Below, one piece after another: positions 1-64,000 of a DNA stretch of 64,000 bases. This DNA comes from Onthophagus taurus (Eukaryota; Arthropoda; Insecta; Coleoptera; Scarabaeidae). The stretch is from positions 12,896,001 to 12,960,000 of the forward strand of contig NC_091973.1 in the NCBI RefSeq assembly GCF_036711975.1. The letters run 5' to 3'. Both the position numbers and the translations under genes were made by a program. Within the stretch, counting starts at the first letter, position 1; every line of letters begins with the position of its first letter. A model generated the notes under the pieces. The model searched no databases and had not been told where the DNA came from. It saw only the letters and a program-made list of their open reading frames with translations.

Positions 1-26
1 TAACACTATACGTAACAGTCTCTTTT

Positions 27-3000
27 TTATGCACTGTATTTTTTCACTCTGTTTTTATGCACAGTTACTAATTTATTGTTAATTTTTATAATTATGTTAG
101 GGGATTCATCTTTAATTACTTTGTATGGACCCTTATAAATAGCTTCTAGTTTATTGTTAGTTTCGCTTTTTAATAATACTTTATCATTAAACTTAAAGTT
201 GATTTCCTTACAATTTTTATCTAACCTACATTTTCTCTTATTTTTAGATTCAATTAAATTCGTCCTAGCATCGTCTAATGCAGATTTCAATCTAAATCTC
301 AATTCATGGTTATAATCGTCAAAATTATATACTGGCTGATTGTTATTAAGCAAACTAGTTGGCAATTTACATGTTTTTCCAAATACTAATTCAAACGGTG
401 TGTATTTTGTTTCTGAATGCACGGTGTTATTAAAAGCAAATGCCCAAAACGGTACCCATGCACTCCAAGCATCTTGAAATTTGGAAGTTTGAATTCGCAA
501 ATATGCGCCTAAGCTTTTATGTGTGTTTTCCAAAGATCCCAAAGTTTCATGATGATAAGCACATGAATGTAATTGTTTTATATCTAAAACCTTTGCTGAT
601 TCTTTAAAAACACTTGCTAAAAACTCAGTACCTTGATCCGTAACAATTTCCTGTGGAATACCGTACTGTAATATGAAATTTTGAACAAAAGATTTTGCTA
701 CAGTTTCGGCTTCTTTGCTTTTAATAGGATATGCTCCTACGAATTTAGTAAGTTCACATTGAACGGTTAAAATGTACCTGTTATCTTCATTATCTTGATT
801 CAAAGGACCTACCAAATCTAAGAAAATTTTTTCAAAGGCTGATGATGCGGTGGTGGTGAGTGTTAACGGTTCTTTATGAGATCTCGAGTGTTTGTACCGT
901 TGACACTCATCACATTTATTTACGAATCTCGTTACATCATGTTTTAACTTATTCCAACAGTAGTATCGCTTAATATTGTTAAACATACGATTGATACCAG
1001 CGTGACCTCCCGTAGGTAAAATATGAAATTCATTTAAAATTAATTGACGTGTTTCTTTACACTCAATGTAAGTTCCTTTATTTATTATGTTAAATTTTAC
1101 GCGTAACTCTTTGATTATTTGTGAATATTTCGCTAAATTGGCAATCAAATTATCATTTTCTTTACATTTAAATATACACAGCTGTGAAATTTCATTATTA
1201 ATGCATATAGCTTCTAAGTGTCTCAACTTTGCGTCTAGGGCTGAAATTGATCGACAACTTAAATTTATATAAATTATTTGATGCCTTTTATCTTTTATTA
1301 ATTCATATAAAATTTCATTATAATTAATTATATCCACATCATTATAATTATAGTTCACTAATTCATTATTGTTCAAATTTCTTAATTCGACTGAACCTAT
1401 TGGCCGCTTTAGCAATTCAACAATTCCTGGATGGCCAGTCCATTTATCAGTATCATTGCCAGAGCTTACCACAGATTCAGAGTTTCTTAATTTTTGCTGT
1501 GCACGTGTCGCTACAAAAACATCGTGTGACATATTTTTTAGATCTGTAGAGTCAAGAGTAATTCTTGATAACGCGTCCGCTACGGAATTCTCTTTTCCCT
1601 TTATATAGTGCACAGAAAAATCAAATTCCTCTAACACTAACCTAAATTTAGTCAATCTCGAAGAAGGATTCTTCATGCTGAACAAATATATCAATGGTTT
1701 ATGATCGGTAAATATTTCAAATTTTCTACCGTACAAATATGGTCTAAAGTGCTTTACGGACCACACAATTGCCAAAAGTTCTTTCTCAATGACTGGATAA
1801 TTAATTTCTGCTTTATTCAATGACCTACTAGCATACGCAACAGGCTTATCATCAGAATTTGAGAGTACTGCGCCAATTGCATAACCAGAAGCATCAGTTC
1901 TAAGAATAAACTTATTACTTTCTGAAAAATTAGGATATTGTAAAACCGGTGGGTTTATTACAGAATTTTTTAGAATTTCAAACGATTTTTGGCAAGTGTC
2001 ATCCCATCGAAACTGTACAGACTTCCGGCATAATTTATTCAACGGATATGCGATTTCAGCAAAATTTTCAATGAACCTACGATAATAGTTTACGAATGCT
2101 ACAAAACGCTTACATTCGTCGGCATTTTTCGGTATTGGGTAATTTTTTATTGCATTTATTTTAGCAGGATCTGGTGAAATTCCGTCTGCAGAAATAATAT
2201 GACCTAAATATAACATTTTTTTTTCTAAAAATTGACATTTGACTGGATTTAATTTTAAATTTACTGTTCTAAGCCTATTGAGTACTTTTATTAAATTTTT
2301 GTTATGATTTTGTAAACTATTTCCGAACACTATAAGATCATCCATATAAACAAAACATGAATCATAGTTTAAACCTGACATCGCAATGGTCATAACCCGT
2401 GAAAATGAACTAGGGCTTGTTTTTAATCCCATTGGTAGCCTAGTCATTTGAAACTGGCCTTTGTTGGTAGTGAAAGCTGTACAATTTCGACTGGATGGTT
2501 CCAATTCTACTTGGTAATATCCTTGAGAAAGATCTAAATGGGTAAAATATAACGCGCCTGATAAGGAGTCAAAAATGTCAGTAATGTTAGGTAACGGAAA
2601 TCTGTCATCCTCAATATTTTTATTTAACAACCTATAGTCGATAACAATTCGCCATTGTTTGTTTCCCTGACTATCATTTTTCTTAGGAACTATTAGCAAT
2701 GGTGAGGACCAACTTGACTTTGTTTCTTCAATTATTCCGTCATTTAACAATTTATTTATTTGAGAGTCAATTTCGGTTTTTTGCGCTTGAGGTAACCGAT
2801 AAGGTTTGACATAAACTGGATGTGCGTCTTTTTTTAATTTAATAGTTTCTTTAATAATATTCGTAACACTCAAAGGATCATCTTTTAATAAGAAAACATC
2901 TGCATACTTAGCACAGATTTTATGAATTGCGTCTACCTCTTCTTTGTTTAAATGTTTTACATCAAGTAAATCCAAAAGTTTATTTACTCTATTTAAATTT

Positions 3001-3668
3001 ATATTAGTGTTTTCAAAATTTAGCAATTCGAATTTTGATAAACATACATTTGAAGGTCTAAAATTTTTAATTTTAACCTCCCTATCGTTAGTATTTAAAA
3101 TTCTAACTGGGACCTTATTCAAATCTGGTCGAACAATGATTCCTGCAGTGAAGACACCTTCAGATATCTCACTTGGCAAAATCACACAGTCTCCAGAAGA
3201 ATCTGTCGAGAAATACTTTATAACTTCGCAACGTGGTGGTATAGTTACAAAACTGTCAATTTTAGATTCTAAGTTGATCCTAATTTTACAAGAATTAATC
3301 CAAAATGAAAATGAAAATTTTTCGTAATCTATGGTTGCACGATATTTTTCAAAAAAATCCGATCCTATGATGCCATTCACACCACAATCAAAATCATTCA
3401 TAACAACAAATTCATGAGTAATATTATAATTATAAATGTTTAAAGGAATGTTTACTAAACCCATTGACTTTACTGAACCTGCAATTCCTCTTATATCTAT
3501 TTGTTTAGTGGTATCAATTATTTCATTTTTGTGTAAAAATTTTGAAAAAATTACACTTAATGTTGCACCCGTATCCAAAAGAAATAATAGATCATCCGTA
3601 CCGTATCTCATTCGCACATAATTCATACCATTCATACTACATATTACTTCATCTGTAGAGTTATTCAC
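27..3668 (-). CDS. pol: Gypsy Pol polyprotein (protease, RT, RNase H, integrase)
   Basis: The open frame is about 1213 codons and intact. Visible domains in order: aspartic protease (LLDTGA near residue 31); reverse transcriptase with WRIVIDYR, the LPMGL block and the catalytic YMDD; RNase H with LRTDASG and TDHKP, ending at VADALSR; integrase with an HHCC zinc domain (H-x-H then CDECQ), catalytic aspartates in FLDLVGP and VTDQGTEF, and Glu in the LGSLENTH block; and a GPY-type C-terminal module. No chromodomain is seen. The frame overlaps the end of gag by 8 nt and lies +1 to it; the first ATG is 11 codons inside, so Pol is probably made by frameshifting or as a fusion. Copy 2 is at 44135-47776. 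Confidence 0.95.
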   Translation of the reverse strand: MNNSTDEVICSMNGMNYVRMRYGTDDLLFLLDTGATLSVIFSKFLHKNEIIDTTKQIDIRGIAGSVKSMGLVNIPLNIYNYNITHEFVVMNDFDCGVNGIIGSDFFEKYRATIDYEKFSFSFWINSCKIRINLESKIDSFVTIPPRCEVIKYFSTDSSGDCVILPSEISEGVFTAGIIVRPDLNKVPVRILNTNDREVKIKNFRPSNVCLSKFELLNFENTNINLNRVNKLLDLLDVKHLNKEEVDAIHKICAKYADVFLLKDDPLSVTNIIKETIKLKKDAHPVYVKPYRLPQAQKTEIDSQINKLLNDGIIEETKSSWSSPLLIVPKKNDSQGNKQWRIVIDYRLLNKNIEDDRFPLPNITDIFDSLSGALYFTHLDLSQGYYQVELEPSSRNCTAFTTNKGQFQMTRLPMGLKTSPSSFSRVMTIAMSGLNYDSCFVYMDDLIVFGNSLQNHNKNLIKVLNRLRTVNLKLNPVKCQFLEKKMLYLGHIISADGISPDPAKINAIKNYPIPKNADECKRFVAFVNYYRRFIENFAEIAYPLNKLCRKSVQFRWDDTCQKSFEILKNSVINPPVLQYPNFSESNKFILRTDASGYAIGAVLSNSDDKPVAYASRSLNKAEINYPVIEKELLAIVWSVKHFRPYLYGRKFEIFTDHKPLIYLFSMKNPSSRLTKFRLVLEEFDFSVHYIKGKENSVADALSRITLDSTDLKNMSHDVFVATRAQQKLRNSESVVSSGNDTDKWTGHPGIVELLKRPIGSVELRNLNNNELVNYNYNDVDIINYNEILYELIKDKRHQIIYINLSCRSISALDAKLRHLEAICINNEISQLCIFKCKENDNLIANLAKYSQIIKELRVKFNIINKGTYIECKETRQLILNEFHILPTGGHAGINRMFNNIKRYYCWNKLKHDVTRFVNKCDECQRYKHSRSHKEPLTLTTTASSAFEKIFLDLVGPLNQDNEDNRYILTVQCELTKFVGAYPIKSKEAETVAKSFVQNFILQYGIPQEIVTDQGTEFLASVFKESAKVLDIKQLHSCAYHHETLGSLENTHKSLGAYLRIQTSKFQDAWSAWVPFWAFAFNNTVHSETKYTPFELVFGKTCKLPTSLLNNNQPVYNFDDYNHELRFRLKSALDDARTNLIESKNKRKCRLDKNCKEINFKFNDKVLLKSETNNKLEAIYKGPYKVIKDESPNIIIKINNKLVTVHKNRVKKYSA

Positions 3669-4113
3669 GAAAAAACCGTTGTTCGTTTATGTCATTGGCT
3701 GTATTTTTATTGGTAACCTCAGGAATTCCCATCGCGTCAGATTCTGCAAAATACGCATGATTTCTACGAAAAGAACCTGAGATTCCTCTATGACCTCGAA
3801 AGTTCCCGCGACTGCGATATGATCCTCTCTGACTACCACGATCGTTACTTCTAAAATCAGCATAATTATTAAATCCGCGATTATTGTTATGAGGAACAAA
3901 ATTATTATTTCCTCGATTGTTTCGGTTATACCCGTTAAATGGTCTAGAATTCCGAAAATGTGCTCTTCTGATTTGATTACCTCTACCATTCATTTGAAAA
4001 ACAGTAGATGACGAGGGTTTATTTATTTCCTCATCTAATGCAACGTTAATTGCGTCTTTTAGGGTTTTACAATTTCGCGCTTTAAGGATTGTTCTTAATT
4101 CATGATTTTTCAA
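3661..4113 (-). pseudogene. Gag C-terminal (nucleocapsid-like) part, out of frame with gag start
   Basis: This is an open frame of about 150 codons with an Arg/Gly/Asn-rich tract (RGN, NNRG and GSYRSRG motifs) typical of an RNA-binding nucleocapsid, and no CCHC zinc knuckle. The frame stays open upstream to about 4205, where it meets the upstream gag ORF in the other frame, so gag looks like one gene broken by a small indel near 4190-4205. The same break is in copy 2 (47769-48221). Expression by ribosomal frameshifting cannot be excluded. It overlaps pol by 8 nt. Confidence 0.75.
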
Positions 4114-4183
4114 TCCGTTACAAAACGAATTTATCGCGAGTTTTTCATTAACAATGCGTAACGAACTTAGTAAATTTTCATCA

Positions 4184-4894
4184 TCACCCGCTTGTGCCAG
4201 TTAAATCAGTAAGTAACTGTTCAATGTCCCTACCAAAATCATCAACTGTTTTACTCTGTTGTCGGGAATTATGGAGTTGATTGGACAGAGTAGTGGCAGA
4301 TTTTCGAGTTGTAAAATTTTCTCTTATATCTCTTACAAGCGTTTCAACGGTATCATACTTTTTATTTAACCTTACTTTAGCATTGCCAGATAGTCTGGTT
4401 TTTAAAACATAATTAATTAAAAGTTTTTTACCATCTGCATTTAACAATTCAGAATATAATTCAATTGAATCTATTAATTGTTTTGTAGTTTCCTCTTTCC
4501 CATCCATTAATGGAAGTAAACTACCTGCTGTTTTTAGATCAAAAGTTTCCCCCATACTTATTTCTACAGCTTCACTATTTATATTTAACCTATCATCTAA
4601 AATACCCTGAATTTCTAGAACTATATTATCTATCCCTGAACTATAATATTTAATGTCTTCAATTTTATCAACATTTGATGTATCCCTCTTTAATTCTATA
4701 TTTAATGATTCTAACCTAACTCTAAATTTATTTAATTCATTCAAACGTTTTTGAGTAGATTCTAAATTTCTCCTTCTTTCTTTATTATCCTTTAAAATAT
4801 TAGTTTTAAATGATTTAATTTCTACCAGCAATAATTGTAATTCTTCTATGATTGTCATAATATTATGAAGTTTTTTACTCACACTATAAATCAC
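4184..4894 (-). CDS. gag: Gag N-terminal/capsid part
   Basis: The open frame has 236 codons; the first ATG is at 4858, since the frame's upper limit at 4894 is a GTG. The N-terminal half is coiled-coil-like (heptads of Leu/Ile with Lys/Glu). The middle (residues about 115-210) has the look of a retrotransposon Gag capsid domain, with the block around DGKKLLINYVLKTRLSGNAK followed by VRDIRENF. It ends at a TGA after LTDLTGTSG, where the downstream nucleocapsid frame continues in +1. Upstream it is in the same frame as the small membrane ORF, separated by a TAA. Copy 2 is at 48292-49002. Confidence 0.8.
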   Translation of the reverse strand: MIYSVSKKLHNIMTIIEELQLLLVEIKSFKTNILKDNKERRRNLESTQKRLNELNKFRVRLESLNIELKRDTSNVDKIEDIKYYSSGIDNIVLEIQGILDDRLNINSEAVEISMGETFDLKTAGSLLPLMDGKEETTKQLIDSIELYSELLNADGKKLLINYVLKTRLSGNAKVRLNKKYDTVETLVRDIRENFTTRKSATTLSNQLHNSRQQSKTVDDFGRDIEQLLTDLTGTSG

Positions 4895-4897
4895 ATT

Positions 4898-5164
4898 TTA
4901 TTTATCGTCACACCGGGCACTTCCGATATTGAGCGAAAGGAGTTCATGACTTCTCGCAACTTCTCGTCGGATTTTTCTTTTCATATTTCTATTACACTTT
5001 TTCCATATGATGTATCCCAATGCGCAGATTACAACGAAAACCAGAAATGCCATACCAACTTCCCATAATGTAAAAATTGTTCCAGTAGTTGCTGTAGTTC
5101 CACCACTGTTTCCAGCTTGCGATATTATGATTTCTTTCTCTTCCTTAGATTGATTGGTTCCCAT
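4898..5164 (-). CDS. Small membrane ORF with N-myristoylation motif, upstream of gag
   Basis: The 88-aa ORF is the first after the primer-binding site. It begins MGTNQSKEEKE, a good N-myristoylation signal (Gly2, Ser6, Lys7). Residues about 30-51 form a hydrophobic membrane segment, followed by a basic stretch (KKCNRNMKRKIRR), so an N-out/C-in anchor is likely. The TAA at 4898-4900 is in the same frame as gag; only a few sense codons separate it from the gag frame. It may be a separate protein, or the N terminus of a membrane-anchored Gag reached by readthrough or cut off by a mutation. I do not recognise a named family. Copy 2 at 49006-49272 is the same. Confidence 0.6.
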   Translation of the reverse strand: MGTNQSKEEKEIIISQAGNSGGTTATTGTIFTLWEVGMAFLVFVVICALGYIIWKKCNRNMKRKIRREVARSHELLSLNIGSARCDDK

Positions 5165-5203
5165 AATTACGTTTTCATAAATTTTCGATTTTCTTTCAAA
5201 CGG

Positions 5204-5218
5204 CTGGCAGGATCGCCA
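5204..5218 (-). promoter_or_regulatory. Primer-binding site, tRNA-Arg type, copy 1
   Basis: Read on the minus strand, TGGCGATCCTGCCAG follows the 5' LTR directly. It begins with TGG (pairing with CCA) and is complementary to 15 nt of the 3' end of insect tRNA-Arg(ACG) as I remember it. The 412/mdg1 group is known to use tRNA-Arg. Confidence 0.7.
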
Positions 5219-5531
5219 TGTAATAACTTGGTCCCTTTTGGGGTTTCATATAGGATATTTAACTTTGTTTCATTAAAAACCATAAAATAATTTGCTTAAC
5301 AACTTACTTTATTGATAGCTAAAATAATACTCCTTGCAATATTAATTATTACAATATTCAAACGGTTCATTGTGCGTGCTCATCAATTAGGCAATCGGTC
5401 AACGACCAAAAATGCTTACTCCACGAGCCGCACAGTTCATCGTCTTTTATTTAATGCTACTTATGCTATTCTTTATAATTTACACTTATTTCTAATTAAT
5501 TTCTAATTCTAATTTTATTTATTCCACTACA
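5219..5531 (-). repeat. 5' LTR of Gypsy element copy 1
   Basis: The 313 bp begins TGTAATAACT and ends CCACTACA, so it has TG...CA ends. It matches the LTR at 49327-49639 wherever I compared them and differs from the LTR at 43667-43979 at two visible positions. ATAC at 5532-5535 is the flanking target duplication. Confidence 0.92.
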
Positions 5532-6236
5532 ATACGACAATATTTTATTTTCTCGATAAATTCTTTGTAAATGGGTGTTACTTATACCGACTTGAACTGC
5601 CCTTTTTCTTAACGACACCTTACCGTAATCCATTGCGTTCGTTACTGCAACAATCGACCCCGCATCATGTTCATCTAAAAGCTTTTTTTCCTTCCGTTAA
5701 TTGTCCACATTGCCCGTTTCCGATAATTTTTTAACAACTCTCTTAATTGTTTTTTTATCTACTAAAAATCCAAATTTGTCCTCAAATTGCCTTAAAACTG
5801 CATTGTAACTAATGTTCCCTAATCCATAGCACTGCACTATAAATATTTTATGTTGTAATGTAAACATGATCAATTAATATTTCACAATAGGCTAAAGCTA
5901 AGCTATCAAATTATAATTGCTAGTTCCTCAGATGATTTGTTTTTATTGTAAAACGGAATATTAGAAAAAAATTTTCATGAAAAAACTCATTTTTTCTTTT
6001 ATATGCTAAATTAATAAAATTCGGCATATCGCTATAATTTAACATAACAAACATTTTATCTTAATCAACTTTTGTTGTACATTGCTCAGAAAGACCACTT
6101 TACTTGCAACGGTCAACAAACTTCTTGGTTATATTTCGTTTTATGACATCCAGACTTTAATTGCAAAAGATGGAATTTGAATTCAAAAATTTATCGTCAA
6201 TTATACCTTACGGGGACACAATCCGGGGACACACTG
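5532..6236 (-). mobile_element. Tc1/mariner DD41D-type transposon, right half (copy 1)
   Basis: This is the part of a mariner-like element lying right of the LTR insertion; it matches 49640-50344. It ends with the inverse of CAGTGTGTCCCCGGATTGTG at 6236, followed by TA. The matching left end is at 42615 in copy 2, and would lie before the window here. Bases 5868-6236 are noncoding subterminal sequence, and the last ~95 bp are the inverted repeat. Confidence 0.9.
5536..5867 (-). pseudogene. Mariner-type transposase, N-terminal part (broken)
   Basis: From the ATG at 5867 the minus strand reads MFTLQHKIFIVQCYGLGNIS and continues as the helix-turn-helix DNA-binding region of a Tc1/mariner transposase. 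A TAA follows after about 60 codons, inside the DNA-binding region; the frame is then open again up to the LTR insertion. The gene is therefore dead by at least one stop and by the insertion. The catalytic half is visible only in copy 2 (42965-43666). Confidence 0.75.
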
Positions 6237-6722
6237 TATATGGTCGACAGAATTATCGGATCCAGAAGTGATACAAAAGTTCAAACATGGCTCAGAACGG
6301 CGTATAACGTCATAATATCACGTTTTGGGCACATTTTGTTTTTTATCTCCAACATGCTCCAATATGACATTTGGCGCCTGAATATCACAAATATGGTCAG
6401 CAGAATTATCGGAACCAAAAGTGATAGAAAGTTCAAACATGGCTCAGAATGGCGTATAACGTCATAATATCACGTTTTGGGCACATTTTGTTTTTTATCT
6501 CCAACATGCTCCAACATGTCATTTGGCGCCTGAATAACACTAATATGGTCAACAGAATTATCGGAACCAAAAGTGATAGAAAGTTCAAACATGGCTCAGA
6601 ACGGCGTATAACGTCATAATACCACGTTTTGGGAACATTTTGTTTTTTATCTCCAACATGTCATTTGGCGCCTGAATATCACAAATATGGTCAACAGAAT
6701 TATCGGAACCAAAAGTGATAGA
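6237..6722. repeat. ~152-bp satellite, short block 1
   Basis: About three monomers. The unit holds recognisable blocks in order: GAATTATCGGAACCAAAAG, TTCAAACATGGCTCAGAACG, GCGTATAACGTCATAATATC, GTTTTGGGCACATTTTG and CTCCAACATGCTCCAA. One monomer near 6640-6690 has lost about 14 bp. No gene. Confidence 0.95.
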
Positions 6723-7380
6723 AGTAGAGAATAAAGGCCGGTTCTGGACCGGAAGTGCTCCCCATCTCCCCCTGATCCTGCGCATGCGCGCCGGAAGTGA
6801 CGTCACGACATCCTTAAGGATCATCCTTAAGGATCGGTCGACGGTGGCGCCACCTAGCGGTACATCCTTAAGGATCGGTCGACGGTGGCGTCACCTAGCG
6901 GTACATCCTTAAGGATCATCCTTAAAGATCATCCTTAAGGATCGGTCGACGGTTGCACCACCTGTAGAATCCTTAAGGATCGGTCGACGGTGTCGCCACC
7001 TGTAGCATCCTTAAGGATCGGTCGACGGTGACGCCACCTGTAGCATCCTTAAGGATCGGTCGACGGTGGCGCCACCTGTAGCATCCTTAAGGATCGAAGG
7101 TTGCTCCCCCTGCTCCTTAAGGATCGAAGGATCGGTCGACGGTGGCGCCACCTGTAGCATCCTTAAGGATCGAAGGTTGCTCCTCCTGCTCCTTAAGGAT
7201 CGGTCGACGCCCCTTCAACCCCATCTTAGTGCCTTATTGACCCCCTTCAACCCCTTCAACCCCCTATTGACCTCCTTCAACCCCTTCAACCCCATCTTAG
7301 TGCCCTATTGACCCCCTTCAACCCCTTCAACCCCATCTTAGTGCCCTATTGACCCCGTCGACGCCGTATGCTTATCAGCG
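6723..7380. repeat. Left inverted terminus with subterminal CCTTAAGG tandem repeats
   Basis: The first ~100 bp are an almost perfect inverted copy of the last ~100 bp (10680-10779), containing GCGCATGCGC and TGACGTCA palindromes. Then come about ten copies of a ~38-bp unit with the palindrome ATCCTTAAGGAT followed by CGGTCGACGGTGGCGCCACC. From about 7205 a second tandem motif, CCCCTTCAACCCCATCTTAG, is repeated to 7360. The block is strikingly GC-rich against the AT-rich interior. Confidence 0.88.
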
Positions 7381-7587
7381 GAAGTTGCTCCCCCGTGAAA
7401 TAATATTAATAATAATAATAATAATAATACTTACCTTACAATAGGTTCTCCATTACAGATTGAGGGTAGGAGGAGGAGGAGGAAGAGAAAATCACAAAAA
7501 ATTAAAGTTAATACATATATTAAAAATTTAAATTAAACATACTCAAAAAAAATGATACTATTTTCTACTTAACCTACTTAAATATAT
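7381..7587. repeat. AAT microsatellite and GGAGGA tract, no gene
   Basis: A short run of AAT/TAA triplets lies at about 7405-7430 and an AGGAGGAGG purine tract at about 7470-7485. The remainder is AT-rich sequence downstream of the polymerase fragment. Confidence 0.7.
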
Positions 7588-8010
7588 TTAAACGTTATTC
7601 GAAATAGTGGTAAAATGACCCCAAGCCAATGTTTTAATACCATCGGTATCGATACACCGCTTTGTATCATGTGGGGAAAGGGCCAATTTGTTTTGTAAAA
7701 CGGTAAAAACCGTGTGGTTAAAACTTCTAAATAATAACTGTTTTCTAAACGCGATGGAATTTGAATGTAAACAGTCGAAATAACTTTGAAATGAAAGCTT
7801 TTGTTTAACCACAGCTTTCCTAATACCTTTAGATTTTTTAGTAACTCGTCCATAAGCGACCCGATTTGCGTACACCTTCGATCTTAAGCCAATAAATTCA
7901 ACCATTACGTTTCCGCAATTTTCATCTTTCAGTTGGTGCACTAGCAATTGGACGATCTTCTTGCGATACAAATTGAGAATAATTAGATATTCTATCATAC
8001 AAGTAACCAC
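7588..8010 (-). pseudogene. Polinton DNA polymerase B, C-terminal fragment (copy A)
   Basis: The 140-codon frame aligns from about residue 27 with the end of the polymerase of the large Polinton: KDE..G....EFIGLRSK.Y, then a KKSKGI (thumb, KxKG-like) block, then ALS..D.KR and a final WGHF. Exonuclease domain and palm motifs A, B and C are missing, so it has no activity. The first ~26 codons are not polymerase-like. It sits next to the left terminus, as the polymerase end sits next to the right terminus of the big Polinton. Similarity is clear but far from identical, so the fragment comes from another Polinton lineage. Confidence 0.85.
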
Positions 8011-8019
8011 AAAAACTTC

Positions 8020-8445
8020 AATAATAACAACACCACTTTATGAAACTTAACCGCAGAACGTTAATAAGAAAGTTTAGTACAAGAAAACTACTTCAAAACT
8101 TCAATTTTAAGCCTTATTCTTTAACAAAACTTAATCTTTACAAGAAGTCTAATAATGATTCAAAAAATTTAAGTGAAACTTCATCAAATCTTCATATTTT
8201 AATAAATTATTTGTATTTATTTAATGAAACTTCACCAAAACTTTAAAATTTGAGAATTAAAAATGTGAAATCTTAATAACTTCAATGACAGCGATGTTAT
8301 TTTATGAAACTTCATCAAAAAAGTTAATGTTTTAGTAAAAATTTGAATTTAATGCGAAAGAATCACCTCAAAACTTCAATATTTATCCCAATTTTGGGTT
8401 ATACGTCAAGAAAACTGATAAAATCAAATCAACTTCATCAACAGA
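8020..8445. repeat. AT-rich spacer with AACTTCATCAAAA-like repeats
   Basis: GAAACTTCATCAAAA-like words recur irregularly through this AT-rich stretch, and again at about 9480-9545 on the far side of the minisatellite. No coding signal. Confidence 0.55.
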
Positions 8446-9372
8446 TCAACAGATGTAGAAACAACAACCGATGTAGAAACAACAACCGATATAGAAACAA
8501 CAACCGATGTAGAAACAACAACTGATGTAGAAACAACAACAGATATAGAAACAACAACTGATATAGAAACAACAACTGCTATAACAACTGATTTTACAAC
8601 TGATATAGAAACAACAAACAACAACAGATGTAACAACTGATTTTACAACTGATATAGAAACAACAACAGATGTAGAAACAACAACCGACGTAGAAACAAC
8701 AACTGATGTAGAAACAACAACAGATATAGAAACAACAACCGATGTAGAAACAACAACAGATATAGAAACAACAACTGATATAACAACTGATTTTACAACT
8801 GATATAGAAACAACAACAGATGTAGAAACAACAACCGATGTAGAAACAACAACAGATGTAACAACTGATTTTACAACTGATATAGAAACAACAACAGATG
8901 TAGAAACAACAACCGATGTAGAAACAACAACTGATGTAGAAACAACAACAGATATAGAAACAACAACTGATATAGAAACAACAACAGATATAGAAACAAC
9001 AACTGATATAGAAACAACAACTGATATAACAACTGATATAACAACTGATTTTACAACTGATATAGAAACAACAACAGATGTAACAACTGATTTTACGACT
9101 GATATAGAAACAACAACAGATGTAACAACTGATTTTACAACTGATATAGAAACAACAACAGATGTAACAACTGATTTTACAACTGATATAGAAACAACAA
9201 CAGATGTAGAAACAACAACCGATGTAGAAACAACAACTGATGTAGAAACAACAACAGATATAGAAACAACAACTGATATAACAACTGATTTTACAACTGA
9301 TATAGAAACAACAACAGATTTTACAACTGATATAGAAACAACAACAGATGTAGAAACAACAACCGATGTTAT
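8446..9372. repeat. 18-bp minisatellite GATRTAGAAACAACAACY (copy A)
   Basis: About 50 units of an 18-bp repeat, interspersed with shorter variants (GATGTAACAACTGATTTTAC). On the plus strand one frame reads Thr-Asp-Val-Glu-Thr-Thr repeats, shifted once near 8610 by an extra AACAA, and ending in a TGA at about 9386-9388. On the minus strand a 316-codon frame reads Val/Ser repeats. Open frames on both strands follow from the repeat lacking stops; neither is a convincing gene. Copy A is 6 bp longer than copies B and C and has a different order of variants. Confidence 0.9.
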
Positions 9373-9399
9373 GGAATCATTAATATGAACTTTCAATCA

Positions 9400-10075
9400 A
9401 ATTAAAAAAACTTTATTATAATAAAATTTTAGTTTTGATCACGAAGTTTAATGTTAACTCGAAAATTTCATCGGAACATAATAAAATCTAGGAAACTTTA
9501 TGAAAACTTCAAATTATCTAATAAAACTTCATCAAAATGTTAAAAATGTATTCGAAGGAGGAATATTTTCGTCTTGAGAGACTTAAGGCTAAACCAGAAT
9601 GTTTTCAGTAATCGGTCTAGTGTTAGGTGTAGTTTTAGTGCAATAAAAATATGCAATATAGTAATATAGCTTTATACTAGTTCTAGTTTTATATTAGCAG
9701 TAGAACTAACACAAGACATAGAACTAGAATCATTCGGATTTAGCCGCACGTCTCTCTTAAAAACCTGAAATACCCTTAAATAGTCGTTATTTACCTGGTT
9801 ATTATCTAACATACATGACGTCGACTGAAATGTAAAACGGTAGCGATATATATATAATATAATATATATGGGAGGGAATAAAAGTCGCATAAGCACCATC
9901 TATGTTCCAATAGTTCATACATAAATTTCAAATAACGTCCAATGAGAGACGAAGGTGACGCTCGTATGATATGATATATTTCACACCCCCCTCCTTCTCA
10001 CAATAAATTTTACAACTATTATAATAATAATAAAACTACAATCAATTTTTATTTAAAAATTATTATATTTACGAC
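9400..10075. other. Spacer of the mini-Polinton, no gene seen
   Basis: AT-rich. It contains an alternating TATATATATAATATAATATA run at about 9846-9868 and AACTTCATCAAAA-like words. A 75-codon frame (9672-9899, minus) has no recognisable features and I do not call it. Confidence 0.6.
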
Positions 10076-10363
10076 TTAAATACAAGTAGCATTATGTTGA
10101 TTACATAAAAATTTTTGTAAAATTAATACATTGTTTTGTGAACATACTGCTGGAGAGCCGGTGTGGAACCAACATTGATTGGTGGTTGAATTTAATTTAA
10201 CCCCATCCTCTTCCGCAAATTCTAACGCAATATCAGTTATTAGTATTGAATTGCTGTTACGTATTTCCAAAAACTGCTTCTTTTGATTTCCCTTAACAAA
10301 TATTTGATCGTAGGAGGAAATTAAGGTATCAATTACATTTAGACCTTCTGATTGATTTCTCAT
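10076..10363 (-). pseudogene. Exonuclease-like Polinton protein, C-terminal fragment (copy A)
   Basis: The 95-codon frame matches the C-terminal half of the protein at 34096-34764 in spacing and key residues: IFVKGNQK against IFVKGSQK, then a Leu, a hydrophobic strand, a Cys, a C..H pair, a further Cys, and NV.IL.KFL. The N-terminal half with the D-x-Q-G-F motif is absent. A minus-strand ATG starts the frame, but whether it is expressed is unknown. It precedes the polymerase fragment, as in the full Polinton. Confidence 0.65.
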
Positions 10364-10429
10364 TATGACAGCGCCATCTATCGATCATCAGGTACATCTT
10401 TTAAAAAAAAATGGCTGCGTGTGAAATTA

Positions 10430-10779
10430 TTCTTTCTGCTTATTTCCGCTACCCGCCGCTTTTTTAGTTCCGCCGTCCGCCGCTAGGTGGCGCCACTGTC
10501 GACCAATCCTTCGATCCTTAAGGATGCACCGCTAGGTGGCGTCACCGTCGACCGATCCTTAAGGATGCTACAGGTGGCGACACTGTCGACCGATCCTTAA
10601 GGATTCTACAGGTGGCGCCACCGTCGACCGATCCTTAAGGATGTACCGCTAGGTGGCGCCACCGTCGACCGATCCACGATATCCTTAAGGATGTCGTGAC
10701 GTCACTTCCGGCGCGCATGCGCAGGATCAGGGGGAGATGGGGAGCACTTCCGGTCTAGAACCGGCCTTTATTCTCTACT
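10430..10779. repeat. Right inverted terminus with subterminal repeats
   Basis: Inverse of the left end. Five or so units of the CCTTAAGG / GGTGGCGCCACC repeat run from about 10480 to 10680, then the ~100-bp terminal inverted repeat. It has fewer units than the left side. Confidence 0.88.
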
Positions 10780-13700
10780 GATAGAAAGTTCAAACATGGC
10801 TCAGAACGGCGTATAACGTCATAATATCACGTTTTGGGCACATTTTGTTTTTTATCTCCAACATGCTCCAATATGACATTTGGCCCCTGAATATCACATA
10901 TATGGTCGACAGAATTATCGGAACCAAAAGTGATACAAAATTCAAACATGGCTCAGAACGGCGTATAACGTCATAATATCACGTTTTGGGCACATTTTGT
11001 TTTTTATCTCCAACATGCTCCAATATAACATTTGGCCCCTGAATATCACATATATGGTCGACAGAATTATCGGAACCAAAAGTGATAGAAAGTTCAAACA
11101 TGGCTCAGAACGGCGTATAACGTCATAATATCACGTTTTGGGCACATTTTGTTTTTTATCTCCAACATGCTCCAATATAACATTTGGCCCCTGAATATCA
11201 CATATATGGTCGACAGAATTATCGGAACCAAAAGTGATAGAATGTTCAAACATGGCTCAGAACGGCGTATAACGTCATAATATCACGTTTTGGGCACATT
11301 TTTTTTTTATCTCCAACATGCTCCAATATGACATTTGGACTCTGACTATCATATATATGGTCGACAGAATTATCGGAACCAAAAGTGATAGAAAGTTCAA
11401 ACATGGCTCAGAACGGCGTATAACGTCATAATATCACGTTTTGGGCACATTTTGTTTTTTATCTCCAACATGCTCCAACATGTCATTTGGCGCCTGAATA
11501 TCACAAATATGGTCAACAGAATTATCGGAACCAAAAGTGATAGAAAGTTCAAACATGGCTCAGAACGGCGTATAACGTCATAATATCACGTTTTGGGCAC
11601 ATTTTTTTTTATCTCCAACATGCTCCAATATGACATTTGGACTCTGACTATCATATATATGGTCGACAGAATTATCGGAACCAAAAGTGATAGAAACTTC
11701 AAACATGGCTCAGAACGGCGTATAACGTCATAATATCACGTTTTGGGCACATTTTGTTTTTTATCTCCAACATGCTCCAACATGTCATTTGGCGCCTGAA
11801 TATCACAAATATGGTCAACAGAATTATCGGAACCAAAAGTGACAGAAAGTTCAAACATGGCTCAGAGCGGCGTATAACGTCATAATATCACGTTTTGGGC
11901 ACATTTTGTTTTTTATCTCCAACATGCTCCAACATGTCATTTGGCGCCTGAATAACACAAATATGGTCGGCAGAATTATCGGAACCAAAAGTGATAGAAA
12001 GTTCAAACATGGCTCAGAACGGCGTATAACGTCATAATATCACGTTTTGGGCACATTTTGTTTTTTATCTCCAATATGCTCCAACATGTCATTTGGCGCC
12101 TGATATCACAAATATGGTCAGCAGAATTATCGGAACCAAAAGTGATAGAAAGTTCAAACATGGCTCAGAACGGCGTATAACGTCATAATATCACGTTTTG
12201 GGCACAATTTGTTTTTTATCTCCAACATGCTCCAACATGTCATTTGGCGCCTGAATATCACAAATATGGTCAGCAGAATTATCGGAACCAAAAGTGATAG
12301 AAAGTTCAAACATGGCTCAGAACGGCGTATAACGTCATAATATCACGTTTTGGACACATTTTGTTTTCTATCTCCAACATGCTCCAACATGTCATTTGGC
12401 GCCTGAATAACACAAATATGGTCAGCAGAATTATCGGAACCAAAAGTGATAGAAAGTTCAAACATGGCTTAGAACGGCGTATAACGTCATATCAGGTTTT
12501 GGGTACATTTTGTTTTTTATCTCCAACATGCTCCAATATGACATTTGGCCCGTGAATATCACATATATGGTCGACAGAATTATCGGAACCAAAAGTGATA
12601 GAAAGTTCAAACATGGCTCAGAACGGCGTATAACGTCATAATATCACGTTTTGGGCACATTTTGTTTTTTATATCCAACATGCTCCAATATGACATTTGG
12701 CCCCTGAATATCACATATATGGTCGACAGAATTATCGGAACCAAAAGTGATAGAAAGTTCAAAATTGGCTCAGAACGGCGTATAACGTCATAATATCACG
12801 TTTTGGGCACATTTTTTTTTTATATCCAACATGCTCCAATATGACATTTGGCCCCTGAATATCACATATATGGTCGACAGAATTATCGGAACCAAAAGTG
12901 ATAGAAAGTTCAAAATTGGCTCAGAACGGCGTATAACGTCATAATATCACGTTTTGGGCACATTTTGTTTTTTATTTCCAACATGCTCCAACATGTCATT
13001 TGGCGCCTGAATAACACAAATATGGTCAGCAGAATTATCGGAACCAAAAGTGATAGAAAGTTCAAACATGGCTCAGAACGGCGTATAACGTCATAATATC
13101 ACGTTTTGGGCACATTTTGTGTTTTATCTCCAATATGCTCCAACATGTCATTTGGCGCCTGATATCACAAATATGGTCAGCAGAATTATCGGAACTAAAA
13201 GTGATAGAAAGTTCAAACATGGCTCAGAACGTCGTATAACGTCATAATATCACGTTTTGGGAACATTTTGTTTTTTATCTCCAATATGCTCCAACATGTC
13301 ATTTGGCGCCTGATATCACAAATATGGTCAGCAGAATTATCGGAACCAAAAGTGATAGAAAGTTCAAACATGGCTCAGAACGGCGTATAACGTCATAATA
13401 TCACGTTTTGGGCACATTTTGTTTTTTATCTCCAACATGCTCCAATATGACATTTGGACTCTGACTATCATATATATGGTCGACAGAATTATCGGAACCA
13501 AAAGTGATAGAAAGTTCAAACATGGCTCAGAATGGCGTATAACGTCATAATATCACGTTTTGGGCACATTTTGTTTTTTATCTCCAACATGCTCCAACAT
13601 GTCATTTGGCGCCTGAATAACACTAATATGGTCAACAGAATTATCGGAACCAAAAGTGATAGAAAGTTCAAACATGGCTCAGAACGGCGTATAACGTCAT

Positions 13701-13805
13701 AATACCACGTTTTGGGAACATTTTGTTTTTTATCTCCAACATGTCATTTGGCGCCTGAATATCACAAATATGGTCAACAGAATTATCGGAACCAAAAGTG
13801 ATAGA
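10780..13805. repeat. ~152-bp satellite, block 2
   Basis: About 20 monomers of the same family. Variants include ...GGCCCCTGAATATCACATATATGG, ...GGCGCCTGAATATCACAAATATGG and ...GGACTCTGACTATCATATATATGG. Open frames of 64-96 codons here are by-products of the repeat. Confidence 0.95.
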
Positions 13806-14670
13806 AGTAGAGAATAAAGGCCGGTTCTGGACCGGAAGTGCTCCCCATCTCCCCCTGATCCTGCGCATGCGCGCCGGAAGTGACGTCACGACATCCTTAA
13901 GGATCATCCTTAAGGATCGGTCGACGGTGGCGCCACCTAGCGGTACATCCTTAAGGATCGGTCGACGGTGGCGTCACCTAGCGGTACATCCTTAAGGATC
14001 ATCCTTAAAGATCATCCTTAAGGATCGGTCGACGGTTGCACCACCTGTAGAATCCTTAAGGATCGGTCGACGGTGTCGCCACCTGTAGCATCCTTAAGGA
14101 TCGGTCGACGGTGACGCCACCTGTAGCATCCTTAAGGATCGGTCGACGGTGGCGCCACCTGTAGCATCCTTAAGGATCGAAGGTTGCTCCCCCTGCTCCT
14201 TAAGGATCGAAGGATCGGTCGACGGTGGCGCCACCTGTAGCATCCTTAAGGATCGAAGGTTGCTCCTCCTGCTCCTTAAGGATCGGTCGACGCCCCTTCA
14301 ACCCCATCTTAGTGCCTTATTGACCCCCTTCAACCCCTTCAACCCCCTATTGACCTCCTTCAACCCCTTCAACCCCATCTTAGTGCCCTATTGACCCCCT
14401 TCAACCCCGTCAACCCCATCTTAGTGCCCTATTGACCCCGTCGACGCCGTATGCTTATCAGCGGAAGTTGCTCCCCCGTGAAATAATATTAATAATAATA
14501 ATAATAATAATACTTACCTTACAATAGGTTCTCCATTACAGATTGAGGGTAGGAGGAGGAGGAGGAAGAGAAAATCACAAAAAATTAAAGTTAATACATA
14601 TATTAAAAATTTAAATTAAACATACTCAAAAAAAATGATACTATTTTCTACTTAACCTACTTAAATATAT

Positions 14671-15093
14671 TTAAACGTTATTCGAAATAGTGGTAAAATG
14701 ACCCCAAGCCAATGTTTTAATACCATCGGTATCGATACACCGCTTTGTATCATGTGGGGAAAGGGCCAATTTGTTTTGTAAAACGGTAAAAACCGTGTGG
14801 TTAAAACTTCTAAATAATAACTGTTTTCTAAACGCGATGGAATTTGAATGTAAACAGTCAAAATAACTTTGAAATGAAAGCTTTTGTTTAACCACAGCTT
14901 TCCTAATACCTTTAGATTTTTTAGTAACTCGTCCATAAGCGACCCGATTTGCGTACACCTTCGATCTTAAGCCAATAAATTCAACCATTACGTTTCCGCA
15001 ATTTTCATCTTTCAGTTGGTGCACTAGCAATTGGACGATCTTCTTGCGATACAAATTGAGAATAATTAGATATTCTATCATACAAGTAACCAC
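14671..15093 (-). pseudogene. Polinton DNA polymerase B, C-terminal fragment (copy B)
   Basis: Same reading frame and residues as the fragment at 7588-8010; only the thumb and C-terminal end of the polymerase remain. The one substitution seen near 14857 falls outside its key motifs. Confidence 0.85.
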
Positions 15094-15528
15094 AAAAACT
15101 TCAATAATAACAACACCACTTTATGAAACTTAACCGCAGAACGTTAATAAGAAAGTTTAGTACAAGAAAACTACTTCAAAACTTCAATTTTAAGCCTTAT
15201 TCTTTAACAAAACTTAATCTTTACAAGAAGTCTAATAATGATTCAAAAAATTTAAGTGAAACTTCATCAAATCTTCATATTTTAATAAATTATTTGTATT
15301 TATTTAATGAAACTTCACCAAAACTTTAAAATTTGAGAATTAAAAATGTGAAATCTTAATAACTTCAATGACAGCGATGTTATTTTATGAAACTTCATCA
15401 AAAAAGTTAATGTTTTAGTAAAAATTTGAATTTAATGCGAAAGAATCACCTCAAAACTTCAATATTTATCCCAATTTTGGGTTATACGTCAAGAAAACTG
15501 ATAAAATCAAATCAACTTCATCAACAGA

Positions 15529-16449
15529 TCAACAGATGTAGAAACAACAACCGATGTAGAAACAACAACCGATATAGAAACAACAACCGATGTAGAAACA
15601 ACAACTGATGTAGAAACAACAACAGATATAGAAACAACAACTGATATAGAAACAACAACTGCTATAACAACTGATTTTACAACTGATATAGAAACAACAA
15701 ACAACAACAGATGTAACAACTGATTTTACAACTGATATAGAAACAACAACAGATGTAGAAACAACAACCGACGTAGAAACAACAACTGATGTAGAAACAA
15801 CAACAGATATAGAAACAACAACCGATGTAGAAACAACAACAGATATAGAAACAACAACTGATATAACAACTGATTTTACAACTGATATAGAAACAACAAC
15901 AGATGTAGAAACAACAACCGATGTAGAAACAACAACAGATGTAACAACTGATTTTACAACTGATATAGAAACAACAACAGATGTAGAAACAACAACCGAT
16001 GTAGAAACAACAACTGATGTAGAAACAACAACAGATATAGAAACAACAACTGATATAGAAACAACAACAGATATAGAAACAACAACTGATATAGAAACAA
16101 CAACTGATATAACAACTGATATAACAACTGATTTTACAACTGATATAGAAACAACAACAGATGTAACAACTGATTTTACGACTGATATAGAAACAACAAC
16201 AGATGTAACAACTGATTTTACAACTGATATAGAAACAACAACAGATGTAGAAACAACAACCGACGTAGAAACAACAACTGATGTAGAAACAACAACAGAT
16301 ATAGAAACAACAACCGATGTAGAAACAACAACAGATATAGAAACAACAACTGATATAACAACTGATTTTACAACTGATATAGAAACAACAACAGATTTTA
16401 CAACTGATATAGAAACAACAACAGATGTAGAAACAACAACCGATGTTAT
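15529..16449. repeat. 18-bp minisatellite (copy B)
   Basis: Same repeat as at 8446-9372 but 6 bp shorter overall, with a different order of the GATGTAGAAACAACAACC and GATATAGAAACAACAACT variants. The arrangement equals that of copy C. Confidence 0.9.
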
Positions 16450-17151
16450 GGAATCATTAATATGAACTTTCAATCAAATTAAAAAAACTTTATTATAATA
16501 AAATTTTAGTTTTGATCACGAAGTTTAATGTTAACTCGAAAATTTCATCGGAACATAATAAAATCTAGGAAACTTTATGAAAACTTCAAATTATCTAATA
16601 AAACTTCATCAAAATGTTAAAAATGTATTCGAAGGAGGAATATTTTCGTCTTGAGAGACTTAAGGCTAAACCAGAATGTTTTCAGTAATCGGTCTAGTGT
16701 TAGGTGTAGTTTTAGTGCAATAAAAATATGCAATATAGTAATATAGCTTTATACTAGTTCTAGTTTTATATTAGCAGTAGAACTAACACAAGACATAGAA
16801 CTAGAATCATTCGGATTTAGCCGCACGTCTCTCTTAAAAACCTGAAATACCCTTAAATAGTCGTTATTTACCTGGTTATTATCTAACATACATGACGTCG
16901 ACTGAAATGTAAAACGGTAGCGATATATATATAATATAATATATATGGGAGGGAATAAAAGTCGCATAAGCACCATCTATGTTCCAATAGTTCATACATA
17001 AATTTCAAATAACGTCCAATGAGAGACGAAGGTGACGCTCGTATGATATGATATATTTCACACCCCCTCCTTCTCACAATAAATTTTACAACTATTATAA
17101 TAATAATAAAACTACAATCAATTTTTATTTAAAAATTATTATATTTACGAC

Positions 17152-17439
17152 TTAAATACAAGTAGCATTATGTTGATTACATAAAAATTTTTGTAAAATT
17201 AATACATTGTTTTGTGAACATACTGCTGGAGAGCCGGTGTGGAACCAACATTGATTGGTGGTTGAATTTAATTTAACCCCATCCTCTTCCGCAAATTCTA
17301 ACGCAATATCAGTTATTAGTATTGAATTGCTGTTACGTATTTCCAAAAACTGCTTCTTTTGATTTCCCTTAACAAATATTTGATCGTAGGAGGAAATTAA
17401 GGTATCAATTACATTTAGACCTTCTGATTGATTTCTCAT
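17152..17439 (-). pseudogene. Exonuclease-like Polinton protein, C-terminal fragment (copy B)
   Basis: Identical in translation to 10076-10363. It keeps the VKG-x-QK block and the Cys/His pattern of the C-terminal half and lacks the N-terminal half. Confidence 0.65.
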
Positions 17440-17855
17440 TATGACAGCGCCATCTATCGATCATCAGGTACATCTTTTAAAAAAAAATGGCTGCGTGTGA
17501 AATTATTCTTTCTGCTTATTTCCGCTACCCGCCGCTTTTTTAGTTCCGCCGTCCGCCGCTAGGTGGCGCCACTGTCGACCAATCCTTCGATCCTTAAGGA
17601 TGCACCGCTAGGTGGCGTCACCGTCGACCGATCCTTAAGGATGCTACAGGTGGCGACACTGTCGACCGATCCTTAAGGATTCTACAGGTGGCGCCACCGT
17701 CGACCGATCCTTAAGGATGTACCGCTAGGTGGCGCCACCGTCGACCGATCCACGATATCCTTAAGGATGTCGTGACGTCACTTCCGGCGCGCATGCGCAG
17801 GATCAGGGGGAGATGGGGAGCACTTCCGGTCTAGAACCGGCCTTTATTCTCTACT

Positions 17856-20800
17856 GATAGAAAGTTCAAACATGGCTCAGAACGGCGTATAACGTCATAA
17901 TATCACGTTTTGGGCACATTTTGTTTTTTATCTCCAACATGCTCCAATATGACATTTGGCCCCTGAATATCACATATATGGTCGACAGAATTATCGGAAC
18001 CAAAAGTGATACAAAATTCAAACATGGCTCAGAACGGCGTATAACGTCATAATATCACGTTTTGGGCACATTTTGTTTTTTATCTCCAACATGCTCCAAT
18101 ATAACATTTGGCCCCTGAATATCACATATATGGTCGACAGAATTATCGGAACCAAAAGTGATAGAAAGTTCAAACATGGCTCAGAACGGCGTATAACGTC
18201 ATAATATCACGTTTTGGGCACATTTTGTTTTTTATCTCCAACATGCTCCAATATAACATTTGGCCCCTGAATATCACATATATGGTCGACAGAATTATCG
18301 GAACCAAAAGTGATAGAAAGTTCAAACATGGCTCAGAACGGCGTATAACGTCATAATATCACGTTTTGGGCACATTTTTTTTTTATCTCCAACATGCTCC
18401 AATATGACATTTGGACTCTGACTATCATATATATGGTCGACAGAATTATCGGAACCAAAAGTGATAGAAAGTTCAAACATGGCTCAGAACGGCGTATAAC
18501 GTCATAATATCACGTTTTGGGCACATTTTGTTTTTTATCTCCAACATGCTCCAACATGTCATTTGGCGCCTGAATATCACAAATATGGTCAACAGAATTA
18601 TCGGAACCAAAAGTGATAGAAAGTTCAAACATGGCTCAGAACGGCGTATAACGTCATAATATCACGTTTTGGGCACATTTTTTTTTATCTCCAACATGCT
18701 CCAATATGACATTTGGACTCTGACTATCATATATATGGTCGACAGAATTATCGGAACCAAAAGTGATAGAAACTTCAAACATGGCTCAGAACGGCGTATA
18801 ACGTCATAATATCACGTTTTGGGCACATTTTGTTTTTTATCTCCAACATGCTCCAACATGTCATTTGGCGCCTGAATATCACAAATATGGTCAACAGAAT
18901 TATCGGAACCAAAAGTGACAGAAAGTTCAAACATGGCTCAGAGCGGCGTATAACGTCATAATATCACGTTTTGGGCACATTTTGTTTTTTATCTCCAACA
19001 TGCTCCAACATGTCATTTGGCGCCTGAATAACACAAATATGGTCGGCAGAATTATCGGAACCAAAAGTGATAGAAAGTTCAAACATGGCTCAGAACGGCG
19101 TATAACGTCATAATATCACGTTTTGGGCACATTTTGTTTTTTATCTCCAATATGCTCCAACATGTCATTTGGCGCCTGATATCACAAATATGGTCAGCAG
19201 AATTATCGGAACCAAAAGTGATAGAAAGTTCAAACATGGCTCAGAACGGCGTATAACGTCATAATATCACGTTTTGGGCACAATTTGTTTTTTATCTCCA
19301 ACATGCTCCAACATGTCATTTGGCGCCTGAATATCACAAATATGGTCAGCAGAATTATCGGAACCAAAAGTGATAGAAAGTTCAAACATGGCTCAGAACG
19401 GCGTATAACGTCATAATATCACGTTTTGGACACATTTTGTTTTCTATCTCCAACATGCTCCAACATGTCATTTGGCGCCTGAATAACACAAATATGGTCA
19501 GCAGAATTATCGAAACCAAAAGTGATAGAAAGTTCAAACATGGCTCAGAACGGCGTATAACGTCATAATATCACGTTTTGGGCACATTTTGTTTTTTATC
19601 TCCAACATGCTCCAATATGACATTTGGCTCCTGAATATCACAAATAGGGTTAGCAGAATTATCGGAACCAAAAGTGATAGAAAGTTCAAACATGGCTCAG
19701 AACGGCGTATAACGTCATAATATCACGTTTTGGTCACATTTTGTTTTTTATCTCCAACATGCTCCAACATGTCATTTGGCGCCTGAATATCACAAATGTG
19801 GTCGGCAGAATTATCGGAACCAAAAGTGAGAGAAAGTTCAAACATGGCTCAGAACGGCGTATAACGTCATGATATCACGTTTTGGGCACAATTTGTTTTT
19901 TATCTCCAACGTGCTCCAACATGTCATTTGGCGCCTGAATAACACAAATATGGTCAGCACAATTATTGGAACCAAAAGTGATAGAAAGTTCAAACATGGC
20001 TCAGAACGGCGTATAACGTCGTAATATCACGTTTTGGGCACATTTTGTTTTTTATCTCCAACATGCTCCAACATGTCATTTGGCGCCTGAATATCACAAA
20101 TATGGTCAGCAGAATTATCGGAACCAAAAGTGATAGAAAGTTCAAACATGGCTCAGAACGGCGTTTAACGTCATAATATCACGTTTTGGGCACAATTTGT
20201 ATTTTATCTCCAACATGCTCCAATATGACATTTGGCTCCTGAATATCACAAATAGGGTCAGCAGAATTATCGGAACCAAAAGTGATAGAAAGTTCAAACA
20301 TGGCTCAGAACGGCGTATAACGTCATAATATCACGTTTTGGGCACATTTTGTTTTTTATCTCCAACATGCTCCAATATGACATTTGGCTCCTGAATATCA
20401 CAAATAGGGTCAGCAGAATTATCGGAACCAAAAGTGATAGAAAGTTCAAACATGGCTCAGAACGGCGTGTAACGTCGTAATATCACGTTTTGGGCACATT
20501 TTGTTTTTTATCTCCAATATGCTCCAACATATCATTTGGCGCCTGAATATCACAAATATGGTCAGCAGAATTATCGGAACCAAAAGTGATAGAAAGTTCA
20601 AACATGGCTCAGAACGGCGTATAACGTCATAATATCACGTTTTGGGCACATTTTGTTTTTTATCTCCAACATGCTCCAATATGACATTTGGCTCCTGAAT
20701 ATCACAAATAGGGTCAGCAGAATTATCGGAACCAAAAGTGATAGAAAGTTCAAACATGGCTCAGAACGGCGTATAACGTCATAATATCACGTTTTGGTCA

Positions 20801-23800
20801 CATTTTGTTTTTTATCTCCAACATGCTCCAACATGTCATTTGGCGCCTGAATATCACAAATGTGGTCGGCAGAATTATCGGAACCAAAAGTGAGAGAAAG
20901 TTCAAACATGGCTCAGAACGGCGTATAACGTCATGATATCACGTTTTGGGCACAATTTGTTTTTTATCTCCAACGTGCTCCAACATGTCATTTGGTGCCT
21001 GAATAACACAAATATGGTCAGCACAATTATTGGAACCAAAAGTGATAGAAAGTTCAAACATGGCTCAGAACGGCGTATAACGTCGTAATATCACGTTTTG
21101 GGCACATTTTGTTTTTTATCTCCAACATGCTCCAACATGTCATTTGGCGCCTGAATATCACAAATATGGTCAGCAGAATTATCGGAACCAAAAGTGATAG
21201 AAAGTTCAAACATGGCTCAGAACGGCGTATAACGTCATAATATCACGTTTTGGTCACATTTTGTTTTTTATCTCCAACATGTCATTTGGCGCCTGAATAT
21301 CACAAATGTGGTCTGCAGAATTATCGGAACCAAAAGTGAGAGAAAGTTCAAACATGGCTCAGAACGGCGTATAACGTCATGATATCACGTTTTGGGCACA
21401 TTTTGTTTTTTATCTCCAACGTGCTCCAACATGTCATTTGGCGCCTGAATAACACAAATATGGTCAGCAGAATTATTGGAACCAAAAGTGATAGAAAGTT
21501 CAAACATGGCTCAGAACGGCGTATAACGTCATAATATCACGATTTGGGCACAATTTGTTTTTTATCTCCAACATGCTCCAACATGTCATTTGGCGCCTGA
21601 ATATCACAAATATGGTCAGCAGAATTATCGGAACCAAAAGTGATAGAAAGTTCAAACATGGCTCAGAACGGCGTATACCGTCATAATATCACGTTTTGGG
21701 CACAATTTGTTGTTTATCTCCAATATGCTCCAACATGTCACTTGGTGCCTGAATATCACAAATATGGTCAGCAGAATTATCGGAACCAAAAGTGATAGAA
21801 AGTTCAAACATGGCTCAGAACGGCGTATAACGTCATATCACGTTTTGGGCACATTTTGTTTTTTATCTCCAACATGCTCCAACATGTCATTTGGCGCCTG
21901 AATATCACAAATATGGTCGGCAGAATTATCGGAACCAAAAGTGATAGAAAGTTCAAACATGCCTCAGAACGGCGTATAACGTCATAATATCACGTTTTGG
22001 GCACATTTTGTTTTTTATCTCCAACATGCTCCAACATGTCATTTGGCGCCTGAATATCACAAATATGGTCGGCAGAATTATCGGAACCAAAAGTGATAGA
22101 AAGTTCAAACATGGCTCAGAACGGCGTATAACGTCGTAATATCACGTTTTGGGCACATTTTGTTTTTTATCTCCAATATGCTCCAACATATCATTTGGCG
22201 CCTGAATATCACAAATATGGTCAGCAGAATTATCGGAACCAAAAGTGATAGAAAGTTCAAACATGGCTCAGAACGGCGTATAACGTCATAATATCACGTT
22301 TTGGGCACATTTTGTTTTTTATCTCCAACATACTCCAATATGACATTTGGCTCCTGAATATCACAAATAGGGTCAGCAGAATTATCGGAACCAAAAGTGA
22401 TAGAAAGTTCAAACATGGCTCAGAACGGCGTATAACGTCGTAATATCACGTTTTGGGCACATTTTGTTTTTTATCTCCAACATGCTCCAACATGTCATTT
22501 GGCGCCTGAATATCACAAATATGGTCAGCAGAATTATCGGAACCAAAAGTGATAGAAAGTTCAAACATGGCTCAGAACGGCGTATACCGTCATAATATCA
22601 CGTTTTGGGCACAATTTGTTGTTTATCTCCAATATGCTCCAACATGTCACTTGGTGCCTGAATATCACAAATATGGTCAGCAGAATTATCGGAACCAAAA
22701 GTGATAGAAAGTTCAAACATGGCTCAGAACGGCGTATAACGTCATATCACGTTTTGGGCACATTTTGTTTTTTATCTCCAACATGCTCCAACATGTCATT
22801 TGGCGCCTGAATATCACAAATATGGTCGGCAGAATTATCGGAACCAAAAGTGATAGAAAGTTCAAACATGCCTCAGAACGGCGTATAACGTCATAATATC
22901 ACGTTTTGGGCACATTTTGTTTTTTATCTCCAACATGCTCCAACATGTCATTTGGCGCCTGAATATCACAAATATGGTCGGCAGAATTATCGGAACCAAA
23001 AGTGATAGAAAGTTCAAACATGGCTCAGAACGGCGTATAACGTCGTAATATCACGTTTTGGGCACATTTTGTTTTTTATCTCCAATATGCTCCAACATAT
23101 CATTTGGCGCCTGAATATCACAAATATGGTCAGCAGAATTATCGGAACCAAAAGTGATAGAAAGTTCAAACATGGCTCAGAACGGCGTATAACGTCATAA
23201 TATCACGTTTTGGGCACATTTTGTTTTTTATCTCCAACATACTCCAATATGACATTTGGCTCCTGAATATCACAAATAGGGTCAGCAGAATTATCGGAAC
23301 CAAAAGTGATAGAAAGTTCAAACATGGCTCAGAACGGCGTATAACGTCGTAATATCACGTTTTGGGCACATTTTGTTTTTTATCTCCAACATGCTCCAAC
23401 ATGTCATTTGGCGCCTGAATATCACAAATATGGTCAGCAGAATTATCGGAACCAAAAGTGATAGAAAGTTCATATGGCTCAGAACGGCGTATAACGTCAT
23501 AATATCAGGTTTTAGGAACATTTTGTTTTTTATCTCCAACATGCTAAAACATGTCATTTGGCGTCTGAATATCACAAATATGGTCAGCAGAATTATCGGA
23601 ACCAAAAGTCATAGAAAGTTCAAACATGGCTCAGAACGGCATATAACGTCATAATATCACGTTTTGGGAACATTTTGTTTTTTATCTCCAACATGCTCCA
23701 ATATGACATTTGGCTCCTGAATATCACAAATATGGTCAGCAGAATTATCGGAACCAAAAGTGATAGAAAGTTCAAACATGGCTCAGAACGGCGTATAACG

Positions 23801-24413
23801 TCATAATATCACGTTTTGGGCACATTTTGTTTTTTATCTCCAACATGCTCCAATATGACATTTGGCCCCTGAATATCACATATATGGGCGACAGAATTAT
23901 CGGAACCAAAAGTGATAGAAAGTTCAAACATGGCTCAGAACGGCATATAACGTCATAATATCACGTTTTGGGAACATTTTGTTTTTTGTCTCCAACATGC
24001 TCCAATATGACATTTGGCATCTGAATATCACAAATATGGTCAGCAGAATTATCGGAACCAAAAGTGATAGAAAGTTCAAACATGGCTCAGAACGGCATAT
24101 AACGTCATAATATCACGTTTTGGGAACATTTTGTTTTTTATCTCCAACATGCTCCAATATGACATTTGTCTCCTGAATATCACAAATAGGGTCAGCAGAA
24201 TTATCGGAACCAAAAGTGATAGAAAGTTCAAACATGGCTCAGAACGGCGTATAACGTCATAATATCACGTTTTGGGCACATTTTGTTTTTTATCTCCAAC
24301 ATGCTCCAACATGTCATTTGGCGCCTGAATATCACAAATATGGTCGGCAGAATTATCGGAACCAAAAGTGAGAGAAAGTTCAAACATGGCTCAGAACGAC
24401 GTATAACGTCATA
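17856..24413. repeat. ~152-bp satellite, block 3, with higher-order repeats
   Basis: About 43 monomers. Two higher-order periods are visible. Variant monomers at about 19620-20060 recur at 20685-21120 (about 1064 bp, seven monomers). A six-monomer set spanning about 21650-22560 recurs about 909 bp later, marked by TGTCACTTGGTGCC, ATGCCTCAGAACGG and CAACATACTCC. The block ends at the GTCATA target site of the Polinton (24408-24413). Confidence 0.93.
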
Positions 24414-24937
24414 AGTAGGTATAAAACAAGGCTATCTCTGACGTCAGAGGTAGCCGTAGTCAAGGACACCCTTCCCCCTCCACCTCCCCGGCTTTCAGCC
24501 GACAAGGTTGCCCTCTAGCGGCGGGTAGCTGAACTACACGCACGTCATCGACGCCGCCGCCGTCGCCGCCGCCGCCGCCGCCGCCGCCGTACCGACGCCG
24601 CTGGCGCGCGGGTTCGCGGTGCCGGATGGGCTGGTGCCGCGCGGAACGGGTTGGGCGGGTGCTGGGCGGTTGGTTGCCATACTAAATTTTTTGTTTATAT
24701 AAATATAAACAACTGACGTCGTTGACCGCAAAGATTGTGTTATTGCATAATAAGGAACTGTTGCGGTTACGCCAATGATAATAATAATCTACAAAGAATT
24801 TCCGACCGTTTGTTCGGATGCGGTGTCATTAAGTGAGACAAAAAAAATCGTTGGAGAGTAGTGTACGCATGCCTGAACATGAAGAAGGATTTTGTTTGTA
24901 GGATATTCACTGAATAAAGGAAAAAAAGAATTAGTTT
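24414..24937. repeat. Left terminal inverted repeat of the Polinton
   Basis: It aligns with the inverse of 40978-41467. There are interruptions: about 40 bp at 24482-24525 differ from the right side, and the GCC run is longer here. Homology stops at about 24937 after GAATTAGTTT. It contains a GC-rich short ORF. Confidence 0.9.
24534..24680 (-). CDS. Terminal-repeat ORF, Ala/Pro-rich, reading outward (left)
   Basis: From ATG at 24680 (MATNRPAPAQPVPRG...) 48 codons run toward the element end, with an eight-Ala stretch and a final SMTCV. A TATATAAATATAAAC sequence lies 20-40 bp upstream of the ATG. The right terminal repeat has the same ORF at 41242-41379; the two differ in length by nine bases in the GCC run, so the frame is kept. 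Sequence is very GC-rich against an AT-rich element. No family recognised; it could be a promoter-proximal noncoding tract that happens to be open. Confidence 0.35.
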   Translation of the reverse strand: MATNRPAPAQPVPRGTSPSGTANPRASGVGTAAAAAAAATAAASMTCV

Positions 24938-24969
24938 GTTGATTAACGTTCAATACGTCGGTAGTACAA

Positions 24970-25706
24970 TGGAACATGAAGCGTTGGAATCATCAAATTT
25001 TATAAGTAATTTGCTTATGGATTTCGAGCGACAAATAGCGGAAGAGTATGAATTAATAAATGAAAAGCGATATGATCTCCCTCATTCGTTGAGTATTGGT
25101 ACGGGTATCAGTTTAGCGCGCGGTGGATATCCTGTTGTGAAAATAGCTGCAAACAGTAAAAGAAAATGCATTCAATTGACATCGTACGAATGGGATAAAT
25201 TTTGGGAAATACATGAATCTAAGGCAGATCAACATTTACTTCAAAGAAAAAAGTGTTCTTCATGTAGTGATGTAATCGAGCAAACTGATTGTAAAGAAGT
25301 GCAATTAAGCACTTACTTAAATATATTTTATGGTTGCAAAAACACTAACCTTAAAAATCATAGAAAAATTATAAGGATACAATCTCATGGAACGGAATTA
25401 GTACTTCATTCAACAAGTTATAAAAATCTTAAGCAACTTCGTGAAATAATTACTATGCGATTACAAAGACTACATTTGATGAATTTCCCTATATATTACA
25501 CTAATTTAATACAATCTATCCTAACCAATCAATTTCAAGGCGAGAGTATGGCGGACTATATAAAAAGAATGTCAAGTCTTACTCCCTCACTCACTCCTTT
25601 TGAGGAATTGGAGTATCGAGAGTGTGCGCTCGAGATAATTAAGCTAATTCCGGATCAAATAAAGTCTGCTATAGGTGCTTTGAAAGCGGGTGATGTTTTC
25701 AAATGA
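24970..25706 (+). CDS. Polinton protein of unknown function 1
   Basis: The frame is open from 24936; the likely start is the ATG at 24970 (MEHEALESSNF), right after the left inverted repeat. About 245 aa. A motif near residues 55-85 (a glycine-rich turn, then KCIQLTSYEWDKFWEIHE) faintly resembles the beta-ridge of PC4-type single-strand DNA-binding proteins, where ISL.PEQW is typical; this is a guess. It ends in a TGA at 25704-25706, where the next ORF begins in another frame with a 17-nt overlap. The two may be one gene with a 1-bp slip in TTTT at about 25694-25697. Confidence 0.65.
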
Positions 25707-25932
25707 AGACTTCGTCTATATCATAGATAAGAAACATAATTTTGTAACATGTAAGGAATTGGAGAGCATTTGGTGTAAACTTTCACCAGAGAAGCAAGAA
25801 AAATTGAAATATCATTTACCCTGTTACAAACATTATAATGTTGGTGGTGGGGGTGATGAAATAGACGGACCTCCAATCTCTATAACAAAGTGTAGTGTAT
25901 GTGTTGAGAAGTGTGATATATGCACATATTAA
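25690..25932 (+). CDS. Small Cys-containing Polinton ORF, possibly the end of the preceding gene
   Basis: The 80-aa frame has a Leu/Lys-rich helix-like region around CKELESIWCKLSPEKQEKLK and a C-terminal Cys cluster (CSVCVEKCDICTY). It begins inside the end of the upstream ORF. Its first residues (SNEDFVYIIDKKHNFVTC) read as a continuation of the upstream protein if one T were absent. No known family recognised. Confidence 0.45.
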   Translation: MMFSNEDFVYIIDKKHNFVTCKELESIWCKLSPEKQEKLKYHLPCYKHYNVGGGGDEIDGPPISITKCSVCVEKCDICTY

Positions 25933-25960
25933 TTGTTTGAACGTTGTCGCGAGAAGAATA

Positions 25961-26386
25961 ATGAATTTCACCATATTTTACACAGTAATGCAAAGTACAC
26001 TACTCATCAAAGCACCTCAAACTACAAAAGAGGTATCAATTAGTTTCGATCCGGATTACACAAGAAAAGATCTAGATATAAAGTGGTTACCCATGAAGCA
26101 GATGATGGAGGAAGATGTATTTTCTATTATACCAAATTGTTCGCGTGAATCCATTATTACATTTAAAGCCAAATTCACTTTGGAAGATAATAGTATTATA
26201 ACCAGTAAATGGATTTCGGTATTATACGATATAGATTTAATTTCAATATGTTATAATAATATTGCGATAGTTATATTTGCTTCAATAATAATATTAATAG
26301 GAATTACATATAGTTGCATACTTTTATTTAATAATATTTATGAAAGTTGTATACAATTTGGTGTGATAATATTAAGCTGTGTATAA
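25961..26386 (+). CDS. Polinton membrane protein of unknown function
   Basis: The frame is open from 25895, but the ATG at 25961 (MNFTIFYTV) gives a product of 141 aa that starts hydrophobic. The middle has alternating beta-like segments (VSISFDPDYTRKDLDIKW). Residues about 97-125 hold a strong membrane helix (IAIVIFASIIILIGITYSCI), followed by another hydrophobic tail. It may sit in a virion or host membrane. It converges with the integrase gene, with about 60 bp between the stops containing AATAAA-like signals. Confidence 0.55.
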   Translation: MNFTIFYTVMQSTLLIKAPQTTKEVSISFDPDYTRKDLDIKWLPMKQMMEEDVFSIIPNCSRESIITFKAKFTLEDNSIITSKWISVLYDIDLISICYNNIAIVIFASIIILIGITYSCILLFNNIYESCIQFGVIILSCV

Positions 26387-26450
26387 AAAGTAGGATAAAT
26401 AAAGAACTTGATGAAAATTATCATATTTTATTTTATTGTTTTCGATTTAA

Positions 26451-27366
26451 TTACACAACATCATTTTTATTAATCCAGCTATTATGTGAAGAAGGAAACC
26501 CTAACCATTTAACGTAGGCTTTATTTTTCGATCGTTTAAGTATTCGTTCAATAAGATACACGTCCTTGAAATTAGTAGCTTGAAGTTCATGTTCATAAAA
26601 AGCACCCAAAATGGGATTATTTTCCATATCATTAAGCAGATAAGTAGGAGGATTTGTCATTTGAACTTTTCTTATTTTAAATAATTCCATACTCCAATTA
26701 GCTGTATACCCTTTTTCAAATAAAGATTTATGTTTACTAATACGAACCACCTGACCTACAATAAATTTCCCCACCCCAGCAATCTTTAGTTGAGTATATG
26801 CGCTATTTAACACTCGATCTACGTTTTCCCTGTTAACTTTAGAAGGAGCTAGACCTATGGTTCGATGCTTTGTATTGTTGTAGTGCTTAGTCACGTCTTG
26901 AAGTATATTAATCCAAACTTGGTTGCCCCTATACAGAAACGTTTTCTGTAATTTTTCTTTGAGCGTTCTAATGACTCGTTCAGCCATTGCTGCTTTCATG
27001 GTGGTAAATGTGGAATAATGGTTTATGTTATGTTTATCAAGCAATTTTTTTAGTTCTACATTATAGAATTCTTTTCCTGCATCAGTTTGAAAATTTTTCG
27101 GAATCCTTTTATCTTCAGAAAAAATGCTGCTTAATGCTATTCGCACATCTTTACCTGTCTTAGTCTTTAAAGCTCTAGTCCAGAGATATTTTGAAAAACA
27201 ATCAACAACAATCAATATATATTTATGGTTCTTATTGCTCTTAGCATGTGCTGACATGTCAATCCATGTCTAATCCTTTAACAATTGTTCGTCGTCTTAG
27301 AAAACGTTTCCTGGATGGTTTATGTAACTCTTCGATTATTTGCTTTCTTATGTCGATCTCATTCAT
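26451..27366 (-). pseudogene. int: Polinton integrase (RVE family, chromodomain) with N-terminal frameshift
   Basis: The main frame (26451-27257) has the retroviral-type integrase core, with catalytic D19 (VVDCFSKY), D59 (QTDAGKEF) and E93 (AMAERVIRTL) counted in that frame. A C-terminal chromodomain ends it (VYLIERILKR...YVKWLGF...SW). An upstream segment from ATG 27366 reads MNEIDIRKQIIEELHKPSRK..., the expected N-terminal linker, but runs into a TGA near 27257-27270; the core continues in another frame. So there is a frameshift, and a few expected codons also look missing at the joint. It would insert the element and create the 6-bp duplication. Confidence 0.9.
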
Positions 27367-27443
27367 GTTAATACAATAAAAGTACTTAATATAATGATAA
27401 TTTTGTTAAATAAGCAGCCTTTTTTATTCGATTAGGTTATATT

Positions 27444-28034
27444 TCAATTAATATAAATTATTAAATTAAGTTCGGTAGCTATGAGTGAAAAAGATTTTTC
27501 CATGCGTAATTTTAATTCATTGGTTGTATTTGAAATATTTTTAAGTTCATAGGCTACGTCTGATATTTTCGAAATAACATCAAGCATTTTATCATCCTGT
27601 TTATCTTTTATATATTCTTGAATAGAGATTTCGCTATCTTTCAAATTCTGCTTCAATGTATTCGTTAGATTCGAAATAGTCTTTCCCATATCTAATTTTA
27701 ATTGATTATGTTTTTCTGTTAACTCATTTATTTTCACAATTTCTTCATTGAGAAAATCAGTAGCTTTATTTAAATCACGAAAACCATTATCGTATATACG
27801 AAATACGTTATTGCAACGGGAAATCTCGCTTTTAAGACGATAATTTACTTTTCGAGCAAGTTTATCAACATAATCTTTTGTTGCAACATCATTCTCGTTA
27901 AGAGGATTGGATACATTACATATACGTTTGTTTTCTCCGTTTACATCTCCATCGTTCGTAATACCCATATGAAATCCTACATTGTGATATACAATTTGTA
28001 TAGTGTTTTCATGAAAGTTTCCGAATTTATCCAT
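27444..28034 (-). CDS. Fibre-like coiled-coil protein
   Basis: 196 aa. Residues about 28-58 hold RICNVSNPLNENDVATKDYV, the N-V-x-x-P-x-x-x-x-D-V/A-x-T-K-x-Y-V-D motif found in many tail-fibre and attachment proteins of phages and large DNA viruses. The rest is long amphipathic helix with Ile/Leu/Asn heptads (KINELTEKHNQLKLDMGK), suggesting a trimeric stalk. It lies directly downstream of the PX-like gene, one nucleotide apart, as part of a minus-strand cluster. A host-attachment or spike role is inference. Confidence 0.6.
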   Translation of the reverse strand: MDKFGNFHENTIQIVYHNVGFHMGITNDGDVNGENKRICNVSNPLNENDVATKDYVDKLARKVNYRLKSEISRCNNVFRIYDNGFRDLNKATDFLNEEIVKINELTEKHNQLKLDMGKTISNLTNTLKQNLKDSEISIQEYIKDKQDDKMLDVISKISDVAYELKNISNTTNELKLRMEKSFSLIATELNLIIYIN

Positions 28035-28035
28035 T

Positions 28036-29115
28036 TCAATAAATGATGTTTGCTTCTTTTAGTTCTTCTATTATAGATACAATTTCGTTATTATGAGATG
28101 TATTACCAGCTTGTTGAGAACTAACTAATAATCGCAGTCTATCTACAAGTTCATTTATATCATCAAAATATACGTATTGATAGGGTCTAGTATCTCCAGC
28201 TATTAAATTTAAAGATGAGGAGCTATGTCCGAATCCAATACGTGAACTGATTGCTGTTGCCGTCGACTTAGTTCTTTTACGAGAAGTGCGAGGCGTGCTG
28301 TCTCCTCCTTGACTATCAATCATCCGCTTTATAATGTTTCTATATTTAAATGATTTGTTACCCTTTATTTGCTCATTAGGATCATTATTACGTTTATGAG
28401 CATTTGTATCATTCAATATCTCTTGGTATTTATTCATATCATTTTCGCTATACTCCATAGGAATTTTTTTAAACAGCAATTCATATAGACCAGCAGTTCC
28501 TTTGTATTTCTTTTTAGTGGTATCAATAATTATATCGCCATTAGCATCAAACGTAACATTACTATTTCCAATGCTCCATGACTCAACGACCGGATCATGT
28601 ACAATACCAAATGTTGGATCATGAAAGTCTTCCTTCCCTGTTAATAAACCATGTATATACTTTCTAGGTAGTTCATGATATTGTTCAAGATATTCATTCG
28701 TTGATTCATGCGATATTTTCATTGGCTCCTCTTGTTTTCTTTCATCTGTTGAAGATAAGAAATATTCGGGTTCGTACGTGAATATTTCATCGCTCGCTTG
28801 AAGAGGTGAAATTGTCGGTTGAGTTTTATTTTGATTCAACGGTTCTGTTTTAAGTGGTAGCGGCTTAACGTCCTTCGTTTCAGTTTGCTCCGTTTTAGGA
28901 TGTTTTTTAAGCGTTTCAATTAACGTATCCAGAGGTTTAACTATTGGTTTATTGATACGTTCTAATTCTTTTTCTTGTCCTTCTTTACCAACTTTAATGG
29001 CTAAATATTTACGCCGAATAGCATCGCTGAGATGAATTATATCTGAATTCAATTTATCAGATTTTTTTGTTTTTAATGTCCTTTTAGGATGTAGCCGTTT
29101 CGTAGGTTTTTCCAT
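28036..29115 (-). CDS. Conserved Polinton PX-like protein
   Basis: 359 aa. The first ~130 residues are polar, Lys/Pro-rich and likely disordered. The conserved part is about 165-265, with YKGTAGLYELLFKK, then YSENDMNKYQEIL, TNAHKRN and a basic GNKSFKYRNIIKRM. This signature recurs in hypothetical proteins of arthropod Polintons (the PX type of early descriptions). A Ser/Arg-rich tract (RKRTKSTATAISSR) follows and the C terminus may be coiled coil. Function is not known. It sits between ATPase and the fibre-like gene on the same strand. Confidence 0.75.
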   Translation of the reverse strand: MEKPTKRLHPKRTLKTKKSDKLNSDIIHLSDAIRRKYLAIKVGKEGQEKELERINKPIVKPLDTLIETLKKHPKTEQTETKDVKPLPLKTEPLNQNKTQPTISPLQASDEIFTYEPEYFLSSTDERKQEEPMKISHESTNEYLEQYHELPRKYIHGLLTGKEDFHDPTFGIVHDPVVESWSIGNSNVTFDANGDIIIDTTKKKYKGTAGLYELLFKKIPMEYSENDMNKYQEILNDTNAHKRNNDPNEQIKGNKSFKYRNIIKRMIDSQGGDSTPRTSRKRTKSTATAISSRIGFGHSSSSLNLIAGDTRPYQYVYFDDINELVDRLRLLVSSQQAGNTSHNNEIVSIIEELKEANIIY

Positions 29116-29136
29116 GACTACACGAGCTATTTTTAT

Positions 29137-29832
29137 TTATAACAATATATACTCATCGAATTTGAATTTATAGCGTCCGTCTTTTATATCTCTATCTTTA
29201 TCGATAACGAGAAATCCTTATTTATTTTTCCAGCATAGATTACACATGGAATGAAAATCTTCAAATCTCATATCCGGATCAACGTGATTAAGGAATACAT
29301 GTTTAAGATTGCAGGCGTCTTGTTTAAATAAAATCATTAAATTAACATTATCTCGAATTAATTGTTTAGGTACCTTGGAATACGATTGAGCTAAATAAAA
29401 ACTATCAACAGAGTTATGTCTCCCCATGGAATAGAACTGTTGAATTATTTTCTGGTTGCTAAGGGAAACATCATCGAAAATAAAGACTGAATTAGGTAAC
29501 GCCTTATTCGGTTCAATTACTTCATCATTCTCTTTATAGGGAAAGTATCTTACGCCTTTCACTGCATTTAAAATATGTTCCAAAAACTTATACTTTGGTT
29601 GATATAGCGATTTTGAATAAACGTATACATTTTCAAACTTTAAACCATTAGGATCGAAAAGAAGGGATAGCATTACATTAGTTTTTCCACAATTACTAGG
29701 TCCTGCTATTATCGCTCGTATAGTGTTCGGTAACTGTTCTCCGTGACGTCTAGCTAACAACGAATTTTTTACTACTACTCGATCATCGATGTCGTGTACT
29801 TCAATTTGGTTTTTTACTTTTATAAGGCGCAT
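29137..29832 (-). pseudogene. A32/FtsK-HerA-type DNA-packaging ATPase with in-frame stop
   Basis: From ATG 29832 the protein begins MRLIKVKNQIEVHD. Walker A is GPSNCGKT (residues 44-51) and Walker B VFIFDD (116-121), followed by the Q-S-Y sensor-like region and the C-terminal H..D...DF block. A TAA at 29218-29220 ends the frame at 204 residues, but the same frame stays open for 26 more codons with residues typical of the family's C terminus, stopping at 29137-29139. Family members run to about 230 residues, so this is a nonsense mutation removing the last ~11%. Residual function is possible. It diverges from the phospholipase gene, with about 50 bp between. Confidence 0.93.
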
Positions 29833-29880
29833 CTTTATATGGCTACATGAGCTTAGTCACTAGTTGCAGAATAAGAGAAA

Positions 29881-30798
29881 ATGAAATTTATATATGCGTA
29901 TTACGGTGTTCTTCATGTTAGTATAATGACTAGAGACATCGAGGGAGGAGGTGTATTTAATTCCTTTATAAACAAATTACCAATAGAATTACACATTCCG
30001 GGTTATCAGTATTGCGGTCCCGGTACAAAACTCGCCAAGCGATTAACTCGTGGAGATCCCGGAATTAATTCTCTTGATAAAGCTTGCAAAAAACACGATA
30101 TCGCCTATTCGCAGAATAAAGATTTACATACACGACACGAAGCCGATAAGATATTAGAAGAGAAAGCGTGGAATAGGGTACTAGATAAAAATTCAAGTGT
30201 TGGAGAAAAAATAAGCGCTTGGCTTGTAACTAGCGGTATGAAAACGAAAAGGAAATTAGGATTAGGTATGAAGGAGTATAAACGAAGAAGGAGAGGGCTA
30301 CATAAAAATGGAGGCTCTGTTGCTTTTAATTCAAACGTATTGAAACCAATCAAAATTAAATTAAAATCGAAAAATTTGTCTAATGAAAATTTAAATAAGT
30401 ATGCGAAATATGCATTGGGTATAGCAAAAAAGACGGTAAAAAATGTTGGTGGTAAGAAAAAGATCCGCACACCTCGTATTATAGCAATTCCCTCCGTCAA
30501 TGGTAGTGGTATCGCTAGTAAATCAGGAGGTTTTCTACCATTTCTCGTACCTTTATTTGCTGGTTTGTCGGCCGCCGGTGCACTCGCATCCGGTGTAAGC
30601 AATGTCGTCAAAGCAGTAAAAGATGTGAGAGCAGCTAAAGAAAAATTTATCGAAGACCGACGGCATAACAAGGAAATGGAAGCGATAGCAATCGGAAAAC
30701 AAAAATCCGGTCAAGGTCTTTTTCTAAAACCATATCGCAAAGGATTGGGTTTATTTTTAGGAAACAAAAAATCAAAAAACTCTCGCAGACGCCCTTAA
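29881..30798 (+). CDS. Virion protein with parvovirus-type phospholipase A2 domain
   Basis: 305 aa; the ATG at 29926 (MTRDIEGGGVF) is an equally likely start. The N-terminal domain has the phospholipase A2 calcium loop YCGPGT (44-49) and the catalytic helix LDKACKKHDIAY with the His-Asp pair (72-73). Such domains open membranes during entry in parvoviruses and occur in arthropod Polintons and adintoviruses. Then comes a long Lys/Arg-rich region and, at about 218-245, a Gly/Ala/Leu-rich segment (GGFLPFLVPLFAGLSAAGAL) like the membrane-active or core peptides of adenoviruses. The C terminus is strongly basic. It is the first gene of the plus-strand capsid cluster. Confidence 0.88.
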   Translation: MKFIYAYYGVLHVSIMTRDIEGGGVFNSFINKLPIELHIPGYQYCGPGTKLAKRLTRGDPGINSLDKACKKHDIAYSQNKDLHTRHEADKILEEKAWNRVLDKNSSVGEKISAWLVTSGMKTKRKLGLGMKEYKRRRRGLHKNGGSVAFNSNVLKPIKIKLKSKNLSNENLNKYAKYALGIAKKTVKNVGGKKKIRTPRIIAIPSVNGSGIASKSGGFLPFLVPLFAGLSAAGALASGVSNVVKAVKDVRAAKEKFIEDRRHNKEMEAIAIGKQKSGQGLFLKPYRKGLGLFLGNKKSKNSRRRP

Positions 30799-30812
30799 CG
30801 GATGATATTATT

Positions 30813-31139
30813 ATGCGTTATGGGCGAGAAAACATACCTAATTTTAGAGGAGTGTACATGCGTCATACATTACCTAAAAAACCGCTTAAAAAGGAATGTG
30901 CAGTAGTTAATTTAGATTCAATTCAAGGATCTGGCACGCATTGGGTTGCATATTATAAGAATAATAATTTAGTGCAATATTTTGATAGTTTTGGTAACCT
31001 AACGCCTCCTAAAGAACTTCTAAATTACTTTGGACCCAATACAAAACTATTTTATAATCATAAGAGATATCAAAAATTTAATGCAGTCAACTGTGGACAT
31101 TTATGTTTAGATTTTTTAGAGAAAGTACATTTAAAATAA
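30813..31139 (+). CDS. Adenain-like cysteine protease
   Basis: 108 aa. The catalytic pattern is His43 in GTHWVAYY, Asp58 in YFDSFG, Gln87 and Cys94 in NCGHLCLDFL, as in adenovirus and Polinton maturation proteases. The frame is open a few codons before the ATG at 30813, so the N terminus is slightly uncertain. The stop of the upstream gene is 14 nt before it. Expected role is cleavage of capsid precursors. It is at the short end of the family. Confidence 0.9.
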   Translation: MRYGRENIPNFRGVYMRHTLPKKPLKKECAVVNLDSIQGSGTHWVAYYKNNNLVQYFDSFGNLTPPKELLNYFGPNTKLFYNHKRYQKFNAVNCGHLCLDFLEKVHLK

Positions 31140-31163
31140 GACCGTGATGAATGATCATTAGTC

Positions 31164-31880
31164 ATGTCTTGTACATTCACGTTGCAAGGCAGGAAGAATA
31201 TCCTTTCAGCCGATTATTATCCTCCTCTAGAATTGGAGGAAACATCGGAGTACGCATTAGGCTTGATAGGTCTATTTACGTACAATAGTATTCCAAATAT
31301 CGAGACGGGATGTAATAAAATATACTATGGAGGTAAAGGAGAATTTATCGAAATACCTACAGGTTCATATGAAATAAAAAACATAAATGATTACGTGCGA
31401 GAACAATTACTTAAAAAGACTAATAAACAGGATACGGATGAAGATCCTTTTATTAGCATTAAACCGAACCATAATACGTTGAAGTGTGTAATTATTTCTA
31501 AAACGGAAATAGATTTTACTAAATCAGATAGCATTGGATCAATGTTGGGCTTTAGCAGTAAAATAATAAAACCGGGAGTAATGAGCGAGTCTGATCAACC
31601 AATACAAATAATCAGAGAATCAAGTATACGCCTCGAGTGCAATTTCATAACGAGTGCTTTTTACGATAACGAGAGATCGCACACCTTGTTCGAATTTTCA
31701 CCTCAAGTTGCTCCAGGTTATGCTATAAATATAGAACCAAAAAACATTGTTTATTTACCTATAAGCAGTCGTAGAACGATCAGCAACATAACCTTGTCTA
31801 TTATCGATCAAAACGGTAAACCTGTGAATTTTCGCGGTGAGGAAATAGTTGTTAGACTTGAATTGAAGCGAATTTTATAA
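31164..31880 (+). CDS. Minor capsid (penton-type, single jelly roll) protein
   Basis: 238 aa, starting MSCTFTLQGRKNILSADYYP. The order of genes (protease, this, major capsid) and the beta-rich sequence, with ALGLIGLFTYNSIPNI near the start and IEPKNIVYLP near the end, fit the penton-like minor capsid protein of Polintons, which occupies fivefold vertices. Gaps to neighbours are small (24 nt upstream, 8 nt downstream). Open and apparently intact. Confidence 0.85.
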   Translation: MSCTFTLQGRKNILSADYYPPLELEETSEYALGLIGLFTYNSIPNIETGCNKIYYGGKGEFIEIPTGSYEIKNINDYVREQLLKKTNKQDTDEDPFISIKPNHNTLKCVIISKTEIDFTKSDSIGSMLGFSSKIIKPGVMSESDQPIQIIRESSIRLECNFITSAFYDNERSHTLFEFSPQVAPGYAINIEPKNIVYLPISSRRTISNITLSIIDQNGKPVNFRGEEIVVRLELKRIL

Positions 31881-31888
31881 AAAAGAAA

Positions 31889-32053
31889 ATGGGATTAGTA
31901 TTCAATTCATCATCTTGCGGATATAAAAACGTGATAAAACATCGTGGAACTATAATTGGTGCCGGGTTGTCTACCAAACAACATCAACGTTTAACCAACG
32001 AAAATAAATTGTTTTTAAAATCGCTTGGATTTAAAATTAAAGCCCAAAAATGA
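31889..32053 (+). CDS. Small basic protein between the capsid genes
   Basis: 54 aa from ATG 31889 (MGLVFNSSSCGYKNVIKHRG) to TGA 32051-32053. The stop overlaps the major-capsid ATG as ATGA. A Gly/Leu segment (IIGAGLSTKQHQR) is followed by LTNENKLFLKSLGFK. A short ORF ending in an LT.ENK.FLKSLG-like motif is, as I recall, common before the major capsid gene in arthropod Polintons. Role unknown; a capsid cement or core peptide is possible. Confidence 0.7.
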   Translation: MGLVFNSSSCGYKNVIKHRGTIIGAGLSTKQHQRLTNENKLFLKSLGFKIKAQK

Positions 32054-33279
32054 GTGCCGAAATTTTAAATGTGTACGATGCAGCAATATTTGATGATAGT
32101 TTATCGAGTGAAGAATATCATACATATCTACCTCGCATACAATCATTCAATGCGAGTGATGAAATTAGAATACCAATAAACCATCAAGATATATACACAT
32201 ATCCCCACGCTAGCTATATTTTTATTCAGGGGAAAATAGAAGAAACGCCTGCTGTTGGAGGAACTGGAGATGTTCAACTAGTTAACAATGCTTTTTTATT
32301 TCTATTCGATGAAATACGATACGAGATAAATGGTGTTGAAATAGATAGAAACATAAAACCCGGAATTACATCAACGATAAAGGGATACATTTCCTATAGC
32401 GATAATGAAAGTAAAGCGCTGCAATCAGCAGGATGGATTCCTAAACCGCAAAATAAACAACCAACGTTTATTACTCCTCATTTCACTGCTTGCATACCTT
32501 TAAACTTTATCTTAGGATTTGCTGAAGATTATAAAAAAATCATTATTAATGCTAGACAGGAGCTAGTATTATTAAGAGCTCGAAATGATGATAATTGCTA
32601 TAAAAATAGTTTAAAAAATAGTACGAAAGAAATGAAAATATACCTCACCAATGTCGATTGGAGAATACGACATATAACTGTAAATGATAAACATCGTTTA
32701 CAATTATTAAATGCTCTTAATAAGGATATGCCTATATTGTTACCGTTCCGAAAATGGGAATTGTTTGAATTACCTTCTCTACGTCCTACAAAGAAAGATA
32801 TTTGGTCTGTAAAATCGAGTACTAGCTTGGAAAGACCTCGATATGTTATAATTGCATTTCAATCTAAAACAAAAGACGATGCTACTTTTGATTCATCCGA
32901 TTTTCAGCATGCCAACATGAATAATATTAAATTACACCTAAACTCTTCTCATTATCCATACGATAATTTGAATTTATCCATGATTCAAAAACGTTATGGA
33001 AACGCCTACAATATGTATACAAGCTTCAGAAAAAGCTATTGTGGGGGAAATAAAATTGGAGAACCACTACTGGATTTTAATCAATTTCATGATATACCGC
33101 TTTTCGTTATAGATTGCTCCAAACAACTGGAAAGTATAAAATCCTCTACAGTTGATATTAAACTAGATTTGGAGAGCGATGTTGCATTTAATGATAATAT
33201 TTCTGCGTTCTGTCTCATAATTCATGATACTATCATACAGTATAGACCGTTAACAGGTTTAGTACAAAAAATTATTTAG
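32050..33279 (+). CDS. Major capsid protein (double jelly roll)
   Basis: 409 aa, starting MSAEILNVYDAAIFDDSLSS. Features shared with Polinton major capsid proteins: the YLPRIQSFNASDEIRIPINHQD start of the first barrel, the conserved FLFDEIRYEINGVEID strand pair, the PHFTACIPLNFILGF segment, the second-barrel block with WRIRHI, and an extended C-terminal barrel ending near FCLIIHDTIIQY. Length fits the smaller arthropod versions. It would form hexon-like trimers of the icosahedral shell. Intact; the ATG overlaps the upstream stop, suggesting coupled translation or closely packed transcripts. Confidence 0.92.
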   Translation: MSAEILNVYDAAIFDDSLSSEEYHTYLPRIQSFNASDEIRIPINHQDIYTYPHASYIFIQGKIEETPAVGGTGDVQLVNNAFLFLFDEIRYEINGVEIDRNIKPGITSTIKGYISYSDNESKALQSAGWIPKPQNKQPTFITPHFTACIPLNFILGFAEDYKKIIINARQELVLLRARNDDNCYKNSLKNSTKEMKIYLTNVDWRIRHITVNDKHRLQLLNALNKDMPILLPFRKWELFELPSLRPTKKDIWSVKSSTSLERPRYVIIAFQSKTKDDATFDSSDFQHANMNNIKLHLNSSHYPYDNLNLSMIQKRYGNAYNMYTSFRKSYCGGNKIGEPLLDFNQFHDIPLFVIDCSKQLESIKSSTVDIKLDLESDVAFNDNISAFCLIIHDTIIQYRPLTGLVQKII

Positions 33280-33283
33280 AAAA

Positions 33284-34099
33284 ATGATTATTAAATTTTT
33301 ATTATGTATCTGCTGCTACTGGTGCTACATTCACGCTGAACATTTTAATCTAACTTACTTTAAAAATGGATCTAGTTCGCTTACTCATAATGTTCGAAAC
33401 CGCAACAGTCAGATTCAACTGGAAGTAGCACCATTTTCCAGTGAAATGCTTAATTTAAAAACGGTAAAAAAAAAGAAAAAAAATCCTGTCAACATCGATG
33501 AGAATAATTCATTAACTTCAATAACTTTAAAGCCTACGGAAACACCGATAACGACAATATTTCCATTAACTTTAAAACCCTACAAAACAACGCTAACAGA
33601 TTTAAAACCTTCTGCAACTGTAATATCTCATAAAACGGAAGCTAATGAAAGCGTGAACTGCATGAATGATTTAAAAGATTGTAAATTATGGAATAAGGAC
33701 CTGGATGCGAGATATGTAAGATTATCGTTAATGGCTCATAGAGATCTTACAGATTTAGAAGAATGTCGTGAGAATGTAAAAAATTTGGATTCAATTCAGA
33801 AAATAGCAACATTAAAAGAAGCGCTCGATGAAAAGTTGCAGGAAATTATTGAAATAAGACAAGATTTGGCAAATTGTATGGCTCAAAATTCAGGTTTACG
33901 GTTGGAAATATCTATGTGGGCTAGTAAGTGTGAACAAGAAGTGTTGCCTAAACCGCAACTTCAGGTTGCAGCGAATGCGATATCTACAATTAGCCCTGAA
34001 TGTAGTTGGCACTGTTCTTCATGCGAACAAGAAACAAGAAGGCTAAAATCTAAATTAAATACATGTAATTCAATAATTTTAAGAGAAGGAGGGAAATGA
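33284..34099 (+). CDS. Secreted/coiled-coil Polinton protein of unknown function
   Basis: 271 aa starting 4 nt after the major capsid stop. The first ~18 residues are a signal peptide (MIIKFLLCICCYWCYIHAEH). Residues about 75-120 are Thr/Pro/Lys-rich with repeated TLKP (mucin-like). Residues about 125-215 form a long charged coiled coil with regularly placed cysteines (CMNDLKDCKLW, CRENV, CMAQN). The C terminus has more cysteines (CSWHCSSCEQE) and no membrane anchor. It overlaps the next gene by 4 nt (ATGA). I recognise no family; a surface or secreted role is inferred from the signal peptide. Confidence 0.65.
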   Translation: MIIKFLLCICCYWCYIHAEHFNLTYFKNGSSSLTHNVRNRNSQIQLEVAPFSSEMLNLKTVKKKKKNPVNIDENNSLTSITLKPTETPITTIFPLTLKPYKTTLTDLKPSATVISHKTEANESVNCMNDLKDCKLWNKDLDARYVRLSLMAHRDLTDLEECRENVKNLDSIQKIATLKEALDEKLQEIIEIRQDLANCMAQNSGLRLEISMWASKCEQEVLPKPQLQVAANAISTISPECSWHCSSCEQETRRLKSKLNTCNSIILREGGK

Positions 34100-34764
34100 G
34101 TAGGAAGGTCAAGTTTTGTCGAAGTGTAACCGTTCATGAAATCGAATTAGTTGATATCGAGATTCCTAGCTGGGAACAAGCAGCCAGAGATAGAGCAAGA
34201 TTTTTGAAGCGAATTAAAGAAACAGAGAAATTGATATCTCCAATTCTAAAACATTCACATCGTTTGAAAATTATGGCATCACGAAATCCAATAAAAATCA
34301 TTGATATGCAGGGCTTTACTCTATTATCAGGGTTTCGGGTAAAAGAATTAGCTATAAGTGATGGTTACTCGATTTCCCATTTCCTTTTTCAAGCGGACGT
34401 AGCTCATGAAAAGCTTAATAAACGCGAACGACGACAGATTGCTTGGGAACAAAACAACTTACATCATTTAAACTATGACTATGGATATGTAGCCTACAAT
34501 CGACTTAGAGAAATTCTGCTCGAGCATACATGTGAAGCGGAGGTGATATTTGTAAAGGGTTCGCAAAAGGAAACGGTGTTACGGGATTTACAACCAGAGA
34601 CAAAAACTGTAATTATTAATTTACAGGATAATTTAAATTGTCCATTACTTTCAACATCGCAAAATAGTTGTGTATATCATAATAATTCATTTAGTAATTG
34701 CGCAATTGAAAATGTAAAGTTAATTTCAAAATTTTTAAAATTAGGTTTGAATAAATTAAACTAA
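34096..34764 (+). CDS. Exonuclease-like (RNase H-fold) Polinton protein
   Basis: 222 aa. After a polar N terminus come IIDMQGF (about 68-74; compare D-x-E/Q in DEDD exonucleases), FRVKELAI, H-F-L-F, a W..N.HHL.YDYGYV.Y segment, IFVKGSQKE, a strand IINL followed by CP, then a C..H....C pattern and NVKLISKFL. This arrangement suggests a DEDD-type nuclease fold in which catalytic carboxylates are only partly kept, so activity is doubtful. The same family's C-terminal part is kept in the mini-Polinton (10076-10363). Last gene of the capsid cluster; AATAAA-type signals follow. Confidence 0.6.
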   Translation: MSRKVKFCRSVTVHEIELVDIEIPSWEQAARDRARFLKRIKETEKLISPILKHSHRLKIMASRNPIKIIDMQGFTLLSGFRVKELAISDGYSISHFLFQADVAHEKLNKRERRQIAWEQNNLHHLNYDYGYVAYNRLREILLEHTCEAEVIFVKGSQKETVLRDLQPETKTVIINLQDNLNCPLLSTSQNSCVYHNNSFSNCAIENVKLISKFLKLGLNKLN

Positions 34765-34826
34765 GAAGAAATGTTAAAGTGTACATGTAAGTAAATATAA
34801 TAAAAAACAATAAAAATTAACTTTTT

Positions 34827-35765
34827 TTATTTTTTCTCTAAAATTCTATACATTTTTTCGTTTAAATCAACGATTTTTTCTAAAATATTGATCATCGTCT
34901 TATTTTCCGATAACGATTTTTGGGGGGCTTTTTCCAATCCTCTAGGGGCATAACAGCGGGAAGATCTGGGTGTTTCCAACGGGATTAGTGTTGGAGGGGG
35001 TGCCACTCTTTCATATCGATGGGAATGTCCCCATGCTTGTCGGGTAGATCTAGGTGTTTCCAACGGGATTAGTGTTGGAGGCGATGCCACTCTTTCGTAT
35101 CGATGGGGATGTTCCCATGCTTGTTGTAAATCCGATATGCCCCGCGCATAGTCCTCATCATGACCATTAATTGCGATGAGCTCCTCATCATCCATTACCT
35201 CACCTTTCGAGCGAGGTGAGGGTGACCTGGGACTATCACTCTCCTGCCAAGTTGCTATGAGTAAAAAGCAGAAAATATAATTTATTAAAGAGATAAGAAT
35301 TAAAAAAGAAAAAATTAAGTACTTACTTTCAAAAGAATCGCTGGATTTTTTCGCTACATCTTTCGAGTGAGGTGAGGGCGACTTGAGGTTCTCGTTTTCC
35401 TCCCAAGCCACTACAAAAAAAAATAAATAAATAAAAAGGTAGGAATTAAATAAGAATAAATTAATTACTTTCAAAGCCATCGCCGACTTCTTTCTTCACA
35501 CCCCCAACATGTTTTTGCGTAGGATGATGGGATTTCTCCCGTCTCCGTACCATTTCTATGATCTCACACCAGTTAACATCGCATTTCGCATCTAATTATG
35601 AGACAGTAATAGTAAAACAATAATAAACTCATATGAAATTTTAAAAATAAATAAACATTTACATGTGTACTATTTACCGTCCACCACCTTGCAATCGGAA
35701 CCGAAAATTTCGATTTCCGTTGCTCCATAATCACGTTCATTAATATAAAGAATATATTTTGGCAT
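34827..35765 (-). CDS. Four-exon Polinton gene with duplicated Ser-Pro modules
   Basis: I infer exons 35678-35765, 35469-35591, 35327-35410 and 34827-35254 (minus), giving about 240 aa from MPKYILYINERDYG. All three introns have GT donors (GTAAAT, GTAATT, GTAAGT) and AG acceptors, lengths 86, 58 and 72 bp, all phase 1, and the frame is open across all four exons. Exon 3 and the start of exon 4 share W.E....SPSP.SK; exon 4 has two tandem copies of HRYERV..PPTLIPLETPRS. A TATAAATA lies at 35833-35840, about 68 bp before the ATG, with TCATAG near 35806. The N terminus is acidic and globular-looking, the rest probably disordered. Family unknown. Confidence 0.7.
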
Positions 35766-35849
35766 TTTGAATCGTTACAGTAGCACAATACGGTAAGAGA
35801 ACAAACTATGAGAAACGGTAAACGATCAGGCGTATTTATATGAAGTTCA

Positions 35850-36480
35850 TATCATTTGAGGTGCAACGGTTTTCTTTCAAATAATTTTTTTCTTCACCGC
35901 ATGAGGAAAATTTGCAACCATCGCGTCTGTGGTTCAACATATTTTTTTTTAGCAAAACGATAGACATTTCCTCTTCTGCGGTGTCATGTAGGTTTACAAA
36001 ATCCTTGATAGTTGCTGGCATTACGTAAGAGGAAAATATTTCTTACGTATCTATCACGTATGTGGTTCAACGATTTTTTTAAAAACGATTGAAACTTCCA
36101 CTTTTGTGGTGTCTTGCATGTTTACAAAATCTTAGATAGGTGCAATCGTTTTTCCTCGCCACGGTTTTCCGCTTTAACATAATTACACAAACGAAAAATG
36201 TTTTTTTCCAACAACCGTGCGGTTCAACAGATTTTTAAAACGATAGAAATTTCCTATTTTACAAAAAGATTAATTTCTAATTAATTCGAGAAAATTTTGT
36301 TATATGCGGTCCAACGGATTTTTTTTTAAACAATAGAAACTTCCTCTTCTGCGGTGTCATGCAAGTTTACAAAATCTTTGATAGTTGCTATCATTTTTTC
36401 TTGCCACACTCTTCCGTTTTAATTCAATTATCCCAGCAAATTTTTTTTGCGTGTGCGGTCCAACGGATTTTGAATCGCAA
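35850..36480. repeat. Degenerate repeats in the divergent intergenic region
   Basis: Two words recur. TGCGGTCCAACGGATTTTTT-like sites are near 35930, 36060, 36220, 36306 and 36454. GGTGTCATGCAAGTTTACAA-like sites with a following ATAGTTGCT are near 35975, 36108 and 36350. Spacing is irregular, roughly 100-165 bp. The region separates the four-exon gene (minus) from the gene at 36604 (plus). It may hold an enhancer or origin; no gene is seen, though an 86-codon frame crosses its end. Confidence 0.7.
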
Positions 36481-36521
36481 AATGAGGTTTTTTAAATTAG
36501 AACTATCTAATCCAAATAATT

Positions 36522-36530
36522 TCCTATATA
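36522..36530 (+). promoter_or_regulatory. TATA box before the 36604 gene
   Basis: CTATATAAACG lies about 75 bp before the ATG at 36604, matching the spacing of the TATAAATA before the divergent gene. Confidence 0.5.
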
Positions 36531-36603
36531 AACGCTGCAGCCTAGAGGATTTATCATTTGTCGAATATCACTACACGAGTTCACATTACAAATATTATTC
36601 ACG

Positions 36604-37091
36604 ATGCCTAAATTTTTAAAAAAAAAACTTCGGTAGTTCCTACATCTTTTCCTACTAAAACAGTTAAAAAGTGTAAAACCAAGCATCCCCTTTCGGGAAG
36701 CGATAAGGAAGACGAAAAAGAATTGGCTATCTCCGACAGCAGTTCAAGCTCCTCTTCAACTAGAGATAACATATTTGATGCAGAATTAAAAGCTGCTAAC
36801 GTGTCAGTTTACGAAAGGAAGCCAAAAATATCGTGTATGGAATTCAAGATTGGGGAAATACATCCAATAGTTACTTTAAAGCAATTGTTTAATGCAAAAT
36901 ATCCGACTCTATTGGTGGAGCTGAACGAGAACATTGTCTTTCTTCCGGAAAGGTATTTATATCAAGTCAGCAATCAGTTTGTTGAGATGGTTAATTCGGG
37001 GGAACATCCCCAAATTGGTTTGACGTTAGTCAATCGTAAATTTGTAGGGAAAGACATGCTTTTACATGAATTTGAATTCATAAAAGTTTAA
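36604..37091 (+). pseudogene. Ser-rich/globular Polinton protein with frame change at an A10 run
   Basis: ATG at 36604 starts MPKFLKKK and meets a run of ten A (36618-36627); in that frame a TAG follows at once. The frame one base back is open from the run to 37091 and encodes a Lys/Ser-rich acidic stretch (SDSSSSSSSTRD) and then a globular part with ISCMEFKIGEIHPI, LKQLFNAKYPTLLVEL, FLPERYLYQV and GLTLVNRKFVG. Either a 1-bp deletion in the A run (or sequencing error), or slippage on the run. The C-terminal part resembles small hypothetical proteins near viral polymerases, but I cannot name it. Confidence 0.55.
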
Positions 37092-37174
37092 AATTTTTTT
37101 TTAAATTAGGTATATTTAGATGCTTAAATTAGAATAGATTAATAGAGTTTACACCTAGATATAGTTAGATCATA

Positions 37175-40100
37175 ATGGAAATTGTAACAATTGAAACTGT
37201 TAAAACAACTAGAAAGTTATTGAATCTCTGTAGATCTGAGGATGAATTTAAAAGATTACAAAAATTAAATAGAGGAAATATTCGATTACTAACTAAGCTT
37301 TTACGTACTAAAAATGGAGGAATAGGGGTTAAGAGGCATTATCAATCAATCTTATGCGATCTACAACAAATACACTTAAAAATTGTAAATAGTTTAAAAG
37401 TAGTGAAAGGGGTTAAATATGGGAAAGGATTACATAAGAAACGCAGCGATCTGATTAGATGGCAAGACATAACTTCCGCTTTTCAATCTCGTGTTCGAAC
37501 TGGAGCTATCATCAATTTAGTGCACAAAGAGCCCAAAACATTTTTAGATGATTGCATATTTCTTATAAAATCGAGAGTGCAAAATGTATTAAAACGTGAA
37601 ATGTCCGGGATAAAGATGAACTTAGAACTTTCCGCTAATTTCATCATTCCTACAAGCGGAGAAGAAGATGTTAAATATTTTAATACATCCAACGCTGTAG
37701 TATTGCAGTCTTCTTCCATTACTACTATATTGAAGGGTTTTAATGAGGATATATGTAATCAGGCAAGTACTTTTTACATTTCTAAACATTCATCTATTTA
37801 TTTTTTATTTATTTCTTTTTTGTAATTATTTAGATCGGGGAGTTCGCTGAACGCAATTCCGGATGGTCATTCGTTTCAATTAACTATTTATTGGTATGTA
37901 TCAATAAATATTCTCCGTTACTAGCAGGAACCTATATTCCACTACCTCCGAAATTATCAACACGGAAAAAAGGCGTCATTCTCAATATACGTAATAATGA
38001 TAATCTATGCTTCATATATTGTATACTGGCGGGTTTGTATAAAATGTATTCATGCGAAATGAATTCTTATTCGAATTTTAATATCGAAAAAATGTTTAAT
38101 GTAAACGGAATTGAATTTCCGATTACATTAACAGATATTTCTAAGTTCGAAAAACTAAATCCAACAATTTCTGTTAACGTTTTTGGATTCAATGATGAAC
38201 TAGATTTAATAGGCCCCTATTTTCATACAAAACAGGTAAAAGAAAATCATTTTAATTTATTAATTCTAGAAAGTAACAGCTTACATCATTATTGTTTAAT
38301 ACATGATTTATCTGCTCTATTATATAAAAAAATTACTAAAGATAAGACTAAACTATATATATGTGATCGTTGTCTTAATCATTTTAATAAACAAATTCTA
38401 TTGGAAAAACATTCCTTAAATTGTATGAATCATAAAGCTGTCAAGATTACTCTCCCTGAGAAACGTATTTTACAATTTCAAAATTTTAAGGCACTAATCA
38501 GAAAGCCATTCGTAATATACGCAGATTTTGAATCATTACTCAAAAAAATTGATGGTTGTCCTAATACAGATACAAAATCATATACGTTGAATTATCAATT
38601 ACATGAAGCTTGCAGTGTAGCATTTAATATCGTTTGTTCATATAATAATAGCTACAATAGCTTTAAATTGTATCGAGGAAAAAATCCTCAAACATGGTTT
38701 ATAGATCAATTAGAGCAACTTAGCCGAGAACTTCATTTAATTTTAAAAGCTAGTACTACAAATATCATAAAGAAACTGACTCCAACTGAAATATCCATAT
38801 ATCATTCCACATATAACTGTCCTGTATGCCATTGCGAATTTTCCGTTGCAAATCCTAAAGTTCGACATTATGATCATTTCACAGGAAATTTCATTTCTCC
38901 GCTTTGTATGAACTGTAACTTACAAATTAAACTGGATTATAGTATACCGATTTTTTTTCATAATTTTAGCGGTTACGATATACATCTCTTCGTTTTAGAT
39001 CTTGTTGAAAAGTATGATGTCAGCATTATTCCGATCAATCATGAGACATACATTTCTTTATCGGTTAAAATCAATCAAATTAAATTTATATTTCTAGATA
39101 GTTATAGATTTATGGCAGCCTCATTAAATGAGCTTGTATCCAATCTCAAACCGGAGCAATTAATTCATAGCAAATTTCATTTTCCTAATCCCGATCTATT
39201 CAAGTTAATTACACGCAAAGGTATTTATCCTTATGATTATATTGATCATTTCGATAAATTTAAAGAAACTTGCTTGCCTGAAAAACAACATTTCTTTTCA
39301 TTACTCACAAAGGAGAGCATATCTGACGATAACTATTCACATGCAATCAACGTTTGGAATTCATTCAATTGTGAAACATTAGGTGATTATTCAGACATAT
39401 ATTTAAAAACGGATGTTCTTCTTCTATCGGATGTATTCGAAAATTTTAGGAATTTAACAATGACTCATTATGGATTAGATGCCGCTGCGTTTTATACCGC
39501 TCCAGGTTTAAGTTGGGCTGCTTCTTTGAAATATACTCATGTACAATTAGAACTGCTTCAAGATATAGATATGATTTTATTTATAGAAAAGGGAATTAGA
39601 GGAGGCATCACTCAATCTATTCATCGATATGCAAAAGCAAACAACCCTTACGTTCCTAATAGTTACGATGGAGATCCCTTTCATACATATTTAATGTATT
39701 GGGATGCAACTAATTTGTACGGCTGGGCACAGAGTCAATATATACCGATTAATGAATTTAGCTGGGTAAGCGATATGAATTTTGATGTGTTAAATGTCTC
39801 CAACGATTCTGATTATGGCTATATCGTAGAAGCAGATTTAATTGTACCCAGAGAATTGCATGACTTCTATAGTGACTTTCCGCTACTATCTGAACATATG
39901 AAACCTCCGAATTCCTCGGTTTTGAAACTACTTTGCACTCTTTATAATAAAACTTCTTACATCATTCATTACATAAATTTAAAACAAGCAGTAAATTTAG
40001 GTATTAAACTAGGTAAAATACATCGTATTTTAAAATTCAAACAATCTCCATGGTTAAAAAAATTTATTGATTTAAATACCGACTTACGAATGAAGGCGAA

Positions 40101-40941
40101 TAATGAATTTGATAAAAGCTTTTTTAAATTAATTATTAATGCTCATTTTGGGAAAACTATGGAAAACGATAGAAAAAAAAGAAAAATTATTATTTGTAAC
40201 AATTGGAACAGTACTCGAAAATACATCGCACGCCCTGAATTTAAATGTTTAAAAATATTTAGTGAAAATATTGTATCAATAGAACTTGAAAAAACTGAAA
40301 TCGTTTTTAATAAGCCTATTTACATAGGGTTTACAGTTTTGGAATTATCTAAAACGCTAATGTATTCCTTCCATTATGATTTTGTTAAACGTTGTCTAGA
40401 TAATGCATTTCACATTCAACTTTTGTATATGGATACAGATTCCTTAATTTATAAATTCAAATGTAAACTTCCAAATTATTCTATCTATGATGCTATTCGA
40501 GAAAATGTAGAGTTATTTGATACTTCCGACTTAGTAGCTGATAATATTTGGAAAATTCCGTTAACAAACAAAAAAATTCCAGGAAAATTTAAAGATGAAT
40601 GTAAAGGGAAGATTTTAACCGAATTTATAGCTTTAAGACCTAAAGTGTATATGTTAAAAATTAACGATAAGGAAATAGCACCTAAGGTGAAAGGTATTGG
40701 TAAAGTTGCTTAGAATACTTTGACTTTTAATGATTTTGTAGATGTACTTTTTAATGATAAAGTAAAATTAACTAATTTTAATACAATTCGAACTAAAAAT
40801 CATAAATTATATTCTATGAATGTGAATAAAATTGCATTAAACAGTAATGATGATAAGCGCTACATATCCCCCGATTCCTCCATAGTTACGCGACCATGGG
40901 GACATTTTAAAAATAATGAGAATATGTATTTTAACTCGTAA
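37175..40941 (+). pseudogene. polB: Protein-primed family B DNA polymerase, spliced, with in-frame TAG
   Basis: Exon 1 is 37175-37762 and exon 2 starts 37834; the 71-bp intron has a CAG/GCAAGT donor (GC-AG class) and TTTAG acceptor, and joins the frames exactly. About 1230 aa. Exonuclease motifs: YADFESLL (about 425), FHNFSGYD (about 571), YLKTDVLLL (about 718). Polymerase motifs: DATNLYG (A, about 818), NEFDKSFFKLIINAHFGK (B, about 955), YMDTDSL (C, about 1062), then a KGIGK thumb block. Two Cys/His zinc-binding sites precede the exonuclease motifs or lie between them. A TAG at 40711-40713 stops the frame just after KGIGKVA; the final 76 codons stay in frame to 40941, ending near the typical WGHF. 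So it is a nonsense mutation. Confidence 0.93.
37763..37833 (+). other. GC-AG intron in the polymerase gene
   Basis: Donor CAG|GCAAGT is the strong consensus for GC-type donors; the acceptor is preceded by a T-rich tract. Nearby GT donors do not restore the downstream frame. An unspliced transcript would stop at a TAA within the intron. Confidence 0.7.
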
Positions 40942-40977
40942 TTTGTTTTTCATTTTATCAATATATTATATTAATTA

Positions 40978-41467
40978 AAACTAATTCTTTCTTTCTTTAT
41001 TTAATGAATATCCTGCAAACAAAAATCCTTCTCCTTGTTCAAGCATGCGCAATTACTCTCCAATGAATTTTGGGTTCTCACTTACTCGTTTAATGACGTC
41101 GCATCCGAACAAACGATCGGAAATTCTTTGTAGATTATTATTATCATTGGCGTAACCGCAACAGTTCCTTATTATGCAATAACACAATCTTTGCGGTCAA
41201 CGACGTCAGTTGTTTATATTTATATAAACAAAAAATTTAGTATGGCAACCAACCGCCCCGCACCCGCCCAAACCGTTCCGCGCGGCACCAGCCCATCCGG
41301 CACCGCGAACCCGCGCGCCTGCGGCGTCGGTACGGCGGCGGCGGCGGCGACGGCGGCGGCGTCGATGACGTGCGTGTAGTTCAGCTACCTAGCTGTAGTG
41401 GAGGGGGAAGGGTGTCCTTGACTACGGCTACCTCTGACGTCAGCGATAGCCTTGTTTTATACCTACT
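40978..41467. repeat. Right terminal inverted repeat of the Polinton
   Basis: Inverse of 24414-24937, about 490 bp. Differences from the left include CGCTGACGTC for CTCTGACGTC and loss of the ~40-bp CCGGCTTTCAGCCGAC block, replaced by a few bases. Confidence 0.9.
41242..41379 (+). CDS. Terminal-repeat ORF, Ala/Pro-rich, reading outward (right)
   Basis: 45 codons from ATG 41242 (MATNRPAPAQTVPRG) to TAG, a near copy of the left ORF at 24534-24680. TATATAAAC precedes it. Differences from the left copy are a Pro/Thr and a Ser/Cys change and three fewer Ala, with the frame unchanged. Confidence 0.35.
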   Translation: MATNRPAPAQTVPRGTSPSGTANPRACGVGTAAAAATAAASMTCV

Positions 41468-42614
41468 GTCATAATATCACGATTTGGGCACAATTTGTTT
41501 TTTATCTTCAACATGCTCCAACATGTCATTTGGCGCCTGCATATCACAAATATGGTCAGCAGAGTTATCGGAACCAAAAGTGATAGAAAGTTCAAACATG
41601 GCTCAGAACGGCGTATAACGTCATAATATCACGTTTTGGGCACATTTTGTTTTTTATCTCCAACATGCTCCAATATGACATTTGGCTCCTGAATATCACA
41701 AATAGGGTCAGCAGAATTATCGGAACCAAAAGTGATAGAAAGTTCAAACATGGCTCAGAACGGCGTATAACGTCATAATATCACGTTTTGGGCACATTTT
41801 GTTTTTTATCTCCAACATGCTCCAACATGTCATTTGGCGCCTGAATATCACAAATATGGTCGGCAGAATTATCGGAACCAAAAGTGATAGAAAGTTCAAA
41901 CATGGCTCAGAACGGCTTATAACGTCATAATATCACGTTTTGCGCACATTTTGTTTTTTATCTCCAACATGCTCCAATATGACATTTGGCTCCTGAATAT
42001 CACAAATATGGTCAGCAGAATTATCGGAACCAAAAGTGATAGAAAGTTCAAACATGGCTCAGAACGGCGTATAACGTCATAATATCACGTTTTGGGCACA
42101 TTTTGTTTTTTATCTCCAACATGCTCCAACATGTCATTTGACGCGTGAATAACACAAATATGGTCAACAGAATTATCGGAACCAAAAGTGATAGAAAGTT
42201 CAAACATGACTCAGAACGGCGTATAACGTCATAATATCACGTTTTGGGCACATTTTGTTTTTTATCTCCAACATGCTCCAACATGTCATTTGACGCCTGA
42301 ATAACACAAATATGGTCAACAGAATTATCGGAACCAAAAGTGATAGAAAGTTCAAACATGGCTCAGAACGGCGTATAACGTCATAATATCACGTTTTGGG
42401 CACATTTTGTTTTTTATCTCCAACATGCTCCAATATGACATTTGGCCCCTGAATATCACATATATGGTCGACAGAATTATCGGAACCAAAAGTGATAGAA
42501 AGTTCAAACATGGCTCAGAACGGCGTATAGCGTCATAATATCACGTTTTGGGCACATTTTGTTTTTTATCTCCAACATGCTCCAATATGACATTTGGCCC
42601 CTGAATATCACATA
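41468..42614. repeat. ~152-bp satellite, block 4
   Basis: About 7.5 monomers, resuming at the monomer position where the Polinton split it (GTCATA at 41468-41473) and ending at the TA where the mariner inserted (42613-42614). Confidence 0.95.
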
Positions 42615-42964
42615 CAGTGTGTCCCCGGATTGTGTCCCCGTAAGGTATAATTGACGATAAATTTTTGAATTCAAATTCCATCTTTTGCAATTGAAGTCTG
42701 GATGTCACAAAACGAAATATAACCAAGTTTTACGTCAAATGTCCTCAAAGTACCAAAGTTAACGCAAGAAGTTTGTTAACCGTTCAGATAATGTGAACAT
42801 TCTGAGCAATGTACAACAAAAGTTGATTAAGATAAAATGTTTGTTATGTTAAATTATAGCGATATGACGAATTTTATTAATTTAGGATATAAAAGCAAAA
42901 TGCAGATTTTTAAATCATAAGATTAACAAAACATTTTCGATCTAAACTAAATTAACATAAAAGC

Positions 42965-43666
42965 TTAGTCAATGACACCACCACAAACACTAACACATAA
43001 CTCAGCCCTTTTCCGACATTGTTTATAACTTTTTCTAATATGGTCCAACGGAATTTCTCTAATAACAGTTTCAATTTTTTGTTTTAAACGATCTAAATTG
43101 TTATTAAAATTTTCAGTGTACACTTTTTGTTTTACATAACCTCAAAAATATAAATCCATAATAGATAATACCGGACTTCTTGGCGGCCATGGTTGCTGAC
43201 CATACCTACCAATCCATTTTTTTCCAAATAACGTATTTAAATAATTTCTAATTAAAGTGGTCGAATGTGGGCCGCAACCATCTTGTTGAAAATATAATTT
43301 ATTGCGGTTTTCTAAATCCACGCCGTGAAGATAATTAAATAAACAATTTTCTAGTATTTCCAAATATCGGTGTTGATTCAAATTGCCGTTTATGAAGTAA
43401 GGTCCAATAACACCGTCCCACGAAACACCACAACACACATTCACTTTCTGGGAATACTGGCGTTTACAAGCTATGCGATAATGTGGATTAGTCTTTGACC
43501 AGAATCGACAATTTTGTGATGTAACCACTCCATTAGTAGTGAAGGATGCTTCGTCCGAAAATATTGTTTTTTAAAAAAGTTCTGTCTTTCAAAATTTTGT
43601 ACCCAAGCCACAAACAATAATCTAAACGTTTTGCTTCATCACCTAATTCGATAGTTTGGTTTATAC
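42965..43666 (-). pseudogene. Mariner-type transposase, catalytic half (broken)
   Basis: It reads on from the LTR insertion. First catalytic Asp in FSDEASFTTNG (about 43545), second in YFQQDGCGPHS, third in the IMDLYF block with exactly 41 residues between the last two, i.e. DD41D as in the rosa/VS-like group. The longest open stretch is 43142-43528. A stop replaces the Trp expected after DLYF, frames shift near 43560 and near the insertion, and the frame then runs to a stop at 42965. Bases 42615-42964 are noncoding end sequence. Confidence 0.85.
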
Positions 43667-43979
43667 TGTAATAACTTGGTCCCTTTTGGGGTTTCATATA
43701 GGATATTTAACTTTGTTTCATTAAAAGCCATAAAATAATTTGCTTAACAACTTACTTTATTGATAGCTAAAATAATACTCCTTGCAATATTAATTATTAC
43801 AATATTCAAACGGTTCATTGTGCGTGCTCATCAATTAGGCAATCGGTCAACGACCAAAAATGCTTACTCCACGAGCCGCACAGTTCATCGTCTTTTATTT
43901 AATGCTACTTATGCTATTTTTTATAATTTACACTTATTTCTAATTAATTTCTAATTCTAATTTTATTTATTCCACTACA
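43667..43979 (-). repeat. 3' LTR, copy 2
   Basis: 313 bp, TGTAATAACT to CCACTACA on plus. Compared with the 5' LTR it has AAAAGCC for AAAAACC and a run of T where the other has TTCTTT. Confidence 0.95.
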
Positions 43980-43990
43980 TCTCCCTTATT
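43980..43990 (-). promoter_or_regulatory. Polypurine tract
   Basis: On minus, AATAAGGGAGA immediately precedes the 3' LTR, the expected primer for plus-strand DNA synthesis. The remaining 3' noncoding region to pol is about 145 bp and holds no env gene. Confidence 0.75.
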
Positions 43991-44134
43991 GTTAAAGAAA
44001 ATTTAAACATCTTAATGTTTTAAATTTTCATGTTAAATTCATTTATTCCACTACATTTCTATAACAATTAAATCTTAAATTCTATAATCTATTATAATTA
44101 AATTTACATAACACTATACGTAACAGTCTCTTTT

Positions 44135-47100
44135 TTATGCACTGTATTTTTTCACTCTGTTTTTATGCACAGTTACTAATTTATTGTTAATTTTTATAAT
44201 TATGTTAGGGGATTCATCTTTAATTACTTTGTATGGACCCTTATAAATAGCTTCTAGTTTATTGTTAGTTTCGCTTTTTAATAATACTTTATCATTAAAC
44301 TTAAAGTTGATTTCCTTACAATTTTTATCTAACCTACATTTTCTCTTATTTTTAGATTCAATTAAATTCGTCCTAGCATCGTCTAATGCAGATTTCAATC
44401 TAAATCTCAATTCATGGTTATAATCGTCAAAATTATATACTGGCTGATTGTTATTAAGCAAACTAGTTGGCAATTTACATGTTTTTCCAAATACTAATTC
44501 AAACGGTGTGTATTTTGTTTCTGAATGCACGGTGTTATTAAAAGCAAATGCCCAAAACGGTACCCATGCACTCCAAGCATCTTGAAATTTGGAAGTTTGA
44601 ATTCGCAAATATGCGCCTAAGCTTTTATGTGTGTTTTCCAAAGATCCCAAAGTTTCATGATGATAAGCACATGAATGTAATTGTTTTATATCTAAAACCT
44701 TTGCTGATTCTTTAAAAACACTTGCTAAAAACTCAGTACCTTGATCCGTAACAATTTCCTGTGGAATACCGTACTGTAATATGAAATTTTGAACAAAAGA
44801 TTTTGCTACAGTTTCGGCTTCTTTGCTTTTAATAGGATATGCTCCTACGAATTTAGTAAGTTCACATTGAACGGTTAAAATGTACCTGTTATCTTCATTA
44901 TCTTGATTCAAAGGACCTACCAAATCTAAGAAAATTTTTTCAAAGGCTGATGATGCGGTGGTGGTGAGTGTTAACGGTTCTTTATGAGATCTCGAGTGTT
45001 TGTACCGTTGACACTCATCACATTTATTTACGAATCTCGTTACATCATGTTTTAACTTATTCCAACAGTAGTATCGCTTAATATTGTTAAACATACGATT
45101 GATACCAGCGTGACCTCCCGTAGGTAAAATATGAAATTCATTTAAAATTAATTGACGTGTTTCTTTACACTCAATGTAAGTTCCTTTATTTATTATGTTA
45201 AATTTTACGCGTAACTCTTTGATTATTTGTGAATATTTCGCTAAATTGGCAATCAAATTATCATTTTCTTTACATTTAAATATACACAGCTGTGAAATTT
45301 CATTATTAATGCATATAGCTTCTAAGTGTCTCAACTTTGCGTCTAGGGCTGAAATTGATCGACAACTTAAATTTATATAAATTATTTGATGCCTTTTATC
45401 TTTTATTAATTCATATAAAATTTCATTATAATTAATTATATCCACATCATTATAATTATAGTTCACTAATTCATTATTGTTCAAATTTCTTAATTCGACT
45501 GAACCTATTGGCCGCTTTAGCAATTCAACAATTCCTGGATGGCCAGTCCATTTATCAGTATCATTGCCAGAGCTTACCACAGATTCAGAGTTTCTTAATT
45601 TTTGCTGTGCACGTGTCGCTACAAAAACATCGTGTGACATATTTTTTAGATCTGTAGAGTCAAGAGTAATTCTTGATAACGCGTCCGCTACGGAATTCTC
45701 TTTTCCCTTTATATAGTGCACAGAAAAATCAAATTCCTCTAACACTAACCTAAATTTAGTCAATCTCGAAGAAGGATTCTTCATGCTGAACAAATATATC
45801 AATGGTTTATGATCGGTAAATATTTCAAATTTTCTACCGTACAAATATGGTCTAAAGTGCTTTACGGACCACACAATTGCCAAAAGTTCTTTCTCAATGA
45901 CTGGATAATTAATTTCTGCTTTATTCAATGACCTACTAGCATACGCAACAGGCTTATCATCAGAATTTGAGAGTACTGCGCCAATTGCATAACCAGAAGC
46001 ATCAGTTCTAAGAATAAACTTATTACTTTCTGAAAAATTAGGATATTGTAAAACCGGTGGGTTTATTACAGAATTTTTTAGAATTTCAAACGATTTTTGG
46101 CAAGTGTCATCCCATCGAAACTGTACAGACTTCCGGCATAATTTATTCAACGGATATGCGATTTCAGCAAAATTTTCAATGAACCTACGATAATAGTTTA
46201 CGAATGCTACAAAACGCTTACATTCGTCGGCATTTTTCGGTATTGGGTAATTTTTTATTGCATTTATTTTAGCAGGATCTGGTGAAATTCCGTCTGCAGA
46301 AATAATATGACCTAAATATAACATTTTTTTTTCTAAAAATTGACATTTGACTGGATTTAATTTTAAATTTACTGTTCTAAGCCTATTGAGTACTTTTATT
46401 AAATTTTTGTTATGATTTTGTAAACTATTTCCGAACACTATAAGATCATCCATATAAACAAAACATGAATCATAGTTTAAACCTGACATCGCAATGGTCA
46501 TAACCCGTGAAAATGAACTAGGGCTTGTTTTTAATCCCATTGGTAGCCTAGTCATTTGAAACTGGCCTTTGTTGGTAGTGAAAGCTGTACAATTTCGACT
46601 GGATGGTTCCAATTCTACTTGGTAATATCCTTGAGAAAGATCTAAATGGGTAAAATATAACGCGCCTGATAAGGAGTCAAAAATGTCAGTAATGTTAGGT
46701 AACGGAAATCTGTCATCCTCAATATTTTTATTTAACAACCTATAGTCGATAACAATTCGCCATTGTTTGTTTCCCTGACTATCATTTTTCTTAGGAACTA
46801 TTAGCAATGGTGAGGACCAACTTGACTTTGTTTCTTCAATTATTCCGTCATTTAACAATTTATTTATTTGAGAGTCAATTTCGGTTTTTTGCGCTTGAGG
46901 TAACCGATAAGGTTTGACATAAACTGGATGTGCGTCTTTTTTTAATTTAATAGTTTCTTTAATAATATTCGTAACACTCAAAGGATCATCTTTTAATAAG
47001 AAAACATCTGCATACTTAGCACAGATTTTATGAATTGCGTCTACCTCTTCTTTGTTTAAATGTTTTACATCAAGTAAATCCAAAAGTTTATTTACTCTAT

Positions 47101-47776
47101 TTAAATTTATATTAGTGTTTTCAAAATTTAGCAATTCGAATTTTGATAAACATACATTTGAAGGTCTAAAATTTTTAATTTTAACTTCCCTATCGTTAGT
47201 ATTTAAAATTCTAACTGGGACCTTATTCAAATCTGGTCGAACAATGATTCCTGCAGTGAAGACACCTTCAGATATCTCACTTGGCAAAATCACACAGTCT
47301 CCAGAAGAATCTGTCGAGAAATACTTTATAACTTCGCAACGTGGTGGTATAGTTACAAAACTGTCAATTTTAGATTCTAAGTTGATCCTAATTTTACAAG
47401 AATTAATCCAAAATGAAAATGAAAATTTTTCGTAATCTATGGTTGCACGATATTTTTCAAAAAAATCCGATCCTATGATGCCATTCACACCACAATCAAA
47501 ATCATTCATAACAACAAATTCATGAGTAATATTATAATTATAAATGTTTAAAGGAATGTTTACTAAACCCATTGACTTTACTGAACCTGCAATTCCTCTT
47601 ATATCTATTTGTTTAGTGGTATCAATTATTTCATTTTTGTGTAAAAATTTTGAAAAAATTACACTTAATGTTGCACCCGTATCCAAAAGAAATAATAGAT
47701 CATCCGTACCGTATCTCATTCGCACATAATTCATACCATTCATACTACATATTACTTCATCTGTAGAGTTATTCAC
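44135..47776 (-). CDS. pol: Gypsy Pol polyprotein, copy 2
   Basis: Same length and translation as 27-3668; at least one silent base change (near 47185). Protease DTGA, RT YMDD, RNase H, and integrase HHCC plus DDE are all present, so this Pol could be active. The frame begins as a +1 extension of gag, overlapping it by 8 nt around GGTTTTTTCGTG. Confidence 0.95.
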   Translation of the reverse strand: MNNSTDEVICSMNGMNYVRMRYGTDDLLFLLDTGATLSVIFSKFLHKNEIIDTTKQIDIRGIAGSVKSMGLVNIPLNIYNYNITHEFVVMNDFDCGVNGIIGSDFFEKYRATIDYEKFSFSFWINSCKIRINLESKIDSFVTIPPRCEVIKYFSTDSSGDCVILPSEISEGVFTAGIIVRPDLNKVPVRILNTNDREVKIKNFRPSNVCLSKFELLNFENTNINLNRVNKLLDLLDVKHLNKEEVDAIHKICAKYADVFLLKDDPLSVTNIIKETIKLKKDAHPVYVKPYRLPQAQKTEIDSQINKLLNDGIIEETKSSWSSPLLIVPKKNDSQGNKQWRIVIDYRLLNKNIEDDRFPLPNITDIFDSLSGALYFTHLDLSQGYYQVELEPSSRNCTAFTTNKGQFQMTRLPMGLKTSPSSFSRVMTIAMSGLNYDSCFVYMDDLIVFGNSLQNHNKNLIKVLNRLRTVNLKLNPVKCQFLEKKMLYLGHIISADGISPDPAKINAIKNYPIPKNADECKRFVAFVNYYRRFIENFAEIAYPLNKLCRKSVQFRWDDTCQKSFEILKNSVINPPVLQYPNFSESNKFILRTDASGYAIGAVLSNSDDKPVAYASRSLNKAEINYPVIEKELLAIVWSVKHFRPYLYGRKFEIFTDHKPLIYLFSMKNPSSRLTKFRLVLEEFDFSVHYIKGKENSVADALSRITLDSTDLKNMSHDVFVATRAQQKLRNSESVVSSGNDTDKWTGHPGIVELLKRPIGSVELRNLNNNELVNYNYNDVDIINYNEILYELIKDKRHQIIYINLSCRSISALDAKLRHLEAICINNEISQLCIFKCKENDNLIANLAKYSQIIKELRVKFNIINKGTYIECKETRQLILNEFHILPTGGHAGINRMFNNIKRYYCWNKLKHDVTRFVNKCDECQRYKHSRSHKEPLTLTTTASSAFEKIFLDLVGPLNQDNEDNRYILTVQCELTKFVGAYPIKSKEAETVAKSFVQNFILQYGIPQEIVTDQGTEFLASVFKESAKVLDIKQLHSCAYHHETLGSLENTHKSLGAYLRIQTSKFQDAWSAWVPFWAFAFNNTVHSETKYTPFELVFGKTCKLPTSLLNNNQPVYNFDDYNHELRFRLKSALDDARTNLIESKNKRKCRLDKNCKEINFKFNDKVLLKSETNNKLEAIYKGPYKVIKDESPNIIIKINNKLVTVHKNRVKKYSA

Positions 47777-48221
47777 GAAAAAACCGTTGTTCGTTTATGT
47801 CATTGGCTGTATTTTTATTGGTAACCTCAGGAATTCCCATCGCGTCAGATTCTGCAAAATACGCATGATTTCTACGAAAAGAACCTGAGATTCCTCTATG
47901 ACCTCGAAAGTTCCCGCGACTGCGATATGATCCTCTCTGACTACCACGATCGTTACTTCTAAAATCAGCATAATTATTAAATCCGCGATTATTGTTATGA
48001 GGAACAAAATTATTATTTCCTCGATTGTTTCGGTTATACCCGTTAAATGGTCTAGAATTCCGAAAATGTGCTCTTCTGATTTGATTACCTCTACCATTCA
48101 TTTGAAAAACAGTAGATGACGAGGGTTTATTTATTTCCTCATCTAATGCAACGTTAATTGCGTCTTTTAGGGTTTTACAATTTCGCGCTTTAAGGATTGT
48201 TCTTAATTCATGATTTTTCAA
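47769..48221 (-). pseudogene. Gag nucleocapsid-like part, copy 2
   Basis: Same as 3661-4113: Arg/Gly/Asn-rich, no zinc knuckle, separated from the capsid frame by the same small shift near 48300-48313. Confidence 0.75.
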
Positions 48222-48291
48222 TCCGTTACAAAACGAATTTATCGCGAGTTTTTCATTAACAATGCGTAACGAACTTAGTAAATTTTCATCA

Positions 48292-49002
48292 TCACCCGCT
48301 TGTGCCAGTTAAATCAGTAAGTAACTGTTCAATGTCCCTACCAAAATCATCAACTGTTTTACTCTGTTGTCGGGAATTATGGAGTTGATTGGACAGAGTA
48401 GTGGCAGATTTTCGAGTTGTAAAATTTTCTCTTATATCTCTTACAAGCGTTTCAACGGTATCATACTTTTTATTTAACCTTACTTTAGCATTGCCAGATA
48501 GTCTGGTTTTTAAAACATAATTAATTAAAAGTTTTTTACCATCTGCATTTAACAATTCAGAATATAATTCAATTGAATCTATTAATTGTTTTGTAGTTTC
48601 CTCTTTCCCATCCATTAATGGAAGTAAACTACCTGCTGTTTTTAGATCAAAAGTTTCCCCCATACTTATTTCTACAGCTTCACTATTTATATTTAACCTA
48701 TCATCTAAAATACCCTGAATTTCTAGAACTATATTATCTATCCCTGAACTATAATATTTAATGTCTTCAATTTTATCAACATTTGATGTATCCCTCTTTA
48801 ATTCTATATTTAATGATTCTAACCTAACTCTAAATTTATTTAATTCATTCAAACGTTTTTGAGTAGATTCTAAATTTCTCCTTCTTTCTTTATTATCCTT
48901 TAAAATATTAGTTTTAAATGATTTAATTTCTACCAGCAATAATTGTAATTCTTCTATGATTGTCATAATATTATGAAGTTTTTTACTCACACTATAAATC
49001 AC
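48292..49002 (-). CDS. gag: Gag capsid part, copy 2
   Basis: Same as 4184-4894; first ATG at 48966. In frame with the membrane ORF upstream across the TAA at 49006-49008. Confidence 0.8.
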   Translation of the reverse strand: MIYSVSKKLHNIMTIIEELQLLLVEIKSFKTNILKDNKERRRNLESTQKRLNELNKFRVRLESLNIELKRDTSNVDKIEDIKYYSSGIDNIVLEIQGILDDRLNINSEAVEISMGETFDLKTAGSLLPLMDGKEETTKQLIDSIELYSELLNADGKKLLINYVLKTRLSGNAKVRLNKKYDTVETLVRDIRENFTTRKSATTLSNQLHNSRQQSKTVDDFGRDIEQLLTDLTGTSG

Positions 49003-49005
49003 ATT

Positions 49006-49272
49006 TTATTTATCGTCACACCGGGCACTTCCGATATTGAGCGAAAGGAGTTCATGACTTCTCGCAACTTCTCGTCGGATTTTTCTTTTCATATTTCTAT
49101 TACACTTTTTCCATATGATGTATCCCAATGCGCAGATTACAACGAAAACCAGAAATGCCATACCAACTTCCCATAATGTAAAAATTGTTCCAGTAGTTGC
49201 TGTAGTTCCACCACTGTTTCCAGCTTGCGATATTATGATTTCTTTCTCTTCCTTAGATTGATTGGTTCCCAT
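49006..49272 (-). CDS. Small myristoylated membrane ORF, copy 2
   Basis: Same translation as 4898-5164: N-myristoylation motif, one membrane helix, basic cytoplasmic tail. First ORF after the primer site. Confidence 0.6.
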   Translation of the reverse strand: MGTNQSKEEKEIIISQAGNSGGTTATTGTIFTLWEVGMAFLVFVVICALGYIIWKKCNRNMKRKIRREVARSHELLSLNIGSARCDDK

Positions 49273-49311
49273 AATTACGTTTTCATAAATTTTCGATTTT
49301 CTTTCAAACGG

Positions 49312-49326
49312 CTGGCAGGATCGCCA
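49312..49326 (-). promoter_or_regulatory. Primer-binding site, copy 2
   Basis: TGGCGATCCTGCCAG on minus, directly adjoining the 5' LTR; tRNA-Arg type as in copy 1. Confidence 0.7.
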
Positions 49327-49639
49327 TGTAATAACTTGGTCCCTTTTGGGGTTTCATATAGGATATTTAACTTTGTTTCATTAAAAACCATAAAATAATT
49401 TGCTTAACAACTTACTTTATTGATAGCTAAAATAATACTCCTTGCAATATTAATTATTACAATATTCAAACGGTTCATTGTGCGTGCTCATCAATTAGGC
49501 AATCGGTCAACGACCAAAAATGCTTACTCCACGAGCCGCACAGTTCATCGTCTTTTATTTAATGCTACTTATGCTATTCTTTATAATTTACACTTATTTC
49601 TAATTAATTTCTAATTCTAATTTTATTTATTCCACTACA
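49327..49639 (-). repeat. 5' LTR, copy 2
   Basis: 313 bp, same sequence as 5219-5531 where compared; followed by ATAC, the target duplication. Confidence 0.95.
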
Positions 49640-49643
49640 ATAC

Positions 49644-49975
49644 GACAATATTTTATTTTCTCGATAAATTCTTTGTAAATGGGTGTTACTTATACCGACT
49701 TGAACTGCCCTTTTTCTTAACGACACCTTACCGTAATCCATTGCGTTCGTTACTGCAACAATCGACCCCGCATCATGTTCATCTAAAAGCTTTTTTTCCT
49801 TCCGTTAATTGTCCACATTGCCCGTTTCCGATAATTTTTTAACAACTCTCTTAATTGTTTTTTTATCTACTAAAAATCCAAATTTGTCCTCAAATTGCCT
49901 TAAAACTGCATTGTAACTAATGTTCCCTAATCCATAGCACTGCACTATAAATATTTTATGTTGTAATGTAAACAT
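49644..49975 (-). pseudogene. Mariner-type transposase, N-terminal half, copy 2
   Basis: Same as 5536-5867: ATG at 49975, helix-turn-helix DNA-binding region, one in-frame TAA, then cut by the LTR element; the catalytic half resumes at 43666. Confidence 0.75.
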
Positions 49976-50344
49976 GATCAATTAATATTTCACAATAGGC
50001 TAAAGCTAAGCTATCAAATTATAATTGCTAGTTCCTCAGATGATTTGTTTTTATTGTAAAACGGAATATTAGAAAAAAATTTTCATGAAAAAACTCATTT
50101 TTTCTTTTATATGCTAAATTAATAAAATTCGGCATATCGCTATAATTTAACATAACAAACATTTTATCTTAATCAACTTTTGTTGTACATTGCTCAGAAA
50201 GACCACTTTACTTGCAACGGTCAACAAACTTCTTGGTTATATTTCGTTTTATGACATCCAGACTTTAATTGCAAAAGATGGAATTTGAATTCAAAAATTT
50301 ATCGTCAATTATACCTTACGGGGACACAATCCGGGGACACACTG

Positions 50345-50830
50345 TATATGGTCGACAGAATTATCGGATCCAGAAGTGATACAAAAGTTCAAACATGGCT
50401 CAGAACGGCGTATAACGTCATAATATCACGTTTTGGGCACATTTTGTTTTTTATCTCCAACATGCTCCAATATGACATTTGGCGCCTGAATATCACAAAT
50501 ATGGTCAGCAGAATTATCGGAACCAAAAGTGATAGAAAGTTCAAACATGGCTCAGAATGGCGTATAACGTCATAATATCACGTTTTGGGCACATTTTGTT
50601 TTTTATCTCCAACATGCTCCAACATGTCATTTGGCGCCTGAATAACACTAATATGGTCAACAGAATTATCGGAACCAAAAGTGATAGAAAGTTCAAACAT
50701 GGCTCAGAACGGCGTATAACGTCATAATACCACGTTTTGGGAACATTTTGTTTTTTATCTCCAACATGTCATTTGGCGCCTGAATATCACAAATATGGTC
50801 AACAGAATTATCGGAACCAAAAGTGATAGA
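50345..50830. repeat. ~152-bp satellite, block 5
   Basis: About three monomers, matching 6237-6722, between the mariner end and the mini-Polinton; ends with GATAGA (50825-50830). Confidence 0.95.
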
Positions 50831-51695
50831 AGTAGAGAATAAAGGCCGGTTCTGGACCGGAAGTGCTCCCCATCTCCCCCTGATCCTGCGCATGCGCGCC
50901 GGAAGTGACGTCACGACATCCTTAAGGATCATCCTTAAGGATCGGTCGACGGTGGCGCCACCTAGCGGTACATCCTTAAGGATCGGTCGACGGTGGCGTC
51001 ACCTAGCGGTACATCCTTAAGGATCATCCTTAAAGATCATCCTTAAGGATCGGTCGACGGTTGCACCACCTGTAGAATCCTTAAGGATCGGTCGACGGTG
51101 TCGCCACCTGTAGCATCCTTAAGGATCGGTCGACGGTGACGCCACCTGTAGCATCCTTAAGGATCGGTCGACGGTGGCGCCACCTGTAGCATCCTTAAGG
51201 ATCGAAGGTTGCTCCCCCTGCTCCTTAAGGATCGAAGGATCGGTCGACGGTGGCGCCACCTGTAGCATCCTTAAGGATCGAAGGTTGCTCCTCCTGCTCC
51301 TTAAGGATCGGTCGACGCCCCTTCAACCCCATCTTAGTGCCTTATTGACCCCCTTCAACCCCTTCAACCCCCTATTGACCTCCTTCAACCCCTTCAACCC
51401 CATCTTAGTGCCCTATTGACCCCCTTCAACCCCGTCAACCCCATCTTAGTGCCCTATTGACCCCGTCGACGCCGTATGCTTATCAGCGGAAGTTGCTCCC
51501 CCGTGAAATAATATTAATAATAATAATAATAATAATACTTACCTTACAATAGGTTCTCCATTACAGATTGAGGGTAGGAGGAGGAGGAGGAAGAGAAAAT
51601 CACAAAAAATTAAAGTTAATACATATATTAAAAATTTAAATTAAACATACTCAAAAAAAATGATACTATTTTCTACTTAACCTACTTAAATATAT

Positions 51696-52118
51696 TTAAA
51701 CGTTATTCGAAATAGTGGTAAAATGACCCCAAGCCAATGTTTTAATACCATCGGTATCGATACACCGCTTTGTATCATGTGGGGAAAGGGCCAATTTGTT
51801 TTGTAAAACGGTAAAAACCGTGTGGTTAAAACTTCTAAATAATAACTGTTTTCTAAACGCGATGGAATTTGAATGTAAACAGTCGAAATAACTTTGAAAT
51901 GAAAGCTTTTGTTTAACCACAGCTTTCCTAATACCTTTAGATTTTTTAGTAACTCGTCCATAAGCGACCCGATTTGCGTACACCTTCGATCTTAAGCCAA
52001 TAAATTCAACCATTACGTTTCCGCAATTTTCATCTTTCAGTTGGTGCACTAGCAATTGGACGATCTTCTTGCGATACAAATTGAGAATAATTAGATATTC
52101 TATCATACAAGTAACCAC
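51696..52118 (-). pseudogene. Polinton DNA polymerase B, C-terminal fragment (copy C)
   Basis: Identical in translation to 7588-8010: thumb KKSKGI block and terminal WGHF, no catalytic palm motifs. Confidence 0.85.
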
Positions 52119-52553
52119 AAAAACTTCAATAATAACAACACCACTTTATGAAACTTAACCGCAGAACGTTAATAAGAAAGTTTAGTACAAGAAAACTACT
52201 TCAAAACTTCAATTTTAAGCCTTATTCTTTAACAAAACTTAATCTTTACAAGAAGTCTAATAATGATTCAAAAAATTTAAGTGAAACTTCATCAAATCTT
52301 CATATTTTAATAAATTATTTGTATTTATTTAATGAAACTTCACCAAAACTTTAAAATTTGAGAATTAAAAATGTGAAATCTTAATAACTTCAATGACAGC
52401 GATGTTATTTTATGAAACTTCATCAAAAAAGTTAATGTTTTAGTAAAAATTTGAATTTAATGCGAAAGAATCACCTCAAAACTTCAATATTTATCCCAAT
52501 TTTGGGTTATACGTCAAGAAAACTGATAAAATCAAATCAACTTCATCAACAGA

Positions 52554-53474
52554 TCAACAGATGTAGAAACAACAACCGATGTAGAAACAACAACCGATAT
52601 AGAAACAACAACCGATGTAGAAACAACAACTGATGTAGAAACAACAACAGATATAGAAACAACAACTGATATAGAAACAACAACTGCTATAACAACTGAT
52701 TTTACAACTGATATAGAAACAACAAACAACAACAGATGTAACAACTGATTTTACAACTGATATAGAAACAACAACAGATGTAGAAACAACAACCGACGTA
52801 GAAACAACAACTGATGTAGAAACAACAACAGATATAGAAACAACAACCGATGTAGAAACAACAACAGATATAGAAACAACAACTGATATAACAACTGATT
52901 TTACAACTGATATAGAAACAACAACAGATGTAGAAACAACAACCGATGTAGAAACAACAACAGATGTAACAACTGATTTTACAACTGATATAGAAACAAC
53001 AACAGATGTAGAAACAACAACCGATGTAGAAACAACAACTGATGTAGAAACAACAACAGATATAGAAACAACAACTGATATAGAAACAACAACAGATATA
53101 GAAACAACAACTGATATAGAAACAACAACTGATATAACAACTGATATAACAACTGATTCTACAACTGATATAGAAACAACAACAGATGTAACAACTGATT
53201 TTACGACTGATATAGAAACAACAACAGATGTAACAACTGATTTTACAACTGATATAGAAACAACAACAGATGTAGAAACAACAACCGACGTAGAAACAAC
53301 AACTGATGTAGAAACAACAACAGATATAGAAACAACAACCGATGTAGAAACAACAACAGATATAGAAACAACAACTGATATAACAACTGATTTTACAACT
53401 GATATAGAAACAACAACAGATTTTACAACTGATATAGAAACAACAACAGATGTAGAAACAACAACCGATGTTAT
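52554..53474. repeat. 18-bp minisatellite (copy C)
   Basis: Same length and order as copy B apart from a T-to-C change near 53159 (GATTCTAC for GATTTTAC). Confidence 0.9.
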
Positions 53475-54177
53475 GGAATCATTAATATGAACTTTCAATC
53501 AAATTAAAAAAACTTTATTATAATAAAATTTTAGTTTTGATCACGAAGTTTAATGTTAACTCGAAAATTTCATCGGAACATAATAAAATCTAGGAAACTT
53601 TATGAAAACTTCAAATTATCTAATAAAACTTCATCAAAATGTTAAAAATGTATTCGAAGGAGGAATATTTTCGTCTTGAGAGACTTAAGGCTAAACCAGA
53701 ATGTTTTCAGTAATCGGTCTAGTGTTAGGTGTAGTTTTAGTGCAATAAAAATATGCAATATAGTAATATAGCTTTATACTAGTTCTAGTTTTATATTAGC
53801 AGTAGAACTAACACAAGACATAGAACTAGAATCATTCGGATTTAGCCGCACGTCTCTCTTAAAAACCTGAAATACCCTTAAATAGTCGTTATTTACCTGG
53901 TTATTATCTAACATACATGACGTCGACTGAAATGTAAAACGGTAGCGATATATATATAATATAATATATATGGGAGGGAATAAAAGTCGCATAAGCACCA
54001 TCTATGTTCCAATAGTTCATACATAAATTTCAAATAACGTCCAATGAGAGACGAAGGTGACGCTCGTATGATATGATATATTTCACACCCCCCTCCTTCT
54101 CACAATAAATTTTACAACTATTATAATAATAATAAAACTACAATCAATTTTTATTTAAAAATTATTATATTTACGAC

Positions 54178-54465
54178 TTAAATACAAGTAGCATTATGTT
54201 GATTACATAAAAATTTTTGTAAAATTAATACATTGTTTTGTGAACATACTGCTGGAGAGCCGGTGTGGAACCAACATTGATTGGTGGTTGAATTTAATTT
54301 AACCCCATCCTCTTCCGCAAATTCTAACGCAATATCAGTTATTAGTATTGAATTGCTGTTACGTATTTCCAAAAACTGCTTCTTTTGATTTCCCTTAACA
54401 AATATTTGATCGTAGGAGGAAATTAAGGTATCAATTACATTTAGACCTTCTGATTGATTTCTCAT
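54178..54465 (-). pseudogene. Exonuclease-like Polinton protein, C-terminal fragment (copy C)
   Basis: Identical in translation to 10076-10363; VKG-x-QK block and Cys/His pattern kept. Confidence 0.65.
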
Positions 54466-54881
54466 TATGACAGCGCCATCTATCGATCATCAGGTACATC
54501 TTTTAAAAAAAAATGGCTGCGTGTGAAATTATTCTTTCTGCTTATTTCCGCTACCCGCCGCTTTTTTAGTTCCGCCGTCCGCCGCTAGGTGGCGCCACTG
54601 TCGACCAATCCTTCGATCCTTAAGGATGCACCGCTAGGTGGCGTCACCGTCGACCGATCCTTAAGGATGCTACAGGTGGCGACACTGTCGACCGATCCTT
54701 AAGGATTCTACAGGTGGCGCCACCGTCGACCGATCCTTAAGGATGTACCGCTAGGTGGCGCCACCGTCGACCGATCCACGATATCCTTAAGGATGTCGTG
54801 ACGTCACTTCCGGCGCGCATGCGCAGGATCAGGGGGAGATGGGGAGCACTTCCGGTCTAGAACCGGCCTTTATTCTCTACT

Positions 54882-57800
54882 GATAGAAAGTTCAAACATG
54901 GCTCAGAACGGCGTATAACGTCATAATATCACGTTTTGGGCACATTTTGTTTTTTATCTCCAACATGCTCCAATATGACATTTGGCCCCTGAATATCACA
55001 TATATGGTCGACAGAATTATCGGAACCAAAAGTGATACAAAATTCAAACATGGCTCAGAACGGCGTATAACGTCATAATATCACGTTTTGGGCACATTTT
55101 GTTTTTTATCTTCAACATGCTCCAATATAACATTTGGCCCCTGAATATCACATATATGGTCGACAGAATTATCGGAACCAAAAGTGATAGAAAGTTCAAA
55201 CATGGCTCAGAACGGCGTATAACGTCATAATATCACGTTTTGGGCACATTTTGTTTTTTATCTCCAACATGCTCCAATATAACATTTGGCCCCTGAATAT
55301 CACATATATGGTCGACAGAATTATCGGAACCAAAAGTGATAGAAAGTTCAAACATGGCTCAGAACGGCGTATAACGTCATAATATCACGTTTTGGGCACA
55401 TTTTTTTTTTATCTCCAACATGCTCCAATATGACATTTGGACTCTGACTATCATATATATGGTCGACAGAATTATCGGAACCAAAAGTGATAGAAAGTTC
55501 AAACATGGCTCAGAACGGCGTATAACGTCATAATATCACGTTTTGGGCACATTTTGTTTTTTATCTCCAACATGCTCCAACATGTCATTTGGCGCCTGAA
55601 TATCACAAATATGGTCAACAGAATTATCGGAACCAAAAGTGATAGAAAGTTCAAACATGGCTCAGAACGGCGTATAACGTCATAATATCACGTTTTGGGC
55701 ACATTTTTTTTTATCTCCAACATGCTCCAATATGACATTTGGACTCTGACTATCATATATATGGTCGACAGAATTATCGGAACCAAAAGTGATAGAAACT
55801 TCAAACATGGCTCAGAACGGCGTATAACGTCATAATATCACGTTTTGGGCACATTTTGTTTTTTATCTCCAACATGCTCCAACATGTCATTTGGCGCCTG
55901 AATATCACAAATATGGTCAACAGAATTATCGGAACCAAAAGTGACAGAAAGTTCAAACATGGCTCAGAGCGGCGTATAACGTCATAATATCACGTTTTGG
56001 GCACATTTTGTTTTTTATCTCCAACATGCTCCAACATGTCATTTGGCGCCTGAATAACACAAATATGGTCGGCAGAATTATCGGAACCAAAAGTGATAGA
56101 AAGTTCAAACATGGCTCAGAACGGCGTATAACGTCATAATATCACGTTTTGGGCACATTTTGTTTTTTATCTCCAATATGCTCCAACATGTCATTTGGCG
56201 CCTGATATCACAAATATGGTCAGCAGAATTATCGGAACCAAAAGTGATAGAAAGTTCAAACATGGCTCAGAACGGCGTATAACGTCATAATATCACGTTT
56301 TGGGCACAATTTGTTTTTTATCTCCAACATGCTCCAACATGTCATTTGGCGCCTGAATATCACAAATATGGTCAGCAGAATTATCGGAACCAAAAGTGAT
56401 AGAAAGTTCAAACATGGCTCAGAACGGCGTATAACGTCATAATATCACGTTTTGGACACATTTTGTTTTCTATCTCCAACATGCTCCAACATGTCATTTG
56501 GCGCCTGAATAACACAAATATGGTCAGCAGAATTATCGGAACCAAAAGTGATAGAAAGTTCAAACATGGCTTAGAACGGCGTATAACGTCATATCAGGTT
56601 TTGGGTACATTTTGTTTTTTATCTCCAACATGCTCCAATATGACATTTGGCCCGTGAATATCACATATATGGTCGACAGAATTATCGGAACCAAAAGTGA
56701 TAGAAAGTTCAAACATGGCTCAGAACGGCGTATAACGTCATAATATCACGTTTTGGGCACATTTTGTTTTTTATATCCAACATGCTCCAATATGACATTT
56801 GGCCCCTGAATATCACATATATGGTCGACAGAATTATCGGAACCAAAAGTGATAGAAAGTTCAAAATTGGCTCAGAACGGCGTATAACGTCATAATATCA
56901 CGTTTTGGGCACATTTTTTTTTTATATCCAACATGCTCCAATATGACATTTGGCCCCTGAATATCACATATATGGTCGACAGAATTATCGGAACCAAAAG
57001 TGATAGAAAGTTCAAAATTGGCTCAGAACGGCGTATAACGTCATAATATCACGTTTTGGGCACATTTTGTTTTTTATTTCCAACATGCTCCAACATGTCA
57101 TTTGGCGCCTGAATAACACAAATATGGTCAGCAGAATTATCGGAACCAAAAGTGATAGAAAGTTCAAACATGGCTCAGAACGGCGTATAACGTCATAATA
57201 TCACGTTTTGGGCACATTTTGTGTTTTATCTCCAATATGCTCCAACATGTCATTTGGCGCCTGATATCACAAATATGGTCAGCAGAATTATCGGAACTAA
57301 AAGTGATAGAAAGTTCAAACATGGCTCAGAACGTCGTATAACGTCATAATATCACGTTTTGGGAACATTTTGTTTTTTATCTCCAATATGCTCCAACATG
57401 TCATTTGGCGCCTGATATCACAAATATGGTCAGCAGAATTATCGGAACCAAAAGTGATAGAAAGTTCAAACATGGCTCAGAACGGCGTATAACGTCATAA
57501 TATCACGTTTTGGGCACATTTTGTTTTTTATCTCCAACATGCTCCAACATGTCATTTGGCGCCTGAATATCACAAATATGGTCAGCAGAATTATCGGAAC
57601 CAAAAGTGATAAAAAGTTCAAACATGGCTTAGAACGGCGTATAACGTCATATCAGGTTTTGGGTACATTTTGTTTTTTATCTCCAACATGCTCCAATATG
57701 ACATTTGGCCCGTGAATATCACATATATGGTAGACAGAATTATCGGAACCAAAAGTGATAGAAAGTTCAAACATGGCTCAGAACGGCGTATAACGTCATA

Positions 57801-60800
57801 ATATCACGTTTTGGGCACATTTTGTTTTTTATCTCCAACATGCTCCAATATGACATTTGGCCCCTGACTATCATATATATGGTCGACAGAATTATCGGAA
57901 CCAAAAGTGATAGAAAGTTCAAACATGGCTCAGAACGGCGTATAACGTCATAATATCACGTTTTGGGCACATTTTGTTTTTTATCTCCAACATGCTCCAA
58001 TATGACATTTGGCGCCTGAATATCACAAATATGGTCAGCAGAATTATCGGAACCAAAAGTGATAGAAAGTTCAAACATGGCTCAGAACGGCGTATAACGT
58101 CATAATATCACGTTTTGGGAACATTTTGTTTTTTAGCTCCAACATGCTCCAACATGTCATTTGGCGCCTGAATATCACAAATATGGTCAACAGAATTATC
58201 GGAACCAAAAGTGACAGAAAGTTCAAACATGGCTCAGAGCGGCGTATAACGTCATAATATCACGTTTTGGGCACATTTTGTTTTTTATCTCCAACATGCT
58301 CCAACATGTCATTTGGCGCCTGAATAACACAAATATGGTCAGCAGAATTATCGGAACCAAAAGTGATAGAAAGTTCAAACATGGCTCAGAACGGCGTATA
58401 ACGTCATAATATCACGTTTTGGGCACATTTTGTTTTTTATCTCCAATATGCTCCAACATGTCATTTGGCGCCTGATATCACAAATATGGTCAGCAGAATT
58501 ATCGGAACCAAAAGTGATAGAAAGTTCAAACATGGCTCAGAACGGCGTATAACGTCATAATATCACGTTTTGGGCACAATTTGTTTTTTATCTCCAACAT
58601 GCTCCAACATGTCATTTGGCGCCTGAATATCACAAATATGGTCAGCAGAATTATCGGAACCAAAAGTGATAGAAAGTTCAAACATGGCTCAGAACGGCGT
58701 ATAACGTCATAATATCACGTTTTGGACACATTTTGTTTTCTATCTCCAACATGCTCCAACATGTCATTTGGCGCCTGAATAACACAAATATGGTCAGCAG
58801 AATTATCGGAACCAAAAGTGATAGAAAGTTCAAACATGGCTCAGAACGGCGTATAACGTCATAATATCACGTTTTGGGCACATTTTTTTTTTATCTCCAA
58901 CATGCTCCAATATGACATTTGGACTCTGACTATCATATATATGGTCGACAGAATTATCGGAACCAAAAGTGATAGAAAGTTCAAACATGGCTCAGAACGG
59001 CGTATAACGTCATAATATCACGTTTTGGGCACATTTTGTTTTTTATCTCCAACATGCTCCAACATGACATTTGGCCCCTGAATAGCACATATATGGTCGA
59101 CAGAATTATCGGAACCAAAAGTGATAGAAAGTTCAAACATGGCTCAGAACGGCGTATAACGTGATAATATCACGTTTTGGGCACATTTTGTTTTTTATCT
59201 CCAACATGCTCCAACATGGCATTTGGCGCCTGAATATCACAAATATGGTCAGCAGAATTATCGGAACCAAAAGTGATAGAAAGTTCAAACATGGCTCAGA
59301 ACGGCGTATAACGTCATAATATCACGTTTTGGACACATTTTGTTTTTTATCTCCAACGTGCTCCAATATGACATTTGGCCCCTGAATATCACATATATGG
59401 TAGACAGAATTATCGGAACTAAAAGTGATAGAAAGTTCAAACATGGCTCAGAACGGCGTATAACGTCATAATATCACGTTTTGTGCACATTTTGTTTTTT
59501 ATCTCCAACATGCTCCAAGGTGACATTTGGCCCATGAATATCACATATATGGTCGACAGAATTATCGGATCCAAAAGTGATAGAAAGTTCAAACATGGCT
59601 CAGAACGGCGTATAACGTCATAACATCACGTTTTGGGCACATTTTGTTTTTTATCTCCAACATGCTCCAACATGTCATTTGGCGCCTGAATATCACAAAT
59701 ATGGTCAGCAGAATTATCGGAACCAAAAGTCATAGAAAGTTCAAACATGGCTCAGAACGGCGTATAACGTCATAATATCACGTTTTAGGCACATTTTGTT
59801 TTTTATCTCCAACATGCTCCAATATGACATTTGGCGCCTGAATATCACAAATATGGTCAGCAGAATTATCGGAACCAAAAGTGATAGAAAGCTCAAACAT
59901 GTCTCAGAACGGCGTATAACGTCATAATATCACGTTTTAGGCGCATTTTGTTTTTTATCTCCAACATGCTCCAATATGACATTTGGCCTCTGAATATCAC
60001 ATATATGGTCGACAGAATTATCGGATCCAAAAGTGATAGACATGGCTCAGAACGGCGTATAACGTCATAATATCACGTTTTGGGCACATTTTGTTTTCTA
60101 TCTCCAACTTGCTCCAACATGTCATTTGGCGCCTGAATATCTCAAATATGGTCGGCAGAATTATCGGATCCAAAAGTGATAGAAAGTTCAAACGTGGCTC
60201 AGAACGGCGTATAACGTCATAATATCACGTTTTGGGAACATTTTGTTTTTTATCTCCAACTTGCTCCAACATGTCATTTGGCGCCTGAATATCACAAATA
60301 GGGTCGGCAGAATTATCGGAACTAAAAGTGATAGAAAGTTCAAACATGGCTCAGAACGGCGTATAACGTCATAATATCACGTTTTGGGCACATTTTGTTT
60401 TTTATCTCCAACATGCTCCAACATGTCATTTGGCGCCTGAATATCACAAATATGGTCAGCAGAATTATCGGAACCAAAAGTGATAGAAAGTTCAAACATG
60501 GCTCAGAACGGCGTATAACGTCATAATATCACGTTTTGGGCACATTTTGTTTTTTATCTCCAACATGCTCCAAAATGTCATTTGGCGTCTGAATATCACA
60601 AATATGGTCGGCAGAATTATCGGATCCAAAAGTGATAGAAAGTTCAAACATGGCTCAGAACGGCGTATAACGTCATAATATCACGTTTTGGACACATTTT
60701 GTTTTTTATCTCCAACATGCTCCAACATGTCATTTGGCGCCTGAATAACACAAATATGGTCAGCAGAATTATCGGAACCAAAAGTGATAGAAAGTTCAAA

Positions 60801-63800
60801 CATGGCTCAGAACGGCCTATAACGTCATAATATCACGTTTTGGGCACATTTTGTTTTTTATCTCCAACATGCTCCAACATGTCATTTGGCGCCTGAATAT
60901 CACAAATATGGTCAGCAGAATTATCGGAACCAAAAGTGATAGAAAGTTCAAACATGGCTCAGAACGGCGTATAACGTCATAATATCACGTTTTGGGCACA
61001 TTTTGTTTTTTATCTCCAACATGCTCCAATATGACATTTGGCGCCTGAATATCACAAATATGGTCAGCAGAATTATCGGAACCAAAAGTGATAGAAAGGT
61101 CAAACATGGCTCAGAACGGCGTATAACGTCATAATATCACGTTTTGGGCACATCTTGTTTTTTATCTCCAACATACTCCAATATGACATTTGGCGCCTGA
61201 ATATCACAAATATGGTCAGCAAAATTATCGGAACCAAAAGTGATAGAAAGTTCAAACATGGCTCAGAACGACGTATAACGTCATAATATCACGTTTTGGG
61301 CACATTTTGTTTTCTATCTCCAACTTGCTCCAACATGTCATTTGGCGCCTGAATATCTCAAATATGGTCGGCAGAATTATCGGATCCAAAAGTGATAGAA
61401 AGTTCAAACATGGTTCAGAACGGCGTATAACGTGATAATATCACGTTTTGGGCACATTTTGTTTTTTATCTCCAACATGCTCCAACATGTCATTTGGCGC
61501 CTGAATATCACAAATATGGTTAGCAGAATTACCGGAACCAAAAGTGATAGAAAGTTCAAACATGGCTCAGAACGGCGTATAACGTCATAATATCAACTTT
61601 TGGGCACATTTTGTTTTTTATCTCCAACATGCTCCAATATGACATTTGGCGCCTGAATATCACAAATATGGCAGCAGAATTATCGGAACCAAAAGTGATA
61701 GAAAGTTCAAACATGGCTCAGAACGGCGTATAACGTCATAATATCACGCTTTGGGCACATTTTGTTTTTTATCTCCAACATGTCATTTGGCGCCTGAATA
61801 TCACAAATATGGTCAGCAGAATTACCGGAACCAAAAGTGATAGAAAGTTCAAACATGGCTCAGAACTGCGTATAACGTCATAATATCACATTTTAGGCAC
61901 ATTTTGTTTTTTATCTCCTACATGCTCCAATATGACATTTGGCGCCTGAATATCACAAATATTGTCAGCAGAATTATCGGAACCAAAAGTGATAGAAAGT
62001 TCAAACATGGCTCAGAACGGCGTATAACGTCATAATATCACGTTTTGGGCACATTTTGTTTTTTATCTCCAACATGCTCCAATATGACATTTGGCCCCTG
62101 AATATCACATATATGGTAGACAGAATTATCGGAACTAAAAGTGATAGAAAGTTCAAACATGGCTCAGAACGGCGTATAACGTCATAACATCACGCTTTGG
62201 GCACATTTTGTTTTTTATCTCTAACATGTCATTTGGCGCCTGAATATCACAAATATGGTCAGCAGAATTACCGGAACCAAGAGTGATAGAAAGTTCAAAC
62301 ATGGCTCAGAACGGCGTATAACGTCATAATATCACGTTTTGGGCATATTTTGTTTTTTATCTCCAACATGCTCCAACATGTCATTTGGCGCCTGAATATC
62401 GCAAATATGGTCGGCAGAATTATCGGATCCAAAAGTGATAGAAAGTTCAAACATGGCTCAGAACGGCGTATAACGTCATAATATCACGTTTTGGGAACAT
62501 TTTGTTTTTTATCTCCAACTTGCTCCAACATGTCATTTGGCGTCTGAATATCACAAATATGGTCAGCAGAATTATCGGAACCAAAAGTGATAGAAAGTTC
62601 AAACATGGCTCAGAACGGCGTATAACGTCATAATATCACGTTTTGGACACATTTTGTTTTTTATCTCCAACATGCTCCTACATGTCATTTGGCGCCTGAA
62701 TAACACAAATATGGTCAGCAGAATTATCGGAACCAAAAGTGATAGAAAGTTCAAACATGGTTCAGAACGGCGTATAACGTCATAATATCACGTTTTGGGC
62801 ACATTTTGTTTTTTATCTCCAACATGCTCCAACATGTCATTTGGCGTCTGAATATCACAAATATGGTCAGCAGAATTATCGGAACCAAAAGTGATAGAAA
62901 GTTCAAACATGGCTCAGAACGGCGTATAACGTCATAATATCACGTTTTGGACACATTTTGTTTTTTATCTCCAACATGCTCCAACATGTCATTTGGCGTC
63001 TGAATATCACAAATATGGTCAGCAGAATTACCGGAACCAAGAGTGATAGAAAGTTCAAACATGGCTCAGAACGGCGTATAACGTCATAATATCACATTTT
63101 AGGCACATTTTGTTTTTTATCTCCAACATGCTCCAATATGACATTTGGCCCCCGAATATCACATATATGGTAAACAGAATTATCGGAACTAAAAGTGATA
63201 GAAAGTTCAAACATGGCTCAGAACGGCGTATAACGTCATAATATCACGTTTTGGGCACATTTTGTTTTTTATCTCCAACATGCTCCAACATGTCATTTGG
63301 CGTCTGAATATCACAAATATGGTCAGCAGAATTATCGGAACCAAAAGTGATAGAAAGTTCAAACATGGCTCAGAACGGCGTATAACGTCATAATATCACG
63401 TTTTGGGCACATATTGTTTTTTATCTCCAACATGCTCCAACATGTCATTTGGCGTCTGAATATCACAAATATGGTCAGCAGAATTACCGGAACCAAGAGT
63501 GATAGAAAGTTCAAACATGGCTCAGAACGGCGTATAACGTCATAATATCACATTTTAGGCACATTTTGTTTTTTATCTCCAACATGCTCCAATATGACAT
63601 TTGGCCCCCGAATATCACATATATGGTAAACAGAATTATCGGAACTAAAAGTGATAGAAAGTTCAAACATGGCTCAGAACGGCGTATAACGTCATAATAT
63701 CACGTTTTGGGCACATTTTGTTTTTATCTCCAACATGCTCCAATATGACATTTGGCCCCTGAATACCACAAATATGGTCAGCAGAATTATCGGAACCAAA

Positions 63801-64000
63801 AGTGATAGAAAGTTCAAACATGGCTCAGAACGGCGTATAACGTCATAATATCACGTTTTGGGCACATTTTGTTTTTTATCTCCAATATGCTCCAACATGT
63901 CATTTGGCGTCTGAATATCACAAATATGGTCAGCAGAATTACCGGAACCAAGAGTGATAGAAAGTTCAAACATGGCTCAGAACGGCGTATAAAGTCATAA
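54882..64000. repeat. ~152-bp satellite, block 6 (to window end)
   Basis: About 60 monomers with no inserted element. The first 2.7 kb match block 2. A monomer with GCTTAGAACGG and TCATATCAGGTTTTGGGTAC occurs near 56570 and again near 57627 (about 1057 bp, seven monomers). Near the end a three-monomer set with GAATTACCGGAACCAAGAGTG and GGCCCCCGAATATC recurs about 457 bp apart (about 63140 and 63600). No gene. Confidence 0.95.

What the first reader, a model, noticed from the sequence alone, without database searches (positions are those of the whole stretch)
6723..10779. A mini-Polinton: deletion derivative keeping the ends of two Polinton genes
The 4-kb element has AG...CT inverted termini, a 6-bp GATAGA target duplication, and two minus-strand fragments matching the C-terminal ends of Polinton DNA polymerase and of the exonuclease-like Polinton protein, in the same order and orientation as in the 17-kb element. 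Non-autonomous Polintons are rarely described. Its inserted GC-rich CCTTAAGG repeats and long minisatellite are not Polinton genes and may have grown after the deletion. The source lineage differs from the 17-kb element, as terminal and coding sequences are only related.
Basis: partly seen in the sequence, partly recalled or inferred. Interest (0 to 1): 0.88.

Follow-up and report, generated by a model that had tools for sequence, protein, structure and literature searches.

The report
Stripped-down Polinton inside satellite DNA
A 4-kb piece of DNA in an animal-like genome is the gutted remnant of a large virus-like jumping gene (a Polinton) that landed in repetitive satellite DNA and was copied along with it; its relatives include palindromic versions in which only the gene for the copying enzyme was recognised.

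Summary
Window 6723-10779 has AG...CT ends, a 99-bp terminal inverted repeat with one mismatch, a GATAGA 6-bp duplication, and minus-strand remains of a Polinton PolB (109 codons, E 6e-46) and of a second Polinton protein (E 8e-49). The reading as a non-autonomous Polinton derivative is well supported: related ends sit on Polintons with genes, and 10 of 15 end pairs examined have perfect 6-bp duplications, all different.

Corrections. The element occurs three times in the window, most simply one insertion multiplied with its satellite. The closest gene-bearing relative is on contig C10, not the 17-kb element. One deletion joint is clear at base level and recurs on C15. The CCTTAAGG repeats and minisatellite also occur in relatives. 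The "exonuclease-like" protein is predicted to have a DnaQ/RNase H fold but lacks the full DEDDh set; its invariant Glu/His/Cys follow Maelstrom's E-H-H-C-H-C order, without significant sequence similarity to host Maelstrom.

Most novel nearby: three insertions of a palindromic Polinton form in which only PolB was recognised. Movement in trans and end-copying are inferred, not shown.

The parts
6717..6722 (.). left target site duplication GATAGA
   Evidence: identical to 10780-10785; GTGATAGAAAGTTC, the intact site, occurs 112 times in the window
6723..6821 (+). left terminal inverted repeat, 99 bp
   Evidence: 98 of 99 bases identical to the right end
6809..7202 (.). CATCCTTAAGGAT-type subterminal repeats
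   Evidence: TRF; same repeats at the ends of relatives, some with Polinton genes
7210..7356 (.). CCCCTTCAA-type repeats
   Evidence: TRF; also in the C10 (L036) and C11:10.12M (L041) relatives
7609..7935 (-). remnant of the PolB C-terminus (residues 1250-1358 of 1361), open frame
   Evidence: tblastn E 6e-46; 96.7% DNA identity over 330 bp to C15:4478653-4484581
7937..8321 (.). spacer shared with the C6:31.78M derivative
   Evidence: 91% over 385 columns
8447..9367 (.). minisatellite, 18/36-bp units
   Evidence: TRF; also in L039, L061 and L062
9387..9756 (.). 370-bp block, part of it a dispersed repeat
   Evidence: 98.9% to C15 (L061) and 98.4% to C3 (L062); 454 matches genome-wide for a query overlapping it
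9966..10361 (-). C-terminal part of the DnaQ-fold/MAEL-like Polinton gene plus its downstream DNA
   Evidence: 97.2% to C10 (L036); tblastn E 8e-49
10357..10362 (.). deletion joint: about codon 79 of the second gene joined to subterminal DNA of the other end of a C10-type element
   Evidence: base-level alignments to L036, L038 and L061
10512..10675 (.). right subterminal CCTTAAGG repeats
   Evidence: TRF
10681..10779 (-). right terminal inverted repeat, 99 bp
10780..10785 (.). right target site duplication GATAGA
13806..17855 (+). second copy of the element
   Evidence: 99.5% to copy 1, same GATAGA
50831..54881 (+). third copy of the element
   Evidence: 99.9% to copy 2, 99.6% to copy 1; left flank identical to that of copy 1 over 3 kb
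24414..41467 (+). 17-kb Polinton of another terminal-repeat family, TSD GTCATA

Best explanation
The 4-kb element is a non-autonomous Polinton derivative. It keeps both ends of a Polinton; integrase, capsid, ATPase and protease genes were not found in it and nearly all of PolB is gone. Shown: one large deletion joined about codon 79 of the MAEL-like gene to DNA next to the opposite end; a relative with the same joint lies on another contig. Inferred: a second loss between PolB and the MAEL-like gene, now occupied by the spacer and minisatellite, from a parent ordered end - PolB(-) - ORF214(-) - MAEL-like(-) - capsid genes - integrase(+) - end. Inferred: integrase (and probably PolB) of full Polintons in the same genome acted on the ends and inserted the element once into a 152-bp satellite, making the 6-bp GATAGA duplication. 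Satellite turnover and a 44,108-bp tandem duplication then made the three copies; that they are passive copies is inferred from identical site, orientation and duplication.
For: Ends and 6-bp duplication. The terminus finds 41 places at 77-100% identity, six of them in the window (40 of 57 candidates scored), among them a C10 locus with capsid, protease, ATPase and partial integrase genes whose ends are 95% (84 bases) and 85% (98 bases) alike, and a C1 Polinton with all main gene types and TSD TGTGCC (79% over its first 84 bp). Gene remnants E 6e-46 and 8e-49. Deletion joint matched on both sides and shared with C15. 10 of 15 end pairs have perfect 6-bp duplications, all ten different. One insertion, three copies: same monomer point, same TSD; flank 1-6237 repeats at 44109-50345 with one mismatch; the 17-kb element's two ends recur exactly 44,108 bp upstream.
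Against: No second insertion of the 4-kb unit itself was found; C15 shares only part of it. Deletion after insertion is therefore not excluded for the left half. Of 15 end pairs, four show no convincing duplication (4, 1, 0 and 0 of 6 bases), including the parent-like C10 locus, and one more has 5 of 6. In the 11 loci where PolB and the second gene could be paired and are not mere neighbours, the two genes lie on opposite strands (from capped lists), unlike the element; the matching order is seen in the 17-kb element and the broken C6 locus. The identity patchwork (PolB piece nearest C15/C6, second piece nearest C10) suggests recombination that a two-deletion model does not need. Three independent hits on one satellite position are not formally excluded.
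Confidence: 0.83

Rival explanations
1. A full-length Polinton inserted at this satellite position and decayed in place; the small size is decay, not a mobile derivative.
For: Only one insertion site of the 4-kb unit was found; a 6-bp duplication only shows that something with these ends was inserted. Other partly deleted Polintons exist in the genome.
Against: The joint between the second gene and the end is shared with C15:6684524-6685098 (three substitutions and one 3-base gap in 180 bp), and the PolB-remnant/spacer/minisatellite block is shared, in order, with C6:31.78M, so these parts existed before this insertion or were copied elsewhere.
Confidence: 0.22
2. The PolB remnant at the left end is an inverted copy of the PolB-side end pasted over the other end (end-copying), not a remnant of the original gene order.
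For: End-duplicated forms exist in this genome: C1 has a 2,004-bp identical inverted repeat that stops about 90 bp after its MAEL-like gene, and three elements are PolB palindromes. In 11 of 11 paired loci PolB and the second gene are on opposite strands.
Against: ORF214, not found in C1 at E 0.01 but present in C10, C6 and C11:10.12M, marks a lineage in which PolB follows ORF214 on the same strand at C6 and C11, so no copying is required.
Confidence: 0.2
3. Another DNA transposon superfamily (hAT, Foldback, Ginger) with captured Polinton fragments.
For: Long subterminal repeats resemble Foldback-like ends (recalled).
Against: Related ends flank Polinton genes at other loci, and 6-bp duplications recur; no 8-bp duplication was seen, and no search for other transposases was made.
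Confidence: 0.02

Closest known systems
Polinton/Maverick (autonomous, animal)
   Same: AG...CT ends, terminal inverted repeats, 6-bp target duplications (for vertebrate Mavericks: PMC8097293, passages seen), PolB remnant
   Different: 4 kb instead of the usual 15-20 kb (PMC4028283, passage); no integrase, capsid, ATPase, protease or intact PolB found
Polinton at C10:15044253-15066003 of the same genome
   Same: second-gene piece 97.2% identical, ends 85-95% alike, both sides of the deletion joint match it
   Different: still carries many genes; no PolB found in the pieces read; a long stretch with retroelement-like frames inside; no target duplication
Non-autonomous deletion derivatives / MITEs of other DNA transposons
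   Same: keep the ends, lost the enzymes, presumably moved in trans; a 236-bp element with TSD AATGCT on C3 is the MITE-like extreme here
   Different: the 4-kb unit was found at one insertion site; it retains gene pieces and a large minisatellite
Palindromic Polintons of the same genome (C8:14204887-14220462, C11:11124152-11139236, C4:2331042-2344160)
   Same: related ends (about 79% over 83-86 columns for C8 and C11), 6-bp duplications, no integrase or capsid gene found in the parts read
   Different: two inverted PolB genes around a shared spacer, at three insertion sites

Membership tests
Polinton/Maverick | terminal inverted repeats beginning 5'-AG | tested here: met
   99 bp, one mismatch, AGTAG...CTACT
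Polinton/Maverick | 6-bp target site duplication | tested here: met
   GATAGA/GATAGA
Polinton/Maverick | protein-primed PolB gene | tested here: not met
   only 109 C-terminal codons remain
Polinton/Maverick | retroviral-type integrase gene | tested here: not met
   no integrase match in the element at E 0.01
Polinton/Maverick | double jelly-roll capsid, ATPase, protease genes | tested here: not met
   no capsid or protease match at E 0.01 with the 17-kb and C1 proteins, no ATPase match with the 17-kb one
non-autonomous Polinton derivative | ends shared with gene-bearing Polintons of the same genome | tested here: met
   related, not identical: 79-95%
non-autonomous Polinton derivative | interior derived from a Polinton by deletion | tested here: met
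   one joint matched on both sides; second loss inferred
non-autonomous Polinton derivative | same derivative at more than one insertion site | tested here: inconclusive
   three copies share one site; C15 carries part of the unit
non-autonomous Polinton derivative | mobilised in trans by Polinton integrase | not testable with these tools
   needs biochemistry
MITE | short (under about 600 bp; recalled), high copy number | tested here: not met
   4,057 bp, found at one insertion site
DEDDh 3'-5' exonuclease (second gene, intact form at 34069-34761) | DnaQ/RNase H fold | tested here: met
DEDDh 3'-5' exonuclease (second gene, intact form at 34069-34761) | DEDDh catalytic residues | tested here: not met
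   D79-x-Q81 in place of D-x-E; no invariant final H-x4-D in the alignment; residue set recalled and named in PMC2628886
Maelstrom (MAEL) domain | E-H-H-C-H-C residues in order | tested here: met
   the only invariant E/H/C residues among 6 sequences are E93 H104 H132 C201 H204 C211; motif from PMC2628886
Maelstrom (MAEL) domain | sequence similarity to Maelstrom | tested here: inconclusive
   Pfam PF13017 not hit; hhalign to host Maelstrom E 0.53; HMM score reached by 453 of 1635 reported shuffles; MAFFT put 4 of 6 motif columns together, as 9 of 150 shuffles also did

The most novel reading that the evidence does not exclude
Polintons in this genome behave like protein-primed linear viral genomes that throw off defective forms. 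One end is copied over the other, giving palindromes with two inverted PolB genes (both open in the C8 copy) and no integrase or capsid gene recognised, and this form has integrated at least three times (TSDs GAACCC, GACGAC, AATGTG) using enzymes of full Polintons. The 4-kb element is a second kind of defective form of the same system. The PolB-only palindromes would be self-replicating parasites of the parent virus-like element.
Probability: 0.4. Interest if true: 0.78.

Novelty: new variant of a known kind. Interest (0 to 1): 0.6.

Why it matters
No title or abstract start in the listings named an animal case; most of those papers were not opened, and one passage says Tlr elements were once suggested to be non-autonomous Polinton derivatives (PMC4028283). 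The palindromic relatives show repeated insertion of an inverted-duplication form, which links Polinton replication to how defective genomes of protein-primed viruses arise (that parallel is recalled) and offers a living test of the idea that PolB-only linear replicons descend from Polintons. A Polinton protein with Maelstrom-type residues, in one family fused to a PP1-docking domain, raises the question of whether these elements act on host small-RNA or translation control.

Tried and rejected
Chimera of two lineages: first suspected because the PolB piece is nearest C15/C6 and the second piece nearest C10; set aside as unproven because no PolB was found in the C10 pieces for comparison. hAT or Foldback origin: rejected on ends, duplications and gene content. 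Repeats grown only after the deletion: rejected, relatives carry them. Three independent insertions into one satellite phase: considered unlikely, not formally excluded. Maelstrom homology by sequence: tests gave nothing significant, although an alignment with host Maelstrom placed E, H, C, H and C in shared columns; the shuffle control shows that such column sharing is not rare by chance, so only predicted fold and residue order are claimed. A protein search with host Maelstrom found nothing. Same-strand PolB/second-gene order as the general rule: an early reading was wrong because the DNA query is antisense to the gene; one search corrected it. The integrase search of the genome did not complete, so integrase copies were not counted. 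Literature: ten searches; none asked about Polintons with Maelstrom-like proteins, so nothing is claimed about that in print; the search for Polinton with PPP1R15 found 0 papers in the held library. Host species was not identified; 'animal-like' is a guess from the gene and repeat content.
Full report
WHAT WAS CHECKED. The window is G000:C8:12896001-12960000 of a 291-Mb genome in 33 contigs. Much of it is a 152-bp satellite array broken by insertions. Its ends read AGTAGAGAATAAAGGCCGG... and the reverse complement; the outermost 99 bp differ at one base, and GATAGA stands on both sides. The undamaged satellite motif GTGATAGAAAGTTC occurs 112 times in the window, so the empty site is plain.

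GENE REMNANTS. With proteins from other Polintons of the same genome as queries, the PolB remnant (7609-7935, minus) matches residues 1250-1358 of 1361 at 71% (E 6e-46), and the second remnant (10079-10378, minus, as aligned) matches residues 77-172 of a 172-aa frame at 83% (E 8e-49). Neither fragment alone reaches any Pfam family at E 1.

THREE COPIES, ONE INSERTION. Copies stand at 6723-10779, 13806-17855 and 50831-54881, all at the same point of the monomer, in the same orientation, with GATAGA. They differ by 4 substitutions, one 1-base indel, and one 42-bp and one 36-bp length difference inside the minisatellite. Bases 1-6237, which hold a Gypsy-like element, recur at 44109-50345 with one mismatch, and the 17-kb Polinton's two ends recur exactly 44,108 bp upstream of the window copy. 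Copying with the array is the simplest reading. Copy 3 has the left flank of copy 1 (identical over 3 kb) but a minisatellite like copy 2's, so some exchange between copies or later change in copy 1 is likely.

THE FAMILY. The first 98 bases of the element find 41 places, six of them in the window (40 of 57 candidates scored, so a lower bound). Among 15 end pairs, chosen by eye plus the 17-kb element, 10 have a perfect 6-bp duplication, one has 5 of 6 bases, and four have 4, 1, 0 and 0 of 6. The ten are all different: GATAGA, GTCATA, TGTGCC, GAACCC, GACGAC, AATGCT, GTTATA, AATGTG, GTGCTT, ATCGTC. They range from a 236-bp end-only element on C3 to a pair 70 kb apart on C2. By chance a given pair would match in 1 of 4,096 cases (reckoned, equal base frequencies).

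ORIGIN OF THE INTERIOR. The clearest parent-like locus is C10:15044253-15066003. It has the MAEL-like gene, major and minor capsid, protease, PLA2-like protein, ATPase and part of integrase, no PolB in the pieces read, and 97.2% identity to element positions 3244-3639. Base-level alignment shows the element running along the C10 second gene to about codon 79 and then switching to DNA next to the opposite end of the C10 element. The same joint is present at C15:6684524-6685098, with three substitutions and one 3-base gap in 180 bp and 93.8% identity over 578 columns. The left half (PolB remnant, spacer, minisatellite) is shared, in order, with a broken Polinton at C6:31.78M. Hence both halves have relatives elsewhere.

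GENE ORDER. The element, the 17-kb element and the C6 locus have PolB and the second gene on one strand. Pairing the capped lists (48 PolB places; 40 second-gene places) within 20 kb gives 14 pairs; two are copies of the element beside a 17-kb-type PolB and one has an 18-kb gap; the remaining 11 of 11 are on opposite strands. The matching order is therefore evidence for a particular lineage (marked by ORF214, seen at C10, C6 and C11:10.12M and not in C1) or for end-copying, not for Polintons of this genome in general.

PALINDROMIC RELATIVES. C8:14204887-14220462 and C11:11124152-11139236 are inverted duplications with arms of about 6.8 and 6.6 kb, 99.8-100% alike, around a shared spacer; their TSDs are GAACCC and GACGAC. 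With the 17-kb and C1 proteins as queries only PolB is found in them, besides a 166-aa frame of unknown nature in the spacer. The C8 copy has a 1361-aa open PolB with the motifs DFES, NLYG and YMDTDS (their meaning is recalled) and an open second one as far as the two fetched pieces show; in the C11 copy the matching frame is split at one point in each arm. An integrase gene lies in the right flank of the C11 copy, outside it (L058). C4:2331042-2344160 shares arms and spacer, though one arm lacks the PolB start, and has TSD AATGTG; only its ends and centre were read. One inverted duplication followed by at least three insertions is the simplest account. On C22 a 1.2-kb stretch with the second gene and most of ORF214 is present twice in inverted orientation, 99.2% identical, about 9 kb apart, and C1 carries a 2,004-bp identical inverted repeat. 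End-copying therefore seems recurrent. Template switching during protein-primed strand displacement is the mechanism I infer; nothing here tests it. Fold-back assembly error is made unlikely by the TSDs and the asymmetric shared spacer but was not tested with reads.

VERDICT. A non-autonomous derivative of a Polinton, not a Polinton in the full sense, since PolB is a fragment and integrase and capsid genes were looked for and not found. It works, in all likelihood, like other deletion derivatives moved in trans. The individual finding is a good new variant of a known kind; the palindromic PolB relatives are the more surprising discovery.

Noticed in passing
G000:C8:14204887-14220462 (L043/L044), C11:11124152-11139236 (L045/L046), C4:2331042-2344160 (L065, L066, L073): Palindromic Polinton derivatives with two inverted PolB genes, a shared spacer and different 6-bp duplications; no integrase or capsid gene found in the parts read.
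   Followed up: yes
window 34069-34761 (+): Polinton protein joining a PPP1R15/DP71L-like PP1-docking region to a DnaQ-fold, MAEL-like domain; PF10488 has five matches in the genome, four of them in 17-kb-family Polintons.
   Followed up: partly
L071/L072 (C22:700400-711700) and C11:9427470/9436317: The MAEL-like gene occurs in inverted pairs; on C22 the pair includes most of ORF214 at 99.2% identity, suggesting duplication of the other Polinton end as well. The C11 pair was not read.
   Followed up: partly
window 1-64000 and 44,108 bp upstream: A 44,108-bp tandem segmental duplication carrying the 17-kb Polinton, a Gypsy-like element, satellite and the mini-element.
   Followed up: partly
L048/L049 (C1:22138470-22154953): A Polinton with all main gene types and 2,004-bp identical ends sits in the same 152-bp satellite at another point of the monomer (TSD TGTGCC).
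   Followed up: partly
G000 genome-wide: PolB is abundant: 648 first-look candidates, 48 scored, 40 of the 48 without an internal stop in the match.
   Followed up: no
C2:28923075-28992944 (L021/L022): Polinton-type ends 69.9 kb apart with a perfect 6-bp duplication ATCGTC; contents not read.
   Followed up: no
C15:4478653-4484581 (L033, L050, L051): A PolB-bearing element at the centre of a larger chromosomal inverted duplication whose flanks are inverted too.
   Followed up: partly
L043 8205-8705 (-): 166-aa open frame in the palindrome spacer; a 360-bp part of the spacer DNA recurs at 14 or more other places at 81-94% identity; weak Pfam hints below the cut-offs only.
   Followed up: no
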